A DNA stretch of 64,000 bases. Source: Campylobacterota bacterium. GTDB lineage: Bacteria > Campylobacterota > Campylobacteria > Campylobacterales > Sulfurovaceae. The translations under genes were made by a program, and so were the position numbers. The stretch covers positions 1 to 64,000 of the forward strand of contig QKDN01000054.1 in the NCBI GenBank assembly GCA_003252535.1, read 5' to 3'. The first letter of the stretch is position 1. Each line of letters begins with the position of its first letter. The notes under the pieces were generated by a model that was not told where the DNA came from, did no database searches, and saw only the letters and a program-made list of their open reading frames with translations. Positions 1 through 64,000 of this stretch are shown here, one piece after another.

Positions 1-102
1 ATCATTTTATTGGCTCACAGTCTCTATAAGAACAAACAGAAATATGATCCGAAAAGGTATCTGGAATTTACACAGCTAAAAGAAGGAGATGTTAGAGAAT
101 AG
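1..102 (+). CDS. C-terminal end of a probable IS110-family transposase (partial)
   Basis: An open frame enters from the left edge and stops at TAG 100-102, leaving 33 residues. The stretch LLAHSLYKNKQKYDPKRY resembles the last helix of the Transposase_20 domain of IS110/IS116/IS902 enzymes, where a hydrophobic run is followed by a basic segment and Tyr-Asp-Pro. These enzymes are DEDD recombinases that cut and join circular IS intermediates. The catalytic part lies outside the window, so the family call rests on this tail only. The structured noncoding DNA that follows would fit the right end of such an element. An unrelated protein ending by chance in a similar helix is the main alternative. 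Confidence 0.45.
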   Translation: MILLAHSLYKNKQKYDPKRYLEFTQLKEGDVRE

Positions 103-217
103 ATTGAGTATTTTTAGGGGTTTGAAAGGTGGAAACTCCCATCACCCTTTGATGGGAGTGTAGACGGCGAATTGTATACAGAAGGTCTACACCCCACCGT
201 CAGGTGGCAGCGGACAA

Positions 218-269
218 ACAGGAGCCCAAAGGTTCAGCTTCGCTTTTCGAGGCTGAAGCTACCGACTAA
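218..269. repeat. REP-like palindrome, copy 1 of 3
   Basis: About 50 bp with the order ACAGGAGCC, TTCAGC, GCTGAAGC, CCGACT; the two middle blocks can pair. The same order recurs at 8266-8318 and, more diverged, at 31265-31317, always in intergenic DNA. This copy is the least regular of the three. Confidence 0.55.
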
Positions 270-309
270 AAAATCCCGACAACTCAACTCCCTCTAACAA
301 ACTTTTGGC

Positions 310-315
310 TAAAAT
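310..315 (+). promoter_or_regulatory. Candidate -10 box (TAAAAT) for rpsB-tsf
   Basis: TTTTGGCTAAAATCGCGAC has the Campylobacterota-type -10 core with an AT-rich upstream stretch and no clear -35 box. A very similar GCTAAAAT string precedes the type IIG gene at 23281. The implied leader to the rpsB start is about 140 nt. Confidence 0.4.
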
Positions 316-461
316 CGCGACTCCGTATTCTTTTTCGGAATCGGAAATACTCATGTGATTATTCCTTGAAAGGTTGCGCATTGTGCGTTGAAGATCACAG
401 AGGGTTACAAACCTACAGTCGGAAGACTATAAATATCACAAATTATGCCAAGGAGCAAACA

Positions 462-1206
462 ATGGTAACAATGAAAGACCTACTCGAGTGTGGTGTACAC
501 TTCGGTCACCAAACTAGAAGATGGAACCCAAAGATGAAAAAATTCATCTTCGGTGAAAGAAAAAATATCTACATCATCGACCTTCAGAGATGCTGCTGCT
601 GAAGGTAAGACAGTACTATTCGTAGGTACTAAGAAACAAGCAAGAGGTGCGATCAAAGAGCACGCTGAGAGATGCGGTATGCCATACGTAGCGAGCAGAT
701 GGCTCGGCGGTATGCTCACAAACTACCCAACTATCAAAAAATCTATCAGAAAACTCGAAGTTATCGAGCAAATGGAAGAGAGCGGACAGATCAACCTTCT
801 TACCAAAAAAGAAGCGCTTATGCTCAGAAGAAAAAAAGAGAAACTCAACGAGTACCTCGAGGGTTACAGACACATGAAAAAAATGCCGGACATGATGTTC
901 GTCGTTGATGCTGTCAAAGAGCACATCGCGGTAAAAGAAGCAAGAAGACTCGGTATGAAAGTCGTAGCGCCACTCGATACAAACTGTGATCCTGACCTTA
1001 TCGACTACCCGATCCCTGGTAACGACGATGCTATCAGATCGATCAACCTATTCTGCCAGGAGATGGCTGAAGCTATCATCGAAGGTAGAGCAGCACTTGC
1101 TGAAAATGCAGGCGAAGAGGTAGAAGAGAGCGGTGCGGCAAGCGAAGAAGAGATGAACGAACTACTTGCAGAAGCAACTGAAGAAGAGACAAGCGAGGAA
1201 GAGTAA
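462..1206 (+). pseudogene. rpsB: 30S ribosomal protein S2, reading frame broken by a short internal deletion
   Basis: The start is ATG 462 with AAGGAG just upstream. The first frame reads a normal S2 N terminus ([21 protein letters not shown], then NIYIIDL) and runs into a stop at 600-602. The rest of S2 ([19 protein letters not shown], then [19 protein letters not shown] and an acidic tail) continues in the next forward frame from about 586 to the TAA at 1204-1206. At the join about a dozen residues that S2 proteins carry between the IIDLQ and RDAAAEG segments are missing, with a net frame change. Restoring about 41 bases would give a protein of about 261 residues, the usual length. S2 is essential for translation initiation and normally single-copy, so a sequence or assembly error is more likely than a natural null allele. 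tsf follows after 2 bases. Confidence 0.9.
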
Positions 1207-1208
1207 TC

Positions 1209-2270
1209 ATGGCAAACTTTGGACCAAAAGAGATCAAAAAACTCAGAGAGATGACCGATGCCGGTATGATGGACTGTAAGAAAGCTCTTACAGAAGCAGA
1301 CGGCGATATGGACAAAGCGGTAGCCTGGCTCAGAGACCAGGGTATCGGTGCTGCTGCGAAGAAAGCGAACAAAGTTGCTGCCGAAGGTGCAGTAGCTGTC
1401 AAAGTTGAAGGGAAAAAAGCGGTCATCATCGAGATCAACTCTCAGACCGACTTCGTCGCTCAGAACGACAAGTTCAAAGCGGTACTCGACAGAGTGGTCA
1501 ACCACGCGTTCGAGAACAGCTTCGCAGATGCAGACGCTATCAACGCTTCTACTATCGACGGTACATCTTTCGAGGAGTTCATGGCAGGTCACATCGCTAC
1601 TATCGGCGAGAAACTTGTAGTGAGAAGATCGGCTCTTATCCAGGGTGACGAGAACACAGCGGTCAACGGTTATGTCCATGCCAACAAGCAGGTAGCGGTC
1701 ATCATCGAAGCGAAATGTGACTCAGCAGCGACTGCTGAAGCTATGACAGCTGCACTCAGAGACGTAGCGATGCACGCAGCAGCTATGAGACCTACGACTC
1801 TCAGCTACAAGGATTTCGATCCTGCATACGTAGCAGAAGAGACTCAGGGACGTATCGTAGCGATCGAAAAAGAGAACGAAGAGCTCGCAAGACTCGGAAA
1901 AACTCTCAAGAACATCCCACAGTACATCTCTATGTCACAGCTTACTGACGAAGTACTTGCAGCAGCAACTGAGCAGCTCAAAGAGGAGCTCAGAGCAGAA
2001 GGCAAACCTGAGCAGATCTGGGACAAGATCCTTCCTGGTAAAGTAGCGAGATTCATCGCTGACAACACGACTCTTGACAAAGAGCAGTGTCTTCTTGACC
2101 AGAACTTCGTAATGGACGACAGCATCAATGTCGCTCAGTACATCGAGAACAAAGCAAAAGCTGCCGGCGGCAGCGCAGAGATCACCAGCTTCGTAAGACT
2201 CGAAGTAGGTGAAGGTATCGAAGTAGTTGAGGAAGATTTTGCAGCAGAAGTTGCAAAACAAATGAGTTAA
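1209..2270 (+). CDS. tsf: Elongation factor Ts
   Basis: EF-Ts is the guanine nucleotide exchange factor that regenerates EF-Tu-GTP from EF-Tu-GDP in the cytoplasm. The N terminus shows the UBA-like segment with the family signature (KKLREMTDAGMMDCKKAL, residues about 9-26) and the conserved SQTDFVAQND motif near residues 78-87 that contacts EF-Tu. At 353 residues it has the long form seen in Campylobacterota. It starts 2 bases after rpsB, so the two are co-transcribed as in nearly all bacteria. Codon choice (GTA, ACA, GGT, AGA) is that of highly expressed genes here, unlike the downstream biotin and transporter genes. Confidence 0.97.
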   Translation: MANFGPKEIKKLREMTDAGMMDCKKALTEADGDMDKAVAWLRDQGIGAAAKKANKVAAEGAVAVKVEGKKAVIIEINSQTDFVAQNDKFKAVLDRVVNHAFENSFADADAINASTIDGTSFEEFMAGHIATIGEKLVVRRSALIQGDENTAVNGYVHANKQVAVIIEAKCDSAATAEAMTAALRDVAMHAAAMRPTTLSYKDFDPAYVAEETQGRIVAIEKENEELARLGKTLKNIPQYISMSQLTDEVLAAATEQLKEELRAEGKPEQIWDKILPGKVARFIADNTTLDKEQCLLDQNFVMDDSINVAQYIENKAKAAGGSAEITSFVRLEVGEGIEVVEEDFAAEVAKQMS

Positions 2271-2290
2271 TTACCCCCGATATGATACAA

Positions 2291-2313
2291 TCCTAAGCGT
2301 ACAACGCTTAGGA
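2291..2313 (+). terminator. Hairpin after tsf
   Basis: A perfect 9-bp stem (TCCTAAGCG / CGCTTAGGA) with a 5-base loop lies between tsf and the LolD-like gene. It lacks a long T run, so it may terminate only partly. A TACAAT box overlaps its left edge (2286-2291) and could serve the next gene. Confidence 0.55.
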
Positions 2314-2325
2314 GCCCTTACATTT

Positions 2326-2976
2326 ATGTCCACACCTTTACTTCACGCTACGAACATCTCACACCAATTCGACTATGAACTCTTTAGCAATGTAGATTTT
2401 TCACTTGACGCTGCATCATCAGCGGCGATCCTCGGACGGAGCGGCTGCGGCAAATCGACCCTTTTGCATATATTTTCCACTTTTATGCAGCCCGTCACGG
2501 GGAGCGTGAAGCTCCTCGGACACGACCTCTACACTCTTAAGGAGTCCCGGATCGAGAGCCTCAGACGGCATGAGCTCGGGATCATCTTCCAGTTCCACTA
2601 CCTCTTCCGCGGGATGAGCGCACTGGAGAATATCGAGATAGCGACCCTGCTGAGCGGCGAGGAGATCGACCGGGAGCTGTTGCAACGGCTCGAGATAGAC
2701 ACGCTCATGGAGCAGAAGGTCTCGGAGCTCAGCGGCGGGCAGCAGCAGCGTGTCTCGATAGCAAGAGTCCTCAGCAAGAAGCCCCGTGTCATCTTCGCGG
2801 ACGAACCTACAGGCAACCTCGACAAGGAGACAGCACAGCTGGTGATGAAGATACTCCTCGAGTATGTCAGGGACAATGACGCCGCACTGCTCCTCGTGAC
2901 CCATGATGAGGAGATGGCAGGGCTGTGCGACGAGATACACCGTCTCGAGAACAAAACTTTGGCGAGGATCAAATGA
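2326..2976 (+). CDS. LolD/FtsE-type ABC transporter ATP-binding protein
   Basis: A 216-residue stand-alone nucleotide-binding domain of the MacB/LolD/FtsE class. Visible motifs are Walker A GRSGCGKST (37-45), a Q-loop near IIFQFHYLF (86-94), the signature LSGGQQQR (135-142), Walker B with ADEPTGNLD (about 157-165) and the H-loop THDEE. The DEPTGNLD form and the length fit LolD, which powers release of lipoproteins from the inner membrane. A LolC/E partner is not adjacent, so the exact substrate is inferred. Its stop overlaps the ATG of the next small gene (ATGA), suggesting translational coupling and an operon that runs through to PBP1A. Confidence 0.8.
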   Translation: MSTPLLHATNISHQFDYELFSNVDFSLDAASSAAILGRSGCGKSTLLHIFSTFMQPVTGSVKLLGHDLYTLKESRIESLRRHELGIIFQFHYLFRGMSALENIEIATLLSGEEIDRELLQRLEIDTLMEQKVSELSGGQQQRVSIARVLSKKPRVIFADEPTGNLDKETAQLVMKILLEYVRDNDAALLLVTHDEEMAGLCDEIHRLENKTLARIK

Positions 2977-3113
2977 CTATATCCCTCTCTGCGATCTTCT
3001 ATAAAGGGTTGATGTTCTTCGCTGCGATCGGTGCGGCGTTCCTCATCACCAAGCTCATAGGGAAGTTCCTCCCGAAGGAAAGCGACAAGGACGAGAATGA
3101 ACTATCGCAGTGA
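2973..3113 (+). CDS. Small single-pass membrane protein, 46 residues, unknown function
   Basis: It starts at ATG 2973, overlapping the stop of the ATPase by 4 bases, and its own end overlaps the start of bioF by 17 bases, so it sits in a tightly coupled operon. The sequence has one hydrophobic helix (about residues 9-26, GLMFFAAIGAAFLITKLIG) followed by a charged tail rich in Lys, Asp and Glu. I do not recognise a family. Overlap on both sides and a sensible membrane topology argue that it is real. It might be an accessory subunit of the neighbouring transporter, but nothing in the sequence proves that. Confidence 0.55.
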   Translation: MTISLSAIFYKGLMFFAAIGAAFLITKLIGKFLPKESDKDENELSQ

Positions 3114-4194
3114 GCTTCAGGCTCTTGAAAAGGCGGGAAGATTCCGCCGCAGAAAACTCTACGACACGCATCTCTTCGACCTTGCATCCAATGACTACCT
3201 TGGACTGGCGACGAGGAAAAAGCAGTTCCAAAAAGCCGTCGCGATGGTAGAGGAGTACGACACCTTCGCCCCAAAGGCGAGCATGCTGGTCAACGGCTAC
3301 CACCCGATCCATCAACACTTCGAGGAGCGGATCGCGGAGCTTGGCGGGTTCGAGGATGCGATCGTGGTCGGTTCGGGATTCCTCGCCAATATCTCCATCT
3401 TTGAAGCGCTGGTACGCAAAGGGGATGTGATCTTCGTCGACGACGAGTACCACGCCAGCGGGATGCTGGCAAGCAGACTGCTCGATAAAGGGGTCGTGTT
3501 CTTCAGACACAATGACCCGGACGATCTTCGCTCCAGGATCGCCGAACACAGTGCGAAGAGGATATTGATCGCCGTGGAGGGGGTCTATTCGATGAGCGGG
3601 AATGTGTGCGTGAGGGAGATCATCGGGATCGCCGACGAGCATGATGCCCTCCTGATCGTCGACGAGGCGCACAGCTCGGGGGTACTCGGGGAGAATCTCC
3701 TGGGACTCTTCGACCACTACGATATGCCCATCCGTCCCAACTATATCAAGATGGGGACGCTCGGCAAGGCCTACGGCAGCTACGGCGCCTATATCGCGGC
3801 GAGCGCACATATCGTCAGTTTCCTCGAGAACCGCGCCAAGCCGATCATCTACTCCACCGCCCCGTCTGTCTTCGATATCGCCCTTGCACTGGTCAACCTC
3901 GAGTATATCGCCTCGCACAAAAAGAAGCTGCGATCGAAGATAGCCAAACGGCTCGAAGCGGTCAGGGAGATACTGGGGATCGGGTCGGAATCGCTGATCA
4001 TCCCCATCCCCCAGAGCTCCAACCAAAAAGCATTGGAGAACCAGCAGAAACTGATAGAGCAGGGATTCGTCGTCGGTGCTATCAGGCAGCCTACCGTGAC
4101 TCAGCCGATCCTCCGGCTCATCCCGCAGCTGGGGGTCAGGACAAAGGTGCTCAGAGAGGCGCTTGGGCTGATAGCCAGGGAGTGTGTAGAATGA
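3097..4194 (+). CDS. bioF: 8-amino-7-oxononanoate synthase (biotin biosynthesis)
   Basis: This PLP-dependent alpha-oxoamine synthase condenses pimeloyl-ACP/CoA with L-alanine to form 8-amino-7-oxononanoate, the first committed ring precursor of biotin. Key features are LASNDYLGLA near the N terminus, DEAH at 189-192 (Asp189 pairs with the PLP ring nitrogen) and the Schiff-base Lys224 in GTLGKAYGSYG. Its 365 residues are slightly short but normal for Campylobacterota. Related 2-amino-3-ketobutyrate ligases look similar; bioF is preferred because this type lies beside the PBP1A gene in Helicobacter too. The stop overlaps the next ATG by 4 bases. Confidence 0.85.
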   Translation: MNYRSELQALEKAGRFRRRKLYDTHLFDLASNDYLGLATRKKQFQKAVAMVEEYDTFAPKASMLVNGYHPIHQHFEERIAELGGFEDAIVVGSGFLANISIFEALVRKGDVIFVDDEYHASGMLASRLLDKGVVFFRHNDPDDLRSRIAEHSAKRILIAVEGVYSMSGNVCVREIIGIADEHDALLIVDEAHSSGVLGENLLGLFDHYDMPIRPNYIKMGTLGKAYGSYGAYIAASAHIVSFLENRAKPIIYSTAPSVFDIALALVNLEYIASHKKKLRSKIAKRLEAVREILGIGSESLIIPIPQSSNQKALENQQKLIEQGFVVGAIRQPTVTQPILRLIPQLGVRTKVLREALGLIARECVE

Positions 4195-4880
4195 AGTGCC
4201 GCAGCCTGAAGATCAGCCACGAGGGGAAGAGTCTCGTCGATATCTCGTTCGAGATCAGCCATTCTCTGGCCCTCGTGGGACAGAGCGGCAGCGGGAAGTC
4301 GCTTACCCTCAAGGCGCTCCTCGGACTCCTCCCCTCCTCGATGGAGCACAGTATGGATATAGAAAGCGATTTTGACCTGGTACCGGGGAAGAGCGTCGCC
4401 TTCGTCCCGCAGAATGCTTTTACCGCCCTTTCGCCCATGAGCAGGATCAGGGACCAGTGGCTCCATGACAGGGAGTACGGCAAAGAGCTTTTCGGGGTGC
4501 TGGGGCTTGAGAGGAGTCTCTACGATCGCTTCCCCAGCGAGCTGAGCGGTGGGCAGCTCCAGCGGGCCGTGATCGCGATGGCACTCTCTTCGCGGCCGAG
4601 GCTTTTGCTCCTCGACGAACCAACGACGGCGCTCGATCCGGCATTGCGGGAGGATATAGTCGAAATCCTGCTACAATTACAGGAACGATTTGGTTTTTTG
4701 ATGCTGTTCGTCACCCACGATATCAAGATCGCCCGCACCCTCTGTCGTGACATGGCGGTACTCAACGGCGGGAAGGTCGTCGAGAGCGGTCTGTCGCAGA
4801 GCGTGATCTCTGCACCCAGAGAGGAGTATACCAAAAAGCTTATCGAAGCGAATTTTGCGAACAGGGAGTTTAGAACGTGA
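4191..4880 (+). CDS. OppD/DppD-like peptide ABC transporter ATPase, short form
   Basis: The start ATG 4191 overlaps the bioF stop. The 229-residue protein has Walker A GQSGSGKS (30-37), the LSGGQLQR signature, Walker B LLLDEPTTALD and an H-loop THD. These are typical of the peptide/nickel (Opp/Dpp) group, but it is shorter than the usual 320-residue OppD and lacks the C-terminal extension. The only peptide permease in the window (34795-35757) is 30 kb away, so the partners are scattered or elsewhere. It overlaps the GTG start of the PBP1A gene. Substrate specificity cannot be read from the sequence. Confidence 0.75.
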   Translation: MKCRSLKISHEGKSLVDISFEISHSLALVGQSGSGKSLTLKALLGLLPSSMEHSMDIESDFDLVPGKSVAFVPQNAFTALSPMSRIRDQWLHDREYGKELFGVLGLERSLYDRFPSELSGGQLQRAVIAMALSSRPRLLLLDEPTTALDPALREDIVEILLQLQERFGFLMLFVTHDIKIARTLCRDMAVLNGGKVVESGLSQSVISAPREEYTKKLIEANFANREFRT

Positions 4881-6907
4881 TCAGTGGATTGATAAAGGGA
4901 TCGATCATTATGATAATGATCTTCGCCGTAGCGTTGATGGCAGCATTTGTCTATGCCTACGAGGAGGTACAGCTCGATGCCGACAAGCTGATCAACTACA
5001 AGCCTGAGATATCCTCGGTGATCCTTGACCGCAACGGCGAGCAGCTCGCCTATGTGTTCAAGAAACGCCACCGGCTCTACGCCCGCTACGAGGAGCTCCC
5101 GGGCTACCTCGTCGAGGCGCTCGTAGCGGTGGAGGATACGAGATTTTTCGAGCACCAGGGGGTCAACCCCGATGCGATCATCAGGGCGATCGTCACCGAC
5201 ATCAAGGCGGGGGCTTTCGTCGAAGGGGGGAGTACCCTCACCCAGCAGCTGATCAAGAACAAGCTCCTCTCGAACGAAAAGAAGCTCGCAAGGAAGATCA
5301 AAGAGGCGATCCTCGCACTCAAGATCGAACATGAGCTCACCAAGGAGGAGATACTCGAGCGGTATCTCAACGAGATATTCTTCGGCAACGGCTACTACGG
5401 GGTCAAGACCGCCTGCAAAGGGTACTTTCACAAGGAGCTCAGCGAACTGACCCTCAAAGAGTCGGCGATCCTTGTCGGTCTCCCCAATGCGCCCACCCAG
5501 CTCAACCCCAACAAATACTACAAACGGGCACTCGCCAGGGCCAATGCCGTCCTCTACCGTATGAGGAGCATCGGATGGATCAGCGAGGAGGAGTATCTCG
5601 CCGCGATCAAGGAGACCCCTGCGGTCTACAAGACCACGCTGACGCAGAACATCGCACCCTATATCGTCGACGAGGTGAAGCGGCAGTTCAAAGGGAAGCT
5701 CGGCGATATCCGCACCGGCGGCTACCAGATATACACCACCGTCGATATGAAGCTCCAGAACGCTGCGAGGGATGCAGTGAAGTTCGCCTATATGAAGGCG
5801 TTGAGGATGTACAAGGAGAAAGCCGACAAAAGTACCCTCAACGCCGCCCTTGTCTCGGTCGAGAGCAAGACAGGGGATATCCTCGCTATGGTCGGGGGTG
5901 TTGACTATGAGAAGAGCGCCTTCAACCGTATCACCCAGACGAGCCGACAGCCGGGCTCCGCGTTCAAGCCATTCATCTACCAGAGCGCACTCGACAGTGG
6001 CTACAACCCCGCCAGCAAGCTCCCCGACCTCGCCCGTACTTTCCAGTACTACAAGGGGAACCAGCGGATGATCTGGTCTCCCAAGAACTACGAGGGGAAC
6101 TTCAAAGGGTTCGTCAGGCTCCGTGAAGCGCTCGTCCATTCGCGCAACCTTGCCACGATCAACCTCGTCGACGAGCTCGGTGTCAACACGATCCGCAAAC
6201 GTCTCGCTCTCCTCGATGTCCCGCATATCCCGCGCGATATGTCGATAGCACTGGGGAATCTCGGCCTCAGCCCGCTGAAGATGGCGCAGATATTCTCGGT
6301 CTTTGCCAACTACGGCCACATGATCGAGCCGCGACTGGTGAGCAAGATCGTCTCCAAAGAGGGGGCCGTGATCTATGAGACCAGGCCCAAAGAGATCGCC
6401 GACTTCACGAAGCCCGAGCAGGCGTACCTGATGACCGATATCCTCAAGGAGGTGATCACGAGGGGTACCGGCAAGACAGCGCAGGTCGACGGGATAGAGC
6501 TGGCGGGCAAGACAGGCACCACCAACGACGGTGTCGACGCATGGTTCTGCGGTTATTCGCCCACTATCGAGACGGTCGTGTGGTTCGGCCGCGATAACAA
6601 CAAGCCGATCGGGCGCAAAGCTACCGGGGGTGCACTGGCTGCCCCGGCATTTGCCTACTACTTCAGGGAGCTGCTCAAGATATACCCCAAGACCAAGCGA
6701 ACGTTCGACAAGCCCGACGGTGTCTACAGCGGTGTCACCGATGGGATACGGGAGCTCTATACGGCCATCTCGCCGCTTCCGACCAACAAATCGGTCACTA
6801 CTGACGGCAGCAACAGCAGTTACATCATAGATGAAGAGGATGTCGACCCGACAGAGAACGACAACAAAGGACCCAAAGGGGTGCAGAACAGCGGTTCGCT
6901 CTTTTAG
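4877..6907 (+). CDS. mrcA: Penicillin-binding protein 1A (bifunctional peptidoglycan synthase)
   Basis: A class A PBP of 676 residues that polymerises lipid II and cross-links stem peptides in the periplasm. A single N-terminal membrane helix (about 7-27) is followed by the GT51 domain with catalytic Glu86 in AVEDTRFFEH and the GGSTLTQQ motif. The transpeptidase domain follows, with SxxK (Ser361 to Lys364, GSAFKP), SRN in the HSRNLATI stretch, and KTGT (545-548). The tail is acidic and Ser/Asn-rich. It starts with GTG at 4877, overlapping the previous stop (GTGA). The bioF/PBP1A neighbourhood is also found in Helicobacter. Confidence 0.95.
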   Translation: MISGLIKGSIIMIMIFAVALMAAFVYAYEEVQLDADKLINYKPEISSVILDRNGEQLAYVFKKRHRLYARYEELPGYLVEALVAVEDTRFFEHQGVNPDAIIRAIVTDIKAGAFVEGGSTLTQQLIKNKLLSNEKKLARKIKEAILALKIEHELTKEEILERYLNEIFFGNGYYGVKTACKGYFHKELSELTLKESAILVGLPNAPTQLNPNKYYKRALARANAVLYRMRSIGWISEEEYLAAIKETPAVYKTTLTQNIAPYIVDEVKRQFKGKLGDIRTGGYQIYTTVDMKLQNAARDAVKFAYMKALRMYKEKADKSTLNAALVSVESKTGDILAMVGGVDYEKSAFNRITQTSRQPGSAFKPFIYQSALDSGYNPASKLPDLARTFQYYKGNQRMIWSPKNYEGNFKGFVRLREALVHSRNLATINLVDELGVNTIRKRLALLDVPHIPRDMSIALGNLGLSPLKMAQIFSVFANYGHMIEPRLVSKIVSKEGAVIYETRPKEIADFTKPEQAYLMTDILKEVITRGTGKTAQVDGIELAGKTGTTNDGVDAWFCGYSPTIETVVWFGRDNNKPIGRKATGGALAAPAFAYYFRELLKIYPKTKRTFDKPDGVYSGVTDGIRELYTAISPLPTNKSVTTDGSNSSYIIDEEDVDPTENDNKGPKGVQNSGSLF

Positions 6908-6934
6908 CACCCTAACACACAACAAAGGAGAGTT

Positions 6935-8248
6935 ATGCACAGCTTTGCCCCAGAGATCATCCTGATCACGATCCTCACACTGGTAGTCATGTCCGATGCG
7001 CTGGCAAACGTTACGAAAGTACCTTCGGTCTTCATCCTGCTTATCGGCTCCTATATCGTCTACAATTTCATCCCCTCGGCCATCCCGATCGACCTCAAAC
7101 ACTATTTCGATGCACTGGTGATCTTCTGTATCCCGCTGATCTTCATGGGGGATGCGCTCCACCTCCATTTCCATGATCTGAAGAAGTACGCGTTCGATAT
7201 CTTCTACCTCGCAGTGGTCTCGGTCGCCCTCTCCATCGCGGCGGGGGCCAGCCTCTACAACTTCGGTCTCTACGAGGGGCTGAGCCTGGGAGCCTATGTC
7301 TCCCTCTTCGCGATCAATATGGCGACCGATGCGGTGAGCGTGCAGTCGATCCTCTCGCGTTTCGAAGGGATAGGGCACCAGATCAAGGTGCTCATCGAAG
7401 GGGAATCCCTGGGCAACGACGCGACAGCGGTCATCGCCTTCTTCTTCATCGGACTTCCGTGGATGATGAGCGGCGAGATCGGCGCGGGGGCGGCGACTCT
7501 CAGTGCGATCAAGGTCTTTGCGGTGAGTATGGGGCTCGGCGTGGTGATCGGGTATGTTTTCTATATGGCGATGAAGCTCTTCAGCGACAAACGGGGTGAG
7601 TTCTTCGCCTTTATCGTCGAGGCGTATGCAGCGTACCTGATCGGGGAGCACTTCCATGTGAGCGGCATCCTCACCCTCATCACCGCAATCATCGCCACCA
7701 AGGCGTGGATCGATGCCGATATTGTAGCCAAAGAGGAGTCGCAGCTGGCGAAAAAGTCCAGGAGCTTCCTCGCCAGGATACGCCTCGACGATATCCATGC
7801 CACGACCAAAGAGAGGCTCGAATACATCTACGAGATGGCCAAGGAGTTCGGATACATCGCCGCGGTCATGATATTCTTCCTGCTGGCAGAGATGGCGGAC
7901 TTCGGGAAGATGTGGCACTACCGCTGGGAGATCGTGGCGATGTTCGTCGCGACGACGGTCATCCGTGCCCTTTCGATGGCGAAGTTCGCTTTCTTCGGGG
8001 AGAAGTTCAGCTCGATTGCCCCGGTGGGCAGAGAGGGGTGGTTCATCCTCACCTTCAGTGGGATGAAAGGGGCGCTCTCGATCATCCTCGTCCACATGAT
8101 CCCCGCATCGTTCGAGTACAAAGAGCTCTTCGAAGCCGTTACGACCGGGGTGGTGATCCTCTCGATCTTCGTCTATGGCACGGTGCTCTGGGTCTACTTT
8201 ACATTCCTCCGCAAAGAGACAGAGGCAAGGTTATTCGAGCAGCATTAG
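6935..8248 (+). CDS. CPA1-type sodium (or potassium)/proton antiporter
   Basis: A 437-residue inner-membrane protein with about a dozen hydrophobic segments. It shows the CPA1/NhaP hallmarks: an ATDAV segment in the mid-membrane helix with the ion-binding Asp, EGESLGNDATAV (usual EGES-x-ND), and GMKGALSI near the C terminus (usual G-x-RGA). It should exchange Na+ or K+ for protons and help control pH and salt, which fits a marine or vent habitat. The Pro usually found in ATDP is Ala here, and Lys replaces the usual Arg of the RGA motif. A cytoplasmic loop around residues 270-300 separates two membrane halves. GAGAG-type ribosome site upstream (6927-6932). Confidence 0.88.
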   Translation: MHSFAPEIILITILTLVVMSDALANVTKVPSVFILLIGSYIVYNFIPSAIPIDLKHYFDALVIFCIPLIFMGDALHLHFHDLKKYAFDIFYLAVVSVALSIAAGASLYNFGLYEGLSLGAYVSLFAINMATDAVSVQSILSRFEGIGHQIKVLIEGESLGNDATAVIAFFFIGLPWMMSGEIGAGAATLSAIKVFAVSMGLGVVIGYVFYMAMKLFSDKRGEFFAFIVEAYAAYLIGEHFHVSGILTLITAIIATKAWIDADIVAKEESQLAKKSRSFLARIRLDDIHATTKERLEYIYEMAKEFGYIAAVMIFFLLAEMADFGKMWHYRWEIVAMFVATTVIRALSMAKFAFFGEKFSSIAPVGREGWFILTFSGMKGALSIILVHMIPASFEYKELFEAVTTGVVILSIFVYGTVLWVYFTFLRKETEARLFEQH

Positions 8249-8265
8249 AAGTTGCTGTGTAGTTC

Positions 8266-8318
8266 ACAGGAGCCTGCGGCTTCAGCCCAGAAAAGGCGAA
8301 GCTGAAGCCTCCGACTCC
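8266..8318. repeat. REP-like palindrome, copy 2 of 3
   Basis: It begins ACAGGAGCCTGCGGCTTCAG and ends GCTGAAGCCTCCGACTCC. The arms GCGGCTTCAGC and GCTGAAGCC can pair around a short loop. It lies just after the antiporter stop and may act as a transcript end or mRNA stabiliser. The other copies are at 218-269 and 31265-31317. Confidence 0.65.
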
Positions 8319-8381
8319 CCTCCGGTCATCCTCATGACTGTCGCATTTGATTTACCCAATACAAAATCCAAAAAATTGTAA

Positions 8382-8387
8382 TATAAT
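8382..8387 (+). promoter_or_regulatory. Consensus -10 box (TATAAT) of the RCC1 lipoprotein gene
   Basis: TATAAT inside an AT-rich stretch, 30 bases before the start codon, with AAGG at 8407-8410 as ribosome site. No clear -35 box. Confidence 0.6.
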
Positions 8388-8417
8388 TAAATCTCTATAC
8401 CCAAACAAGGATCAGCG

Positions 8418-11400
8418 ATGGGAACGGCAGTTTTTTGGCGTAGAATATTGCTGGCTGTGACTGTTACGGTCATGGTCGGATGCGGTGGTGGTGGGGGCGG
8501 GGCTTCCAGTGATGATACGAATGATACAGTGAATCATGTGCCTGTTGCCAATGCCCAAAGCATTACCGTCGACGAGGACATCCCGGGCAATGCCGTCACC
8601 CTCAGTGGCACTGATGCAGATGGCGATACGCTCAGCTACACCGTGACCGTACAGCCGTCACACGGCACACTCTCCGGCACCGCTCCCGCACTTACATACA
8701 AACCGGCTGCGAACTACCACGGCAGCGACAGTTTCAAGTTCAAGGTGAATGACGGTACAGCAGACTCTTCCGAAGCTACGGTATCGATCACCGTGAACAG
8801 TGTCAACGATGCACCCAGCGCCTCTCCCCAGAGCGTCACGACCGATGAGGATACTTCCAGGGCTATTACATTGAGCGCGACCGATGCAGACGGTGATACG
8901 CTCAGCTACGCGGTGACCACACAGCCGTCACACGGCACACTCTCCGGCACCGCTCCCGCACTTACATACAAACCGGCTGCGAACTACCACGGCAGCGACA
9001 GCTTCCAGTTCAAAGCAAACGACGGTACGGCAGACTCTGCCGAAGCTTCCGTATCGATCACCGTGAACAGTGTCAACGATGCTCCCGTAGCCAATGCCCA
9101 AAGCATCACGACCAACGAAGAGACCGCCAAAGCGGTCACGCTCAGCGGGAGTGATATCGACGGTGATACGCTCGTCTATACCGTGACCGTACAGCCTTCA
9201 CACGGCAAGCTCACGGGTACGGCACCCAATCTCATCTATACATCCAATACCGACTATTACGGATCGGACAGCTTCAAGTTCAGGGTGAGTGACGGAACGG
9301 CAAACTCGGCAGAGGCAGCGGTCAATATCACCGTCAACAATGTCAACGACACCCCTGCCGCATCCGATTTTACAATGACTCTCGATGTCAATGAGTCTAC
9401 GGTTACGGGCGACTGGTCGGCAGCGTCTGGGGCGAGTGACGGTGACGGTGATACGCTCGGCGCGACGGTCAAGACGCAGGGGAGCTACGGCAGCTGTGTC
9501 GTCACAGGCAGCTCTATCAGTTACCTCAAGAGCCAGGAGACCAATGCCACCGATTCGTGTACTCTCACTCTCTCCGACGGTACTGCCACGGTCGATATCG
9601 GCGTCACGATCGTCGCCCTCTACTGGAAGGAGGTAGCAGCGGGGGCATATCACACGGCAGCGGTCAAAAGCGACGGTACCCTCTGGTCGTGGGGACGCAA
9701 CAATGAGGGGGCGCTTGGGAACGGCACGACCGTGAGCAGCTCTGTCCCGGTACAGGAGTCTACCCACGGCAGCGACTGGGTGAGCGTTTCGGCAGGATTC
9801 CATCATACAGCCGCGATCAAAAGCGACGGTACCCTCTGGTCATGGGGGTACAACATTTACGGACAGCTTGGGAACAACTCGACCGCGAACAGCTCCGTCC
9901 CTGTGCAGGAAGCCAGTCACGGCAGCGACTGGATCAGCGTCTCTGCCGGATACTATCATACCTCTGCGATCAAGAGCGGCGGGACACTATGGTCATGGGG
10001 GCTAAACGGTTTCGGGCAGCTTGGGAACAACTCGACCACGGACAGTCATGTCCCGGTACAGGAGTCTACCCATAGCACCAGCTGGAGCAGCGTCTGTACA
10101 GGGGGTGACCATACCATAGCGATCAGGAGCGACGGTACCCTCTGGGGATGGGGATGCAATACTTTCGGTGAGCTCGGGAACAACTCGACTACCGAGAGCC
10201 ATATCCCGGTACAGGAGTCTACCCACAGTACGGACTGGAGCAGTCTCTCGACAGGGTACGGTCATACTGCGGCGATCAAAAGCAGCGGCACTCTCTGGTC
10301 ATGGGGGAGGAACGACAATGGACAACTTGGGGATAATTCGACCACGGACAGCCTCGTCGCTGTACAGGAGCATTCCATGAGTACCGACTGGGTGAGCATC
10401 TCGGCAGGTTACTATCATACAACTGCTATCAAAAGCAGCGGCACGCTCTGGGCGTGGGGGAACAACAGCCGCGGGCAGCTTGGGGACGATTCGGCCGTGA
10501 ACAGTTCTGTCCCGGTACAGGAAGACACCCAGAGCAGCGACTGGAGCAGTGTCAGCGGAGGAGCCTACCATACCGCAGCGATCAAAACCAACGGTACTCT
10601 CTGGTCATGGGGATGGAGCAATTACGGGCAGCTTGGGAACGGTGCGGTGATCGGAAGCCTGATCCCGAAGCAGGAGGTTACCGAGAGTACATGGATCATG
10701 GTCTCGGGAGGCGCGAACCATACGGCAGCGATCAAGAGTGACCACACACTCTGGTGTTGGGGGTATAATCTCTACGGGCAGCTTGGGAACAATTCTACCA
10801 CAGACAGCTATGCTCCTGTACAGGAGTCTACCGAAAGCACCGACTGGGTGGGTGTCGATGCAGGAGGGGTCTATACTGCCGCTATCAAAAAGGACGGTAC
10901 GATCTGGTCATGGGGGCGTAACGACTACGGGCAGCTGGGGAACAACTTGACGGGAGACAGCCATGTCCCCGTACAGGAGTTCACCCATAGCGACAACTGG
11001 ATGAGTCTCTCTGCGGGGTACTACCATGTCGCAGCGATCAAGATCGACGGGACACTCTGGTCATGGGGCGGGAACTTCTCAGGGCAGCTCGGGAACAACT
11101 CGACCGCGACCAGCACCGTCCCCGTGCAGGAGTTCAGTCAAAGCAATGAATGGATGAGTCTCACTGCCGGAGGTATGCATACTGTAGCGATCAAGCAGGA
11201 CGGTACCCTCTGGGCATGGGGGTACAACCATTACGGCCAGCTTGGGAACAATTCGACCTCCGACGGCTATGTACCCAAGCAGGAATATACCCAGGGCATC
11301 GACTGGGTCAGTGTCGGCGCAGGGTTCTATCATACCGCTGCGATCAGGAAAAACCGTACCCTCTGGGCGTGGGGATACAATGCCTGCGGGCAGCTGGGGA

Positions 11401-11750
11401 ACAACCTGACCACAGACAGCCATATCCCGGTTCAGGAGTTTACACAAAGCGGTGACTGGGTGAGTCTCTCTGCCGGCTTTCTCCATACAACGGCGATCAA
11501 AACCGACGATACCCTCTGGTCATGGGGATGCAACGACTACGGGCAGCTTGGGAACGACTCGATCGTATGGAGCCATGTTCCCGTACAGGAATACATCCAA
11601 AGCAGTGACTGGGCGAGTCTCTCCGCAGGGGACACTCATACGATAGCGATCAGACAGGACGGCACATTGTGGGGATGGGGAAGGAACGATTACGGGCAGC
11701 TCGCGATCGATCTCTATATGGCGCCTTTTCTCCCTGTGGTACGGGAGTAG
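8418..11750 (+). CDS. Large surface lipoprotein with VCBS/cadherin-like and 14 RCC1 repeats
   Basis: The 1110-residue product opens with a lipoprotein signal ending VMVGC (Cys22) and a Gly-rich linker. Residues about 38-310 are three tandem 90-residue Ig/cadherin-like repeats (VCBS/Big_9 type; DADGDTLSY, GSDSFKFKVNDGTA), followed by one diverged repeat to about 400. From about 405 to the end there are 14 RCC1-type repeats, each of about 50 residues with LWSWGxNxxGQLGNNST and VPVQE. RCC1 domains fold as seven-bladed propellers, so 14 repeats would give two. The protein probably sits on the outer membrane and binds something outside the cell; ligand and role are unknown. PglB-type sequons are seen at DTNDT (Asn35), DVNES and ETNAT. 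It converges on the GGDEF gene. Confidence 0.85.
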   Translation: MGTAVFWRRILLAVTVTVMVGCGGGGGGASSDDTNDTVNHVPVANAQSITVDEDIPGNAVTLSGTDADGDTLSYTVTVQPSHGTLSGTAPALTYKPAANYHGSDSFKFKVNDGTADSSEATVSITVNSVNDAPSASPQSVTTDEDTSRAITLSATDADGDTLSYAVTTQPSHGTLSGTAPALTYKPAANYHGSDSFQFKANDGTADSAEASVSITVNSVNDAPVANAQSITTNEETAKAVTLSGSDIDGDTLVYTVTVQPSHGKLTGTAPNLIYTSNTDYYGSDSFKFRVSDGTANSAEAAVNITVNNVNDTPAASDFTMTLDVNESTVTGDWSAASGASDGDGDTLGATVKTQGSYGSCVVTGSSISYLKSQETNATDSCTLTLSDGTATVDIGVTIVALYWKEVAAGAYHTAAVKSDGTLWSWGRNNEGALGNGTTVSSSVPVQESTHGSDWVSVSAGFHHTAAIKSDGTLWSWGYNIYGQLGNNSTANSSVPVQEASHGSDWISVSAGYYHTSAIKSGGTLWSWGLNGFGQLGNNSTTDSHVPVQESTHSTSWSSVCTGGDHTIAIRSDGTLWGWGCNTFGELGNNSTTESHIPVQESTHSTDWSSLSTGYGHTAAIKSSGTLWSWGRNDNGQLGDNSTTDSLVAVQEHSMSTDWVSISAGYYHTTAIKSSGTLWAWGNNSRGQLGDDSAVNSSVPVQEDTQSSDWSSVSGGAYHTAAIKTNGTLWSWGWSNYGQLGNGAVIGSLIPKQEVTESTWIMVSGGANHTAAIKSDHTLWCWGYNLYGQLGNNSTTDSYAPVQESTESTDWVGVDAGGVYTAAIKKDGTIWSWGRNDYGQLGNNLTGDSHVPVQEFTHSDNWMSLSAGYYHVAAIKIDGTLWSWGGNFSGQLGNNSTATSTVPVQEFSQSNEWMSLTAGGMHTVAIKQDGTLWAWGYNHYGQLGNNSTSDGYVPKQEYTQGIDWVSVGAGFYHTAAIRKNRTLWAWGYNACGQLGNNLTTDSHIPVQEFTQSGDWVSLSAGFLHTTAIKTDDTLWSWGCNDYGQLGNDSIVWSHVPVQEYIQSSDWASLSAGDTHTIAIRQDGTLWGWGRNDYGQLAIDLYMAPFLPVVRE

Positions 11751-11760
11751 TGTGGGGAGG

Positions 11761-11789
11761 GGTATGCCCGCCGTATCAGAGGGCATACC
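11761..11789. terminator. Bidirectional hairpin between convergent genes
   Basis: A perfect 9-bp inverted repeat, GGTATGCCC (11761-11769) and GGGCATACC (11781-11789), lies 10 bases after the RCC1 gene stop. Its loop contains the stop codon of the oppositely oriented GGDEF gene. It could end transcripts from both sides. Confidence 0.6.
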
Positions 11790-13104
11790 GTATGCAGTTC
11801 CTGCCGCTTCTCTTGGCTTCGTAGAGGGCTTCGTCGGCTTTGGAGATCACATCTTCGAGGCGCTGGATACCGTGGAAGGCGTTGATGCCGATACTGACCG
11901 TCACGCTGAGGTTGCCGTTGACTTTCAGGGCGGCGATATTGCGTGATATCTTCTGCGCCACCTCCATCGCCTCTTCTATTTCGCTCATCAGCAGGAGCAC
12001 GACGAACTCCTCGCCGCCCCATCTTCCGGCGATGTCGTTGCCGCGCAGAGAGTTGATCAGTGTTTTCGATACGGCTGAGAGTACTTTGTCCCCTGTGTTG
12101 TGGCCGTAATTATCGTTGATCTGTTTGAAATTGTCGATATCGATCAGCAGAAGGGTATCGGAGATAAAGCGACTCTCTTCGTCTTTCTGTCTCTTGTCGA
12201 AAAGCTCTATGAAGTAGTGGCGGTTGTAGAGCCCCGTGAGCTGGTCGGTGAGGGCGCGGGTCTTGTATTGCTGGTTTTCGATCAGGAGTATCCTGTTGAT
12301 CTCCTGCAATTCGCTGAAGTGCTCCTTGATCAGCTGCGACCAGCGGTTGTAGGTGAGCGATATAAGCTCCTTCTGGGTGATCGCGCCGCTGAGGTACCCG
12401 CCGCTGTCGATCACGATGACCCGTTTGAAGGCATTGGAGTTGATGAACTCGAGCGCCTCTTTGATCGTCGATTCGACGTAGAGGGTCCGTACGGGGGAGG
12501 TCATCAGCTCTCTGGCCGGGATATTGAGGTCGATATCGCTCTTCAGCGCCTTGAGTATATCCTTGGCGGTGAGTATCCCTATGGGGACGTTCCTGCGGGT
12601 GATGACGACGCTGTCGAAACTGCTCTGCTCGAAGCGGTCGAAGATATCGAGCACGAGCTCCTCCTCGCCGGCCTCCATGATACTGGTACCGAGGTGGAGG
12701 TATTCGCGCAGGGTGTAGTTTTCAATGAGGGTATCGGGATCGATATGGCTGATGATGTCGGTGAGGGTGACGATACCGTGGAGGGAGCCGTCGCTGTTGA
12801 GGGTGCAGATATACTCGATCTGTTTTTTGAGATGCTCGACACAGGCGAGGATATTGGTCTCTTTATCAAGCGCAGTGATAAAGGGAAGATCGAGCGAACG
12901 GAGCGAACGGTTCTGGTCGATGTTCCGTTTTTTGATATAGACGAGGTCGGCGATCATCAGTATCCTGAACTTCTCTCCGTCCTTGACGATGACATTGCGG
13001 TGGACATTGCTGAGCATCAGCTCGATCCCTTCTCTGATAGTGGAATCGATCTCTATATAGATGACATTGGTCGTCGCCAATTCTTTGAGTGCAGGAAATT
13101 TCAT
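11776..13104 (-). CDS. Diguanylate cyclase with four CBS repeats (CBS4-GGDEF)
   Basis: The 442-residue protein has four CBS repeats in a row (about residues 5-60, 70-130, 150-205, 210-270), that is two Bateman modules, then a short helical linker and a C-terminal GGDEF domain. The active-site loop reads RWGGEEF, a competent diguanylate cyclase motif, with an RGND inhibitory site five residues before it, so product feedback by c-di-GMP is likely. No membrane segment is seen, so it is cytoplasmic. CBS pairs usually bind adenine nucleotides, which suggests that c-di-GMP output follows energy status. I chose the ATG at 13104 because the first CBS repeat begins there; the frame stays open upstream without family similarity, and no good ribosome site is visible. 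Confidence 0.88.
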   Translation of the reverse strand: MKFPALKELATTNVIYIEIDSTIREGIELMLSNVHRNVIVKDGEKFRILMIADLVYIKKRNIDQNRSLRSLDLPFITALDKETNILACVEHLKKQIEYICTLNSDGSLHGIVTLTDIISHIDPDTLIENYTLREYLHLGTSIMEAGEEELVLDIFDRFEQSSFDSVVITRRNVPIGILTAKDILKALKSDIDLNIPARELMTSPVRTLYVESTIKEALEFINSNAFKRVIVIDSGGYLSGAITQKELISLTYNRWSQLIKEHFSELQEINRILLIENQQYKTRALTDQLTGLYNRHYFIELFDKRQKDEESRFISDTLLLIDIDNFKQINDNYGHNTGDKVLSAVSKTLINSLRGNDIAGRWGGEEFVVLLLMSEIEEAMEVAQKISRNIAALKVNGNLSVTVSIGINAFHGIQRLEDVISKADEALYEAKRSGRNCIRYAL

Positions 13105-13292
13105 ACGGTGCGCTTTGGGTTGAAATAGTGTTACTGGTGCTATTTTAATGAAAAAAGGTGAAAGAAGAGGTGAAAATGATGTATAGAGGGGAAAGACCTC
13201 CCTCCAGATACCTGCGGCACATGAGAAGAGAAGGTGGGCTGCTATGTTCCCATCCTGACCCGATATCTCCTCAACCCATTGCACAGGTCTAG

Positions 13293-13334
13293 AAAGAGGC
13301 GTTCAAGATACCGTAATATCTTCAGCGTCTCTTT
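13293..13334. other. Long imperfect hairpin
   Basis: Two 18-base arms (13293-13310 and 13317-13334) pair at 15 of 18 positions around a 6-base loop (CCGTAA). It is neither next to a stop codon nor followed by a T run, so a small RNA or a mobile-element remnant is as possible as a terminator. Confidence 0.4.
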
Positions 13335-13544
13335 GAAGAGTGCAATGATAACCAATCTTGTCTTAAAGTAGTTTGTAACCTCACCCCATCCCATTCCCAT
13401 TGCGGTATATACTGTGGCCGGATCACCGGGAAACGGCGCTTGCAGCCCTCAGAGACAGATATCGCAAGATGTTGGGATACGACCTGTTGATCTCGGGTAC
13501 AGGGGACTCCGGCTCCGCGCGAACCTTGTGTGATGCATGAAAAC

Positions 13545-13584
13545 GGTAACAAAAATGTAATCATTTTGTTACTCTATTGTTACC
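13545..13584 (+). promoter_or_regulatory. GTAAC/GTTAC palindrome cluster upstream of the lipoprotein gene
   Basis: GTAACAAAA (13546-13554) and TTTTGTTAC (13564-13572) form a perfect 9-bp inverted repeat with a 9-base spacer, and a second GTTACC at 13579-13584 mirrors GGTAAC at 13545-13550. Lying 48-87 bases before the start codon, it looks like an operator for a dimeric repressor or activator at the promoter of the lipoprotein gene. Confidence 0.5.
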
Positions 13585-13631
13585 GATCGATTTTATGATT
13601 GCAGTGCAAAAAAACAAAAAGGGATTCTCTC

Positions 13632-14744
13632 ATGACAAACACAAAACTTCTCCTCTCGGTTGCAGCAGCAGCTGTTCTCGCTCTTAACGGTTGTGGCGGC
13701 GGAAGCTCATCATCTACTACAGATACAACTACAACAGACACAAATACTACTGATACTAATACATCTACAACAGGTACTACAACACCTACAAGTGACACAC
13801 TTTCAGGCAAGATCAGTGCTGATACAACACTTACTGCTGATACAGTATGGAAACTCGACGGTAAAGTCGTAGTAGAGAGTGGCGCTACACTCACTATCGA
13901 AGCTGGTACTACAGTGATTGGTGTAGAAGGTACAGATGCATGGCTTATGGTAATGCCAGGTGCGAAACTTATGGCTGAAGGTACAGAAGCTAATCCAATC
14001 CTCTTTACTTCAGAAGTAGCTTACAACGGTGGTACTGAAGCTCCAGGTCAGTGGGGTGGTGTGACACTTATCGGTAACAGCGACAACGATCAGACTGACA
14101 CTTACGAAGTAGACGATACTACTCAGGCTGGTACAGGTGACGCTTCATCAGGTTCACTCAAATATGTAACGATCAACAACACAGGTATCGCAGTAGAGCA
14201 GGATAAAGAGATCAACGGTCTCAGCCTCTTCGGTGTCTCTTCTGCGACAACTGTAGACCACATCACTGTCAACAACTCAGGCGATGACGGTATCGAGATC
14301 TGGGGTGGTACAGTAAACCTCACGAACATCACTATCGTCGGCGCTCAGGATGACGGCTTCGATACAGACCTTGGCTGGACAGGTACAGTAGACGGTCTTG
14401 TGATCTCTGAAGGCAAATACGCTGGTATCGAGATGTCAGGTACATCTACAGGTACATACAAAAATGTAGATATCACTGTAACAAGTGCAGACTCTGAAGG
14501 TGGACTCTACTTCAAAGGACACGATGGTGAGATGCTCGGCGGTCACTTCGAAAATGTCGAGATCACTTACAACACAACATCTGCAGGCTGTATGGTAGGC
14601 AGAGGTACATTCGACAAAGCGAACGCAAGTATGACAGGTGTCGTATGTGACGGTTCGAACACTGACATCATCGCAAAAGACGACACTGTTGCAGTAGATG
14701 TACAGAGTGCTGCCGATATCAAAGCTATGTACGACGCTCAATAA
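13632..14744 (+). CDS. Abundant lipoprotein with a right-handed beta-helix-like body
   Basis: The start is ATG 13632 with GGGA upstream. A lipoprotein signal ends in LALNGC (Cys21), then comes a Ser/Thr-rich linker with two tandem PglB sequons (DTNTT at Asn38, DTNTS at Asn43). The 371-residue body has short beta repeats of the parallel beta-helix kind (GGTVNLTNITIVGAQDDGFD, VDHITVNNSGDDGIEIWGG). Codons are those of highly expressed genes (GGT, ACA, GTA), like the porin and tsf and unlike the TonB operon behind it. It lies 146 bp before that operon and may be a surface partner of the TonB-dependent receptor. No enzyme family is evident. Confidence 0.8.
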   Translation: MTNTKLLLSVAAAAVLALNGCGGGSSSSTTDTTTTDTNTTDTNTSTTGTTTPTSDTLSGKISADTTLTADTVWKLDGKVVVESGATLTIEAGTTVIGVEGTDAWLMVMPGAKLMAEGTEANPILFTSEVAYNGGTEAPGQWGGVTLIGNSDNDQTDTYEVDDTTQAGTGDASSGSLKYVTINNTGIAVEQDKEINGLSLFGVSSATTVDHITVNNSGDDGIEIWGGTVNLTNITIVGAQDDGFDTDLGWTGTVDGLVISEGKYAGIEMSGTSTGTYKNVDITVTSADSEGGLYFKGHDGEMLGGHFENVEITYNTTSAGCMVGRGTFDKANASMTGVVCDGSNTDIIAKDDTVAVDVQSAADIKAMYDAQ

Positions 14745-14765
14745 GTTCCTTAAGACTTACTATCA

Positions 14766-14786
14766 AAAGAGGCATTGCGCCTCTTT
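14766..14786 (+). terminator. Hairpin terminator after the beta-helix lipoprotein gene
   Basis: An 8-bp perfect stem (AAAGAGGC / GCCTCTTT) with a 5-base loop is followed by a pyrimidine-rich TCTTTCTTTTTCC tract. It separates the highly expressed lipoprotein gene from the TonB operon and may let a minority of transcripts through. Confidence 0.75.
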
Positions 14787-14890
14787 GCACTCTTTCTTTT
14801 TCCGTCCCGCCACATTACACCCGGAAGTAGTGTTCTTATATCGTAACTGTGTCGGGACACCATTTCAAAATATATCTTCGGAGTTTATGA

Positions 14891-15655
14891 ATGATAACGA
14901 AATCAACCAGGGCAGTGCTTATTATGCTCGCAGGCATACTTTTGTCGACCAACCTCAAAGCAGACGACGCGATGGTCAAGAGCATTATGGAGCTGAGAAG
15001 CGAAGTAGAATCACTCTATACACAGATCGACAATAACAAAGACGCTTATAAAACACAGATGAAATCCTATGCGCTCCAGATATCGGATAACGAAGCACAG
15101 ATCAACAGACAGGAAACATCGCTCAAACTGACACAGCAGAGCATCGAAAAACTCGAGAAGAAGCTCCAGGAGCTCGGCAGCAGTACCGAAGACCTCAAGC
15201 CAATAGTCCTCGAAGCGATAGACGCACTCGAAAAAGAGATCAGATCGGGAATCCCGTTCAAGATAGAAGAGAGACTCGCATCACTTGCCCAGATCAGGAG
15301 TGACCTCAAATCAGGCGAGATCACCCAGGAGAAAGCGCTGGCGCTCACATGGGCAGCCTACGACGATACCCTCCGTATGACCAAAGAGATCGGAGAGTTC
15401 AAGCAGGAGATCACTCTTGAGGGCAAAGCGGTCATGGCAAAGGTAGCGAAGATCGGTTCGGTAATGATCTTCTTCGCCACCCCCGACAACAGACTCGGAT
15501 ATGTCAAACAGACACCAAAAGGGTACGAGTATGTCGTGACCGAAGACGAGATCGAAAAAGCACAGATACTGGGGCTCTTCGATTCGCTCCAGAAACAGAT
15601 TCGCACAGGATACTTCACACTGCCCAATACACTACTTCTCAAAGGAGCTAAATAA
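14891..15655 (+). CDS. DUF3450-type periplasmic coiled-coil protein of a TonB system
   Basis: The 254-residue product has a signal peptide (about 1-24, cleavage after LKA), a long coiled coil (about 28-110, heptads with many Lys/Glu/Gln) and a compact C-terminal domain with TPDNRLGYVKQTPKGYEY. This is the layout of DUF3450 proteins, which in Vibrio and other marine bacteria sit in front of TtpC-type ExbB proteins in TonB2-like systems. It is the first gene of a seven-gene operon, and its TAA overlaps the ATG of the next gene. Its role is unknown; a periplasmic brace or regulator of the motor complex is a fair guess. Confidence 0.75.
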   Translation: MITKSTRAVLIMLAGILLSTNLKADDAMVKSIMELRSEVESLYTQIDNNKDAYKTQMKSYALQISDNEAQINRQETSLKLTQQSIEKLEKKLQELGSSTEDLKPIVLEAIDALEKEIRSGIPFKIEERLASLAQIRSDLKSGEITQEKALALTWAAYDDTLRMTKEIGEFKQEITLEGKAVMAKVAKIGSVMIFFATPDNRLGYVKQTPKGYEYVVTEDEIEKAQILGLFDSLQKQIRTGYFTLPNTLLLKGAK

Positions 15656-16980
15656 TGAAAGCCCTATCCAAGATCAATCTTTTCATCGCACTGCTCATGC
15701 TGCCGTATGCTGCGGGGGCGAGCGAGCTCGAAAAGGCCTACGAGAAGGAGTATGCGTTCCTCAAGGCGCAAAAAGCCGAACTCGAATCAAGACTTGCCAA
15801 GGACAAAGAGACCCAGGACAAGGAGCTCGGCGACGCCAGGCTCAAGGTCGACACCCTCCAGGAGAAGCTCCTCGATGTCTCCAAGGATGCCAAGGTATCG
15901 GGTGACAGACTTGAAAAGCTCACCAAGAAACTCGGCGAAAAAGAGGAGAACAGCGGGATCACCGGCAATGTGGTCAACCAGGCGACCTCTTCGCTCGAGA
16001 GCTACGGCGTAGCGATACCGCAGAGCGACAAAGTACCCAACGCACAGAAGATCAAGCAGGTGTTCGGCGAGAGCCTCAAGCTCTTCACGACCCTCTCGAC
16101 CCTGCGCAATACCAAGGGGGACTTCTACCTCCCGGACGGGAAGAAAGTGAGCGGCGATATCGTCCTCGTGGGGAACATCGCCGCCTACGGTATCTCTGCC
16201 GAAGCTGCCGGAGCCCTCGCACCGGCGGGCAACAACGCCTACAAGCTCTGGAACGCTGCAAATTCCAGCGACGATGCCAAGGCACTCTTCGCCAAAGAGA
16301 TGATGCCGAGCATCGACCTCTTCGCCTATGAGAACCTCGAAAAAGAGGTCGACTATATCAAGGTCAAAACCCTCTCCGACACCCTCAGGGACGGCGGTAT
16401 CATCGGGTATATCACTTTCGGCCTGGGGGCGTTCGGTCTGCTCCTTCTCGCACTCCGTGCCCTCAACCTCCTCCGCGCAGGGAGCAATGTCACCGAGATC
16501 ACCGATATCGTGGTCAAGAGGGTCGAGAGCGGCAAGAAACATGAAGCGCTCGAAGCGATCAAGAACTACGAGGGCTCTACCGCCCGCGTCATCAAGTCAT
16601 TGCTGAGAAATATCGACAAGGACAGGGAACACATCGAGGATATCGTCATGGAGAACATCCTCAACGAAAGCTCGCAGATCGACAGGTTCGGCAGCTTCGT
16701 CCTCGTCATCGCCGCCGTGGCTCCGCTCCTCGGACTTCTGGGTACGGTCACCGGGATGATCGAGACCTTCGATGTCATCACAGAGTTCGGTACGGGCGAT
16801 CCGAAGCTCCTCTCGGGAGGTATCTCCGCTGCGCTCGTGACCACGATGCAGGGACTCATCGTAGCGATCCCGCTGCTGCTTCTGGGCAACCTCCTCTCGG
16901 GCTGGGCGCAGAGCATCAAGGACTCTATGGAGCAGAACGCTCTCCATATCGTCAACCTCTACGAGAAACACAGAGGCTAG
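15655..16980 (+). CDS. TtpC-like MotA/TolQ/ExbB proton-channel protein with periplasmic N-terminal domain
   Basis: At 441 residues this is about twice the length of ExbB. A signal peptide (about 1-22) precedes a coiled-coil region (25-110) and a periplasmic domain (to about 240). A transmembrane helix follows near 252-272 (IIGYITFGLGAFGLLLLALRAL), then the MotA/TolQ/ExbB domain with PLLGLLGTVTGMIETF and a GLIVAIPLLLLGNLL helix. TtpC proteins of Vibrio have this build and are needed for TonB2 activity together with ExbB2/ExbD2. It should work in the inner membrane with the next three proteins. One base separates its stop from the exbB start. Confidence 0.85.
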   Translation: MKALSKINLFIALLMLPYAAGASELEKAYEKEYAFLKAQKAELESRLAKDKETQDKELGDARLKVDTLQEKLLDVSKDAKVSGDRLEKLTKKLGEKEENSGITGNVVNQATSSLESYGVAIPQSDKVPNAQKIKQVFGESLKLFTTLSTLRNTKGDFYLPDGKKVSGDIVLVGNIAAYGISAEAAGALAPAGNNAYKLWNAANSSDDAKALFAKEMMPSIDLFAYENLEKEVDYIKVKTLSDTLRDGGIIGYITFGLGAFGLLLLALRALNLLRAGSNVTEITDIVVKRVESGKKHEALEAIKNYEGSTARVIKSLLRNIDKDREHIEDIVMENILNESSQIDRFGSFVLVIAAVAPLLGLLGTVTGMIETFDVITEFGTGDPKLLSGGISAALVTTMQGLIVAIPLLLLGNLLSGWAQSIKDSMEQNALHIVNLYEKHRG

Positions 16981-16981
16981 T

Positions 16982-17593
16982 ATGCTGTCACCGTTTGAAC
17001 TGCTCGGCAGGTTTGTCGAGCTGATGAACGCAGGGGGGAGCGTGATGTGGATACTCTTCATCCTCAACTTCCTCCTCTGGTACGGGCTGGGATACCGCTA
17101 CTTCGTCCTCCAGAGGGGGACACAGGGGAATGTCCGCCGACTCATCGACAAGCATGAGAAAAAGGCGGAGAAGCAGAAGATACGCGGACTCCTCGACCGC
17201 GCCGTGGCCGATGCGCTCAAAGCCGCTGCCGAGGCCAAAGCCGTCGGTGCGAGTGTCAGGAAGCACATCAACGGCGTGCTGCTCCCGTACCATACCGATG
17301 TCAACAGGTACAGGATACTGATCCGGACGATCGTCGTCCTCGCCCCGCTCATCGGGCTCCTGGGGACGGTCTCGGGGATGATCGAGACCTTCGATGCGCT
17401 CCAAAGCAGCTCGATGTTCTCGCAGGGTGCGAGTATCTCCGGGGGTATCTCCAAGGCCCTCTTCACCACCGAGCTGGGACTCGTCGTCGCCGTACCGGGG
17501 CTGATCATGGGGAGAGTCCTCGACAAGCAGGCTGAGCGGTTCGAGATGGAGTTCGAGCAGATCACCGATATTATATCCACGAAGGATGCATAA
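16982..17593 (+). CDS. exbB: ExbB/TolQ-type proton channel subunit
   Basis: The 203-residue inner-membrane protein has an N-terminal helix (MWILFILNFLLWYGLGY) and the conserved pair of helices with PLIGLLGTVSGMIETFDAL and GLVVAVPGLIMGRVL. Together with ExbD it uses the proton gradient to energise TonB. It resembles the C-terminal part of the preceding protein, so the two are probably ancient duplicates. Its TAA overlaps the exbD ATG by one base. Confidence 0.92.
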   Translation: MLSPFELLGRFVELMNAGGSVMWILFILNFLLWYGLGYRYFVLQRGTQGNVRRLIDKHEKKAEKQKIRGLLDRAVADALKAAAEAKAVGASVRKHINGVLLPYHTDVNRYRILIRTIVVLAPLIGLLGTVSGMIETFDALQSSSMFSQGASISGGISKALFTTELGLVVAVPGLIMGRVLDKQAERFEMEFEQITDIISTKDA

Positions 17594-17997
17594 TGAGAAT
17601 AAGACCCAAGAAACAAGAAGTGGACAATGTCGATGTTTCGCCGCTGATCGATATGGTATTTATCCTGTTGATCTTCTTTATGGTGACGACGACATTCGTC
17701 AAGGATATGAAGCTCGATATCAACCGCCCGAGCGCGGCAAGCGCATCCAAGAGCGATACCAAAGTGGTGCGCGTCTATATCGACAACACCAAGCAGGTCT
17801 ACATAGACAACCAGCCCGTAGCCCTCTGGGCGATCCAGAGCAAGCTCAGGGAGCTCCTGCGCGGCGCGAACGAGAAGTCGGTACTGGTCGTCTCCGACGA
17901 TACGATCCCCGTCGAGACACTGATCGATGTGGTCGACGAGTGCCGTATGTCGGGGGCGAAGGATGTAGCGGTCTCTACACAGAAAGAGATGGGATGA
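17593..17997 (+). CDS. exbD: ExbD/TolR-type energy-transducing subunit
   Basis: A 134-residue single-pass protein with a short cytoplasmic N terminus, the helix VSPLIDMVFILLIFFMVTTTF carrying the conserved proton-relay Asp (PLIDMVF), and a periplasmic domain ending in GAKDVAVSTQ. It forms the force-generating unit with ExbB. The gene overlaps exbB and is followed after 7 bases by tonB. Confidence 0.93.
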   Translation: MRIRPKKQEVDNVDVSPLIDMVFILLIFFMVTTTFVKDMKLDINRPSAASASKSDTKVVRVYIDNTKQVYIDNQPVALWAIQSKLRELLRGANEKSVLVVSDDTIPVETLIDVVDECRMSGAKDVAVSTQKEMG

Positions 17998-18004
17998 GAA
18001 GCGA

Positions 18005-18643
18005 ATGACTACTGAGAGATTCCAACAGGAGCGCGCCAGGGCCTTCGGCTTCCTGGGGCTTGCGATCGGTACTCTATTGATGGTCATTCTTGTCGTATCG
18101 TTCAATGCGAAGGTCGAGAAGAAAGATCAGAAAGCCAAAGAGCCGATGCGCTATGTCAAGACGGTCAAGCAGCCTCCCAAGGTGGAGAAACCCAAACCCA
18201 AGCCAAAACCGCAGCCCAAACCGCAGCCCAAAGCGCCGCTTCCGGACCTCGGGGCGATGCTCGGCGGTATAGAGATGAATATCCCCGAGTTCAGCTCGGC
18301 CAACATCATGGGGGATGGCAAGAACATCCTCGGCGATGTTGCTGCCGACGCGGCGATGAACGAGGGGACGGTCGACTCGCAGCCGAGAGTCATCTCGAGG
18401 GGGCCGCTCGACTATCCTGCCGACGCCGCCAAGAAACGGCTCACGGGCTATGTCGTCGTCAACCTCCTCATCTCGAAGGACGGGAGCGTGGAGCTGGCGA
18501 AGGTGATCGCCTCCTCGCCTGCGGGGGTATTCGACCAGGCGGCGCTGCGCGGGGTGAGATCGTGGAGATTCTCCCCTGCCAAATACAAAGGAAATCCGGT
18601 CAAAGTGTGGGCGAAGCAGAAGATTCGCTTTGACCTCAATTAA
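18005..18643 (+). CDS. tonB: TonB family protein
   Basis: The 212-residue protein has an N-terminal membrane anchor (about 15-36), a Pro-Lys/Pro-Gln rich periplasmic stretch (about 58-80, KPKPKPQPKPQPK), a spacer, and a C-terminal TonB domain (about 135-212: YPADAAKKRLTGYVVVNL, then WRFSPAKYKGNPVKVW). It reaches across the periplasm to the TonB box of receptors, here most likely the one encoded two genes downstream. The short Pro region matches TonB2-type proteins, which in Vibrio depend on TtpC. Confidence 0.92.
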   Translation: MTTERFQQERARAFGFLGLAIGTLLMVILVVSFNAKVEKKDQKAKEPMRYVKTVKQPPKVEKPKPKPKPQPKPQPKAPLPDLGAMLGGIEMNIPEFSSANIMGDGKNILGDVAADAAMNEGTVDSQPRVISRGPLDYPADAAKKRLTGYVVVNLLISKDGSVELAKVIASSPAGVFDQAALRGVRSWRFSPAKYKGNPVKVWAKQKIRFDLN

Positions 18644-18652
18644 GGGAACAAG

Positions 18653-19942
18653 ATGCTAAAGAGACGAACTATTTACCCGCTCCTCCTCACCTTCGCGCTG
18701 AGCATGGCCGATGCGGCGAAGGAGCCAGCCGAGCCGGTGGTCAACTATGTCGAGCTCGCCACGATCATGTACTATGACGGCAAATACGACAAGGCGGTCG
18801 AAGAGCTCCAGCTCGCCAAAGACAGCCACACCAACATCGAATGGGACAAGTACCATATGCTCAGGGGGCTGATCTTCTCCAAGGATGAGAAGTACGCTGC
18901 GGCGGCAGAGGCGTTCAGCGCGGCGATCGAGGCGACACGCAAGAAGGTCTACCTCCCGCCGGTAGAGGAGAAACCCAAGAAGGAGTTTCTCTTCTCGGTG
19001 ATGAGCGATGCCAGGAAACCCAAGATGACCGTCAGTACCACCCCTCCCTTCGAGCCGGAGAAGCTCAGACGCGAGCAGATAGAGGATCTCTATATCTACC
19101 TCTCGCAGGTCTACTACAAGAGCGAACGCTATATCGACGCGGTACACGCCCTCGACAGCGCCGGGAGCAAAGGGAGCGAGAGCGCATCTCTCTATACTCT
19201 CAGGGCGGAGTGCTACTGGAAAGCAGATCAGAGAGCCCAGGCGATCGACGCGCTCAACCGCGGCAGCAGGCTCTTCCCGAGCGACACGACGCTGCTCCGC
19301 CAGAAGTTCTACTACTACGCCGACCTCAAGCTCTACCGTGCCTCTATCGAAGCGGCCAGAGAGTACATGAAACGCTCGAAGCCGAGCGAGCAGGAGTATG
19401 TCGCCCTCGCGCAGATGCTCCAGAGCGGCAACGAACACGAAGAGGCGCTCAAGGTGCTCGAGGAGGCGAGACTCCTCTTCCCGAACTCGGCGAAGGTCTA
19501 TGTCCTCCTCGCCCACTACTACAAGCAGAAGGATATGCCCTACACCACTGCCGACCTCTTCGAGAAGAGTTCGTACTACGATCCGAAGTATCTCAAAGAG
19601 GCTGCCGAGATGAGCCGCCGCACGGGCAATCTCTCCCATGCGCTCTATCTCAACTCACTGATGAGCGACAACGCAGAGAAGACCAAGCAGAAGGTCGCCA
19701 TCTATGTCAGCCGCGGCGAATACGACATGGTGATCGGTCTCAGGGATGCTATGGGGCGCTACGGACTGCTCGAGAACGACAATATCCGCTACGCGCTCGC
19801 CTACGCCTACTACACGGTCAAGGACTACGACAAAGCGGAAGAGCAGCTCAAACTGATCGAAGACGACGAGCTCTTCTCGAAGGCGACCGTGATCAGAAAG
19901 AATATAGAAAAATGTAAGAACGACTCGATGGAGTGCATATAA
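18653..19942 (+). CDS. TPR-repeat periplasmic protein of the TonB operon
   Basis: The 429-residue product has a signal peptide (about 1-22) and multiple tetratricopeptide-type helix pairs (for example YDGKYDKAVEELQLAKDSHT, HEEALKVLEEARLLFPNSAKVYVLLAHYY, VKDYDKAEEQLKLIEDDELF). TPR proteins regularly close TtpC/DUF3450-type TonB clusters, where they are thought to organise the complex. No catalytic motif is seen. A two-cysteine tail (KCKNDSMECI) could form a disulfide. The receptor gene starts one base after its stop. Confidence 0.82.
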   Translation: MLKRRTIYPLLLTFALSMADAAKEPAEPVVNYVELATIMYYDGKYDKAVEELQLAKDSHTNIEWDKYHMLRGLIFSKDEKYAAAAEAFSAAIEATRKKVYLPPVEEKPKKEFLFSVMSDARKPKMTVSTTPPFEPEKLRREQIEDLYIYLSQVYYKSERYIDAVHALDSAGSKGSESASLYTLRAECYWKADQRAQAIDALNRGSRLFPSDTTLLRQKFYYYADLKLYRASIEAAREYMKRSKPSEQEYVALAQMLQSGNEHEEALKVLEEARLLFPNSAKVYVLLAHYYKQKDMPYTTADLFEKSSYYDPKYLKEAAEMSRRTGNLSHALYLNSLMSDNAEKTKQKVAIYVSRGEYDMVIGLRDAMGRYGLLENDNIRYALAYAYYTVKDYDKAEEQLKLIEDDELFSKATVIRKNIEKCKNDSMECI

Positions 19943-19943
19943 G

Positions 19944-22900
19944 ATGAAACTAAACGGAATATTGAAACTGCTCCTGCTCACGCTCACGATGAGCGCTGCA
20001 TGGGGACAAAACGGCTCGCTCACGGTACTGCTCTTCAGCGACGGCAAACCGCTCGCATCCAATGAAGTGCGCGTCGACGCAGGCCGCCCCTACATGACCG
20101 ACAACGACGGCTCGGTCAAGATCAACATCCCCGCCGGTACCCACACGGTGGAGATATTCGGCAAGGACGCCCAGGGGGTGAGCCTGGGATACTTCAAGAA
20201 ACCCGTCCTCGTCAAGGAGGGGAGGGATACCGAAGTGATCGCGACCCTCTCGCTCAGCGGCGCGGACTCGATCGATATCGATATCCCCGTAGCGACCGAC
20301 AGTGCAAATGTCAGGAAAGAGGAGCAGGCTACGGGCGAGGGGACGCTCAACGGTACCGTCCTCTCCTCCGAGGGCGGCGTGGCGATCGCCGGGGCGAGAG
20401 TCTTCGTCCGCGGTACCGCCGTCGATGTCAGGACGGATGAGAACGGTAGATTCAGCGCGAAGGTCCCTTCGGGCAAGAGCCTCACCGTATCGGTCGTCCA
20501 CTCCGCCTACAGCGCGCAGACCGTCGGCAATATCACCGTCCCCAAGGACGGCTCGGCAGCACGCACGATCAAGCTCACCCCTGCGAGCATGGAGCTCGAG
20601 GAGTTCGTCGTCCTCGCGCCCAAGGTCGAGGGGAGCATCGCCGATGTCATAGCCGAAGAGAAGAAGATCAACGCCATTGCCAATATCGTGGGGAACGAAG
20701 AGTTCTCCAAGAAGGGTGACAGCTCCGCAGCCTCCGCGCTGAAGAGGGTCACGGGTGTGACGCTCATCGGCGGCAAGAGCATCTTCGTCCGCGGTCTGGG
20801 TGAGCGATACTCCAATATCGAGCTCAACTCCCTCCCGCTCCCTTCTCCCGACCCGACCAAGAGGGTCGTACCGCTCGATATCTTCCCGTCATCTATGATC
20901 GGCTCGATGAAGGTACAGAAGAGCGGTTCGGCCGATATCCCTGCCAACTTCGGGGGCGGCTATGTCGATATGCGTACCAAGAACGCCAAATCCGAGGACT
21001 ATGTCAAAGTGGGGATCGGCGTCAAAGGGAACACCTACACCACCAAGGATGTCATCACCTATACCGGGAGCGACACCGACTGGACGGGGTATGACAACGG
21101 CTACCGCGATATCCCTGCGAGTATCCTCGAGCACTCACAGGTGATCGAGGGTGAGCGGCTCGGTGTCTACTCGTCGAGCGCGCTCGGTGCGGAGAACTAT
21201 ATGCGTATGACGCAGGCGTATGCCGCGAGGGATTTCAATATCTACAAAGAGCCGCTCCCTATTGGCAACAGCTTCAATATCGAAGCGCTGCGCAATTTCG
21301 ATGTGGGCGACGACGGCAAGCTCAGCGTCTTTGCGAGCTACACCTACGAGCAGGATCACAAGTACAACGAAGAGCACTTCTACAAGTACAGCTACGACGG
21401 CAACAGCAAGCCCGACGCACTGATCTCGGACGGCTACAAGAGGATCGCGACCTCCGACTACTCCCACGGGTTCATGATGAATGTCGACTACAACTACGCC
21501 GATATCCTCAACCTCCGCTACACCAAGCTCTTCACCCATGTGGGTGAGAAGCGTACGCGGGAGACCGAAGGGGTCTTCGGATCGAACTATATCTACCAGT
21601 ACTACAGCTACCTCGAGTGGGATGAGAAGACTCTCAATGCCGACCAGATCACGGGTGAGTTCGACTATGAGCTCTTCAACAGGAAGAACACCCTCAGCTT
21701 CGGTATGGAGTACGCCACAGCGACGCTCGACCAGCCCAACGATATGCTCTACCAGGATTTCCGCCGCGGCGAAACTGAAGCGGAGTATGAGAGGCTCTTC
21801 TTCGATGCGTCGCAGAACTTCCTCGGCAAGAGGATCTACAGTGAAGACGAAGTGACGGCATTCTACATCAACAACAAAACGATGATCGACCTCTTCAGCG
21901 ACAAGGACTACATCCTGGCCGGTATGAGCGTCAGCTCCAAGGACAGGGTCTCCGAATACCAGAAGTTCTACCTCAAGACCAACGGCGGTCACGGTATCGA
22001 CGACTATTCATCGCTCCCGGGCGGCGATCCCAACTGGATACTCGATACCTATGTCAGGAACCAGACCGACTACAACGATATGCCGTTCCTCGTTAAGGAC
22101 CTCTTCAACCCTGCCGACTACTTCGACGCGACGGTAGATCAGAGCGACTTCTTCGTCAACCTCTTCGTCAAGCCGCGCGAGAACCTCGAGATCACGGCAG
22201 GGGTGCGCTATGTCAATCTCGACCAGAAGATATACCAGTATATCCTCAACGATGCCAATGAGGTGGAGAAAGAAGAGGACGGGCTGGAGGTGAGCGACTT
22301 CTACCCGAGCCTCAGCGTCAAGTATACCTATGACGAGAAGAACATCATCGATATGGCGCTCTCGCGGACCTTCATCATCCCCGACCTCAGGGAGTTTACG
22401 AGCGGTACCTATTTCCACCCGTACGATGTCGCTACCGTCAGGGGTAACCCGGAGCTGGTCAATACCGATATCTACAGCGCCGACCTCAAATACAGCCACT
22501 TCTTCAGTGACGACGAGTATATCAAAGCGGGTGTTTTCTACAAGTACCTCGACAAACCGATCGAGGATACCCAGGAGAACACCTCTTCGCTCCCGATCTA
22601 CTCGTACGACAATGCCGACTATGCGACCCTCTACGGGGTAGAGCTGGACTTCAGGAAGACACTCGGCTTCCTCGGTGAGGATGTGACGATCCCGTATTTC
22701 GGTACGCTTGACAAGTTCTATATCTCGGGCAACCTCTCGTACACCGATTCGGATGTGACGCTGCGCCCCGAGCAGCTCGACAGCCTCACGACCGACCACC
22801 GCCAGCTCCAGGGTCTCTCACAGACGGTCTACAACCTCACATTCGGCTACGAGGGCGACGACCGCACGATGACCCTCTCGTACAACAAGATGGGTGAGAG

Positions 22901-23135
22901 GATCAGGAAGGTCGGTATCGTCAACGAACAGGGTATCCGCTACGGCGATACCTTCGAGATACCGCCCCACACCATCGACTTCGTCTGGATCGAGAAGCTT
23001 GACAACGGCATGATCCTCAAGTTCAAACTCGGCAACCTCCTCGACGACGAGACCACCTGGACACAGGACGGCGAGACGATCAGGGAATACAAAACAGGCA
23101 GAGACTTCAGCTTCAGCGCTACTTATAAGTTCTAA
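19944..23135 (+). CDS. TonB-dependent outer-membrane receptor with two carboxypeptidase-like domains
   Basis: The 1063-residue protein has a signal peptide (1-21, AWG/QN). Two CarboxypepD_reg-like beta domains follow (about 24-100 and 136-215), then a plug domain (about 225-370) with the motif SIFVRGLGERYSNIELNSLP and PSPDPTKRVVPLDIFP, and a barrel ending in ...FSATYKF with a terminal Phe. This plug motif belongs to a large receptor class with unknown or varied substrates, not to classical siderophore receptors. It is the last gene of the operon, so the dedicated ExbB/ExbD/TonB/TtpC set probably serves it. The doubled N-terminal domain is unusual. The substrate cannot be told from sequence. 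Confidence 0.9.
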   Translation: MKLNGILKLLLLTLTMSAAWGQNGSLTVLLFSDGKPLASNEVRVDAGRPYMTDNDGSVKINIPAGTHTVEIFGKDAQGVSLGYFKKPVLVKEGRDTEVIATLSLSGADSIDIDIPVATDSANVRKEEQATGEGTLNGTVLSSEGGVAIAGARVFVRGTAVDVRTDENGRFSAKVPSGKSLTVSVVHSAYSAQTVGNITVPKDGSAARTIKLTPASMELEEFVVLAPKVEGSIADVIAEEKKINAIANIVGNEEFSKKGDSSAASALKRVTGVTLIGGKSIFVRGLGERYSNIELNSLPLPSPDPTKRVVPLDIFPSSMIGSMKVQKSGSADIPANFGGGYVDMRTKNAKSEDYVKVGIGVKGNTYTTKDVITYTGSDTDWTGYDNGYRDIPASILEHSQVIEGERLGVYSSSALGAENYMRMTQAYAARDFNIYKEPLPIGNSFNIEALRNFDVGDDGKLSVFASYTYEQDHKYNEEHFYKYSYDGNSKPDALISDGYKRIATSDYSHGFMMNVDYNYADILNLRYTKLFTHVGEKRTRETEGVFGSNYIYQYYSYLEWDEKTLNADQITGEFDYELFNRKNTLSFGMEYATATLDQPNDMLYQDFRRGETEAEYERLFFDASQNFLGKRIYSEDEVTAFYINNKTMIDLFSDKDYILAGMSVSSKDRVSEYQKFYLKTNGGHGIDDYSSLPGGDPNWILDTYVRNQTDYNDMPFLVKDLFNPADYFDATVDQSDFFVNLFVKPRENLEITAGVRYVNLDQKIYQYILNDANEVEKEEDGLEVSDFYPSLSVKYTYDEKNIIDMALSRTFIIPDLREFTSGTYFHPYDVATVRGNPELVNTDIYSADLKYSHFFSDDEYIKAGVFYKYLDKPIEDTQENTSSLPIYSYDNADYATLYGVELDFRKTLGFLGEDVTIPYFGTLDKFYISGNLSYTDSDVTLRPEQLDSLTTDHRQLQGLSQTVYNLTFGYEGDDRTMTLSYNKMGERIRKVGIVNEQGIRYGDTFEIPPHTIDFVWIEKLDNGMILKFKLGNLLDDETTWTQDGETIREYKTGRDFSFSATYKF

Positions 23136-23150
23136 GGGATGTACTGCAAC

Positions 23151-23222
23151 GGTGGGTTGGGAAACCCACCCTACGCACACAAAGATATCCCAACCTTCGT
23201 AGTGTGGGCTTCCCAGCCCACC
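23151..23222. repeat. Inverted pair of REP units between the TonB operon and the type IIG gene
   Basis: One REP unit in reverse orientation (23151-23175, GGTGGGTTGGGAAACCCACC) and one forward (23198-23222, core GTGGGCTTCCCAGCCCAC) are separated by 22 bp. They belong to the same family as the three full elements around the RAYT gene but are arranged with a shorter, different spacer. Confidence 0.8.
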
Positions 23223-23314
23223 CAAAACTTCACATACATACCATTCACATATCAGAGATAGCCGCTTTTGACAAATTTTCGCTAAAATATGGGACTTTTA
23301 TCCAAGGATACCGA

Positions 23315-26300
23315 GTGAAATTCCTATCGCCCAAAGATGTCATCAAAAAAGCCTATCTCAGAGAGAAGATCAGGACGGAGAGGTTCGAAGAGTTCCGTCA
23401 GGCCTTCGAGTGGCTGGGCAGGAGCATCGACACGGAGAGGGACGAGGAGCACAACAAGGCGTTCATCCGTGACTTCCTCAAGGACGATATGGGCTACAGC
23501 GGGGTCAATACGGCGGGACGTGCCGATATGGCGATCTACAAGGACGGTATCCCCGAGGTGCTCATCGAGGTGAAACGACCGACCAACAAAACAGAGATGC
23601 TCTCGCTCGAGAGACCCAACGTCAAGTCGCTCCACGAGGCGCTGCTCTACTTCATGCGCGAAACACGCAAGGACAGGAACCTCTCCATCCGCCATATCGT
23701 CATCACCAACGGCTATGAGTGGTATATCTTCGACGCCTACGAGTTCAACCGCCTGGCGAGCCACAGGGATATCGAGAAGATATACCGTGATGCAGAGCTG
23801 GACAGGACGCTCTTCACTGACAAGACCAGGGATATCTACAAATACTTCGAGGATATCATCCGCAAGCATGACCTCTTATCCGGTCTCAAATGCGTCCGTT
23901 TCCACCTCAAAGAACGCCAGACCAGGACACAGCTCATCCATATCTACAAGCTCCTCAGCCCCACCCACCTGCTCAAAGAGGAGATCGCCAACGACGCCAA
24001 TACCCTCAACCGCAACTTCTACTACGAGCTCCTCCATATCATCGGGCTGGTCGAGGAGAAGGATGGGAGCAAGAAGCTCATCCGGAGGAAACCGCCCGCA
24101 CAGCGGGAAGAGGGCTCGATGCTGGAGAACACCGTCTCCAGGCTGGAGAGCGAATTCGGTATCTATGATGAGGCGAAGCTTTTCGAGACGGCGCTGGAGC
24201 TCAATATCACCTGGCTCAACCGCCTCCTCTTCCTCAAGCTCCTCGAGGCGAAGCTGGTGAGGATGCACAGGGGCGGGTACGAGAAGTTCCTCATGCCCCA
24301 TGTCGTGCATGATTTCGATATGCTCAACAGTCTCTTCTTCGATGTGCTGGCTGTCCCGGTGGATCGGCGCAGCGGCACGCTCTCCGCGAAGTTCCGCTCC
24401 ATCCCCTACCTCAACAGCTCCCTCTTCAGCCCGAGCGAGCTCGAGCAGCAATATCTCCGCATCTCCAACCTCCGCGACAGCGCGACGCTCAGCAGGCACC
24501 CGCGCAGTATCGTCACCACCGACGGGCAGATGCCGACCCTCTCCTACCTGCTGCGCTTCCTTGACGGCTATGATTTCGGCTCCAGCAGCGATGACGAGAC
24601 GGCAGACCAGGGCAAGACCCTCATCAACTCCGCCGTGCTCGGTCTCATCTTCGAGAAGCTCAACGGCTACCGCGACGGGAGCTTCTATACGCCGAGCTTT
24701 ATCACGATGTATATGACCCGCGAGACCCTCAGAGCCTCGGTGGTGGAGAAGTTCAATGCGGCGTTCGGTATCGAAGCGTCCGATATCGACGAGCTGGCTG
24801 CCTACTGCGAAGCGCACTTCTACAAGAAGGAGTTCAGAGCCGAAGCCAACGCGATCGTCAACTCCATCACTATCGTAGACCCGGCCGTGGGGAGCGGCCA
24901 CTTCCTCGTCTCCGCGCTCAACGAGCTCCTCGCGATCAAGTCGGAGCTCCATATCCTCGAAGAGATGCACGGCTACACTATCGCCAACGAGAACGACGAG
25001 CTCTATATCGAGACCGAAAGCGGCTTCTTCGAGTATGTCCGTAACGAGAGCGGCGCTTTCCCTGTCATCACGCAGCAGATACAGCAGAGGATATTCCACG
25101 AGAAGCTCGCCATCATTGAGAACCAGCTCTTCGGTGTCGATATCAACCCCAACTCGGTCAAGATCACCCGCCTGCGTCTCTGGATAGAGCTCCTCAAGCA
25201 CAGCTACTACGACGAGCGCGGGGAGCTCGTCACCATGCCCAATATCGATATCAATATCAAGACCGGCAACTCCCTCATCAGCCGTTACGGGCTCCATGAC
25301 GAGATCGATATCCCCAATATCCGCCACGCCATCGGGGAGTACAAGCGGATCGTCTCCGACTACAAGGACGGCATCTACGAGATCGACAAAGCGCAGATAC
25401 AGCAGAAGATAGAAGATATCAAAGAGGTATTCAAGCTCTCGCTCAGGGAGAAGTGGCAGCAGACCGAGAACTACAAGAAAGAGCTCGGGAAATATGTCAG
25501 AGCCTACGGCATGGCGGGGCTGGGGCGCGATATTCAGCTTGACGCTCTGGAGTACAATTTCGGACACCACGGGAGCCTTTTCGGGGATGAGCTCGGCGCA
25601 GCCGCCAAAAAAGAGAGGAAAGCCCTGCATGTGAAAGTCGCCAAAGCCTACGAGGATATCGAGCAGATACGGATCGGCACGATATACGAGAATGCCTTCG
25701 AGTGGCGTTTCGAGTTCCCCGAGGCACTCGATGACGAGGGGAACTTCAGGGGCTTCGATGTAGTGATAGGCAACCCGCCCTATATCAGCCTCAGCAAGCT
25801 CAAGGGGGTCGACTACGGCCGTTTCGGGTATGATGTATTTGACCGGACGGGGGATATCCTCGCGCTCTTTTTCGAGAAGAGCATCGAGATAGCCGATAAG
25901 CGCTCAAGGGTCTGCTTCATCGTCTCCAACAGCTGGCTCAAGACCCGCTACGGCGAGCCGCTCAAGCGGTACTTCGACGCCCACGGTCACGCGCGGGTGG
26001 TCAATTTCGAAGATGTGCAGATATTCGACGAGGCGACGGTGGAGAGCTGTATCGTCCACTACCGCAAAGGCGAAGAGCTGCCACACTCCATCGCCACGGT
26101 CAAAGAGCTCGACCTCGCCACGGTGACCCCGCTCTCGCTGGCCCACACCATCGAGCTTTCGGCCGAAGGGAGCGCAGCCACCGACGCACTGATGCGCAAG
26201 ATCGAGGCGGCGGGCAAACCGCTCAAAGAGTGGGATGTAACGCTTTTTAGAGGTGTGACAACAGGTTATAATGAAGCGTTTGTTATTGATAGCATAAAAA

Positions 26301-27001
26301 GGGATGAACTTATTGGTCGAGATTCCAATAGTGAGAAACTTCTCAAGCCACTTATCCGCGGTCGCGATGTACAAAAGTATGCGCTTGGCTGGGAAGATAT
26401 ATGGCTGATTTCTACTTTTCCATCTTTGAATCTGGATATTGAGCTTTACCCTGCCATCAAAGAATATCTTGAAAGCTTCGGCAAAAAACTTGAGCAAGTA
26501 GGTGAAATATATTTTGATACTCGGGGAATGGAACAAAGAACAAGAAAGAAGACCAGTAATAAATGGTTTGAAATACAAGATCAGGTTGCGTATTGGAATG
26601 AATTTGAAAAGCCAAAAATAATTTGGGGTGAAATGTCAGATAGACCCAAGTTTACATTTGATGAAACAAATTATTATATGAATAACACACTGTTTATGAT
26701 GACCGGCAATCATCTGAAATATATATTGGCATTTCTCAATTCCAAACTTTCCAAATGGTACTTCGAACGAATTTCTACAACTACTGGCGTAGGTACAACA
26801 AGATGGCTGATCTATAAGGTCGAACTTCTTCCCATAGCCGTCGCCGAGGACGAACAGCCCTTTGTCGACCTCGTCGACCGTATCCTCATGCTCAAAAAAG
26901 CGGGCGAAGAGACCGCCGACCTCGAAGCCAGAATAGACGAAATGGTCTACGCCCTCTACGACCTCACCCCCGAAGAGATCGCCGTGGTGGAGGGTGTGTG
27001 A
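23315..27001 (+). CDS. Type IIG restriction-modification enzyme (nuclease-methyltransferase-specificity fusion)
   Basis: I place the start at GTG 23315 behind AAGGA; the frame is open further up but reads into repeat DNA. The 1228-residue protein has an N-terminal PD-(D/E)xK nuclease region (Asp71, Glu85-Val-Lys87 in ADMAIYKDG...VLIEVKRP). An N6-adenine methyltransferase domain follows, with motif I DPAVGSGHFL (from Asp522) and motif IV NPPY (820-823), then a TaqI/Eco57I-like specificity domain. Such enzymes cut and methylate DNA in one chain and need no separate methylase. About 26236-26815 is roughly 35 % GC in counted lines against about 65 % just before it, pointing to a swapped target-recognition segment. 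Repeats flank the gene, marking an accessory region. Confidence 0.88.
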   Translation: MKFLSPKDVIKKAYLREKIRTERFEEFRQAFEWLGRSIDTERDEEHNKAFIRDFLKDDMGYSGVNTAGRADMAIYKDGIPEVLIEVKRPTNKTEMLSLERPNVKSLHEALLYFMRETRKDRNLSIRHIVITNGYEWYIFDAYEFNRLASHRDIEKIYRDAELDRTLFTDKTRDIYKYFEDIIRKHDLLSGLKCVRFHLKERQTRTQLIHIYKLLSPTHLLKEEIANDANTLNRNFYYELLHIIGLVEEKDGSKKLIRRKPPAQREEGSMLENTVSRLESEFGIYDEAKLFETALELNITWLNRLLFLKLLEAKLVRMHRGGYEKFLMPHVVHDFDMLNSLFFDVLAVPVDRRSGTLSAKFRSIPYLNSSLFSPSELEQQYLRISNLRDSATLSRHPRSIVTTDGQMPTLSYLLRFLDGYDFGSSSDDETADQGKTLINSAVLGLIFEKLNGYRDGSFYTPSFITMYMTRETLRASVVEKFNAAFGIEASDIDELAAYCEAHFYKKEFRAEANAIVNSITIVDPAVGSGHFLVSALNELLAIKSELHILEEMHGYTIANENDELYIETESGFFEYVRNESGAFPVITQQIQQRIFHEKLAIIENQLFGVDINPNSVKITRLRLWIELLKHSYYDERGELVTMPNIDINIKTGNSLISRYGLHDEIDIPNIRHAIGEYKRIVSDYKDGIYEIDKAQIQQKIEDIKEVFKLSLREKWQQTENYKKELGKYVRAYGMAGLGRDIQLDALEYNFGHHGSLFGDELGAAAKKERKALHVKVAKAYEDIEQIRIGTIYENAFEWRFEFPEALDDEGNFRGFDVVIGNPPYISLSKLKGVDYGRFGYDVFDRTGDILALFFEKSIEIADKRSRVCFIVSNSWLKTRYGEPLKRYFDAHGHARVVNFEDVQIFDEATVESCIVHYRKGEELPHSIATVKELDLATVTPLSLAHTIELSAEGSAATDALMRKIEAAGKPLKEWDVTLFRGVTTGYNEAFVIDSIKRDELIGRDSNSEKLLKPLIRGRDVQKYALGWEDIWLISTFPSLNLDIELYPAIKEYLESFGKKLEQVGEIYFDTRGMEQRTRKKTSNKWFEIQDQVAYWNEFEKPKIIWGEMSDRPKFTFDETNYYMNNTLFMMTGNHLKYILAFLNSKLSKWYFERISTTTGVGTTRWLIYKVELLPIAVAEDEQPFVDLVDRILMLKKAGEETADLEARIDEMVYALYDLTPEEIAVVEGV

Positions 27002-27031
27002 TATCCGGAAAATACATGATGATTCGGCACG

Positions 27032-27138
27032 CGTAGGGTGGGTTTCCCAACCCACCATTCGTTCCGGTCGATAACAAATATATGAATCGGATAATGAATG
27101 TCAGCGTTGTTTGTGGTGGGCTGGGAAGCCCACCCTAC
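27032..27138. repeat. REPIN element A
   Basis: A forward REP unit (27032-27056, core GTGGGTTTCCCAACCCAC) and a reverse unit (27115-27138, core GTGGGCTGGGAAGCCCAC) flank a spacer that is nearly identical in elements A, B and C. The stem bases change together (GTT/AAC to GCT/AGC), which supports a conserved hairpin. Confidence 0.88.
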
Positions 27139-27232
27139 AGCTCTCGAAAGTACCGTCCGGCAAAAACCGTACAATCCGTGGAAGAATCTATGGGAAGTTT
27201 TTGGAAGTCGGCTCTCGGAATATTTCTGCACG

Positions 27233-27340
27233 CGTAGGGTGGGTTTCCTAACCCACCATTTGTTCCGATCGATAACAAATATACGAATCGGATAATGAAT
27301 GTCTGCGTTGTTTGTGGTAGGCCGGGAAGCCCACCCTGCG
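27233..27340. repeat. REPIN element B
   Basis: Same architecture as element A: forward unit 27233-27257, reverse unit 27316-27340, with the shared spacer beginning TGTTCCGATCGATAACAAAT. The reverse unit has mismatches (GTAGGCC against AGCCCAC), so this copy is partly decayed. Confidence 0.88.
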
Positions 27341-27377
27341 GATGTTCCGATTTGTTTCGTTTGTAATGTTGAAATAT

Positions 27378-27394
27378 TATGACAATATGTCATA
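27378..27394. promoter_or_regulatory. Palindrome upstream of the RAYT gene
   Basis: TATGACA and TGTCATA form a perfect 7-bp inverted repeat around ATA, 40 bases before the RAYT start. It may be an operator. A TACAAT box at 27423-27428 lies very close to the ATG, and no ribosome site is visible, so expression is probably low. Confidence 0.35.
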
Positions 27395-27433
27395 TTATCT
27401 TCGATCATGTAAATCTCGTGACTACAATCATAT

Positions 27434-27892
27434 ATGGCAGATTACAGACGATTATTCCTCGACGGATACAGCTATTTCATCACCGTGGTGACCCATCAGC
27501 GGACGCCGATACTCATAGAGCATATCGAGCTGCTGCGCGAGAGCTTCCGTGAATGTAAAAAACACTATCGCTTTCGTCTCGAAGCGATCGTCATACTGCC
27601 TGATCATTTTCACATGATCATCACCCCGGATGATACAAGACAATATCCCGAGATCGTCAAAGCGATCAAATACAACTTAACAAAAAGATATCAAGGCAAG
27701 AATGGATTATCACAATCATACAGTCGATACAAGAATAATATGCGGTCGGTATGGCAGAAGCGGTACTATGAACACACGATAAGGGATGAGAAAGACCGGG
27801 TAGAGAAGATCGAATATATGAGAAGCAATCCTGTCAAACACGGCTTGGTTGACAGGTGGGATGAGTGGGAGTATTCTTCGTTCGTTGTGTGA
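27434..27892 (+). CDS. REP-associated tyrosine transposase (RAYT, IS200-like)
   Basis: The 152-residue protein is a Y1 HUH-type transposase: YRRLFLDGYSYFITVVT at the N terminus, the HUH motif His58-Phe-His60 in LPDHFHMII, and the C-terminal block RVEKIEYMRSNPVKHGLV that holds the likely catalytic Tyr. RAYTs are domesticated single-copy relatives of IS200 TnpA that recognise and process REP hairpins. Here REPINs A and B lie upstream and C downstream, all with hairpins of the type the enzyme should recognise. No second transposase gene or IS ends are present, so it is not a simple IS200 copy. Confidence 0.9.
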   Translation: MADYRRLFLDGYSYFITVVTHQRTPILIEHIELLRESFRECKKHYRFRLEAIVILPDHFHMIITPDDTRQYPEIVKAIKYNLTKRYQGKNGLSQSYSRYKNNMRSVWQKRYYEHTIRDEKDRVEKIEYMRSNPVKHGLVDRWDEWEYSSFVV

Positions 27893-27918
27893 ATTTCGGT
27901 GGGTAATATTCCTGCATC

Positions 27919-28026
27919 CGTAGGGTGGGCTTCCCAGCCCACCGTTTGTTCCGGTCGATAACAAATATACGAATTGGATAATAAATGTCAGCGTTGTTTT
28001 TGGTGGGTTAGGAAACCCACCCTACG
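27919..28026. repeat. REPIN element C
   Basis: Forward unit 27919-27943 (core GTGGGCTTCCCAGCCCAC) and reverse unit 28002-28026 (core GTGGGTTAGGAAACCCAC) with the shared spacer (CCGGTCGATAACAAATATAC). It starts 26 bases after the RAYT stop and ends close to rsfS. Confidence 0.88.
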
Positions 28027-28038
28027 GTATCGTAAGGC

Positions 28039-28368
28039 TTATTTCCCCTGTTTGAGTTCGTTGAGGAAGTTCTCCATCGAGTACTTTTGTCTGTATTCCG
28101 GGGTCATGATATGGATCAGGATATCGCCCATATCTGCGACGATCCACTGATCGCTCTCGTCGGCGCCGAGGAACTCTTCGCCGAGGGGTTTGAGGATGGT
28201 CTTGAGGTGGTCGTAGAGGGCTCCCGTGTGTTTGCCCCCGAGTGAGGTGGCGAGGATCACCTTCTTGGCGATATAGTCCACGTCGTCGAGGTTGAATACC
28301 TCGAGCTCTTCCGCTTTTTTCTCATCGAGGACATTGATGATCCTGTCTACTCTTTGGTCTAGTGTCAT
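28039..28368 (-). CDS. rsfS: Ribosomal silencing factor RsfS (Iojap/YbeB)
   Basis: The 109-residue protein binds ribosomal protein uL14 and blocks joining of the subunits when nutrients are scarce. It shows the family pattern: KKAEELEVFNLDD, ATSLGGKHTGALYDHL, and DQWIVADMGDILIHIMTPEYRQKY. ATG 28368 has a good AAGGAAA site. It follows nadD by 9 bases on the same strand, the usual bacterial pair. Confidence 0.93.
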   Translation of the reverse strand: MTLDQRVDRIINVLDEKKAEELEVFNLDDVDYIAKKVILATSLGGKHTGALYDHLKTILKPLGEEFLGADESDQWIVADMGDILIHIMTPEYRQKYSMENFLNELKQGK

Positions 28369-28377
28369 TTGTTTCCT

Positions 28378-28929
28378 TTAAAATTGATTCTTTTTTATAG
28401 TCGAGGCTACTTCGGAGGCGATCGCCTCATCGACATGGCTCATATCGCCATGTTCCCTGATATGTGTCGAGCTGACATCAGCGCGGATATCGAGTATCCT
28501 GTGGTCGCGCAGCATCGAGCAGTCGGCCTCGTAACCGTTGCGCGTCGCTACCGCCCAGGTGATCTGTGCATCGATCTCTGCGAACTCGTGCCACTTTGTG
28601 ATCGAGGAGAGGTTGTCAGCCCCGATGATGATATAGCCTACATCGTAGAGCTGACGAAAATGCCGCAGGCTCTCGACGGTGTAGACGCTTCTCCCCTGCA
28701 TGATCTCAAAATCGCTCACTTCCACTCCGGGATAACCGGCGAAAAGTTCGCGGCACCACTCCAGTCTCTGATGCGCTGAGGCAAGCGAGGATGCTTTGAA
28801 CGGATTGAGATAGGCAGGCAGAACGATCAGCCTGTCTATGTCGAGAGTCTCCAGGGCTCTTTTCACGATACTCTGGTGCCCTTTGTGCGGCGGGTCGAAA
28901 CTGCCTCCAAAGAGTGCAACTTTAATCAA
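28378..28929 (-). CDS. nadD: Nicotinate-nucleotide adenylyltransferase
   Basis: It transfers AMP from ATP to nicotinate mononucleotide in NAD synthesis. The 183-residue enzyme has the nucleotidyltransferase motif GGSFDPPHKGHQ near the N terminus and SSTHIRE (family S-S-T-x-I-R) near the C terminus. The start is TTG at 28929, preceded by GAGG. It is divergent from gap and forms an operon with rsfS. Confidence 0.93.
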   Translation of the reverse strand: MIKVALFGGSFDPPHKGHQSIVKRALETLDIDRLIVLPAYLNPFKASSLASAHQRLEWCRELFAGYPGVEVSDFEIMQGRSVYTVESLRHFRQLYDVGYIIIGADNLSSITKWHEFAEIDAQITWAVATRNGYEADCSMLRDHRILDIRADVSSTHIREHGDMSHVDEAIASEVASTIKKNQF

Positions 28930-29056
28930 ATAATAACCTCAAATACTATAAAATATATCGAATTTTATCATAAGGGTACTTCCATAAACCCTAATTTTCA
29001 TAACTAATAGTTATTGTAAATCAGGTTTGTGGGAACGCTCTATCCAAAGGAAAAAA

Positions 29057-30052
29057 ATGGCAGTCAAAATTGCAATCAACGGTCTGGGCAGAATCGGAAA
29101 ATGTGTCGCTCGTATCATCGCTGACAGGGATGATATGGAGCTTGTCGCAGTCAATGTAAGCGGTACCGATGAGTCGATAGAGTATATGATGCGTTATGAC
29201 AGCGTCCACGGACGCCGTGACGATATCAAAGTCAGCGACGGCTATCTCTACATAGGCAATGAAAAAGCGAAGATCGTCTCGGAAAGAGAGCCTTCCAAGC
29301 TCAATTTTGCTGAAATTGGCGCTGAGATAGTGCTTGAGTGTACGGGCGCATTTTTGACTCAGGAGAGCGTACAGTGCCATATCGACAACGGTATCAAGAA
29401 GGTGATCTTCTCCGCACCTGCCAAAGATGATACTCCTACTTTCGTCATCGGTGCCAACCACGAGAGCTACGCAGGCGAGCCGATCATCTCCAACGCCAGC
29501 TGTACCACGAACGGTCTTGCACCGATGGCAAAAGTGCTCGATGACAGCTTCGGTATCGTCTCAGGTCTCATGACCACGATCCACAGCTACACATCATCGC
29601 AGCCTATCCTTGACGGCAAGCACAAGAAAGACCCGCGCAAAGGTAGATCAGGCTCGCTCAACCTCGTCCCTACGACGACAGGCGCAGCCAAAGCGATCTC
29701 AAAAGTGCTCCCCAACCTCGCCGGAAAGCTCAACGGCCAGGCGGTGCGTGTACCGACTCCGGATGTCTCGCTGGTGGACCTAACGGTAACACTTTCGAAG
29801 AATGTCACCCTCGATGAAGTCAAAGCTGCGTTCAAAACAGCGAGCGAGGGAACTCTCAAGGGTATACTTGCAGTGGATGAGGAGTACAGGGTATCGCAGG
29901 ATTTTGTCGGTGAGACCAACAGCACCGTCATAGCGATGGATACGATCCAGGTGATCGGTGAGAACATGGTCAAGGTTCTCTCATGGTATGACAATGAGTG
30001 GGGATACTCTACAAGACTCGTCGATATGGCCGCACATATCAGCAATAAATAA
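29057..30052 (+). CDS. gap: Glyceraldehyde-3-phosphate dehydrogenase
   Basis: A 331-residue type I GAPDH that interconverts glyceraldehyde-3-phosphate and 1,3-bisphosphoglycerate. It shows the NAD(P)-binding start INGLGRIGK and catalytic Cys149 in [15 protein letters not shown]. The start ATG 29057 follows AAAGGA. It opens the glycolytic/gluconeogenic cluster gap-pgk-tpiA. In an autotrophic relative the flux would mainly be gluconeogenic, but the sequence alone does not show direction. Confidence 0.96.
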
Positions 30053-30069
30053 CCAAAAAGGAGCAATGT

Positions 30070-31260
30070 TTGAGAAGCATCAAAGATCTGAAAATCGAGG
30101 GAAAAAGAGTCTTTATTCGTTGTGATTTCAACGTACCGCAGGATGAGTTCGGCAATATCACGGACGATCGCCGTATCCGTTCGGCATTGCAGACGATCCG
30201 TTACTGCATAGACAGAGACTGCAAGGTCATCCTGGCATCACACTTCGGCAGACCCAAAGGTGTTGGGTTCGAGGAGGAGTACTCCCTCTCAGCCGTTGCC
30301 AAAAGGCTCAATACTCTCCTGAAGATCAAGAACAACTTCTACCTCGCAAAAGATGTCGTAGGGGAGGATGCTATGGAAAAAGCAGCTTCGCTCGAAGGCG
30401 GGGATGTCCTCCTCCTCGAGAACCTCAGGTTCGAAGCGGGCGAGACCAAAGATGATGCAGCGCTTGCCAAGGCGCTCGCTTCGATGGCGGATGTCTATAT
30501 CAACGACGCTTTCGGCGCGTGCCACCGCAAGCATGCCTCCATCTATGCTATCACAGAACATTTCGACGCGGATCACAAGGCGGCGGGCTTCCTGATGAGC
30601 AAAGAGATCAACTTTTTCCAGAAGGTGATCGACAATCCTGTCCGTCCGTTCGTCGCGGTAGTCGGCGGCAGCAAGGTATCGGGCAAGCTCCAGGCGCTCG
30701 TCAATCTCATCCAGAAGGTCGACAAAGTGATCATCGGCGGCGGTATGGCGTTCACCTTCCTCAAGGCACAGGGGTATGAGATAGGGAAGTCGCTCGTCGA
30801 GGACGATCTCATCGAAGAGGCGAAGACGATCATGGAAGAGGCCAAGGTGAGAGGTGTGAAGTTCTACCTCCCGGTCGATATCGTCGTAGCGCATGAGTTC
30901 AGCGAGCATGCGACGATGAAGTTCCTCCCTGCCCAGGAGATCCCTGCCGACTGGATGGGGCTCGATGTCGGGCCTGCTTCGAGCAGACTTTTCCGCGAAG
31001 TGCTCAATGACGCTCAGACGATCATCTGGAACGGGCCGATGGGTGTCTACGAGATGGATAAATTCTCCAAAGGAAGTATCCTCATGTCGCACAACATCGC
31101 CCAGAGCCACGCGACGACTATCGTCGGCGGCGGCGATACTGCCGATGTGGCGCAGAGAGCGGGTGATGTCGAGGAGATGACATTCGTCAGTACAGGCGGA
31201 GGCGCGAGCCTCGAGCTCATCGAGGGGAAAGTACTTCCGGGTATCGAAGCGCTCAAGTAA
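30070..31260 (+). CDS. pgk: Phosphoglycerate kinase
   Basis: A 396-residue enzyme transferring phosphate between 1,3-bisphosphoglycerate and ADP. Motifs are [11 protein letters not shown] near the N terminus, [16 protein letters not shown] in the mid region and GGGDTADVA near the C terminus. The start is TTG 30070 with AAGGAG about 6 bases upstream; the nearby ATG at 30066 is out of frame. It lies 17 bases after gap. Confidence 0.96.
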
Positions 31261-31264
31261 GGAT

Positions 31265-31317
31265 GAGGAGTCGATAGCTTTAGCTTCGCACAGTCCGGGG
31301 CTGAAGCCTCCGACTCC
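31265..31317. repeat. REP-like palindrome, copy 3 of 3
   Basis: GGAGTCGATAGCTTTAGC and GCTGAAGCCTCCGACTCC form an imperfect inverted repeat between pgk and tpiA, sharing the right arm with the copy at 8266-8318. An AT-rich tail follows. It may stabilise or end the gap-pgk message. Confidence 0.6.
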
Positions 31318-31410
31318 AGTAAATCATAATTTTTCTTTTGAAAATATTGATATAGCAAACCGTATTTCTCTCATAAATCAATCTCTTTAAAAATCACCTA
31401 AAGGAACAGC

Positions 31411-32106
31411 ATGATCTTTGCAGCCAATTTCAAAACCAATCATACACGCAAAAGCACGGCAGAATATATCAGGGCGTTGAATGACAAAATAGAATCCAGC
31501 CCGACAGAGCACAGGGTTTTCGTATTTCCCCCTGCGACCGCACTCGACAGCTATGAGACGACTGCGACCATCGGGGCACAGAATGCCTACCCGGCTCAGA
31601 ACGGCGCTTTCACAGGTGAGATCGGCGTGGAGCAGCTCGAGGAGTTCGGTATCGATACCATCCTCATCGGTCACAGCGAGCGGAGGGAACTGCTGGGTGA
31701 ATCACAGGAGGCGGTAGCGAAGAAATTTGCGTTCTTCAAAGAGGCCGGATTCGAGATCATCTACTGCATCGGTGAACCTTTGGAAGTGAGAGACCAGGGT
31801 GACGAGGCGGTCGTGGAGTACCTCCTCGCACAGTTCGAGGGGATCGATACTTCGTACGGCAAGCTCATCGTAGCCTATGAACCGATCTGGGCGATCGGCA
31901 CCGGCAGAAGCGCAACGGTCGCAGAGATAGAATCGACCCACAAAGCGCTCCGTGCCACACTCCCGGCTACTCCGATCCTATACGGCGGCAGCGTCAAGCC
32001 CGCCAATATCGTCGAGATACTCTCCATAGAGAATGTCGACGGCGTCCTCGTAGGGAGCGCATCGCTCGATATTGAAAGTTTCTACGAGATGGTGGCGAGC
32101 GTCTAG
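31411..32106 (+). CDS. tpiA: Triose-phosphate isomerase
   Basis: A 231-residue TIM barrel that interconverts dihydroxyacetone phosphate and glyceraldehyde-3-phosphate. It has AANFKTN at the N terminus, catalytic His88 in IGHSERR, catalytic Glu157 in VAYEPIWAIGTG, and the phosphate-binding YGGSVKP and VGSASL segments. Length is slightly below the usual 250, as in other Campylobacterota. A ribosome site (AAAGGAA) precedes the ATG. Confidence 0.96.
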   Translation: MIFAANFKTNHTRKSTAEYIRALNDKIESSPTEHRVFVFPPATALDSYETTATIGAQNAYPAQNGAFTGEIGVEQLEEFGIDTILIGHSERRELLGESQEAVAKKFAFFKEAGFEIIYCIGEPLEVRDQGDEAVVEYLLAQFEGIDTSYGKLIVAYEPIWAIGTGRSATVAEIESTHKALRATLPATPILYGGSVKPANIVEILSIENVDGVLVGSASLDIESFYEMVASV

Positions 32107-32117
32107 TTCGCCACCAT
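32089..32117 (+). terminator. Hairpin over the tpiA stop codon
   Basis: A perfect 10-bp stem (ATGGTGGCGA / TCGCCACCAT) with a 9-base loop that contains the tpiA TAG. There is no T run, so termination would be weak or Rho-assisted. Confidence 0.5.
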
Positions 32118-32248
32118 TGCCATTCTGCCTATCTACTGAACCGTTCCGGTAACAGATCTCTTTCCCATGCCAAAAATCTTCTCAATATAGAAGAGATACA
32201 AAGTGTAACAAAATAAATATTTCTTATCACATTAGGATAAAAAATTTG

Positions 32249-32254
32249 TAAAAT
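32249..32254 (+). promoter_or_regulatory. Candidate -10 box (TAAAAT) for the next lipoprotein gene
   Basis: TTTGTAAAATG lies in an AT-rich stretch about 49 bases before the start codon and fits the -10 type common in this phylum. Confidence 0.4.
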
Positions 32255-32302
32255 GTAATAGTTCTGGACAAAATAGCGCATCAAAATCAACAAGGAGTAA
32301 TG

Positions 32303-33349
32303 ATGAAGCAATTTGTTTGCGGTTTATTGGCAGCAGGGAGTTTAATCGTGTTTACGGCATGCAGCGGCGGTAGCAATGGAGAAGAGACGACGATCCCCGA
32401 CAGCAGCCAGGCAGCGCTGAGTGAGGCGACACTGCCGCAAGTATTTGATACAGTAAGTGTTGCGTTCAATATGAATATTGAAGCCCCTGTGAATATCAAC
32501 TATATATTTGCCGGTGCATCCCTGGGAAAGCATGCAAAGAAAACGAAACATTTTGCTAAGATCACAAAAACCATCCCTACTGTTGCGATGAACGAGACGG
32601 TCAATTGTTCTGTCAGCGGTTCAGTGACGATCAATGGCGATGATCAAAACGGAACGATCATTTATAATGAGTGCAAAGAATCAGAACAGTATAGTACTGA
32701 CGAAGGCTATGAACTTGTGACAAATGGTACGATAGAGTATCAGATATCGGGGTATTCTTCCTACTTCAAAATAACGAATTTCACGAATACAGGGAATGAA
32801 GTCTGGAACGGTCAGACATGGACGTGGGAGTACAAGTATGAGTTTGCAGAAATAGAAATGAACTATACAGAGAACGCTGACGGTACATCCATCTCTGCCG
32901 GAGAAATGACAATGACGGGCAGTTTTAAAGAGAATGACAAGCTGGTCGAATACGACACTCTGAAACAGACATACAAATATACCAGTATCGGAAGCAGTTT
33001 GGTGTATGAAACAAACGTAGGCGGCTTCATAAAATCGAACTGTCTTGGGGGCTGGATCGAGATCGATACGACAAAAAATGTCATGATGAGTTATGATTAC
33101 AATCCTGATAATATAGTGTGTGAAGAGTATACAGATGATCAAAATCAGACTTATCAACAATGTAGCAATGAAGAAGAGAATACTTGCCCTTCACAAGGTG
33201 AAATAGTGATCAAAGGTCAAGGCGGATCGAGTGTGACGATCAATTTCAATGAGGATGGATCGGTTGATTTCTCAGGTTCGGTTACAGAGCATTTCGATAA
33301 TTGTGGTGATGTATCCCCTGGAGACGGGGAAGACAGCTGTATTTATTAG
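32303..33349 (+). CDS. Lipoprotein of unknown function
   Basis: Two ATG codons in tandem (32300 and 32303) follow AAGGAG; the second has the better spacing. A lipoprotein signal ends in VFTAC (Cys20), then a short Gly/Ser/Glu linker. The remaining 330 residues are rich in Thr, Asn, Glu and Tyr with alternating beta-like patterns (GSVTINGDDQNGTIIYNECK, SVTINFNEDGSVDFSGSV), suggesting a beta-sandwich or beta-roll. Six Cys beyond the lipobox could form disulfides. I do not recognise a family. The gene stands alone, and its codons are more AT-rich than those of the glycolytic genes before it. Confidence 0.7.
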   Translation: MKQFVCGLLAAGSLIVFTACSGGSNGEETTIPDSSQAALSEATLPQVFDTVSVAFNMNIEAPVNINYIFAGASLGKHAKKTKHFAKITKTIPTVAMNETVNCSVSGSVTINGDDQNGTIIYNECKESEQYSTDEGYELVTNGTIEYQISGYSSYFKITNFTNTGNEVWNGQTWTWEYKYEFAEIEMNYTENADGTSISAGEMTMTGSFKENDKLVEYDTLKQTYKYTSIGSSLVYETNVGGFIKSNCLGGWIEIDTTKNVMMSYDYNPDNIVCEEYTDDQNQTYQQCSNEEENTCPSQGEIVIKGQGGSSVTINFNEDGSVDFSGSVTEHFDNCGDVSPGDGEDSCIY

Positions 33350-33360
33350 CCGTCGGTCGG

Positions 33361-33378
33361 CGGTGTGGCAACACACCG
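33361..33378 (+). terminator. Hairpin with GCAA tetraloop after the lipoprotein gene
   Basis: Perfect 7-bp stem (CGGTGTG / CACACCG) closed by a GNRA-type GCAA loop, 11 bases after the stop codon, followed by AT-rich DNA. Confidence 0.65.
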
Positions 33379-33435
33379 ATCTGACAATTTATTTCAAAAA
33401 TTCTAAAATTGCCTACTTTTTAATCAAAAAAATGT

Positions 33436-33464
33436 GTTAACTTTTCGTTTACTTCCTGTATACT
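33436..33464 (+). promoter_or_regulatory. Porin promoter
   Basis: A -10 box TATACT (33459-33464) lies 17 bases after a weak -35-like GTTAAC (33436-33441). The leader contains a 6-bp hairpin (TTCGTT / AACGAA, 33475-33492) before the AAGGAAA ribosome site. Confidence 0.5.
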
Positions 33465-33518
33465 TTTTTTGTAATTCGTTTTGGACAACGAAAACAAATT
33501 TTTTACAAGGAAATTGTT

Positions 33519-34706
33519 ATGAAACTAACAAAACTCAGCCTTATTGCTGCTTTTGCGATCAGCGGTCTATATGCAGGCGGCGATGTACCGCCACCACCAC
33601 CTCCTGCTGCTGAACCGGCTACGACTGTAGATGGTAATGCAAAATTATATTACTATACTACGAACAACTTCGATACTGACGATCTCTTCGCAGCAGAGAA
33701 CAGCGCAGCAGCAGCAGCTGTAACGATCAACGTATCACACAAGATCATGGACGGTATCACAGCTAACTTCACAGCTGTCGGTTATACTGACCTTGGTGAT
33801 TCACTCGGTGAATACAAAATGGAAAACGGTAACCTCTGGGCTACAACTGCATCACCTGTTTCTGGTGGTTACTTCAACGTTGCCAACTTGACTGCAACTT
33901 TTGGTGACACAACACTTGTACTTGGTAGACAGCTCCTCGACACTCCAATGGTAGGAAGTTTCGACTGGCTACTCGCTCCTACGGGTTTCCAGGCGTACAC
34001 TGTAGTGAACAAATCTGTTGAAGGTTTGACACTAGTCGCTTCATATATCGAAAAAATCAGACCTGTTGACAACGGTGACAACTGGATCGATCTTACAGAT
34101 ATCAAAAACCCTGACGGCGACAGCGACAACTACGCTCTAGGTGCTGCATACAGCAACGGCTTCGATGTAAGTGTATGGTACTACAATGTAGATGCAGGCG
34201 ATTACACTCAGGTATATGCTGACGCTGGATACGAGATCTCAGGCGTAAAACTCAATGCACAGTATGTTATGACAGACTACAACGACGACACTGTTGATGA
34301 TTCTACTGCATTCGGTGTGAAGGTAGCTGGTGAAGTTTCTGGCATCAACCTTTCTGCTGCGTATGTATCTATTGCAGACAATATTGCTGGTTATGTAGGC
34401 AGAGACAGCCTCTATACAAGCAGCTGGAACTTCTTCGCAGCTAACAGTGCTACTGATTCTTACAAAGTTGCAGCTTCTACAGAGCTTTACGGTGTAAGCG
34501 CGACTGTAAGCTATGCAGACTACGATGCAGCTGACGATGTAGCAGACGATATGTCAGAACTCGATGTTATCCTTGGCTACAAAGTCATGGACAACCTCTC
34601 TCTTGATGTTATCTACAGCATGACAGACTATATCAACCCAAGTGCGGTAGATGATTCTGACGATGCTGATACAGCTGTTGAGATCATCGCAACTTACACG
34701 TTCTAA
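33519..34706 (+). CDS. Outer-membrane porin (major OMP type of Campylobacterota)
   Basis: The 395-residue product has a signal peptide (1-18, cleaved near LYA/GG) and a Pro-rich start of the mature protein (PPPPPPA). Amphipathic beta strands then run to a C terminus ending in IIATYTF, the aromatic end needed for BAM assembly. Acidic residues dominate the loops (for example VDDSDDADTA), suggesting cation preference. Codon use (GTA, ACA, GCT, GGT) marks it as one of the most expressed genes here. It stands alone behind its own promoter. It is related in style to Campylobacter PorA-type porins; closer assignment needs a profile search. Confidence 0.85.
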   Translation: MKLTKLSLIAAFAISGLYAGGDVPPPPPPAAEPATTVDGNAKLYYYTTNNFDTDDLFAAENSAAAAAVTINVSHKIMDGITANFTAVGYTDLGDSLGEYKMENGNLWATTASPVSGGYFNVANLTATFGDTTLVLGRQLLDTPMVGSFDWLLAPTGFQAYTVVNKSVEGLTLVASYIEKIRPVDNGDNWIDLTDIKNPDGDSDNYALGAAYSNGFDVSVWYYNVDAGDYTQVYADAGYEISGVKLNAQYVMTDYNDDTVDDSTAFGVKVAGEVSGINLSAAYVSIADNIAGYVGRDSLYTSSWNFFAANSATDSYKVAASTELYGVSATVSYADYDAADDVADDMSELDVILGYKVMDNLSLDVIYSMTDYINPSAVDDSDDADTAVEIIATYTF

Positions 34707-34748
34707 TTCTCCATACCATAACCTACGCCGAAAACCCTCCTTGTTTCG

Positions 34749-34766
34749 CTCTGGCTTCGGCCAGAG
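34749..34766 (+). terminator. UUCG-tetraloop hairpin after the porin gene
   Basis: Perfect 7-bp stem (CTCTGGC / GCCAGAG) closed by TTCG, a very stable RNA loop, 43 bases after the porin stop. No T run follows, but 3' protection or termination of the porin mRNA is plausible. Confidence 0.6.
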
Positions 34767-34779
34767 TGCGGCAACGGTA

Positions 34780-34788
34780 TGGTATAAT
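34780..34788 (+). promoter_or_regulatory. Extended -10 promoter (TGGTATAAT) directly in front of the permease gene
   Basis: The TATAAT box ends 6 bases before the ATG at 34795, so transcription should begin at or next to the start codon. No ribosome-binding site is visible, which points to a leaderless mRNA. Confidence 0.6.
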
Positions 34789-34794
34789 CTCTTT

Positions 34795-35757
34795 ATGTTA
34801 AAGCTTATTCTTCTCAAAATCCGTTATATCGTTGTCATGATGCTGATGATATCCCTGATATCGTTCCTGGTGATCCATGCTGCACCCAACAGTTTCTTCG
34901 ATGCGAGTGGTCTCAATCCCAATATCACACCCGAAGCGATAGAACATATGAAATCGGTCTACGGGCTCGACAAGCCTCTGGCAGTGCAGTACTGGATGTG
35001 GCTGAGCGCACTGGTACAGTTCGATTTCGGACTTTCGTTCGCGAGCGGGGAGAAAGTGATCGATGCTATCGGGGATCGCATCGGTATCACCCTCATCATG
35101 AACTTTGCAGCGATGGTACTGATCTTCATCCTTTCGCTCAGGCTCGGTGTGGCAAGTGCAATGGCCTCAGAACGGGAAGCAGGTGTGATCAAGCAGCTCT
35201 CCCTCCTGAGCTATGCGATGCCCTCGTTCTACCTTGCCCTGCTGCTGGTGATGACTCTCTCGTTCGGGCTGGGATGGTTCCCGATCAGTGGGCTTGAGAG
35301 CTTCGAGCCCAAAAGCGGTATAGCTCACTATCTCGATGTCGCCTGGCACCTGGTGCTCCCGGTAGGCGTGATGGTCTTCGTGGGATTCGGGTCGCTTACC
35401 CTCTATATCAGGTCGCTCACCATCGATATTCTCAAAAGTGACTATATCTTCTTCGCCAGGGCACAGGGGGTGGATGAGAAGCAACTGAAACAGCTCTATA
35501 TCTATCCCAACCTCAAACCCTTCATCATCACGATCCTGGGACTCTCGCTCCCCGGACTGCTCGGTGGCAGCGTGATCCTCGAACAGATATTTTCGATAGA
35601 CGGGATGGGGCTGCTCTTTTACCAGAGTGCGCTCAGCCGTGACTATCCGGTCATCATGGGAATCATGATGATCGGCGCGTTCCTGACCCTCTTTGGCAAT
35701 ATCGCGGCCGACCTGATACTGCTGCGGATCAATCCCCACTACAAGAAAAGTCTGTAG
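34795..35757 (+). CDS. DppB/OppB-type peptide ABC transporter permease
   Basis: The 320-residue inner-membrane protein has the N-terminal helix typical of DppB/OppB (MLKLILLKIRYIVVMMLM), a periplasmic loop with YGLDKPLAVQYWMWL, and six membrane segments. The EAA-like loop FARAQGVDEKQLKQLYIYPN contacts the ATPase. It would import peptides or nickel chelates. No DppA, DppC or ATPase lies beside it, unlike usual operons. The family N terminus matches ATG 34795 well; the open frame continues upstream into the porin gene tail and hairpin and is not coding there. Confidence 0.85.
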   Translation: MLKLILLKIRYIVVMMLMISLISFLVIHAAPNSFFDASGLNPNITPEAIEHMKSVYGLDKPLAVQYWMWLSALVQFDFGLSFASGEKVIDAIGDRIGITLIMNFAAMVLIFILSLRLGVASAMASEREAGVIKQLSLLSYAMPSFYLALLLVMTLSFGLGWFPISGLESFEPKSGIAHYLDVAWHLVLPVGVMVFVGFGSLTLYIRSLTIDILKSDYIFFARAQGVDEKQLKQLYIYPNLKPFIITILGLSLPGLLGGSVILEQIFSIDGMGLLFYQSALSRDYPVIMGIMMIGAFLTLFGNIAADLILLRINPHYKKSL

Positions 35758-35776
35758 GGGCGTGTATCGATCATAG

Positions 35777-35797
35777 ATGACGGAGGCTCTCCGTCAT
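35777..35797 (+). terminator. Hairpin after the permease gene
   Basis: Perfect 9-bp stem (ATGACGGAG / CTCCGTCAT) with a 3-base loop, 19 bases after the stop codon. Confidence 0.6.
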
Positions 35798-35939
35798 ACC
35801 CAAAACCCCTGGTATACGGCTTTCTTTGTATGCCTGATAAAACCGCAGAATTCTCTATGCGCCAATCTCCAAAAATATTTTGCAAAGTGTAAATCTTTGT
35901 GCTAGTATAGAGTGAAAGAAATGAGATAAGGGGGCGATG

Positions 35940-36527
35940 ATGAAAAAATTGATCCTGTTATTGCTGATTCTGTCAGGCATAACGCTCCTTGCCGATGAGA
36001 AAGAGGCAGAAGAGACAGAAAGCTACTATACAAGAATCCTCACGATATTCGATGCGACACAATCGCGTGAGGTGATAGAAAAAGAGATGGAAAATGAGAC
36101 CGACTGGATCAGGAAGAGCAGGCTGATCCAGGCATTTGCGGCTACAGGTATCGATGATGACTATGTGATCGGGAAGCTTGAGGAGATGCTATTTCACACG
36201 ATCCCAAGCTCCGGCGTATTCTGTACTTCTGAAAAAGAGATGCTGTCACGGCAGATAGTCCAGGTACTGGTCAAATCTGCCAGGGACGACGTGTACCTGA
36301 AGATGGTAGAGATAGCCTCTGATGATCAATTTGATTTTTATACGCGTTCTGCTGCACTCGACGGGCTTTGTCACGGACTTCTGAAACATACTGAGATCGA
36401 TAAAAGAGATCTGAAAGATCACTTGCAGAAGCTATCGGAAGATTTACTCTCTTCCCGTCAATTGGAACAGGTGGATAAAGGGATACTGGAGATACAGACG
36501 AGGAGAATACTCAGCAGGCTGGAATAA
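35940..36527 (+). CDS. Exported helical protein of unknown function
   Basis: A signal peptide (MKKLILLLLILSGITLLA) is followed by about 175 residues that are strongly helical and charged. Repeated helix pairs (for example DDVYLKMVEIASDDQFDFYTRSAALDGLCHGL) recall HEAT-like repeats. Two ATG codons (35937, 35940) follow AAGGGGG; the second has better spacing. Two Cys may pair in the periplasm. It stands alone between the permease gene and the convergent nusA. I do not recognise a family. Confidence 0.65.
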   Translation: MKKLILLLLILSGITLLADEKEAEETESYYTRILTIFDATQSREVIEKEMENETDWIRKSRLIQAFAATGIDDDYVIGKLEEMLFHTIPSSGVFCTSEKEMLSRQIVQVLVKSARDDVYLKMVEIASDDQFDFYTRSAALDGLCHGLLKHTEIDKRDLKDHLQKLSEDLLSSRQLEQVDKGILEIQTRRILSRLE

Positions 36528-36533
36528 GAAAAC

Positions 36534-36552
36534 TGCCGGACGGGAACCGGCA
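36534..36552. terminator. Hairpin between convergent genes
   Basis: TGCCGG and CCGGCA form a 6-bp stem with a 7-base loop between the exported helical protein gene and nusA; it could serve both strands. Confidence 0.45.
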
Positions 36553-36561
36553 TACAGGGAT

Positions 36562-37689
36562 TTATTTGAAAAGGTCCGCAAGGGCGCTGATATCGGTGGT
36601 CTTCTCCTGCTCATGGTGCTCTGAAGAGCTGTCGGCAGGAGCCTGGGTCACACCGGCGACTTCATTGAGCTCGATAGTGTAGCCTGTGAGCATCGATGCG
36701 AGGCGGATATTGATACCGCTTTTGCCGATCGCTTTTGCTTTCTGGTCGCCTGTGATAGAGACGGTCGCTTTTTTATCCTCTATCTTGATGTTCTGGGTGA
36801 TCGCCGGGCTCAGCGCCCTGGTGATGAATATTTCAGGGATAGGGGAGTATTCGATACAGTCGATGTTCTCGCCGCTCAGCTCATGGCTGACAGCATTGAT
36901 ACGGACACCTTTGACACCTACGGCTGCACCGATAGGGTCGATATTGTGTTCGTCGGTCTTGAGGGCTATCTTGGCTCTCTCGCCGGGAATTCTCGCAGAT
37001 GAAACGATCTCTACAAGTTCATCAGCGATCTCGGGGACTTCACGTGCCATAAGGGCTTCGAGGAATTTCGGAGCGGTTCTCGTGAGCTCGAGGAACATAC
37101 CGAGATCAGGGTCGATACTGACATATCTGAGGAGCGCTTTGATAGTGTCACCCCTTTTGAACTTCTCCCCTTTGATACGGTTGCGCTGGCTGAGTACCCC
37201 TTTGAGCTCGCCGATCTCCACATAGGTGTTGCCCTTGTCGTCGATACGGTTGACCGTACCGATCATCACCGTACCGATGAGCGCTTTGTACTTCTCGAAA
37301 AGGTCCTGCTCGATCTTGCGCTGGACATGGTATTCGAGTTCGCGGAAAAGGTTCGCTGCCGCGGTCCTGCCGTAATCCTCGAGGACGAACTCGCTGCGCA
37401 GTTCGTCGCCAAGCTCGATCTCTTCGTCATATTCTCTGGCTTCGCTCAGAGAGATGAAGCTCTCCTTCTGTGCTTCCAGCCTCTCGTCGTCGTCCGCAAC
37501 GACGGTGATCACCTTTGTCACATTGTAGCTTTTTGTATCCATATCGATATTTACTTCAAAGGTGTTCTGTGCGTTGGTGAGTTTTTTTGCAGTATTGATA
37601 AGAGCCTCTGTGAACGCTTCGATAGTTTTCTCTTTACTGATGTTCTTTTCATGAGCGATGGCTTCAATAATATCCAGTATTTTTTCCAA
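36562..37689 (-). CDS. nusA: Transcription termination/antitermination factor NusA
   Basis: NusA binds RNA polymerase and controls pausing, termination and antitermination. The 375-residue protein shows the N-terminal domain (EKILDIIEAIAHEKNISKEK), an S1 domain (about 130-195, IGTVNRIDDKGNTYVEIGELKGVL) and two KH domains (DPIGAAVGVKGVRINAVSHEL; GKSGINIRLASMLTGY). It lacks the acidic repeats of E. coli NusA, as usual for the phylum. The start is set at TTG 37689, 8 bases after AGGA, because the family N terminus begins there; the frame is open for 21 more codons upstream. A minus-strand TATACT box (37706-37711) lies just before it. Confidence 0.93.
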   Translation of the reverse strand: MEKILDIIEAIAHEKNISKEKTIEAFTEALINTAKKLTNAQNTFEVNIDMDTKSYNVTKVITVVADDDERLEAQKESFISLSEAREYDEEIELGDELRSEFVLEDYGRTAAANLFRELEYHVQRKIEQDLFEKYKALIGTVMIGTVNRIDDKGNTYVEIGELKGVLSQRNRIKGEKFKRGDTIKALLRYVSIDPDLGMFLELTRTAPKFLEALMAREVPEIADELVEIVSSARIPGERAKIALKTDEHNIDPIGAAVGVKGVRINAVSHELSGENIDCIEYSPIPEIFITRALSPAITQNIKIEDKKATVSITGDQKAKAIGKSGINIRLASMLTGYTIELNEVAGVTQAPADSSSEHHEQEKTTDISALADLFK

Positions 37690-37802
37690 AGTTCTGTCCT
37701 TATGTAGTATAATATCAAAATGCGACCTCGCAATCGCTACGGGAGCTGGCATAACAGTGTTGACGGCAAGCAGGGATTATTTGGCGTTTTTTGAAGATGG
37801 TT

Positions 37803-37842
37803 ATTATAGCTAATCGAAGCTTTATTCAAAATAAAGTATAAT
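37803..37842. promoter_or_regulatory. Divergent TATAAT boxes between nusA and the HP0268-like gene
   Basis: On the plus strand TATAAT sits at 37837-37842, 75 bases before the HP0268-like start. On the minus strand TATAAT reads from 37808 to 37803 towards nusA. The two are back to back. Confidence 0.5.
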
Positions 37843-37917
37843 CTAACAAAATTGTCGGACAAGTAGTATTAGAGACAGACTGTAATATATTGAAAAGTTT
37901 GATAAAGGATATAGAAT

Positions 37918-38157
37918 ATGAAACTAAAGCTTGCTAGAACATCCCTCAGAGGGAAACCAAGAATTGTCGAGATCAAAAAGCTCGAGGAGGAGTTGGATAA
38001 AAAATCAATCTTCTACTTCGATAAAGAGAATACCCACAAAGAGATGATCGCCCTCATCGAATACTTCGAAGAGAGAGATTACAGTGTCTATATGCGTGAG
38101 GTCAAATACGGGCTTGACGAGAACGAGTACATCTACGAAGTGCATATCGTCAGCTAG
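37918..38157 (+). CDS. HP0268-family small protein (putative nuclease)
   Basis: The 79-residue protein (MKLKLARTSLRGKPRIVEIK, then a second part with SVYMREVKYGLDENEYIYEVHIV) fits the HP0268 family, which is known mainly from Campylobacterota; the Helicobacter member has been described as a small nicking nuclease/ribonuclease with a fold like Smr domains. In Helicobacter pylori HP0268 lies directly before miaB and a DUF374 gene, the same order as here. An AAGGA site precedes the ATG. The nuclease activity is known only from the Helicobacter protein and is inferred here. Confidence 0.75.
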   Translation: MKLKLARTSLRGKPRIVEIKKLEEELDKKSIFYFDKENTHKEMIALIEYFEERDYSVYMREVKYGLDENEYIYEVHIVS

Positions 38158-38184
38158 GCAAATCGGCAGCAGGTGAAGGCGGGT

Positions 38185-39480
38185 ATGAAAAAGCTCTTTA
38201 TAGAAACGCTCGGGTGTGCCATGAACACCCGCGACAGTGAGCATATGATAGCCGAGCTCAACCGCAAAGAGCCTTATGAACTCACCTCGGACGTGGCTGA
38301 AGCCGATCTGATCCTGATCAACACCTGTTCGGTACGGGAAAAACCGGTCGCCAAGCTCTTTAGTGAGATCGGAGTATTCAGGAAGCGTAAAAAAGATGGG
38401 GCCAAGATAGGTGTATGCGGCTGTACCGCAAGTCATCTCGGTAAAGAGATCATCAAAAGGGCTCCCGAAGTCGATTTCGTCCTCGGTGCCCGGAACGTTT
38501 CGAAGATCAACGAGGTGGTAGAGAAAAAGCACGCCGTCGAGGTCTCCATCGAGAATGACGAGAGCTCGTACGAGTTCGATACCTATCGGACGAACCCGTT
38601 CCGGGCGATGGTCAACATTTCGATAGGCTGCGACAAGCAGTGCAGCTTCTGTATCGTACCCGCCACGAGGGGTGAGGAGATTTCGATCCCTGCTTCACTC
38701 ATCATCAGGGAGATAGAGAAGGCTGTGGCCACAGGCGCCAAAGAGGTGATGCTTCTCGGACAGAATGTCAACAACTACGGCAGAAGATTCAGCGGCGAAG
38801 AGGAGAAGTGCGATTTCACCGGGCTTCTTCGACGCATCAGCGCTGTCGAAGGGCTCGAACGTATCCGCTTTGCCTCCCCGCACCCGCTTCATATGGATGA
38901 CGAGTTCCTCGAAGAGTTCGCTGCCAACCCAAAGATATGCAAGCAGATCCATGTACCGCTCCAGAGCGGTTCGACATCACTGCTGAAGTCGATGAAGCGG
39001 GGGTATACCAAAGAGTGGTTCCTCAACCGCTGCGAGAAGATCCGTACCCTCGTCCCCGAAGCGACCATCTCGACCGATATCATCGTCGGGTTCCCCGGTG
39101 AGAGCGACGAGGATTTCGAGGATACGATGGACGTTCTTGAGCAGGTGCGGTTCGAACAGATGTTTTCGTTCATCTACTCTCCAAGGCCACACACCGCAGC
39201 CGCAGAGTATGAGGACCAGATACCCAAAGAGATCGCTTCGGCCCGACTCGAGAGACTCCAGAAACGCCAGACCGAGATACTCGATGAGGTTATGGAGTCG
39301 CAGCTCGGACGTGTCCACATGGTCTATTTTGACGAGCTCAAGCCAGAGGGGAAGGTCGCAGGACGCAGCGATGACGGCAAGCTCGTCTATGCGATGGGGA
39401 GCGAAGAGCTCCTGGGCCAGGTCCTCCCGGTCGAGATCACCAAAGTATCAAGAAGCCTGCTAGAGGGCAGGGTGGTGTGA
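38185..39480 (+). CDS. miaB: tRNA-2-methylthio-N6-isopentenyladenosine synthase MiaB
   Basis: A radical-SAM methylthiotransferase that adds a methylthio group to i6A37 of tRNAs reading UNN codons. The N-terminal UPF0004 domain has cluster cysteines in [14 protein letters not shown] and VCGCTAS; the radical SAM motif is Cys149-x3-Cys153-x2-Cys156 (GCDKQCSFC); a C-terminal TRAM domain follows. The ATG at 38185 is preferred to GTG 38173 because the family starts at [10 protein letters not shown] and AAGG lies at good spacing. The product has 431 residues. It overlaps the next gene (GTGA). Confidence 0.95.
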
Positions 39481-40115
39481 AAAAGAACAGACCGTTCAAG
39501 ACTTTTACCCGCAAGATCGGTGCTGTTCTGGTGCCGGCGATCCTTTATCTGCTGATGCGCCTTATCTGGCTGAGCTCACGCAAACGTTTCCACTATATCA
39601 CACCCATCACACAGGAACAGTATGTGTGTGTCTGCTGGCACAGCGAGCTTTTCATGACTCCCCTTGCCTACCGCAGGATACATCCGAAGCATACCGTCAA
39701 TGCCATTATCTCCCAGCACTTCGATGGTGAACTGATAGCCGGAACCCTCGGGTATATGGGTGTCAAATCGATGCGGGGATCGAGCAGCAAGGGTGCGGCA
39801 AGGGTACTCCTCCAGGCGCTCAAGGCTATGGAGGCAGGCGAAGAGGTGATGATCTCACCCGACGGTCCGAGGGGGCCGAGATACCATATGAGCGAAGGGG
39901 CGATAGCACTGGCACAGAAGCTGCATCTCCCTATATTCATCATCAACTATACCGCCTCGCGCTGCTGGCAGCTGCGTAGCTGGGACAGGTTCGTGATCCC
40001 CAAGCCCTTCTCAACGATCGACTTCTATATCCAGGGTGTCTCGGTCGGGGGGATGGAGAGCGAAGAAGCGAAAAGCTTCCTCCGAGAGAAGATGCTCGAA
40101 CATGCCTTTGCATGA
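39477..40115 (+). CDS. DUF374 lysophospholipid acyltransferase-like protein
   Basis: The 212-residue protein has one N-terminal hydrophobic helix (about 14-30) and an acyltransferase-like core with CWHSELF (in place of the HxxxxD motif), [11 protein letters not shown] and [11 protein letters not shown], typical of the DUF374/LpxL-like family. It probably acylates lipid A or a phospholipid at the inner membrane, but the substrate is not known. It starts with GTG inside the miaB stop (GTGA). The order HP0268-like, miaB, DUF374 is shared with Helicobacter. Confidence 0.8.
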
Positions 40116-40971
40116 GAAAGAGGAGCTTTCCCGCCTCGTAGGATCGTTCCTGGAATACCTGCGAAACGTACGCAACTACTCCAAAACCACGGTAGAGGCC
40201 TACCGTATCGCACTCTCCCAGATGCTGGACCATGCTCTGGTTTCACATGGGGATGAGGGGTGGCGTATCGATCTGGCCCCGTACCGTATCACAATAGCAA
40301 AACTCAGTAAAAAAAGCATCGCACTCAAGCTCAGCGCTATCCACTCCTTTACCCGCTTCCTCCGTGAACAGCTGGAGGTTGAGGTGAAACTGCTTTACGA
40401 TCAGAGCATCAAAGTCCCCAAAACCCTTCCGAAACCGATAGACCAGAGCTATATCACCGAAGTACTGGAGCATGCTGAGCTTCCCGTCAAGCTTGCTGTA
40501 ACGATGCTCTATGGGCTGGGGCTGAGGATCAGTGAATTGGGCACTGTAGAACTGGCGAATATAGAGAGCGGATGGATCAGGGTCAGGGGCAAGGGGAACA
40601 AAGAACGGCAGCTCCCCCTCATCCCGTCCCTGGAGAAGGAGATCAAAATCTATCTCGATCGCTACAGGCCGGTACGTTATCTCTTCGAAAAGGATGGCGA
40701 ACCGCTGAAGAGCTCGCAGCTGCGATATATCGTCTCCAAAGCTTTTGCAGGCCGCGGGATCAAAGCGACGCCTCACCAGCTGAGGCATGCCTTCGCCAGC
40801 CATCTGCTCCGCGAGGGGGCGAGGATCAGTGACATCAGCGAACTGCTCGGACACAAAAGCATGGCGAGCACACAGATATATACAAAGCTAGAAGAGAGGA
40901 AAAAACTGGAAAGTTATCTGGCCGCTCATCCCCTGGCACAGGGAAAGCCGGATGATGGGGAAGGTGTCTAG
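40102..40971 (+). CDS. Xer-family tyrosine recombinase
   Basis: The 289-residue protein has an N-terminal SAM-like core-binding domain (FLEYLRNVRNYSKTTVEAY) and a complete catalytic set: Arg142 (GLRISELG), Lys164 (GKGNKER), His225-x2-Arg228 (HQLRH), His251 (LGHKS) and Tyr260. Many Campylobacterota use one recombinase (XerH) at a single-gene dif site, but the length here is closer to XerC/XerD, so the exact subtype is open. The ATG at 40102 overlaps the previous gene by 14 bases. No dif site was found in the window. It converges on the SurA-like gene with overlapping stops. Confidence 0.88.
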   Translation: MPLHEKEELSRLVGSFLEYLRNVRNYSKTTVEAYRIALSQMLDHALVSHGDEGWRIDLAPYRITIAKLSKKSIALKLSAIHSFTRFLREQLEVEVKLLYDQSIKVPKTLPKPIDQSYITEVLEHAELPVKLAVTMLYGLGLRISELGTVELANIESGWIRVRGKGNKERQLPLIPSLEKEIKIYLDRYRPVRYLFEKDGEPLKSSQLRYIVSKAFAGRGIKATPHQLRHAFASHLLREGARISDISELLGHKSMASTQIYTKLEERKKLESYLAAHPLAQGKPDDGEGV

Positions 40972-41786
40972 TCTCTGATGACCACGATGGAAGCGCTGCT
41001 TTTCATTTTCTTAAAGTAGTCATCGACCGCTTTGCTCTTTTGTTCGATCTTCCATTCCTGTGCTACAAGATTGCGCACTTCGTTGTAAGGGCGCGATGTC
41101 ATGCCTCCCTGTGCGAGCATCTTGTAGGCGACGAATCCGCTGCCGTCATTGAGATGCGCGGTGAATGCCCCTTTGTGTGTCCCCAGGAGCATATCTCTGA
41201 GCGACGAAGAAATCTTCGATCCTGTGAGAGTGATCTTCCTGCTCTGGATACCGCTGCTTTTTTTCGGATCAAGAAGGAAGTCTTTCATAGTCGCTTCGTT
41301 GGAAGAGCGGTACTCGATGACGCTGAAAGTAGAAGGGACCTTGTACTTCGATGGGGATTTGTCATAGAATCTTTTGAGCTCTGTATCGCTTGGATCGGGG
41401 ATGAGCCTGGAGATGTTCTGGGCATAGAATCTCTGCTTTTTGATGCTTAACGCCATCTGCTCACGGAACTTTTTCCAGCTGATCTTCTGCTGCTTGAGGA
41501 GGCTCTGGAGCTTTTCGATACTGAAGTTGTTTTGCTTGGTGATGAGGGCGATCCTCTCATCTATCTCGCTGTCACTGACAATGATGTTTTTCATGGCTGC
41601 TTTCTGGAGGCGGTTTTCGATAAGCATATCTTTGGCCTTCTCACGGCTCACACGCAGCTGCTGCTGTACGGCGCGGATCTCGGCCAGGGTTACAGGTTCG
41701 CCTTCGACGACCATGGCGATACCGTTGACCATCGCTGCCTGCGAAAATGTCAGGAGTGCAAAAGCTAGAACAACAATCTTCTTCAT
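40968..41786 (-). CDS. SurA-like periplasmic chaperone / peptidyl-prolyl isomerase
   Basis: The 272-residue protein has a signal peptide (MKKIVVLAFALLTFSQA/AM) and a SurA-N-type helical domain (MVNGIAMVVEGEPVTLAEI, then KAKDMLIENRLQ and the RFYAQNISRLI helix). A diverged parvulin-like middle part follows and a C-terminal helix returning to the chaperone fold. It should help outer-membrane proteins such as the porin cross the periplasm. Prolyl isomerase activity is uncertain because the parvulin motif is weak. Confidence 0.8.
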   Translation of the reverse strand: MKKIVVLAFALLTFSQAAMVNGIAMVVEGEPVTLAEIRAVQQQLRVSREKAKDMLIENRLQKAAMKNIIVSDSEIDERIALITKQNNFSIEKLQSLLKQQKISWKKFREQMALSIKKQRFYAQNISRLIPDPSDTELKRFYDKSPSKYKVPSTFSVIEYRSSNEATMKDFLLDPKKSSGIQSRKITLTGSKISSSLRDMLLGTHKGAFTAHLNDGSGFVAYKMLAQGGMTSRPYNEVRNLVAQEWKIEQKSKAVDDYFKKMKSSASIVVIRD

Positions 41787-41911
41787 ATATCAGTCCTAAT
41801 ATGGTTGGTTTTGGATCGGGAAAGAATATCTCAAATTTGTAAACAAAGTATCAACAATTCTCTAAACTGAATCCATTTTGAAATAATTATATCATACAAT
41901 AGGTGATAACA

Positions 41912-41941
41912 TTGCGTTATTTATACCGAATGGAGTATAAT
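41912..41941 (+). promoter_or_regulatory. Promoter of the glycosylation locus left end
   Basis: TTGCGT (41912-41917) and TATAAT (41936-41941) with an 18-base spacer lie 29 bases before the dehydrogenase start. This is the best-formed promoter in front of the pgl genes. Confidence 0.6.
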
Positions 41942-41969
41942 CACGAAATTACTTTTTTAAGAAGGGCAC

Positions 41970-43223
41970 ATGAATAACGACAAAATCGCCGTGATCGGTC
42001 TGGGGTATGTTGGACTTCCTCTTGCACATGCATTTACAAGCAAATACGAGGTGATCGGGTACGATATCGCCGCATGGCGTATCAAAGAGCTCAGCGAGAG
42101 ACACGACCGCACCCTCGAACTCTCGGGCGAACAGCTCGAAGAGGCCTTTGGCAACGGGTTCACGGTGACCGACAAGCTCGAGGATATCGCACAGTGCAAT
42201 ATCTATATCGTGACGGTACCCACCCCTATCGACAAACACACCAAGCCCGACTTCAGCCCGCTCATCGGGGCGAGCAAAGCGGTGTCAAAGGTGCTCAAAG
42301 AGGGCGATATCGTCATCTACGAATCGACCGTATATCCCGGCGCTACAGAAGAGGTGTGCGTACCGCTCCTCGAAGAGGGATCGGGACTCGTCTTCAACAA
42401 GGACTTCTACTGCGGCTACTCCCCCGAGCGTATCAACCCGGGTGACAAGGAGCACACTGTCACGAAGATTCTCAAGGTCACTTCGGGGAGTACCCCTGAG
42501 ATCGGCGAGAGGGTCAATGCCCTCTATGCGAGCATCATCACCGCAGGTACCTACCTCGCACCGACCATGAAAGTGGCCGAAGCGGCGAAGGTGATCGAGA
42601 ACTCCCAGCGTGATATCAACATCGCGTTCGTCAACGAACTCGCCGTCATCTTCGGCAAGCTCGGTATCGATACCAACGAAGTGCTGAAAGCTGCGGGGAC
42701 GAAGTGGAACTTCCTCCCCTTCAGACCGGGTCTGGTGGGCGGCCACTGCATCGGCGTCGATCCATACTACCTCGCATACAAGGCACAGGAGGTGGGCTAC
42801 AACCCGGAGATCATCCTCTCAGGGCGCAGAGTCAACGATAATATGGGTATCTATGTCGCCAACCAGGTGATCAAGCTGATGATCCACAAAGGACACAATG
42901 TAGAGAAGTCCAAAGTACTCGTCCTCGGACTCACTTTCAAAGAGGAGTGCCCCGATATCCGCAACTCCAAGGTGATCGATGTGATCCATGAGCTCTCCGA
43001 GTTCGGCTGTGCAGTGAGTGTAGCAGACTACTGGGCGGACGCACAGGAGGTCAAACATGAGTACGGGCTCGACCTAGTCGATGATGCGACACTCGATATG
43101 TCAAGCTTCGAAGCGGTCGTCGTCGCCGTAGGGCACAAGAAGTACAAAGAGCTCAGCTTCGCTCCGCATCAGGTGGTCTACGATGTCAAATCGGTACTCA
43201 AAGAGGCCGATGGCAGATTGTAG
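41970..43223 (+). CDS. UDP-N-acetylhexosamine 6-dehydrogenase (TviB/WbpO family)
   Basis: This NAD-dependent enzyme oxidises C6 of UDP-GlcNAc or UDP-GalNAc to the uronic acid. The 417-residue protein shows the Rossmann start [52 protein letters not shown], and catalytic Cys in [14 protein letters not shown]. Spacing and motifs match TviB and WbpO closely, more than UDP-ManNAc dehydrogenase WecC. Together with the AsnB-type gene downstream it suggests an amidated uronic acid in the glycan. A GAAGG site precedes the ATG. Confidence 0.88.
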
Positions 43224-43330
43224 ACCGACACGGTACATTTGCCTCCGGCTGCCGGGATAGCAGCGCCGATTCAGAAGAAAGCGGCAGAAAACGGGTACAA
43301 TTAGCTAACCTAAACAAGCAAGGAGCAAGA

Positions 43331-44476
43331 GTGGGACTGAAGGTACTGCTGGTATTTGGGACGAGACCCGAGGCGATCAAGATGGCGCCCCTGGTCAAAA
43401 GACTGGAACTCGAAGAGTCGATCGACTCGAGGGTCTGCGTCACCGCGCAGCATCGGCAGATGCTCGACCAGGTGCTCGATATCTTCGAGATCACGCCCCA
43501 TTACGATCTCGATATCATGAAGCCCGGACAGGATCTCTACGATGTCACGACCAATGTCATGCAGGGACTTCGTGAAGTGCTGGTCGATTTCACCCCCGAT
43601 CTCGTCCTCGTCCACGGCGATACCACTACCACCTTCGCTGCTTCGCTGGCAGCTTTCTACCAGAAGATCAGGATCGGGCATGTCGAAGCGGGACTGCGCA
43701 CCCGTAACCTCTACAGCCCATGGCCCGAAGAGGCCAACCGACAGCTCACCGGAGTCCTCTGCGACTATCACTTCGCACCCACCCGGATGAGCCGGGATAA
43801 CCTCCTCGAAGAGCACAAGAATCCGCAGAATATCATCGTCACCGGCAATACCGTCATCGATGCGCTTTTTCTCGCTCTCGAGAAGATCGAAAATGATAAT
43901 GAATTAAAAGAAAAGATCATCTCGGCGATCTCGCAGCACTATGCTATCGATGAATCGAGGAGATTCATCCTCGTCACCGGGCACCGCAGGGAGAACTTCG
44001 GTGAAGGGTTCATCCATATCTGCGAAGCGCTCAAAGAGATAGCCATGAGCAATCCGGGAATTGATATCGTCTATCCCGTCCACCTCAATCCCAATGTCCA
44101 GAAACCTGTCAATGAACTCCTCGGCGATACCCCGAACATCTACCTGATAGAGCCGCAGCAGTACGAGAACTTTATCTACATGATGGAAAAAGCCCATTTT
44201 ATCATCACCGACAGCGGCGGTGTGCAGGAGGAGGCGCCGAGCCTGGGCAAACCTGTCCTGGTGATGCGCGACACTACCGAACGCCCCGAAGCGGTCGAAG
44301 CAGGCACCGTCAAGCTCGTCGGCACCGATCGCGAGCTCATCATCCGTGAAGCCCAGAGACTCCTCGACGATGAGGCAGAATACGAGCGGATGAGCCAGGC
44401 GCACAACCCCTACGGCGACGGGAAGGCGTGTGAGAGGATAGTGGAATTCATCAAAGGTGAACATCAAAGGATATGA
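43331..44476 (+). CDS. wecB: UDP-N-acetylglucosamine 2-epimerase (non-hydrolysing)
   Basis: It interconverts UDP-GlcNAc and UDP-ManNAc. The 381-residue protein has [17 protein letters not shown] at the N terminus, [26 protein letters not shown], the substrate segment TGHRRENFG and [20 protein letters not shown]. The start is GTG 43331 with AAGGAG five bases before. A TACAAT box at 43296-43301 may give it its own promoter. Its stop overlaps the pglK ATG (ATGA). Confidence 0.93.
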
Positions 44477-46167
44477 TAAAAAAACTTGGGAGTCTTTTTA
44501 CAAGGCGGGATAAACAGGTACTGCTGGGTCTGTTCTTCTTTTCGATCTTTATCTCCCTGCTTGAGATGATCGGTGTATCGATCATCATGCCGTTTATCTC
44601 CGTTGCTTCTGATTTCTCCCTGATCGACAACAATGAGTATTTCCGATCTTTGTATCAGTATTTTTCTTTTGCATCACCGATAGATTTCGTAGTGGCATTC
44701 GGGTTCTTTCTGATATTTTTCTATCTTTTCAGAAGCGGTGTGAACCTTTTTTATTTTTATCTGCTGTCACGATTTTCAAGAGGGAGATATCACCTCCTCG
44801 CGTACAGGCTTTTCGAGAACTACCTTGGGATGAGCTATCGGAACTTTATCGAGAAGAACAGTAGTGAACTGAACAAGACGATCGTGCAGGAGGCACATAA
44901 TCTGACTCTGCTCCTATCATCGTTCCTGTTTATGATAAGCGAGGTTTTCGTGGTGATCCTGATCTACTCGATGATGCTCTATATCAACTGGAAGATCACC
45001 ATTCTACTGAGTCTTATATTGGGCGTGAATGCTGTTTTTATAGTCAAGTTTATCACTCCGAAGATCAAGCGGGCAGGGGATAAACGGGAGAGATTCCAGA
45101 AAGATTTTTTTGAGATCATCAACAGCACACTGGGGAACTTCAAGCTTATCAAGCTCAAATCCGACCAGCAGGAGATCATGGACCGTTTTTCGAACGCCAG
45201 CTACGGGTACGCGAAGAGCAATATTGCCAATGAGACCTTCGGTCAGTTCCCAAGGCTTTTCCTTGAGGCTATAGGTTTTTCCATTATCTCTTTCATCGTG
45301 ATCTATCTGGTTTTGAAGTATCAGAGCGATATCTCCGGGGCATTGGCGCTTATTTCAATGTTTGTCGTAGGGCTTTACCGTCTGATGCCATCTGTCAACC
45401 GTATCCTGACCAGCTACAACCAGATTATGTTCTATAGCGGTGCACTCGATATCGTCCACAATGATCTTATGTATGACAGTGAAATACTCTCACAGGAAAC
45501 TATCGAATTTAACCGTTCTATAGAGCTTCACGATGTCTATTTCGGATACAATGAAGAGAAACTACTCTTTAGCGGGCTTGAACTCAAGATAGAGAAGGGG
45601 CAAAGCATCGCTTTTGTCGGGGAGAGCGGCGGTGGCAAGTCTACGCTGGTCGACCTGATCATGGGGCTCTACCGTCCGGTCGAAGGGGGGATCATGATCG
45701 ACGGCGTCAGGCTCACCGATCATAATATCCGTGCATGGCGGCAGAAGATAGGCTACATTCCACAGAGCATCTATCTCTTTGACGGGACGGTCGCGCAGAA
45801 TGTTGCTTTCGGGAGTGACATCGATGCTGCACGGGTCAAAGAAGTGTTGCGACAGGCAAATATCCTGGAGTTTCTCGAGCGCCATCAGGAAGGGATAGAG
45901 ACCGTGGTAGGAGAAGGGGGGATCAAGCTCAGCGGCGGGCAGAAACAGCGCATAGCGATCGCAAGGGCACTCTATAACGATCCCGAGGTCCTGGTCCTCG
46001 ACGAAGCGACCTCGGCACTCGATACAGAAACAGAAGCGAAGATCATGGACGAGATCTATGAGATTGCCAGAGAGAAGACACTCATCATCATTGCTCATAG
46101 GCTCAGTACGATCGAGAGGTGTGACAGGAAGTATAAGCTGGAGAACGGGAGAATCGATGTCCTATAG
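44473..46167 (+). CDS. pglK: PglK-type lipid-linked oligosaccharide flippase (ABC exporter)
   Basis: A fused half-transporter of 564 residues, the same length as Campylobacter jejuni PglK. Six membrane helices (about 15-310) precede an ATPase domain with GESGGGKST Walker A, LSGGQKQR signature, [11 protein letters not shown] Walker B and AHRLSTI switch. PglK uses ATP to flip the finished undecaprenyl-linked glycan to the periplasm for PglB. Position inside the pgl locus supports this over a generic MsbA-type exporter. The sequence is more AT-rich than the dehydrogenase and epimerase genes before it. It overlaps the next gene. Confidence 0.88.
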
Positions 46168-47080
46168 ATTTACCGTCTTTACCCCCACGTACAATCGTGC
46201 TTATACCCTTCAAAGGGTTTTTGATTCACTGATGGCACAGACAAGTACACATGATGTTTTTGAATGGATTGTGATCGACGATGGCAGTACCGATGACACC
46301 CGGGAACTTATCGGAACATTTATCGAAAAAGCAGATTTCAGGATACGTCCGGTCTACCAGGAGAACAGAGGCAAGAACTACTGTCACAACAAAGCTGTGA
46401 CAATGGCGGAGGGGGAGCTTTTTTTGATACTCGACAGTGATGATGCCATAGTCCCTGAGTGCATGGAAGTCTTTTGGGACTATTGGATCCATATAGATCA
46501 AAACATAAAAGATGATATATACGGTATTAACTGTCTATGCAAAAACGGTTATACAGATGAGTTAATAGGTCATCCGGTGCAAGAAGGGCTTATGGATGAT
46601 GCGTACAGATGGAAATATGCGAACAGGGTTTTTTTTGAAGCATGGGGGGCACTGAACACCAAATTGTTCAAACGGTATCTGTTCCCTGAGATCGAAGGTG
46701 TCAAATTTATCCCTGAAGCCTATCTGTGGGATAGTGTAGGGAATGGCAGGAAGGTCTTTGCTACCAACGAGATATTACGGGTCGTATATCATCAGGATGA
46801 CGGTTTTACCAACGATATTATCAGAAGCTATAAGAACCACTCCAGGGGGAGATACATCTATCATAAGCTGGTGATCAATGAACTGTTCTGGAAGCTGATG
46901 GGATATAATCCGATCAGGCTTCTCAAAGATATGATACAATTTGGCAGAATGGGATTGCATAGTGGATATGGGCTTTACAAAATACTCAGTGACATTAACG
47001 GATTTTATAAAAAATTTTTGTTTGTTTTTTGTTTGCCGCTAAGTGCTTACTTCTATTATAAGGATGGTTATAGTGGCTAG
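46157..47080 (+). CDS. Family 2 glycosyltransferase
   Basis: The ATG at 46157 is taken because the GT-A fold starts there ([18 protein letters not shown]). The 307-residue enzyme has WIVIDDGSTDDTRELI, the nucleotide-binding DSDD (FLILDSDDAIV), and no membrane helix except a short hydrophobic stretch at the end. It should add one sugar to the lipid-linked glycan on the cytoplasmic side. Donor and linkage are unknown. It overlaps pglK by 11 bases. Confidence 0.85.
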   Translation: MSYRFTVFTPTYNRAYTLQRVFDSLMAQTSTHDVFEWIVIDDGSTDDTRELIGTFIEKADFRIRPVYQENRGKNYCHNKAVTMAEGELFLILDSDDAIVPECMEVFWDYWIHIDQNIKDDIYGINCLCKNGYTDELIGHPVQEGLMDDAYRWKYANRVFFEAWGALNTKLFKRYLFPEIEGVKFIPEAYLWDSVGNGRKVFATNEILRVVYHQDDGFTNDIIRSYKNHSRGRYIYHKLVINELFWKLMGYNPIRLLKDMIQFGRMGLHSGYGLYKILSDINGFYKKFLFVFCLPLSAYFYYKDGYSG

Positions 47081-47100
47081 ATCGATTATTGGAGAGGTGA

Positions 47101-47940
47101 ATGAATAAACTTGTCAAACGTATTGAATTGGTGTTGCATTCACCCAAACCATTTAAGTTGCTTATGGCATATGTTTTACGAAAATTAAAATTGAGTCATT
47201 TTTTTACAATTGATAAAGGATATTATAAAATGAAATTTTATCCAAGTGCGATATTGATGCATTATTGGGTAAATAATAATGATCGAGAGGATGATGTGAC
47301 GATCCTTCGTTCATTGGTGAAACCGGGATCAATTGTTGTTGATATTGGAGCGAATGTTGGTACGATCAGCCTCCCCTTATCCTATCATGTGACCAATAAT
47401 GGAAAAGTAATAGCTATTGAAGCCAGTCCTACAACCTACACATATTTGCATGGGAATATCACTTTCAATCAAATAGAAAACATAGTACCGATGAATGTCG
47501 CTATAGGTGAAGAAGAGGGAGAACTATATTTTTCCAATATTTCATCAGATGATATGAACAAGGTTGTTGAGAGGGGTCAAAAAGGCTCTGTTAAAGTCCC
47601 TGTGACAACATTGGATACGATAGTCGATAACCTTCAGTTGGATCACATAAGATTATTGAAGATAGATATTGAAGGGTATGAATTGCTTGCTTTAAAGGGA
47701 GGGATGAAAGCACTGGAGATCACTGAAATTATTTTTTTGGAAAGTTGGGAAAGACATTTTGAAAACTATGGGTATTCCACAAAGGATGTCATAGAATTTT
47801 TCCATAAAAATGGTTTTGCTGTTTTTAAAAGAGTACATGGAGCGATGTTGCAATTGGATGCAGCATATATTTCTGAAGAGTGTGAGAATTTGTTTGCAGT
47901 CAAGCGCATGGATGATTTGGAACAATTAAGAACTTTATAA
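47101..47940 (+). CDS. FkbM-family SAM-dependent methyltransferase
   Basis: The 279-residue protein shows the FkbM pattern: motif I VVDIGANVGTISLPL, KVIAIEASPTTYTYL, VPVTTLDTIVDNL and LLKIDIEGYELLALKGG. FkbM enzymes O-methylate sugars or polyketides, so it may cap a glycan sugar. The gene is very AT-rich compared with the rest of the window, a sign of recent import with its neighbour up to about 48770. GGAGAGG lies before the ATG. Confidence 0.88.
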   Translation: MNKLVKRIELVLHSPKPFKLLMAYVLRKLKLSHFFTIDKGYYKMKFYPSAILMHYWVNNNDREDDVTILRSLVKPGSIVVDIGANVGTISLPLSYHVTNNGKVIAIEASPTTYTYLHGNITFNQIENIVPMNVAIGEEEGELYFSNISSDDMNKVVERGQKGSVKVPVTTLDTIVDNLQLDHIRLLKIDIEGYELLALKGGMKALEITEIIFLESWERHFENYGYSTKDVIEFFHKNGFAVFKRVHGAMLQLDAAYISEECENLFAVKRMDDLEQLRTL

Positions 47941-47953
47941 AAGGAAAATAGAT

Positions 47954-48069
47954 ATGAAAGTATTGCTCTTAGCAGGCGGACTGGGCACGAGACTGAGCGA
48001 AGAGACCGATGTAGGAACCAAGTTGATAATGGCTCCGTACCAATCTTGTATAATGTAAATGAAAAATAA
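47954..48069 (+). pseudogene. Remnant of a sugar-phosphate nucleotidyltransferase gene
   Basis: ATG 47954 opens MKVLLLAGGLGTRLSEETD, the nucleotide-binding N terminus of RfbF/GlmU-type nucleotidyltransferases. After about 20 residues the frame loses similarity and stops at 48056-48058. In another frame a piece reading GSVPILYNVNEK, like the family's G-x-x-PIL segment, runs to a stop at 48067-48069. A functional enzyme needs over 200 residues, so this is a deleted and frame-shifted leftover. A ribosome site (AAGGAAAA) still precedes it. Confidence 0.75.
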
Positions 48070-48111
48070 AAAGTTATTGTATGGGCTTTAGTAAAAAAAT
48101 AAGGATTTAGT

Positions 48112-48765
48112 GTGTATGAAGCTAAACAGAATAGTTACTTTAGAAACGTCAGAAAAGAACTCTTGGATTTGATCCCTGTGCAAAATAGGATTGGGAAGGT
48201 CCTGGAGATAGGGGCAGGTGGGGGAGACACTCTTTTATATGCCTTGGAAAATGGATATGCTCAAAATATATTTGGTGTGGAACTTTGTGAGATAGATAAT
48301 TCTTTTCAAAAAAGTCATCAATTTGATAAGTTTATTATAGGCAATATAGAACAGATGGAGCTACCTTTTTCAGATGAGAGTTTTGATGTAATACTATGCG
48401 GTGATGTGCTGGAGCATTTGGTTGATCCATATCACATTGTTCATGTGCTTCGAGGACTATTAAAACAAGACGGTGTTTTGATCGCCAGCATTCCCAATAT
48501 CCGTGAATGGCATACTATGAGAGAAGTTTTTTTTAGAGGGGATTTCAAATATACGGATTCTGGTATTTTGGATAGAACCCATTTAAGATTCTTTTGTAAA
48601 AAAAATATCATTACATTATTTGAAAACAATGGAATGGCCGTGACAAAAATAGAAACAAATATCGCTCTGCATGGTGGAAGAACAAATTTACTGAACAAGA
48701 TCACTATGGGTATTTTTGAAGAATTTTTGACATATCAATATTTGACCGTGAGTCAAAAAAAATGA
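48112..48765 (+). CDS. Class I SAM-dependent methyltransferase
   Basis: The 217-residue protein (GTG start at 48112, AAGGA six bases before) has motif I VLEIGAGGGDTLLYAL, an acidic FGVELCE strand, LPFSDESFDVILCGDVLEHL and a C-terminal domain with DRTHLRFFCKKNI. It resembles methyltransferases found in O-antigen and capsule loci. The acceptor is unknown. It shares the AT-rich composition of the FkbM gene. The stop overlaps the next ATG. Confidence 0.82.
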   Translation: MYEAKQNSYFRNVRKELLDLIPVQNRIGKVLEIGAGGGDTLLYALENGYAQNIFGVELCEIDNSFQKSHQFDKFIIGNIEQMELPFSDESFDVILCGDVLEHLVDPYHIVHVLRGLLKQDGVLIASIPNIREWHTMREVFFRGDFKYTDSGILDRTHLRFFCKKNIITLFENNGMAVTKIETNIALHGGRTNLLNKITMGIFEEFLTYQYLTVSQKK

Positions 48766-49703
48766 AACAACCACTTGTCTCGATCGCTATGGCAACTTAC
48801 AACGGCGAGAAGTTTATTGCCGAACAGCTTGACTCGCTGATCAATCAGACATATAAAGATCTGGAGATCATCATCTGTGATGACGGCTCTACCGATAGAA
48901 CCGTAGAGATCATCCAAAGCTATCAACAACAGGACAACCGTATCAGATTATTTCAAAATGAGACAAATCTTGGCATACTTAAAAACTTTGAAAAAGCCAT
49001 CTCCTTATCCAAAGGTGAATATATCGCACTGTGTGATCATGATGACATCTGGATGGAGAACAAGGTCGAAGTGATGCTCGGTGAGATCGGCGATGCGGTT
49101 CTGGCGTACCATGATGACAGGCTGATCGATCAGGACGGTACTATCCGGGCAGCATCATTCTATCGACACGAAAGGATCGATATCACCAGGTGTCAAACGA
49201 TCAGAACACTTCTCAGTGACAACTGGATATCCGGTCATGCAGTTATGTTCAGAAGAGAGCTCAAAGAGAAGATGTTGCCAATTCCTGAGGAGTTCCAGCA
49301 TTTTGACTACTGGGTGGTTCTGATAGCATTTTTAAATGGTTCTATCTCCTATTGCAATAGACAGCTTGTTTCGTGGCGGCAGCATGGTAGCAATGATTCC
49401 GGCAATAAACTGACAGAAAGAACATTTATCGAAAAACTTTTTTTTCCTATCGACAGGCAAACATTCATACTCTGGAACAAAAGCCGGATAAAACGGCTTT
49501 TAATCATAAGAGACATGGATTTGCTTGACGATCGGGAAGAGAAGGTATTTTTGGAGCAACTTATCAATTATTATACTCTGGCAAACCGTATCAAGGCGTT
49601 TATATTTGCACTTCGTAATATAGATCACATCATTATCAGAGATGGACTGTTGCGTAAAATCAAATACATTTTACTGCCATTCTTTGCGCCGAGGATCGTA
49701 TAG
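48762..49703 (+). CDS. Family 2 glycosyltransferase
   Basis: A 313-residue GT-A enzyme with VSIAMATYNGEKFIAEQL, EIIICDDGSTDRT and the metal-binding DHDD (IALCDHDDIW), plus a C-terminal part with FDYWVVLIAF and QHGSN, the layout of rhamnosyl/galactosyltransferases such as RfbN/WcaA-like proteins. No membrane span. It presumably extends the lipid-linked glycan. The next gene begins 1 base after its stop. Confidence 0.87.
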   Translation: MKQPLVSIAMATYNGEKFIAEQLDSLINQTYKDLEIIICDDGSTDRTVEIIQSYQQQDNRIRLFQNETNLGILKNFEKAISLSKGEYIALCDHDDIWMENKVEVMLGEIGDAVLAYHDDRLIDQDGTIRAASFYRHERIDITRCQTIRTLLSDNWISGHAVMFRRELKEKMLPIPEEFQHFDYWVVLIAFLNGSISYCNRQLVSWRQHGSNDSGNKLTERTFIEKLFFPIDRQTFILWNKSRIKRLLIIRDMDLLDDREEKVFLEQLINYYTLANRIKAFIFALRNIDHIIIRDGLLRKIKYILLPFFAPRIV

Positions 49704-49704
49704 T

Positions 49705-50622
49705 ATGCTTGTTACGGTCATGATTCCCACCTATAACCAGGAAGAATATATCGTGCAAGCCATTCAAAGTGCGCTCGCTCAGACCTACTTGGATCTGGAA
49801 GTGATCGTCTGTGATGACAATTCAACGGACGATACATTCCAAAAAGCATCAAAGATCAAAGATAAGCGCCTGAAGGTCTGTAAAAACGAGGCCAATCTCG
49901 GGAGGGTCGGAAACTACCGAAAGCTTCTCTACGAACTGGCACATGGTGAGTATGTCATCAACCTTGACGGGGATGATTATTTTGTGGATGAGAGCTATAT
50001 TGCGCGTGCTGTAGAGCTCATAGAGACCCACTTCCTGGATATGGTATTTTCCAATCAGATCATCAAATATACGGAAACCGAGAAGCAGACATCGATGCGC
50101 CTGCCTGCTGTATTGGATGGGAACTGGCTGTTTATGAATTACGGTACGGATGGCATCCATATCCCGCATATGAGTGCTTTGTACCTCAGGGGAAAAGCGC
50201 TCGGTCTGGATTTCTATTCAAAGGACATCATCAGTTCTGACTGGGAGTCGCTCCTGAAGTTCATAATCAGCTCACAGATAGGGTTTTTACCCGAATGCAG
50301 CGGTGCATGGAGACAGGTCGAAAACTCCCAGAGCAAACCGAAAAATATCGATGTGATCTTCAAGAACTTTATGCTGATAGATTCTGTATATAACTACGCA
50401 CAGGATCATTTCCGGACGGAGCAATTAATAGCATGGAAAAATCGTATGGATATAGCATTTTTACGCAATATACCCATACAGAACATTGCCTGCAATTTTC
50501 GCAGGATCGTTATGTTCTCCTTGGAGCGGGTATCATGGTGGGGCTTTATGAAAGTTCTTTTCAATTATAGGTTTCTGGGCAAACTTATCATAGGGAAAAT
50601 GAAATATCGATGTGCGGCATAG
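49705..50622 (+). CDS. Family 2 glycosyltransferase
   Basis: The start is ATG 49705. The 305-residue protein has VTVMIPTYNQEEYIVQAI, EVIVCDDNSTDDTF, YVINLDGDDYF (DxD-type) and a typical GT2 acceptor region. It follows the preceding GT2 without a gap and overlaps the asnB-type gene by 13 bases. Role: cytoplasmic addition of one sugar; donor unknown. Confidence 0.87.
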   Translation: MLVTVMIPTYNQEEYIVQAIQSALAQTYLDLEVIVCDDNSTDDTFQKASKIKDKRLKVCKNEANLGRVGNYRKLLYELAHGEYVINLDGDDYFVDESYIARAVELIETHFLDMVFSNQIIKYTETEKQTSMRLPAVLDGNWLFMNYGTDGIHIPHMSALYLRGKALGLDFYSKDIISSDWESLLKFIISSQIGFLPECSGAWRQVENSQSKPKNIDVIFKNFMLIDSVYNYAQDHFRTEQLIAWKNRMDIAFLRNIPIQNIACNFRRIVMFSLERVSWWGFMKVLFNYRFLGKLIIGKMKYRCAA

Positions 50623-52475
50623 TAGGGTATAACTCCAGGAACAGTGCCAGGATGGATCGTATGCTCCGGAGCATACACCATCGCGGTCCCGATGATAGCG
50701 GTAGATATGAGGGGGAGAAGTTTTCACTCGGGCATGTGCGGCTCTCCATCCTCGATCTGAGCTCCCTGGGGCATCAGCCGATGCAGTACGAACATCTTGT
50801 CATGGTCTACAACGGAGAGGTCTACAACTTCGAAGAGATCAAAGAGGAGCTGCTCCTGCACGGCTATACCTTCGTCTCCCACTCAGATAGCGAGGTGATC
50901 CTCAAAGCCTACCACAAATGGGGTATCAAGGCGGTCGACAGGTTCATCGGGATGTTTGCCATAGCGTTTTATGATACCACAGCGCAGCGTGTGACACTGG
51001 TGAGGGACAGGGTCGGGGTGAAGCCGCTTTATTATTATCATGACGGCAAGGATTTCGTGTTTGCAAGTGAACTGAAAACGATCATGGAGTATACAGGCGA
51101 CCTTGTGATATCCCATGATGCGATGGGCGAGTTCTTCAGCTTCGGATATATCTCTTCGAACCTCTCGATATTCGAGCAGTGTTTCAAGCTTCCGGCCGGA
51201 CACTACGGCGTATTTGACATAGATAGGGCGACATTTGAAGTGCACGAATACTGGTCTGTTATCCCTTTCTTCAGGATGGCCAAATTTCAAAAGAGCGAGG
51301 AGGAACTGGTCGACGAGCTCGAAGCTCTTTTGATCGATGCGTGCCGCTACAGGATGGTCGCCGATGTCCCGGTCGGGGTCTTCCTGAGCGGAGGGGTCGA
51401 CAGTTCGCTGGTCGCTGCCATTTTGCGGAAGCACCACGGCGATATCCACACTTTTACGATAGGATTCAAGGAAGAGCGGTACAGCGAAGCGGCATACGCC
51501 AGGGGCGTGGCAGAGCATATCGGCACGACACATACGGAGAGGTTCCTTGATGCAAGCGAGGCGAAAGAGATACTCGACCATTTCACGGATATCTATGACG
51601 AACCTTTCGGGGACAGTAGCGGTATCCCTACGACCCTCGTATCGAGGGTAGCCAAAGAGGCAGGTGTCAAAGTCGTCCTCAGTGCAGACGGAGGGGATGA
51701 GGTGTTCTGCGGGTATGAGAGATACTGGCTTGGACACAAGGTCGGCAGAGTCGTCCTTGCCATGCCATACTTTATACGCAAAACGCTTGCATGGCTGATG
51801 GACAGAATAGGCTCGCAGAGAGCTTCAAAGCTGGTCAGGATCAGAAATTTCGAACATAAATACAATCAGCTATCAGAGATGCTCAGGGATGAGAGTTGGC
51901 AGGATGTTTACCAGAAGATGCTTCGGACATTCAAGGGCACTGAGACCAAAGAGCTGCTTGGCAGTGACATCAGGATAGAGGAGAAAAGTTTCCCTGTCGG
52001 TGAAAAAGAACACCCTATGCAGGGGATGATGCTGTGGGATTACCATCGCTACCTGACAGACGATATCCTCGTCAAGGTCGATCGTGCCACGATGAGCGTC
52101 TCAATCGAGGGGCGGGAACCGCTGCTCGATCACAGGATAGCAGAATTCATGGCAAGGGTTCCCTTCAGGCTCAAGTACAAGGACGGTACGAGCAAATACC
52201 TCCTTCGAAAAGTGCTCGAGCGCTATATCCCCAAAGAGCTCATAGACAGACCCAAGATGGGGTTTGCCATACCGATGGAGGAGTGGTTCGGCAAGGATCT
52301 CAGGGAGCTCTTCGAAACGAATTTCACTGCTCAGGAAACGGTCGGCGGCAAACTGCTCAACAACAGCTATATCCAAAACGAGTATGACAAATTCAAAAAA
52401 GGGAAGCTTGTGAATATGAACAAGCTCTGGCTGATTCTGGTATTTCAAATGTGGTATCGAAAATATGTCAGATAA
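50610..52475 (+). CDS. asnB: AsnB-type glutamine amidotransferase (asparagine synthase family)
   Basis: The 621-residue protein has Cys2 as N-terminal nucleophile (MCGIVGY), the glutaminase motifs HRGPDD and YNGEVYN, and a synthase domain with the PPi loop SGGVDSS. It could make asparagine, but inside a glycan locus such proteins often amidate the carboxyl of a uronic acid sugar, as with WbpS-like proteins in O-antigen clusters. The 6-dehydrogenase in this locus would supply the acid, so the glycan role is my preferred reading. It overlaps both neighbours, consistent with one operon. Confidence 0.85.
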   Translation: MCGIVGYNSRNSARMDRMLRSIHHRGPDDSGRYEGEKFSLGHVRLSILDLSSLGHQPMQYEHLVMVYNGEVYNFEEIKEELLLHGYTFVSHSDSEVILKAYHKWGIKAVDRFIGMFAIAFYDTTAQRVTLVRDRVGVKPLYYYHDGKDFVFASELKTIMEYTGDLVISHDAMGEFFSFGYISSNLSIFEQCFKLPAGHYGVFDIDRATFEVHEYWSVIPFFRMAKFQKSEEELVDELEALLIDACRYRMVADVPVGVFLSGGVDSSLVAAILRKHHGDIHTFTIGFKEERYSEAAYARGVAEHIGTTHTERFLDASEAKEILDHFTDIYDEPFGDSSGIPTTLVSRVAKEAGVKVVLSADGGDEVFCGYERYWLGHKVGRVVLAMPYFIRKTLAWLMDRIGSQRASKLVRIRNFEHKYNQLSEMLRDESWQDVYQKMLRTFKGTETKELLGSDIRIEEKSFPVGEKEHPMQGMMLWDYHRYLTDDILVKVDRATMSVSIEGREPLLDHRIAEFMARVPFRLKYKDGTSKYLLRKVLERYIPKELIDRPKMGFAIPMEEWFGKDLRELFETNFTAQETVGGKLLNNSYIQNEYDKFKKGKLVNMNKLWLILVFQMWYRKYVR

Positions 52476-53607
52476 GAAAAAAATGTCGATCTTTTTGTAT
52501 TCTCTTGCAGCCGGAGGAGCCGAGAGAGTAGCTGCTACGCTAATCAACAGGCTCGAACCGGGATATGACATCACTCTCTTTCTGATGCGTTCATCTATCT
52601 TCTACGATCTCCCAAAAGATATCAGGATCGTCTACCTCGAAGACTCCGATCCCAGAGAGAGCGGGATAATGAAGCTACTGAAGCTTCCTCTTCTTGCATG
52701 GCGATACAAACGGTACAATGATGCCCCTGTATCACTTTCGTTCATGAACAGACCGAACTATGTCAATGTTCTTGCAAAGCTCTTTGGGATGCGAAGCAAG
52801 GTGATCGTAAGCGAAAGAAGCACTCCATCACAGATGTACGGTGACGGCTCGCTACAGTCAAAGATCAACCGGTTCCTGATCCGTGCCCTCTATGCAAAAG
52901 CAGATGTCGTCACATCCAACTCACTGGGGAACAGCAGAGACCTTGAGGAACACTTTGGGCTCAGAGGCGTGGTGACGCTCAATAATCTTTTTGATCTTGA
53001 GCGGATCGGACAGCTCTCGCAGGAACTGGTTACAGTAGAGAAAAAAAGATTTACATTCATTACTGTAGGAAGGCTTGATGCCAACAAGAACCACAGGCTC
53101 CTGATCGATGCGGTCAGGAATGTGGATGCCGATCTTTGGATCATCGGTGATGGGGAGCTGCGCAGCTCTCTGGAGCAATATATCTCCGAGAGCGGACTGG
53201 AGGATCGAGTCGTACTACTGGGGCAGAGACCGAACCCTTTTGCGTATATCTCGAAAGCTGACTGCTTTGTATTCAGCTCGCTGCATGAGGGCTTCCCGAA
53301 TGTCCTTGTGGAGGCCCTGGCTTGCGGTCTGCCCGTCATCAGTACCGACTGCCCCAACGGCCCGAGGGAGATACTCGCCCCCTCAGGTACGAAGGAGACT
53401 TTGCTGGGCTTCAATGACGGGATCGAGAGAGCACGATACGGTATCCTGGTGCCCAACGGGAACGAAATAAGGATGACGGAAGCGATGGAGCTGATCGCCG
53501 GGAACATGGAGATGAGAGAGGAGTACGGCAACAGAGCCGGAGAACGGAGCCGTGATTACGGGATAGAAAATATCATCCACCAGTATGAGGAGCTTATCAA
53601 CTCATGA
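52465..53607 (+). CDS. Family 4 glycosyltransferase (PglH/PglJ-like)
   Basis: A 380-residue GT-B enzyme. The N-terminal half has LYSLAAGGAERVAATLI and the conserved VIVSERS; the C-terminal half has TVGRLDANKNHRLLIDAV, WIIGDGELR and the ExxE-type nucleotide motif HEGFPNVLVEALACGLPVI. These patterns match the PglH/PglJ GalNAc-transferase group of the Campylobacter N-glycan path. The number of sugars it adds cannot be told. It overlaps the asnB-type gene by 11 and pglA by 4 bases. Confidence 0.87.
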   Translation: MSDKKKMSIFLYSLAAGGAERVAATLINRLEPGYDITLFLMRSSIFYDLPKDIRIVYLEDSDPRESGIMKLLKLPLLAWRYKRYNDAPVSLSFMNRPNYVNVLAKLFGMRSKVIVSERSTPSQMYGDGSLQSKINRFLIRALYAKADVVTSNSLGNSRDLEEHFGLRGVVTLNNLFDLERIGQLSQELVTVEKKRFTFITVGRLDANKNHRLLIDAVRNVDADLWIIGDGELRSSLEQYISESGLEDRVVLLGQRPNPFAYISKADCFVFSSLHEGFPNVLVEALACGLPVISTDCPNGPREILAPSGTKETLLGFNDGIERARYGILVPNGNEIRMTEAMELIAGNMEMREEYGNRAGERSRDYGIENIIHQYEELINS

Positions 53608-54746
53608 AAAAATTCGGTTTTTTGTCACACTTGGATATGAACCTCTATCTCTTTCGGGGGGCGATCATGAAAGAGCTTCTCCGAAGGGGGCACAAGGTCT
53701 ATGCGATCTGTCCCGAGGGTGAGAAGAACCAGGCGCTCAGGGAGATGGGATGCGAAGTGATCAATTACAGGATCGACCGTAAAGGGCTGAATCCCTTCAG
53801 TGAGAGAAAAGCGATAGAGAGTATCTATCATGCGATCAGGGACCTCCATATCGACATTCTCCATACCTTTACCGCCAAGCCCAATATCTACGGTACATTT
53901 GCTGCCAGAAGAGCGGGGATACCGGTGGTGCTGAACCTGGTGGAGGGGCTGGGGTCCTTCTACACGAAGGATACACTTAGGAATGTCATCATACGAAACA
54001 TCATGGAGCGTCTGTACAAAAAGGCCTTTGCCCTCTCGGACGGATGTGTCTTCGTCAACAGCAGCGACCCCGAATATATGATCAGGAAAAAGATCATCCC
54101 CAGGGAGAAAGTGAAGATCATCACAAGCGTGGGTGTAAATACGGAGAAGTTCTCCATGGATAATTATAGCCAGGAGAAGTTACTGGAGATAAAACGGAAG
54201 CTTGGATATGAAGGAAAGAGCGTCATCCTGATGGTGGCGCGCGCCATCTGGGACAAGGGGGTGGCCGAATATTACGAAGCGGCGGAACAACTCTCTTCAA
54301 GATACAAAGATTGCGTTTTTTTGCTGGTCGGGGGGACTGATGAAGGGAATCCCACCTGTGCGAGCGAGACGTTCCTGCAAGAGGGGCGTGTGCACTGGCT
54401 CGGACATCGTGATGATATCGCCGATATCACGGCGATAAGCGATATCTATGTCCTCCCGAGCTACAGGGAGGGGCTCCCCGCGACCCTGATGGAGGCGAGT
54501 GCGATGGCCAAGCCGATTGTTGCGACTGATACGTTTGGATGCAAGGATGTGGTGGAAGACGGGGTCAACGGTTTTCTCGTCCCTGTACGCGACGGCAGGA
54601 GACTGGGGGAGAAGATAGAGGTATTGATCAACGACATCCCTCTGCGGAAGGAGATGGGAGCACGTGGCCGGGAGAAGGCTCTGCGTATCTTCGACGTCCG
54701 CAAGGTGGTAGCACAGTATCTTGATTATTATCAAAAATTCTTGTAG
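53604..54746 (+). CDS. pglA: PglA-like family 4 glycosyltransferase
   Basis: PglA adds the second sugar (GalNAc in Campylobacter jejuni) onto undecaprenyl-PP-bacillosamine. This 380-residue protein aligns by eye with PglA along its length: GFLSH at the start, LVEGLGSFYTKD, SVGVNTEKF, ARAIWDKGVAEYYEAA, LLVGGTDEGNPTCAS and VLPSYREGLPATLMEASAMAKPIV. It lies just before pglB. The acceptor sugar may differ from C. jejuni if the bacillosamine carries another acyl group. Confidence 0.88.
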   Translation: MKKFGFLSHLDMNLYLFRGAIMKELLRRGHKVYAICPEGEKNQALREMGCEVINYRIDRKGLNPFSERKAIESIYHAIRDLHIDILHTFTAKPNIYGTFAARRAGIPVVLNLVEGLGSFYTKDTLRNVIIRNIMERLYKKAFALSDGCVFVNSSDPEYMIRKKIIPREKVKIITSVGVNTEKFSMDNYSQEKLLEIKRKLGYEGKSVILMVARAIWDKGVAEYYEAAEQLSSRYKDCVFLLVGGTDEGNPTCASETFLQEGRVHWLGHRDDIADITAISDIYVLPSYREGLPATLMEASAMAKPIVATDTFGCKDVVEDGVNGFLVPVRDGRRLGEKIEVLINDIPLRKEMGARGREKALRIFDVRKVVAQYLDYYQKFL

Positions 54747-54776
54747 CTTGTATTCCTGTTATCACTATTTGGGTAC

Positions 54777-54782
54777 TATACT
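54777..54782 (+). promoter_or_regulatory. Candidate -10 box (TATACT) before pglB
   Basis: TATACT in an AT-rich 61-base gap between pglA and pglB, 25 bases before the start. No good -35 box is seen, so this may be an internal promoter or chance. Confidence 0.35.
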
Positions 54783-54807
54783 ATTTATCAAAACTTAAGG
54801 TCGGTTC

Positions 54808-56955
54808 ATGTTATTATCGGAAAACAAAAAAGCAGCTCTTTTGATACTCGCGGCATTTATTTTCAGTTTCGCGGTCAGACTTATCTGGGTCAACCAGTTC
54901 AGCCATGCCGAGAATTTCAAATTCAAGAACGAATTTATGATCAATACCAACGATGGCTATTTCTGGGCCGAGGGGGCGAGGGATATCCTCAAAGGCTCGC
55001 ATGAAGTGAACGATCTTTCACCTGTGGATTATGCTGCATCCCAGCTGACGGCATTTTTTGCCAAGGTCGTCCCGGTTTCTTTTGAAACGCTGATCTTCTA
55101 TCTCCCTGCATTTTTGTCTTCGCTGATCGTCATACCTATCCTGCTTATCGGAAGATCGCTCCACCATGTCGGGGTGGGGTTCATTGCTGCTCTTATCGGA
55201 TCGATTGCCTGGAGCTACTACAACCGTACGATGATAGGATACTACGATACCGATATGCTTACCATCGTATTCCCGACCTTCCTGTTATGGTCACTGATAT
55301 GGGCAGTTCGCACGAGGGAGGAGAAATACCTCCTCTTTACAGGGCTTATTGTAATTGGATATCAATGGTGGTATCTCTCCGGGTATGCACTGGAATTTGC
55401 CTTTGCAGGTGTGATCGCACTCTATTCGGTCTATCTCTTTGTAAAAAAGCAGGAGTTCAAGTATGAGCTGAAGCTCATTGCAGTGATCCTTGTCGCTATG
55501 ACAGGGTTCTCGATCCTTGTGAAACTCGCGATGGTTGCTATTATCTATCTGATCGCCAAGAAGGATATGCCGATACAGTATGTGTATGCGATCCTTGGTG
55601 TGGCAGTAGCCCTTTTTATCTTCGGCGGCGGGATAGAGCCCGTATGGGCACAGGTCAAAGGTTATATCTTCAGAGAAGTGACATCGGGGGAACAGACGGG
55701 ATTGAAATTACAGTTCTTCAATGTTGCCCAAACCGTCAGGGAAGCTGGACAGATCCCGTTCGAGACATTTGCCAACCGTATCAGCGGGGCTACGATCAGC
55801 TTCTTTATCGCATGTATCGGATATGTATGGATGGCATACAGGTATCGCGTCATGCTGATCGCTTTGCCAATGGTGGGACTGGGATTCCTGGCATACGGTA
55901 TACCTGGTCTGATCAACGGGGGCGGTCTGAGATTTACCGTTTATGCGGTACCTGTTATGGCGCTTGGTACAGCATTTCTGATCGTTGAGGTCTCCAGAGT
56001 GCTGTCAGATACGTTTTTCAAGGAATCTACAACAGGTCTGGGGCACTATACACTGCTCTTCGTCCTGACGGCATTGAGTCTCTATCCCAATATCAGGCAT
56101 GTACAGGAGTATATGGTACCGACAGTATTCAATACCCAGGAAGTGGAGATGCTTGATAAGCTGGGGAAGGTTGCTTCGAGAGAAGACTATGTGGTATCAT
56201 GGTGGGATTACGGCTACCCAATACGATACTACAGTGATGTCAAAACACTTGTAGATGGTGCAAAACACAACGGTGATGTCAACTTCCCCGTCAGTTGGAT
56301 GCTGAGCTCACCGGTGCAGGCAGCGGCAAAACTTGCCAGGTTTGAAGTAGAATATACGGAAAAGCAGTTCCATGATGAGAACCTCAGTAAAAAAAGTACG
56401 ATAGAACTGATGACACTCGATCAGAAACTGGACAATACGAACGATTTCCTGGCACTTCTTGAAACTGATATCAAACTGCCGGCCAAGACCAGAGATATCT
56501 ACTTCTATCTCCCTTACAGGATGCTCGATATCTATCCCACAGTCATGATGTTCAGTAACCTTGACCTGATGAACGGTAAGAAAAAGCGGGATATCAAATT
56601 CTATCCGACACAGGTGCAGGCTGTGGAAGGAAATGAAGTGATGCTTGCGAACGGGATACTGTTCAATGCTCAAAGTGGTGTTCTGAGCGCAGGCGGAAGC
56701 AGCAAAAATGTGCGTTTCGTAGTGAGTACGGAGTATGTGAACGGGAACAAACTCCAGGTGAACAAACAGTTCTATCATGCCGACGGGGAGTACTGTATCG
56801 TTTTCCTGAAAAGCTACAACAGAGTTATCGCGATGGACAGCGATACATTCAATTCATTGTATGTGCAGATGTTTATGCTGGAAAACTACGATCCCAAACT
56901 GTTCGAACCGGTGCAGATGTCGCCGTATGCAAAGATATACAAGCTTAAAGTGTAA
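54808..56955 (+). CDS. pglB: PglB oligosaccharyltransferase
   Basis: PglB transfers the lipid-linked glycan en bloc to Asn in D/E-X-N-X-S/T sites on the periplasmic side. The 715-residue protein (713 in C. jejuni) has about 13 membrane helices (to about 430) and a periplasmic domain with the sequon-binding WWDYG motif at 465-469. Early acidic motifs are visible in the first loop ([13 protein letters not shown]) and in [15 protein letters not shown] precedes the ATG. The gene sits between pglA and pglC as in Campylobacter-type loci. Confidence 0.97.
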
Positions 56956-56959
56956 ACCG

Positions 56960-57568
56960 ATGTACGAATGGGGCAAAAGGCTTTTTGATATAGTGTTGTC
57001 ATTAACACTTTTGCTCCTGTTCGCTCCGATCTTTCTCTTCGTATCGGTTCTGATACTTGTTACAATGGGGCGGCCTATACTTTTTCGCCAGCAGCGTCCG
57101 GGGAGAGGTGGAGAGGTATTCGGTATCTACAAATTCCGTACGATGAGCGATGAGCGTGACAGTGATGGCAACTTGCTCCCGGATGTACAGAGACTGCATG
57201 GTGCAGGGAAGTTTATCCGCTCGACTAGCCTCGATGAGCTGCCGCAGCTCTTCAATGTTCTTTTTGGCGAGATGAGCTTCGTCGGTCCCCGACCGCTCCT
57301 GGTAGGGTATCTGCCGCTCTATAACGACAGGCAAAAAAAACGCCATGATGTTCTTCCCGGTATCACGGGATGGGCTCAGGTCAACGGGCGCAATGCGATC
57401 AGCTGGGAAGAGAAGTTCGAGTACGATGTCTGGTATGTTGAACACCGGTCGTTCGGACTCGATATGAAGATACTCTGGATGACCTTGATCAAAGTACTCA
57501 AACGAAGCGGTATCAGCAGCGAAGGGCATGCGACGATGGAAGCTTTCAAAGGGACTAAAGAGAACTGA
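56960..57568 (+). CDS. pglC: PglC phosphoglycosyltransferase (initiating transferase)
   Basis: PglC moves phospho-bacillosamine from the UDP-sugar onto undecaprenyl phosphate. The 202-residue monotopic protein has an N-terminal re-entrant helix ([21 protein letters not shown]), the YKFRTM segment, the catalytic Asp-Glu dyad in [13 protein letters not shown], and FVGPRPLL and [12 protein letters not shown]. The start ATG 56960 lies 4 bases after pglB; the longer open frame upstream overlaps pglB and is not used. A 72-bp gap follows before the acyl module. Confidence 0.95.
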
Positions 57569-57640
57569 AATCGAATATACAATACAATTTAAAAACAGGA
57601 CTTATGGTTATACAGGAAGTCTATTAAAGAAGGAGCCAAA

Positions 57641-57862
57641 ATGACACGCGAAGAACTGATTGAAGCACTTGAAGATATACTGATGCTGGATGAGGGTGAA
57701 CTGGAGACGGACAAGTCACTGGAGAGCTATGAAGACTGGGACTCTATGAGCTATCTCAGCCTCATCGCACTCTTTGACGGGAAGCTGGGCAAAAAGCTTG
57801 ATATCGCTACGATCAAAGGCTTCAAGACCCCTCAAGATATTATTGATTCCGCCGCACTCTGA
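57641..57862 (+). CDS. Acyl carrier protein of the pgl-embedded acyl module
   Basis: A 73-residue acidic four-helix protein. The phosphopantetheine attachment site is Ser35 in DWDSMSYLSL, where Met replaces the usual Leu of the DSL motif. It is much diverged from fatty-acid AcpP and therefore a dedicated carrier. AAGGAG precedes the ATG. Its TGA overlaps the start of the first KAS III gene (TGATG), giving translational coupling. It should hold the growing or modified acyl chain for the two synthases, the oxygenase and the reductase that follow. Confidence 0.85.
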   Translation: MTREELIEALEDILMLDEGELETDKSLESYEDWDSMSYLSLIALFDGKLGKKLDIATIKGFKTPQDIIDSAAL

Positions 57863-58818
57863 TGTTCAGGATAGGGACCTGCCTCCCCGGGAAGATCGTC
57901 ACGAACGAGGATCTCAAGTATCTGGGATGGAGTGCGAAAAAGATATATGCCAAGACAGGTATCAGGCAAAGACACTGCGTAGACAAAGATGAAACTGCCC
58001 TTGATCTGGCGCAGAGCGCATGTGATGATCTCTTCGGGAAGTATGGTATAGAGAGGGAAGGGATCGACTACCTGCTCTACTGTACCCAAAGCCCCGATCA
58101 TATCATCCCCGCAAGCGTCAACCTGCTCCACAAGCGGTTGGGTCTGAGGAGTGAGATCGCTTCGCTGGAGTACAACCACGGCTGCAGCGGCTATCTCTAT
58201 GGGCTCTCTCTGGCCAAGGCCCTGATAGAGAGTGGCATGGCCTCAAGGCTGCTGCTCGTGACAGCCGATACCTACAGCAGGTATATCGACGCGAACGACA
58301 GGGCCAACAAGACGATCTTCGGCGACGGGGCGACGGCGACACTGCTCGAAGCTACTGATGTAGCAAAGTTCGGAAGTTTCATCTTCGAGACCAACGGCGA
58401 AGGTGCGTGCAATCTCTGTGTCAACAGGAGCGGACTCTCTGATGAGATATTGTCTCCAGAAGGGATGGAGAAGAAGCTCTATATGAATGGTGGTGAGATA
58501 TTCAACTTCACCCTTGAGAGGGTTCCATCCGCCATCGCCAGGGTCCTTGAGAAGAACGATGTTTCGTTTGAGGATATAGACCATTTTGCCTTCCACCAGG
58601 CCAATGACTTTATGCTGGAATATCTCCGGCAAAAGCTTCAGGTGCCTGCTGAGAAATTCCCCAAATACCTGGAAAATATCGGCAATACCGTCTCGTCGAC
58701 CATCCCTTTCCTCCTCAATGATCTCAATGGAAAAGGGACGTTGCAAAGAGGTGAGAAGCTGCTCCTCATCGGGTTCGGTGTCGGCTACTCTCTGGGTGCG
58801 ACGGTCATAGAGTACTAA
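57862..58818 (+). CDS. KAS III-like 3-oxoacyl-ACP synthase, first copy
   Basis: A 318-residue FabH-type thiolase-fold enzyme with a complete triad: Cys108 (NHGCSGYLYGL), His245 (FHQAN) and Asn275 (NIGNTVSST). KAS III condenses a CoA-bound starter with malonyl-ACP. It has the normal length but lacks the family's usual AACAG-type surrounding of Cys, so the starter may not be acetyl-CoA. It is directly coupled to the ACP gene, which suggests it uses that carrier. FabH relatives such as CerJ can instead transfer acyl groups to sugars, a real alternative here. Confidence 0.87.
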   Translation: MFRIGTCLPGKIVTNEDLKYLGWSAKKIYAKTGIRQRHCVDKDETALDLAQSACDDLFGKYGIEREGIDYLLYCTQSPDHIIPASVNLLHKRLGLRSEIASLEYNHGCSGYLYGLSLAKALIESGMASRLLLVTADTYSRYIDANDRANKTIFGDGATATLLEATDVAKFGSFIFETNGEGACNLCVNRSGLSDEILSPEGMEKKLYMNGGEIFNFTLERVPSAIARVLEKNDVSFEDIDHFAFHQANDFMLEYLRQKLQVPAEKFPKYLENIGNTVSSTIPFLLNDLNGKGTLQRGEKLLLIGFGVGYSLGATVIEY

Positions 58819-58831
58819 AAAGGAAACCGCG

Positions 58832-59878
58832 ATGCATACGAAGATCAAAAACTGCTCCCTCAGGCATATCGAGACGATGGTTCCCCCGACGATCGTCGAT
58901 AATATGAGCCTCGATTTCGATGAGAAGTTCAAGAAGAAAGTAGTCAAAAATACAGGCGTCAGGCAGCGCCATGTACTTGACGATGATATGTCACTGCTCG
59001 AGCTCTACGAGGCAGCAGGCTGCAATACCCTGGAGAAGCTTGGCTGGGAGAGGGAGAGCATCGACGGTATCATCGTCGTCACGCAGACACCAGAATACCA
59101 GCTCCCTGCTACCGCGGCGATCCTCCAGGGGAGACTGGAGCTCTCCAAAGATACTTTCGCCTACGATATCTCGATGGGGTGTTCGGGGTATATCTACGGC
59201 CTCTACAGCGCCATGTCCCATATCGCCGCTTCTGACGGTGAGATCAGGAGGGTACTGCTCTTCGTCGGTGATGCCATCAGTACGATCGTCCACCCGAAGA
59301 ACAGGTCGAGCGTTTTCCTTTTCGGCGATGCGGCAAGCTGCTCTGCCCTTGAGTATGACCCGGGTGCTTCGGTCACACCGTTCGTGCTCAAGAGCGACGG
59401 GAGCGAATACCGGAGTATCATCGTAGAGGACGGCGGGCTGAGGAACAGAATCGGCAAGCACTCTTTCGAAGAGTATACCGACGAAGAGGGGAATGTCAAT
59501 ACCCGCGCCTCACTCAAAATGGACGGTGCGACGGTCTTCAACTTCACCGTGGAGAATGTCCCTGCACTGATCGAAGAGACCCTCGCCTATGGCGGGATGG
59601 AGAAGGGGGAGATCAGCCGCTATTGTTTCCACCAGGCCAACAAGTTCATGGTTGATTTTCTCTCTATGAAGGCAGGGATACATGAGAAGACACCTGTCAA
59701 TATCGACAAATTCGGCAATACCTCTTCTGTCTCGATCCCGCTGCTGCTGAGCGATTTCGAGATCAGTGAAAAGAACACTATGCTGATAGGTTTCGGGGTG
59801 GGGATGTCGATGGGTACCTGCATTGTCGATCTCGGGCACACCTCCACGGCCCACAGTGTCTACCAAAAAAAGGATTGA
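58832..59878 (+). CDS. KAS III-like 3-oxoacyl-ACP synthase, second copy
   Basis: A 348-residue relative of the preceding gene, also with an intact triad: Cys117 (SMGCSGYIYGL), His267 (FHQAN) and Asn296 (KFGNTSSVS). It is longer, with an insertion near residues 195-225 (GGLRNRIGKHSFEEYTDEEG). The two copies share the Cys and His blocks but differ elsewhere, so they have separate jobs or form a heterodimer. It begins 13 bases after the first copy and ends 1 base before the Rieske gene. Confidence 0.87.
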   Translation: MHTKIKNCSLRHIETMVPPTIVDNMSLDFDEKFKKKVVKNTGVRQRHVLDDDMSLLELYEAAGCNTLEKLGWERESIDGIIVVTQTPEYQLPATAAILQGRLELSKDTFAYDISMGCSGYIYGLYSAMSHIAASDGEIRRVLLFVGDAISTIVHPKNRSSVFLFGDAASCSALEYDPGASVTPFVLKSDGSEYRSIIVEDGGLRNRIGKHSFEEYTDEEGNVNTRASLKMDGATVFNFTVENVPALIEETLAYGGMEKGEISRYCFHQANKFMVDFLSMKAGIHEKTPVNIDKFGNTSSVSIPLLLSDFEISEKNTMLIGFGVGMSMGTCIVDLGHTSTAHSVYQKKD

Positions 59879-59879
59879 T

Positions 59880-60929
59880 GTGAAAAATGTTCGCGACTAT
59901 TTCTCAGCCGATACACTTGACATGGAGGAGAAAGCGCTTTTTGAGCCCTTCTTCCACTACGGCTGCCACAGGAGCGAGCTGTCACAGAACGGCAGCTATG
60001 TGAAGCTGAGCTGTTTTGGGAACGATATCATCATCTACAACGACAACGGCGATATCGTCTGTTTCGACAATATCTGCCCCCACAGAGGCGCACCCTTTTT
60101 GTGTAGCGGGGAGAACGAGGGGTGCGAGAAGCTCCGCTGCCCCTATCACGGCTGGCAGTACGAGAACGGCAGGCTGGTGATCCCCAACCGCAGCCAGTTC
60201 AAGGAATCGGAGCTCCAGGATGTCGATATCCTCCGCTATGAGGTTGCATACTGCGGCGATTTTGTCTTTTTCTCCAAAGCGCCATTGATGAGGCTGCGGG
60301 AGCAGCTCGGGGATTTTTATGAGACCCTGGAGAAGATATCCGTTTCTATCGAGCGAAAGATCGATCTCAACCGCACCTCTTTCGCTTCCAACTGGAAGAT
60401 ATCGCTGGAAAATGCTCTCGAGAACTACCATGTCCCGAGCGTACACCCGGGTACCCTCGCGCCCCTTGAGCTGAGCAACGGGGAGATAGTGTTCGATGGT
60501 CTCAACTCCATCTGGATCAGCGATATCAGGAACCAGAAAGCCTTCAGGAAGCTTGAGCGTCTCGACCATGTATTCGAGGATGGCATCTACCGCAGGGACA
60601 ACTACTTCAGTATCTACCTCTTCCCCTTCAGTATGATCTCATCGACGTTCGGCTACTCCTATGCCTTCCAGTCCTTCTTCCCGGATATGCCCGGAAGCAC
60701 GAGCTTCTACAGCCGTACTTACAGTGTACGGAGCCGTCTCGATACCGAGGCGTTCTACAATAGTGTGAAGAGCGTCAACAGGCAGATATTCGACGAGGAT
60801 ATCAGGGTGTGCAATATGCTCCAGAAAGCGCTCAAGGGGAAAGAGATCAGGTTCGTCTACAACGAGCTTGAAAAGAGGATCGTCAATTTCCAGAAGAACT
60901 ACGGCCGGTATATGGAGGATGAGCAATGA
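59880..60929 (+). CDS. Rieske-type non-haem iron oxygenase
   Basis: Start GTG 59880, just after the previous stop, preceded by AAGG. The 349-residue protein has a Rieske [2Fe-2S] domain with Cys66-x-His68 (CPHRGAP) and Cys87-x2-His90 (CPYHGW). Then comes a catalytic domain with NWKISLENALENYHVPSVHP, where His184 and His189 are the likely mononuclear iron ligands. This is the alpha-subunit layout of ring-hydroxylating and other Rieske oxygenases. Electron-transfer partners are not in the window. In this operon it probably hydroxylates or oxidises the acyl chain or the sugar. Confidence 0.87.
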   Translation: MKNVRDYFSADTLDMEEKALFEPFFHYGCHRSELSQNGSYVKLSCFGNDIIIYNDNGDIVCFDNICPHRGAPFLCSGENEGCEKLRCPYHGWQYENGRLVIPNRSQFKESELQDVDILRYEVAYCGDFVFFSKAPLMRLREQLGDFYETLEKISVSIERKIDLNRTSFASNWKISLENALENYHVPSVHPGTLAPLELSNGEIVFDGLNSIWISDIRNQKAFRKLERLDHVFEDGIYRRDNYFSIYLFPFSMISSTFGYSYAFQSFFPDMPGSTSFYSRTYSVRSRLDTEAFYNSVKSVNRQIFDEDIRVCNMLQKALKGKEIRFVYNELEKRIVNFQKNYGRYMEDEQ

Positions 60930-61684
60930 TCACATTTGAAAGCAGCGATACATTTCTGGTCACAGGGGCCGGCTCAGGCCTCGGCGAAGCGACCGCACTG
61001 AAGCTCAACGCACTTGGGGCGACTGTCATCGCAGTGGGGCGTGATACCGGGAAACTTGAAGATGTCAGGCAAAAGGCGGCTATGGGTGAGAACTTCCATA
61101 TTACAGGCTTTGATCTCTCCCGGACCGACGAGATCGGTACCTTTGTCAAAGGTATCGTCAAGCAATACGGCAAACTGAGCGGTGTAGCCCATTTCGCCGG
61201 GATGAGCTCCCTCTTCCCACTCCGTGCCACTTCGCTCGAGACGATCAGGGAGATGTTCGAGCTCAATTTTTTCTCCTCTTACGAGTTGCTCAAGGCGATG
61301 AACGACAAGAGACTCAAAAGTCCCGATGGGTGTTCGGTCGTACTGGTCTCCTCGATCAGTTCGATGAGAAGCTTCGAGGGGCTCAGCGCCTACGGTGCGA
61401 GCAAAGGGGCCGTGGATGCACTGGTACGTTCAAGTGCGCTCGAACTTGCCAGAAGCTCGGTCCGTATCAACTCCATCGTCCCCGGGCACATAGAGACGGC
61501 GATGACGCAGCAGCTTGCGGCGCTACAGAGCGACGAATACAGGCAGGAGATCGAGGACTCGTACCCCCTTGGTGCGGGAGAGCCTGAGGATGTGGCCAAC
61601 CTCGCTACCTTCCTGCTCTCGGGCACATCGAAATGGATAACGGGTCAGAATATCGTCGTCGACGGCGGCAGAACCCTCAACTAA
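60926..61684 (+). CDS. Short-chain dehydrogenase/reductase (FabG-like)
   Basis: The 252-residue protein has the cofactor motif TGAGSGLGEA, the catalytic Tyr156-x3-Lys160 (SAYGASKGA), a Ser in VLVSSISSM, and PGHIETAM and ITGQNIVVDGG near the end. In an ACP/KAS operon a ketoreductase turning 3-oxoacyl-ACP into 3-hydroxyacyl-ACP is the simplest role; reduction of a keto-sugar is the alternative. The start overlaps the Rieske gene by 4 bases. Confidence 0.88.
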   Translation: MITFESSDTFLVTGAGSGLGEATALKLNALGATVIAVGRDTGKLEDVRQKAAMGENFHITGFDLSRTDEIGTFVKGIVKQYGKLSGVAHFAGMSSLFPLRATSLETIREMFELNFFSSYELLKAMNDKRLKSPDGCSVVLVSSISSMRSFEGLSAYGASKGAVDALVRSSALELARSSVRINSIVPGHIETAMTQQLAALQSDEYRQEIEDSYPLGAGEPEDVANLATFLLSGTSKWITGQNIVVDGGRTLN

Positions 61685-61699
61685 ACAACAGGAACCCAA

Positions 61700-62347
61700 A
61701 TGTCAAAAAAGATTGCGCTCATAGGCGGAGGCGGATTTGCCAAGGAGATCATCGAGGTGATGGAGCTGCTCGGACACAGTGTCTATGGGATCTTTGCCCA
61801 TACGAACAGTTTCATGGAGTATCACCATTACGGATACCTCGATGAGCTCCTGATCCACCGGGGAGAATACGACGCCGTCCATATAGCCTTCGGCGGAGTG
61901 ACCGGGGAGCAGATCGCCAACCGCAGGGCGATCATCGACTTTCTTGACCGCAATGGTATCGATGCGGTCACACTGGTATCACCATATGCGAGGATAGCCA
62001 AAAACGTCACCCTCGGGCAGGGGTGCTACATCGCCCATGATGTCTATATCTCCCAGGATGCCGCAGTAGGCGACCATGTCATCATCAACAACCGCTGCGA
62101 TATCGGGCATGATGTCGTGATCAGAGAGAATGTCACCATCAGCCCCAAGGTCTTCCTCGGCGGCGCTGTCGAAGTCGGAAGCGATACGCTCATAGGGGTA
62201 GGAAGTATCGTCAAGCAGGGGGTGAAGATAGGACACACATCGATCGTATCGATGGGCTCAAGCGTTATCAGGAACATCAAGCCCTATTCACTCGTCCTCG
62301 CCCCACAATCCACAGTACATAAAGAGTTTTACAAAAATGAGCAATAA
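61700..62347 (+). CDS. pglD: PglD/NeuD-family acyltransferase, divergent
   Basis: PglD acetylates the 4-amino group of UDP-4-amino-4,6-dideoxy-GlcNAc. This 215-residue protein has the N-terminal fold IALIGGGGFAKEIIEVMELLG and a left-handed beta-helix of hexapeptide repeats (IAKNVTLGQGCYIAHDVYIS, VGDHVIINNRCDIGHDVVI). The likely catalytic base is His137 in DIGHD. The C-terminal coil reads LVLAPQSTVHKEF instead of the usual G-V-P-A-K ending, and the sugar-binding segment near residues 30-45 is altered. Because it follows the acyl module directly, it may use an acyl-ACP or longer acyl donor. It overlaps pglE. Confidence 0.8.
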   Translation: MSKKIALIGGGGFAKEIIEVMELLGHSVYGIFAHTNSFMEYHHYGYLDELLIHRGEYDAVHIAFGGVTGEQIANRRAIIDFLDRNGIDAVTLVSPYARIAKNVTLGQGCYIAHDVYISQDAAVGDHVIINNRCDIGHDVVIRENVTISPKVFLGGAVEVGSDTLIGVGSIVKQGVKIGHTSIVSMGSSVIRNIKPYSLVLAPQSTVHKEFYKNEQ

Positions 62348-63440
62348 CAAACGCATCTTCCTCTCCTCCCCCCATATGGGCGGCAATGAACTGGAGTATA
62401 TCCACAGGGTCTTCGAGAGCAACTATATCGCGCCACTGGGCGAATATGTCGACAAATTCGAGCAGAGCGTCATCAGCTATACCGGGGCGAAGCATGCGCT
62501 GGCGGTGAGCAGTGGGACGGCGGCGATCCACCTTGCATTGAGGGTGCTCGGTATCGGGGAGGGGGATGATGTCCTCGCCTCCACCTTCACCTTCATCGGT
62601 TCGGTCAATGCCATCCTCTACCAGGGGGCGAACCCTGTATTCATCGACAGCGAGAAGGAGTCGTGGAACCTCTCGCCGGAGCTTCTCAACAAGTATCTCG
62701 TCAGTGGTGCCAAAAAGCCGAAGGCGCTCATCATCACCCACCTCTACGGTCAGTGTGCGCAGATAGGGCGGATCGCCGATATATGCAGGCTCCACGGCAT
62801 CTACCTGATCGAGGATGCCGCCGAGAGTCTGGGCGCTACCTACTACGGCAGGCATACGGGGACATACGGGGATTTCGGTATCTACTCTTTCAACGGCAAC
62901 AAGATCATCACCACCAGCGGCGGCGGGATGCTGGTGAGCGACAACAAAGAGTGGATCGAGAAGGCGAAGTTCTACTCCACCCAGGCCAAAGAGCCGTTCC
63001 TCCACTACGAGCATGAGGAGTACGGCTACAACTACCGTATGAGCAATGTCCTCGCTGCTATCGGCGTGGGGCAGATGGAAGTGCTCGAAGAACGGGTGGC
63101 GAAGAAGCGGCAGATATTCGAATGGTACCGTGGGTTCCTCGGCGAGAGGGTCGAATATATGAACGAGCTCGAGGGGAGCCGCGGCAACCGCTGGCTCACC
63201 ACTATATTACTCAAAGATACGGAGCCTATGAAGATCATCAAGGCCCTCGAGGAGATCAATGTCGAGTCGCGCCCGCTCTGGAAACCGATGCATATGCAGC
63301 CGCTCTTCAGGGATGCTGCCCGTTTCGTCGACGGCACCAGCGAGGAGCTCTTTGCCAGAGGGGTGTGCCTGGCGAGCTCGACGACGATGGAGCGTGAAGA
63401 TGTGGAGCGGATATGCGTCAAGATAGGGGAAAATCTCTGA
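62337..63440 (+). CDS. pglE: PglE aminotransferase (DegT/DnrJ/EryC1/StrS family)
   Basis: PglE converts the 4-keto product of PglF to UDP-4-amino-4,6-dideoxy-GlcNAc with glutamate as amino donor. The 367-residue protein shows VSSGTAAIHLALRVLG, FTFIGSVNAILY, LIEDAAESLGA (PLP Asp) and the Schiff-base Lys189 in FNGNKIITTSGGG. Length and motifs match C. jejuni PglE. It overlaps the preceding gene by 11 bases and pglF by one base. Confidence 0.93.
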   Translation: MSNNKRIFLSSPHMGGNELEYIHRVFESNYIAPLGEYVDKFEQSVISYTGAKHALAVSSGTAAIHLALRVLGIGEGDDVLASTFTFIGSVNAILYQGANPVFIDSEKESWNLSPELLNKYLVSGAKKPKALIITHLYGQCAQIGRIADICRLHGIYLIEDAAESLGATYYGRHTGTYGDFGIYSFNGNKIITTSGGGMLVSDNKEWIEKAKFYSTQAKEPFLHYEHEEYGYNYRMSNVLAAIGVGQMEVLEERVAKKRQIFEWYRGFLGERVEYMNELEGSRGNRWLTTILLKDTEPMKIIKALEEINVESRPLWKPMHMQPLFRDAARFVDGTSEELFARGVCLASSTTMEREDVERICVKIGENL

Positions 63441-64000
63441 TGAACCCCTGGTTGCAACCGACACCGCTCAAGAGGATATTGTTTTTTGTCATTGCAGACC
63501 TGATCCTCTCACTGGCGACCTTCTACCTCTCCTACGATCTGCGGTTCAATTACGATATCCCGTCGAATTTCCTCGAAGGATTCTGGGTCTTTTTCGCCCT
63601 CCTGGTCACGCTCAAGATCGGGGCACTCTACCTCTACAAGGTCTATTTTGCCGTATGGCGGTTCTTCGCCCTCAGTGAAGCACGAAGCATCGTCGCGGCC
63701 CATGTGCTCGCCTATACGATCTTTGCGCTCGTTTACCATCTGTTCCGTGACTCTTTCGACAGTTTTCCGCGGAGCGTCCTGATCATCGACTTCTTTATCT
63801 CCCTCTTTGCCCTCGGGCTGCTGCGGATGTCCAAGAGGCTGATCATCGAGCGCAACAGGCGAAGCAGGGTCAACCCTACGCTGATCATCGGTATCGGGAC
63901 CCATACCGCCTCGACGATCAGACACGCTCTCAGCGGTGAAATAGACTATTACCCAGTCGCTATCCTCGCTGCCGACAGGAACCGACACGCGGTCAACAGC
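63440..64000 (+). CDS. pglF: PglF UDP-GlcNAc 4,6-dehydratase, N-terminal part (runs off the window)
   Basis: The first 187 residues of a membrane-bound NAD-dependent dehydratase that makes UDP-4-keto-6-deoxy-GlcNAc, the first step to bacillosamine. About four membrane helices are seen (starting at residues 12, 43, 78 and 103). The segments FAVWRFFALSEAR and FPRSVLIIDFFISL match the N-terminal domain of C. jejuni PglF. The catalytic short-chain dehydrogenase domain lies beyond the right edge. The ATG at 63440 overlaps the pglE stop (TGATG). Confidence 0.9.
   Translation, partial: MNPWLQPTPLKRILFFVIADLILSLATFYLSYDLRFNYDIPSNFLEGFWVFFALLVTLKIGALYLYKVYFAVWRFFALSEARSIVAAHVLAYTIFALVYHLFRDSFDSFPRSVLIIDFFISLFALGLLRMSKRLIIERNRRSRVNPTLIIGIGTHTASTIRHALSGEIDYYPVAILAADRNRHAVNS

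Follow-up and report, generated by a model that had tools for sequence, protein, structure and literature searches.

A Rieske-containing acyl cassette in a Campylobacterota N-glycosylation locus, and its possible role in making a hydroxyacylated first sugar

Why should five genes resembling those of fatty acid synthesis lie in the middle of a locus for protein N-glycosylation? We found this arrangement in a 64,000-nucleotide stretch of DNA (the window) from a Campylobacterota bacterium of the order Campylobacterales, where genes for an acyl carrier protein (ACP), two ketoacyl-ACP synthases of type III (KAS1 and KAS2), a Rieske oxygenase and a short-chain dehydrogenase/reductase (SDR) follow each other, in this order, from 57641 to 61684. 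We consider it fairly probable that they form an acyl cassette of the type II fatty acid synthesis kind, reserved for the bacillosamine branch of N-glycosylation, and that its hydroxyacyl product replaces the 4-N-acetyl group on the first sugar. The features on which the argument rests are these:

44473..46167, + strand: ABC flippase resembling PglK, part of this locus (ABC_membrane and ABC_tran)
52465..54746, + strand: two GT4 glycosyltransferases of the locus (Glycos_transf_1)
54808..56955, + strand: pglB, N-oligosaccharyltransferase (STT3-PglB_core, 4e-51; WWDYG in the translation)
56960..57568, + strand: pglC-like phosphoglycosyl transferase (Bac_transf, 4e-63)
57641..57862, + strand: acyl carrier protein (PP-binding, 2.9e-6)
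57862..58818, + strand: KAS III of KAS1 type (ACP_syn_III; PRK09352, 258 bits; KAS1 clade in the tree)
58832..59878, + strand: KAS III of KAS2 type (ACP_syn_III; KAS2 clade in the tree)
59880..60929, + strand: Rieske non-haem iron oxygenase, CntA/GbcA-like (Pfam Rieske and Ring_hydroxyl_A)
60926..61684, + strand: SDR resembling 3-ketoacyl-ACP reductases (adh_short_C2, 6.7e-50; FabG-type models)
61700..62347, + strand: PglD-type hexapeptide N-acyltransferase (TIGR03570, tree, alignment, fold)
62337..63440, + strand: PglE-like aminotransferase (DegT_DnrJ_EryC1, 1.5e-93)
63413..64000, + strand: start of a pglF-like 4,6-dehydratase (600 aa), which runs past the window to contig position 65215

The locus is of Pgl type: it holds homologues of PglC, PglD, PglE and PglF together with a PglB carrying WWDYG, and pglB, pglC, the five-gene cassette, pglD, pglE and pglF make up one gene run on the + strand. 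The family models place some of these proteins at a distance, PglB scoring 597 bits against NCBIfam ProtGlycPglB, under the model's cut-off of 1300, and the PglE-like protein 394 bits against TIGR04181, under its cut-off of 420. The PglF-like protein is 45-63% identical to the proteins at the pglF position of related loci. The pglC gene starts at the ATG at 56960, just after the pglB stop (the listed ORF begins at 56861); besides its product, the genome encodes one other Bac_transf protein. Counterparts of the GT4 pair adjoin pglB in the related cassette loci L169 and L174. The tight coupling of the five genes between pglC and pglD, pointed out in a preliminary description of this DNA, was confirmed at the level of the ORFs: all junctions are stop/start overlaps or gaps of 1-13 bases, and the pglD-like gene comes directly after. 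GC3 is 0.55-0.58 in pglB, pglC and the ACP gene and 0.66-0.79 from KAS1 through pglE, a step that could be the edge of an acquired segment.

The catalytic residues of the ACP, the two KAS proteins and the Rieske enzyme are intact, as had been claimed. The ACP has its Ser35 within a D-S-M motif, and both KAS proteins keep the catalytic triad Cys-His-Asn (C-H-N). These two proteins are paralogues that fall into separate clades, of which the window holds one member each; KAS2 groups with the KAS2 of Helicobacter and Campylobacter Rieske loci (100/100). From their sequences both look like condensing enzymes. In CerJ-like KAS III acyltransferases an Asp replaces the catalytic Asn; with C-H-N in both proteins, we reject sugar acylation of the CerJ kind by the KAS proteins. 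The PglD homologue is the most likely enzyme for the acyl transfer.

The Rieske protein has both the C-X-H...C-X2-H cluster and the 2-His-1-carboxylate iron site of a Rieske alpha subunit. Its cluster residues (C66, H68, C87, H90) and those of the catalytic domain (E177, N178, H184, H189, E306, D307) are invariant across 23 aligned sequences. The gene likely starts at the GTG at 59880, after AAGGA, giving 349 aa; the TTG at 59823 chosen by automatic ORF calling would make it overlap KAS2. The predicted model has a pLDDT of 93 and its best fold match is CntA (TM 0.80). Like CntA/GbcA-type monooxygenases, the protein shows this fold and these metal ligands, and CntA has a Glu at the bridging position, as here; unlike them, it lies in a glycan locus, and identity to them is about 20%. 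CntA being an oxygenase of an aliphatic substrate, the predicted fold fits an aliphatic target, without proving one. Among the cassette genes there is neither a reductase nor a ferredoxin that could serve the oxygenase.

Acyl cassettes of this kind have precedents on 4-amino sugars. The O-antigen of Flavobacterium psychrophilum contains D-Qui2NAc4NR, where R is 3,5-dihydroxyhexanoyl by NMR, and the corresponding locus encodes a PglC homologue, two KAS, an ACP, a reductase, a PglD homologue and pglE/pglF (PMC6519341). Its authors proposed that a type II fatty-acid-like chain passes from the ACP to the 4-amino group, the assignment of wfpB-G being their prediction (PMC6519341). The genes wfpB-wfpG with pglE/pglF match the window in gene types and in the UDP-Qui2NAc4N intermediate; in contrast, they make an O-antigen rather than a PglB N-glycan, and the text we searched mentions no Rieske gene. 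F. yafengii, which has the wfpB-G gene content plus a Rieske gene, stands in here for the F. psychrophilum sequences. In Pseudomonas syringae, vioA, vioB, vioS, vioR and acp are described as placing a 3-hydroxybutyryl group on the 4-amino-6-deoxy sugar of the flagellin O-glycan (PMC3927599). This viosamine island shares with the window an ACP, a KAS III, a reductase and a VioB acyltransferase, whereas it has one KAS, uses dTDP-Qui4N and modifies flagellin; its gene table lists no Rieske protein. In these two cases, where the product is known, the single KAS accompanies a C4 chain and the pair of KAS a C6 chain. The window holds the elements of such a wfp/vio-type cassette, i.e. ACP, KAS III, reductase and PglD/VioB beside 4-amino-sugar genes. 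The C. jejuni pgl pathway has the same pglB, pglC, pglD, pglE, pglF and pglK types but lacks an acyl cassette, and its PglD makes diNAcBac using acetyl-CoA.

Is there a trace of the cassette in PglD itself? Seven genomes of the same family (six of one genus, one of another) have an acyl cassette directly before pglD (loci L168-L175), made of FkbH, KAS III, ACP, SDR and a methylmalonyl-epimerase-like protein. In the DNA stretches examined, KAS III, FkbH, pglC and pglB are visible in six of the seven, and the run pglB-pglC-cassette-pglD-pglE-pglF is complete in four (G038, G039, G040 and G047). For G048, pglE/pglF were undetected within the stretch examined, and the locus of G045 is divided over two contigs. 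The contig of G112, at 3.6 kb too short for pglB, pglC or FkbH, contains only a KAS fragment, ACP, SDR, pglD and pglE. The window PglD is 49-53% identical to the PglD of these cassette loci and about 30-39% to that of cassette-free pgl loci. In the tree it forms one clade with the seven (100/98), and eight PglD of cassette-free loci, two of them from the window's own genus, form another (100/99). The window protein thus falls outside the cassette-free group, where a canonical acetyl-CoA PglD would be expected. Long branches meet in the PglD part of this tree, as the tool warned, and for this reason we are surer that there are two clades than of how they are placed towards each other. Cassette-type PglD keep the catalytic His-Asp pair (H137-D138 in the window protein) and lack the C-terminal GNPC of the other clade. 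Against TIGR03570 the window PglD scores 157 bits, just under the cut-off of 160.8, and its predicted fold is nearest to PerB, Neisseria PglB, VioB and C. jejuni PglD, all 4-amino-sugar N-acetyltransferases. No second pglD-like gene of comparable strength is among the genome matches listed, and no cassette-type PglD was found outside the family in a class sample of 397 genomes (E <= 1e-38). The type of PglD tracks the presence of a cassette across the family, which argues for transfer of the cassette product by this enzyme. The preliminary description had proposed that an acyl chain replaces the acetyl group on an amino sugar of the N-glycan, and had pointed to CerJ in this respect. The link between acyl-ACP genes and the 4-amino group is upheld by the cassette-only PglD clade, the N-acyltransferase fold and the F. 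psychrophilum product (PMC6519341); CerJ-type transfer by the KAS proteins is to be abandoned.

How common is the variant with a Rieske gene? The preliminary description knew of no Rieske oxygenase in such a module, but one recurs there in about 40 species and is not unusual. We scanned one genome per species in 84,980 species for the Rieske clade, which gave about 40 loci, and added further loci to reach 47. The clade spans Proteobacteria, Bacteroidota and Campylobacterota, with hosts such as Helicobacter didelphidarum, two Campylobacter species, Pseudomonas, Burkholderia and relatives, Caulobacter, Sphingomonas, Acetobacter and Flavobacterium; a close orthologue is present in 5 of 65 Burkholderia genomes. 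The full set, defined as ACP, KAS1, KAS2, SDR, PglD/VioB and Rieske within about 5.5 kb, is complete in 39 of the 47 loci and in none of 41 loci of less closely related Rieske enzymes taken as controls, the 47 not being independent since several come from near-identical species of one genus. Incomplete loci are in part on short contigs. A PglD/VioB acyltransferase is present in 41 of the 47, and in the Campylobacter loci an AAC(3)-like candidate acyltransferase takes the place of PglD. The co-occurrence (39/47 against 0/41) indicates that the gene set is not there by chance, and on this ground we reject the reading of the Rieske gene as a chance neighbour or degradation gene. The Rieske-containing acyl cassette is widespread, and our searches of open-access papers turned up no account of one.

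The survey suggested in the preliminary description recovered the gene set as a unit, but mostly in flagellin or polysaccharide loci and not in N-glycan loci. The sugar genes nearby are of VioA type (often adjoining fliC/fliD) or of pglC/pglE/pglF type, the latter exemplified by P. fluorescens EK007, P. helleri and F. yafengii. In F. yafengii (L095) the genes run pglC-KAS-ACP-KAS-Rieske-SDR-pglD-pglE; here the Rieske gene follows the second KAS and precedes the SDR, as in the window. The Burkholderia glumae locus on pBGF3 and related flagellin loci (L021, L227-L230) have the window's gene set, with Rieske and both KAS types; they differ from it in their VioA sugar genes, adjoining flagellin genes and lack of pglB within the stretches examined. 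A PglB search in six genomes with the Rieske module, run without a positive control, gave no match. None of 174 other genomes of the same family has a Rieske orthologue, so the gene was probably acquired by the window's lineage; in the class-wide sample its relatives are only of Helicobacter and Campylobacter type.

These observations can be assembled into a pathway. PglF and PglE would make UDP-2-acetamido-4-amino-2,4,6-trideoxyglucose. With malonyl units as building blocks, KAS1 and KAS2 would extend a chain held by the locus ACP, and its ketones would be reduced by the SDR, the simplest chain going from 3-hydroxybutyryl-ACP to 3,5-dihydroxyhexanoyl-ACP. The Rieske enzyme would then hydroxylate the chain once; a single hydroxylation of a C6 chain is the simplest reading. 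The divergent PglD would take the chain from the ACP and put it, instead of an acetyl group, on the 4-amino nitrogen. PglC would load the sugar onto the lipid carrier, and after completion of the glycan PglK would flip it and PglB attach it to asparagine. For the PglF and PglE steps and for chain building in general we rely on well-known enzyme families. We infer acyl-ACP as the probable PglD donor from the clade, the context and the missing GNPC; how long the chain is, what the Rieske enzyme does and where the sugar sits in the glycan are likewise inferred. The place of the cassette, in line between pglC and pglD-E-F, speaks for this pathway. Most likely the N-glycan then begins not with diNAcBac but with a bacillosamine analogue that bears a hydroxyacyl group on its 4-amino nitrogen. 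Its computed residue mass is 332.158 with trihydroxyhexanoyl or 316.163 with dihydroxyhexanoyl, for 228.111 in diNAcBac.

One observation against this explanation is that relatives of the Rieske module lie mostly outside N-glycan loci. The 4-N-acyl amino sugar might go to LPS, capsule or a non-reducing position of the N-glycan and not to the Asn-linked residue. The second Bac_transf protein of the genome would fit such a destination. Helicobacter pullorum has pglDEF and its main N-glycan begins with HexNAc (PMC6025236), so pglDEF beside pglB is no proof of the first sugar and its product need not be that sugar. Yet the cassette is in line with pglB and pglC, and in the six relatives with enough sequence pglB, pglC and pglD surround a cassette of their own; we regard another destination as unlikely. 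It is more improbable still that PglD makes plain diNAcBac with acetyl-CoA and that the cassette O-acylates another sugar or acceptor. The conserved His-Asp pair and a fold like that of acetyl-CoA enzymes agree with this, but it is at odds with a PglD type that follows the cassette, with the lack of any other acyltransferase gene in the cassette and with the PglD/VioB of its own in nearly all Rieske loci.

Within the preferred explanation, hydroxyacylation of the first sugar, the Rieske enzyme might act on the sugar, or turn an alcohol into a ketone, rather than hydroxylate the chain. Rieske oxygenases have varied chemistry, which gives this variant a small but real chance. Yet the Rieske gene accompanies both KAS genes beside sugar genes of VioA type and beside those of PglE/PglF type alike, and the chain is therefore the likelier common substrate. 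Finally, chance could have brought the five genes into the locus from some unrelated lipid or secondary-metabolite pathway. The probable acquisition of the Rieske gene, absent from the family relatives, and the GC3 increase at the cassette are what one would expect in this case. This is very improbable given that several phyla have the complete set beside 4-amino-sugar genes and that relatives have other acyl cassettes at the same place.

A further lead concerns masses in flagellin. The closest sequence with a solved structure to the window KAS1 is PDB 3GWA, which we take to be the KAS1 orthologue of B. pseudomallei and which is 82% identical to the KAS1 of the B. glumae Rieske locus. Qui4N with trihydroxyhexanoyl has a computed mass of 291.13, and the flagellin of B. 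pseudomallei is modified by 2 x 291 Da (PMC3958885). We treat this match as a numerical coincidence.

What looks new is the PglB context of the cassette, acyl cassettes on 4-amino sugars being already known. One may tentatively go further and propose, at a confidence just on the doubtful side, that a lineage of Campylobacterales N-glycosylation systems replaces the bacillosamine acetyl group with a locus-encoded hydroxyacyl group, drawing on two or more cassettes that can stand in for each other (two-KAS/Rieske and FkbH/KAS) and on a PglD clade of its own, and puts the acyl-sugar on Asn, the chain in the window being a Rieske-hydroxylated C6 acid. The mass predicted for the first sugar can be checked by glycoproteomics. 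Which glycans PglB enzymes accept is determined by the first sugar (PMC11164674; PMC6025236). If there is a natural family in which this sugar bears variable acyl chains, the unusual range of its PglB, PglC and PglD would be of use in glycoengineering, and it would show that gene cassettes can vary a core of bacterial N-glycans that looks constant.

The Rieske module found in the window also occurs in other genomes. On the B. glumae plasmid pBGF3, a KAS2-type second KAS III is encoded between the ACP and SDR genes (L021:17454-18553), although the PLSDB table lists no gene in this interval. The module has decayed in genome G478, where KAS2 and Rieske remnants bear stop codons (L026:7545-8126). 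Campylobacter estrildidarum and C. taeniopygiae (L029, L030) have it next to PseB/PseC-like, DUF4910-like and AAC(3)-like genes, in a flagellin-glycan-type locus. The KAS adjoining the Rieske gene is split into two reading frames in both species.

In the window, GC3 jumps close to the start of the cassette and remains so through pglD and pglE (57641-63440), which possibly marks a recombination edge. In the window's own family, N-glycan loci L168-L175 (genomes G038, G039, G040, G045, G047, G048 and G112) carry a different type of acyl cassette adjoining pglD. This cassette comprises FkbH, KAS III, ACP, SDR and epimerase-like genes, and it resembles glyceryl-ACP type chemistry. In G012-G014 (L176-L178), a PglB about 61% identical to that of the window adjoins a pglF-like gene, and no pglC, pglD or pglE was detected near this pair.

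The window's pgl locus also holds, within 41970-44476 and 50610-52475, genes for a UDP-sugar dehydrogenase, a WecB-type epimerase and an AsnB-like amidotransferase.

Their presence together in this locus suggests that the N-glycan contains a HexNAcA-amide residue, for which H. pullorum WbpO/WbpS provide a counterpart.
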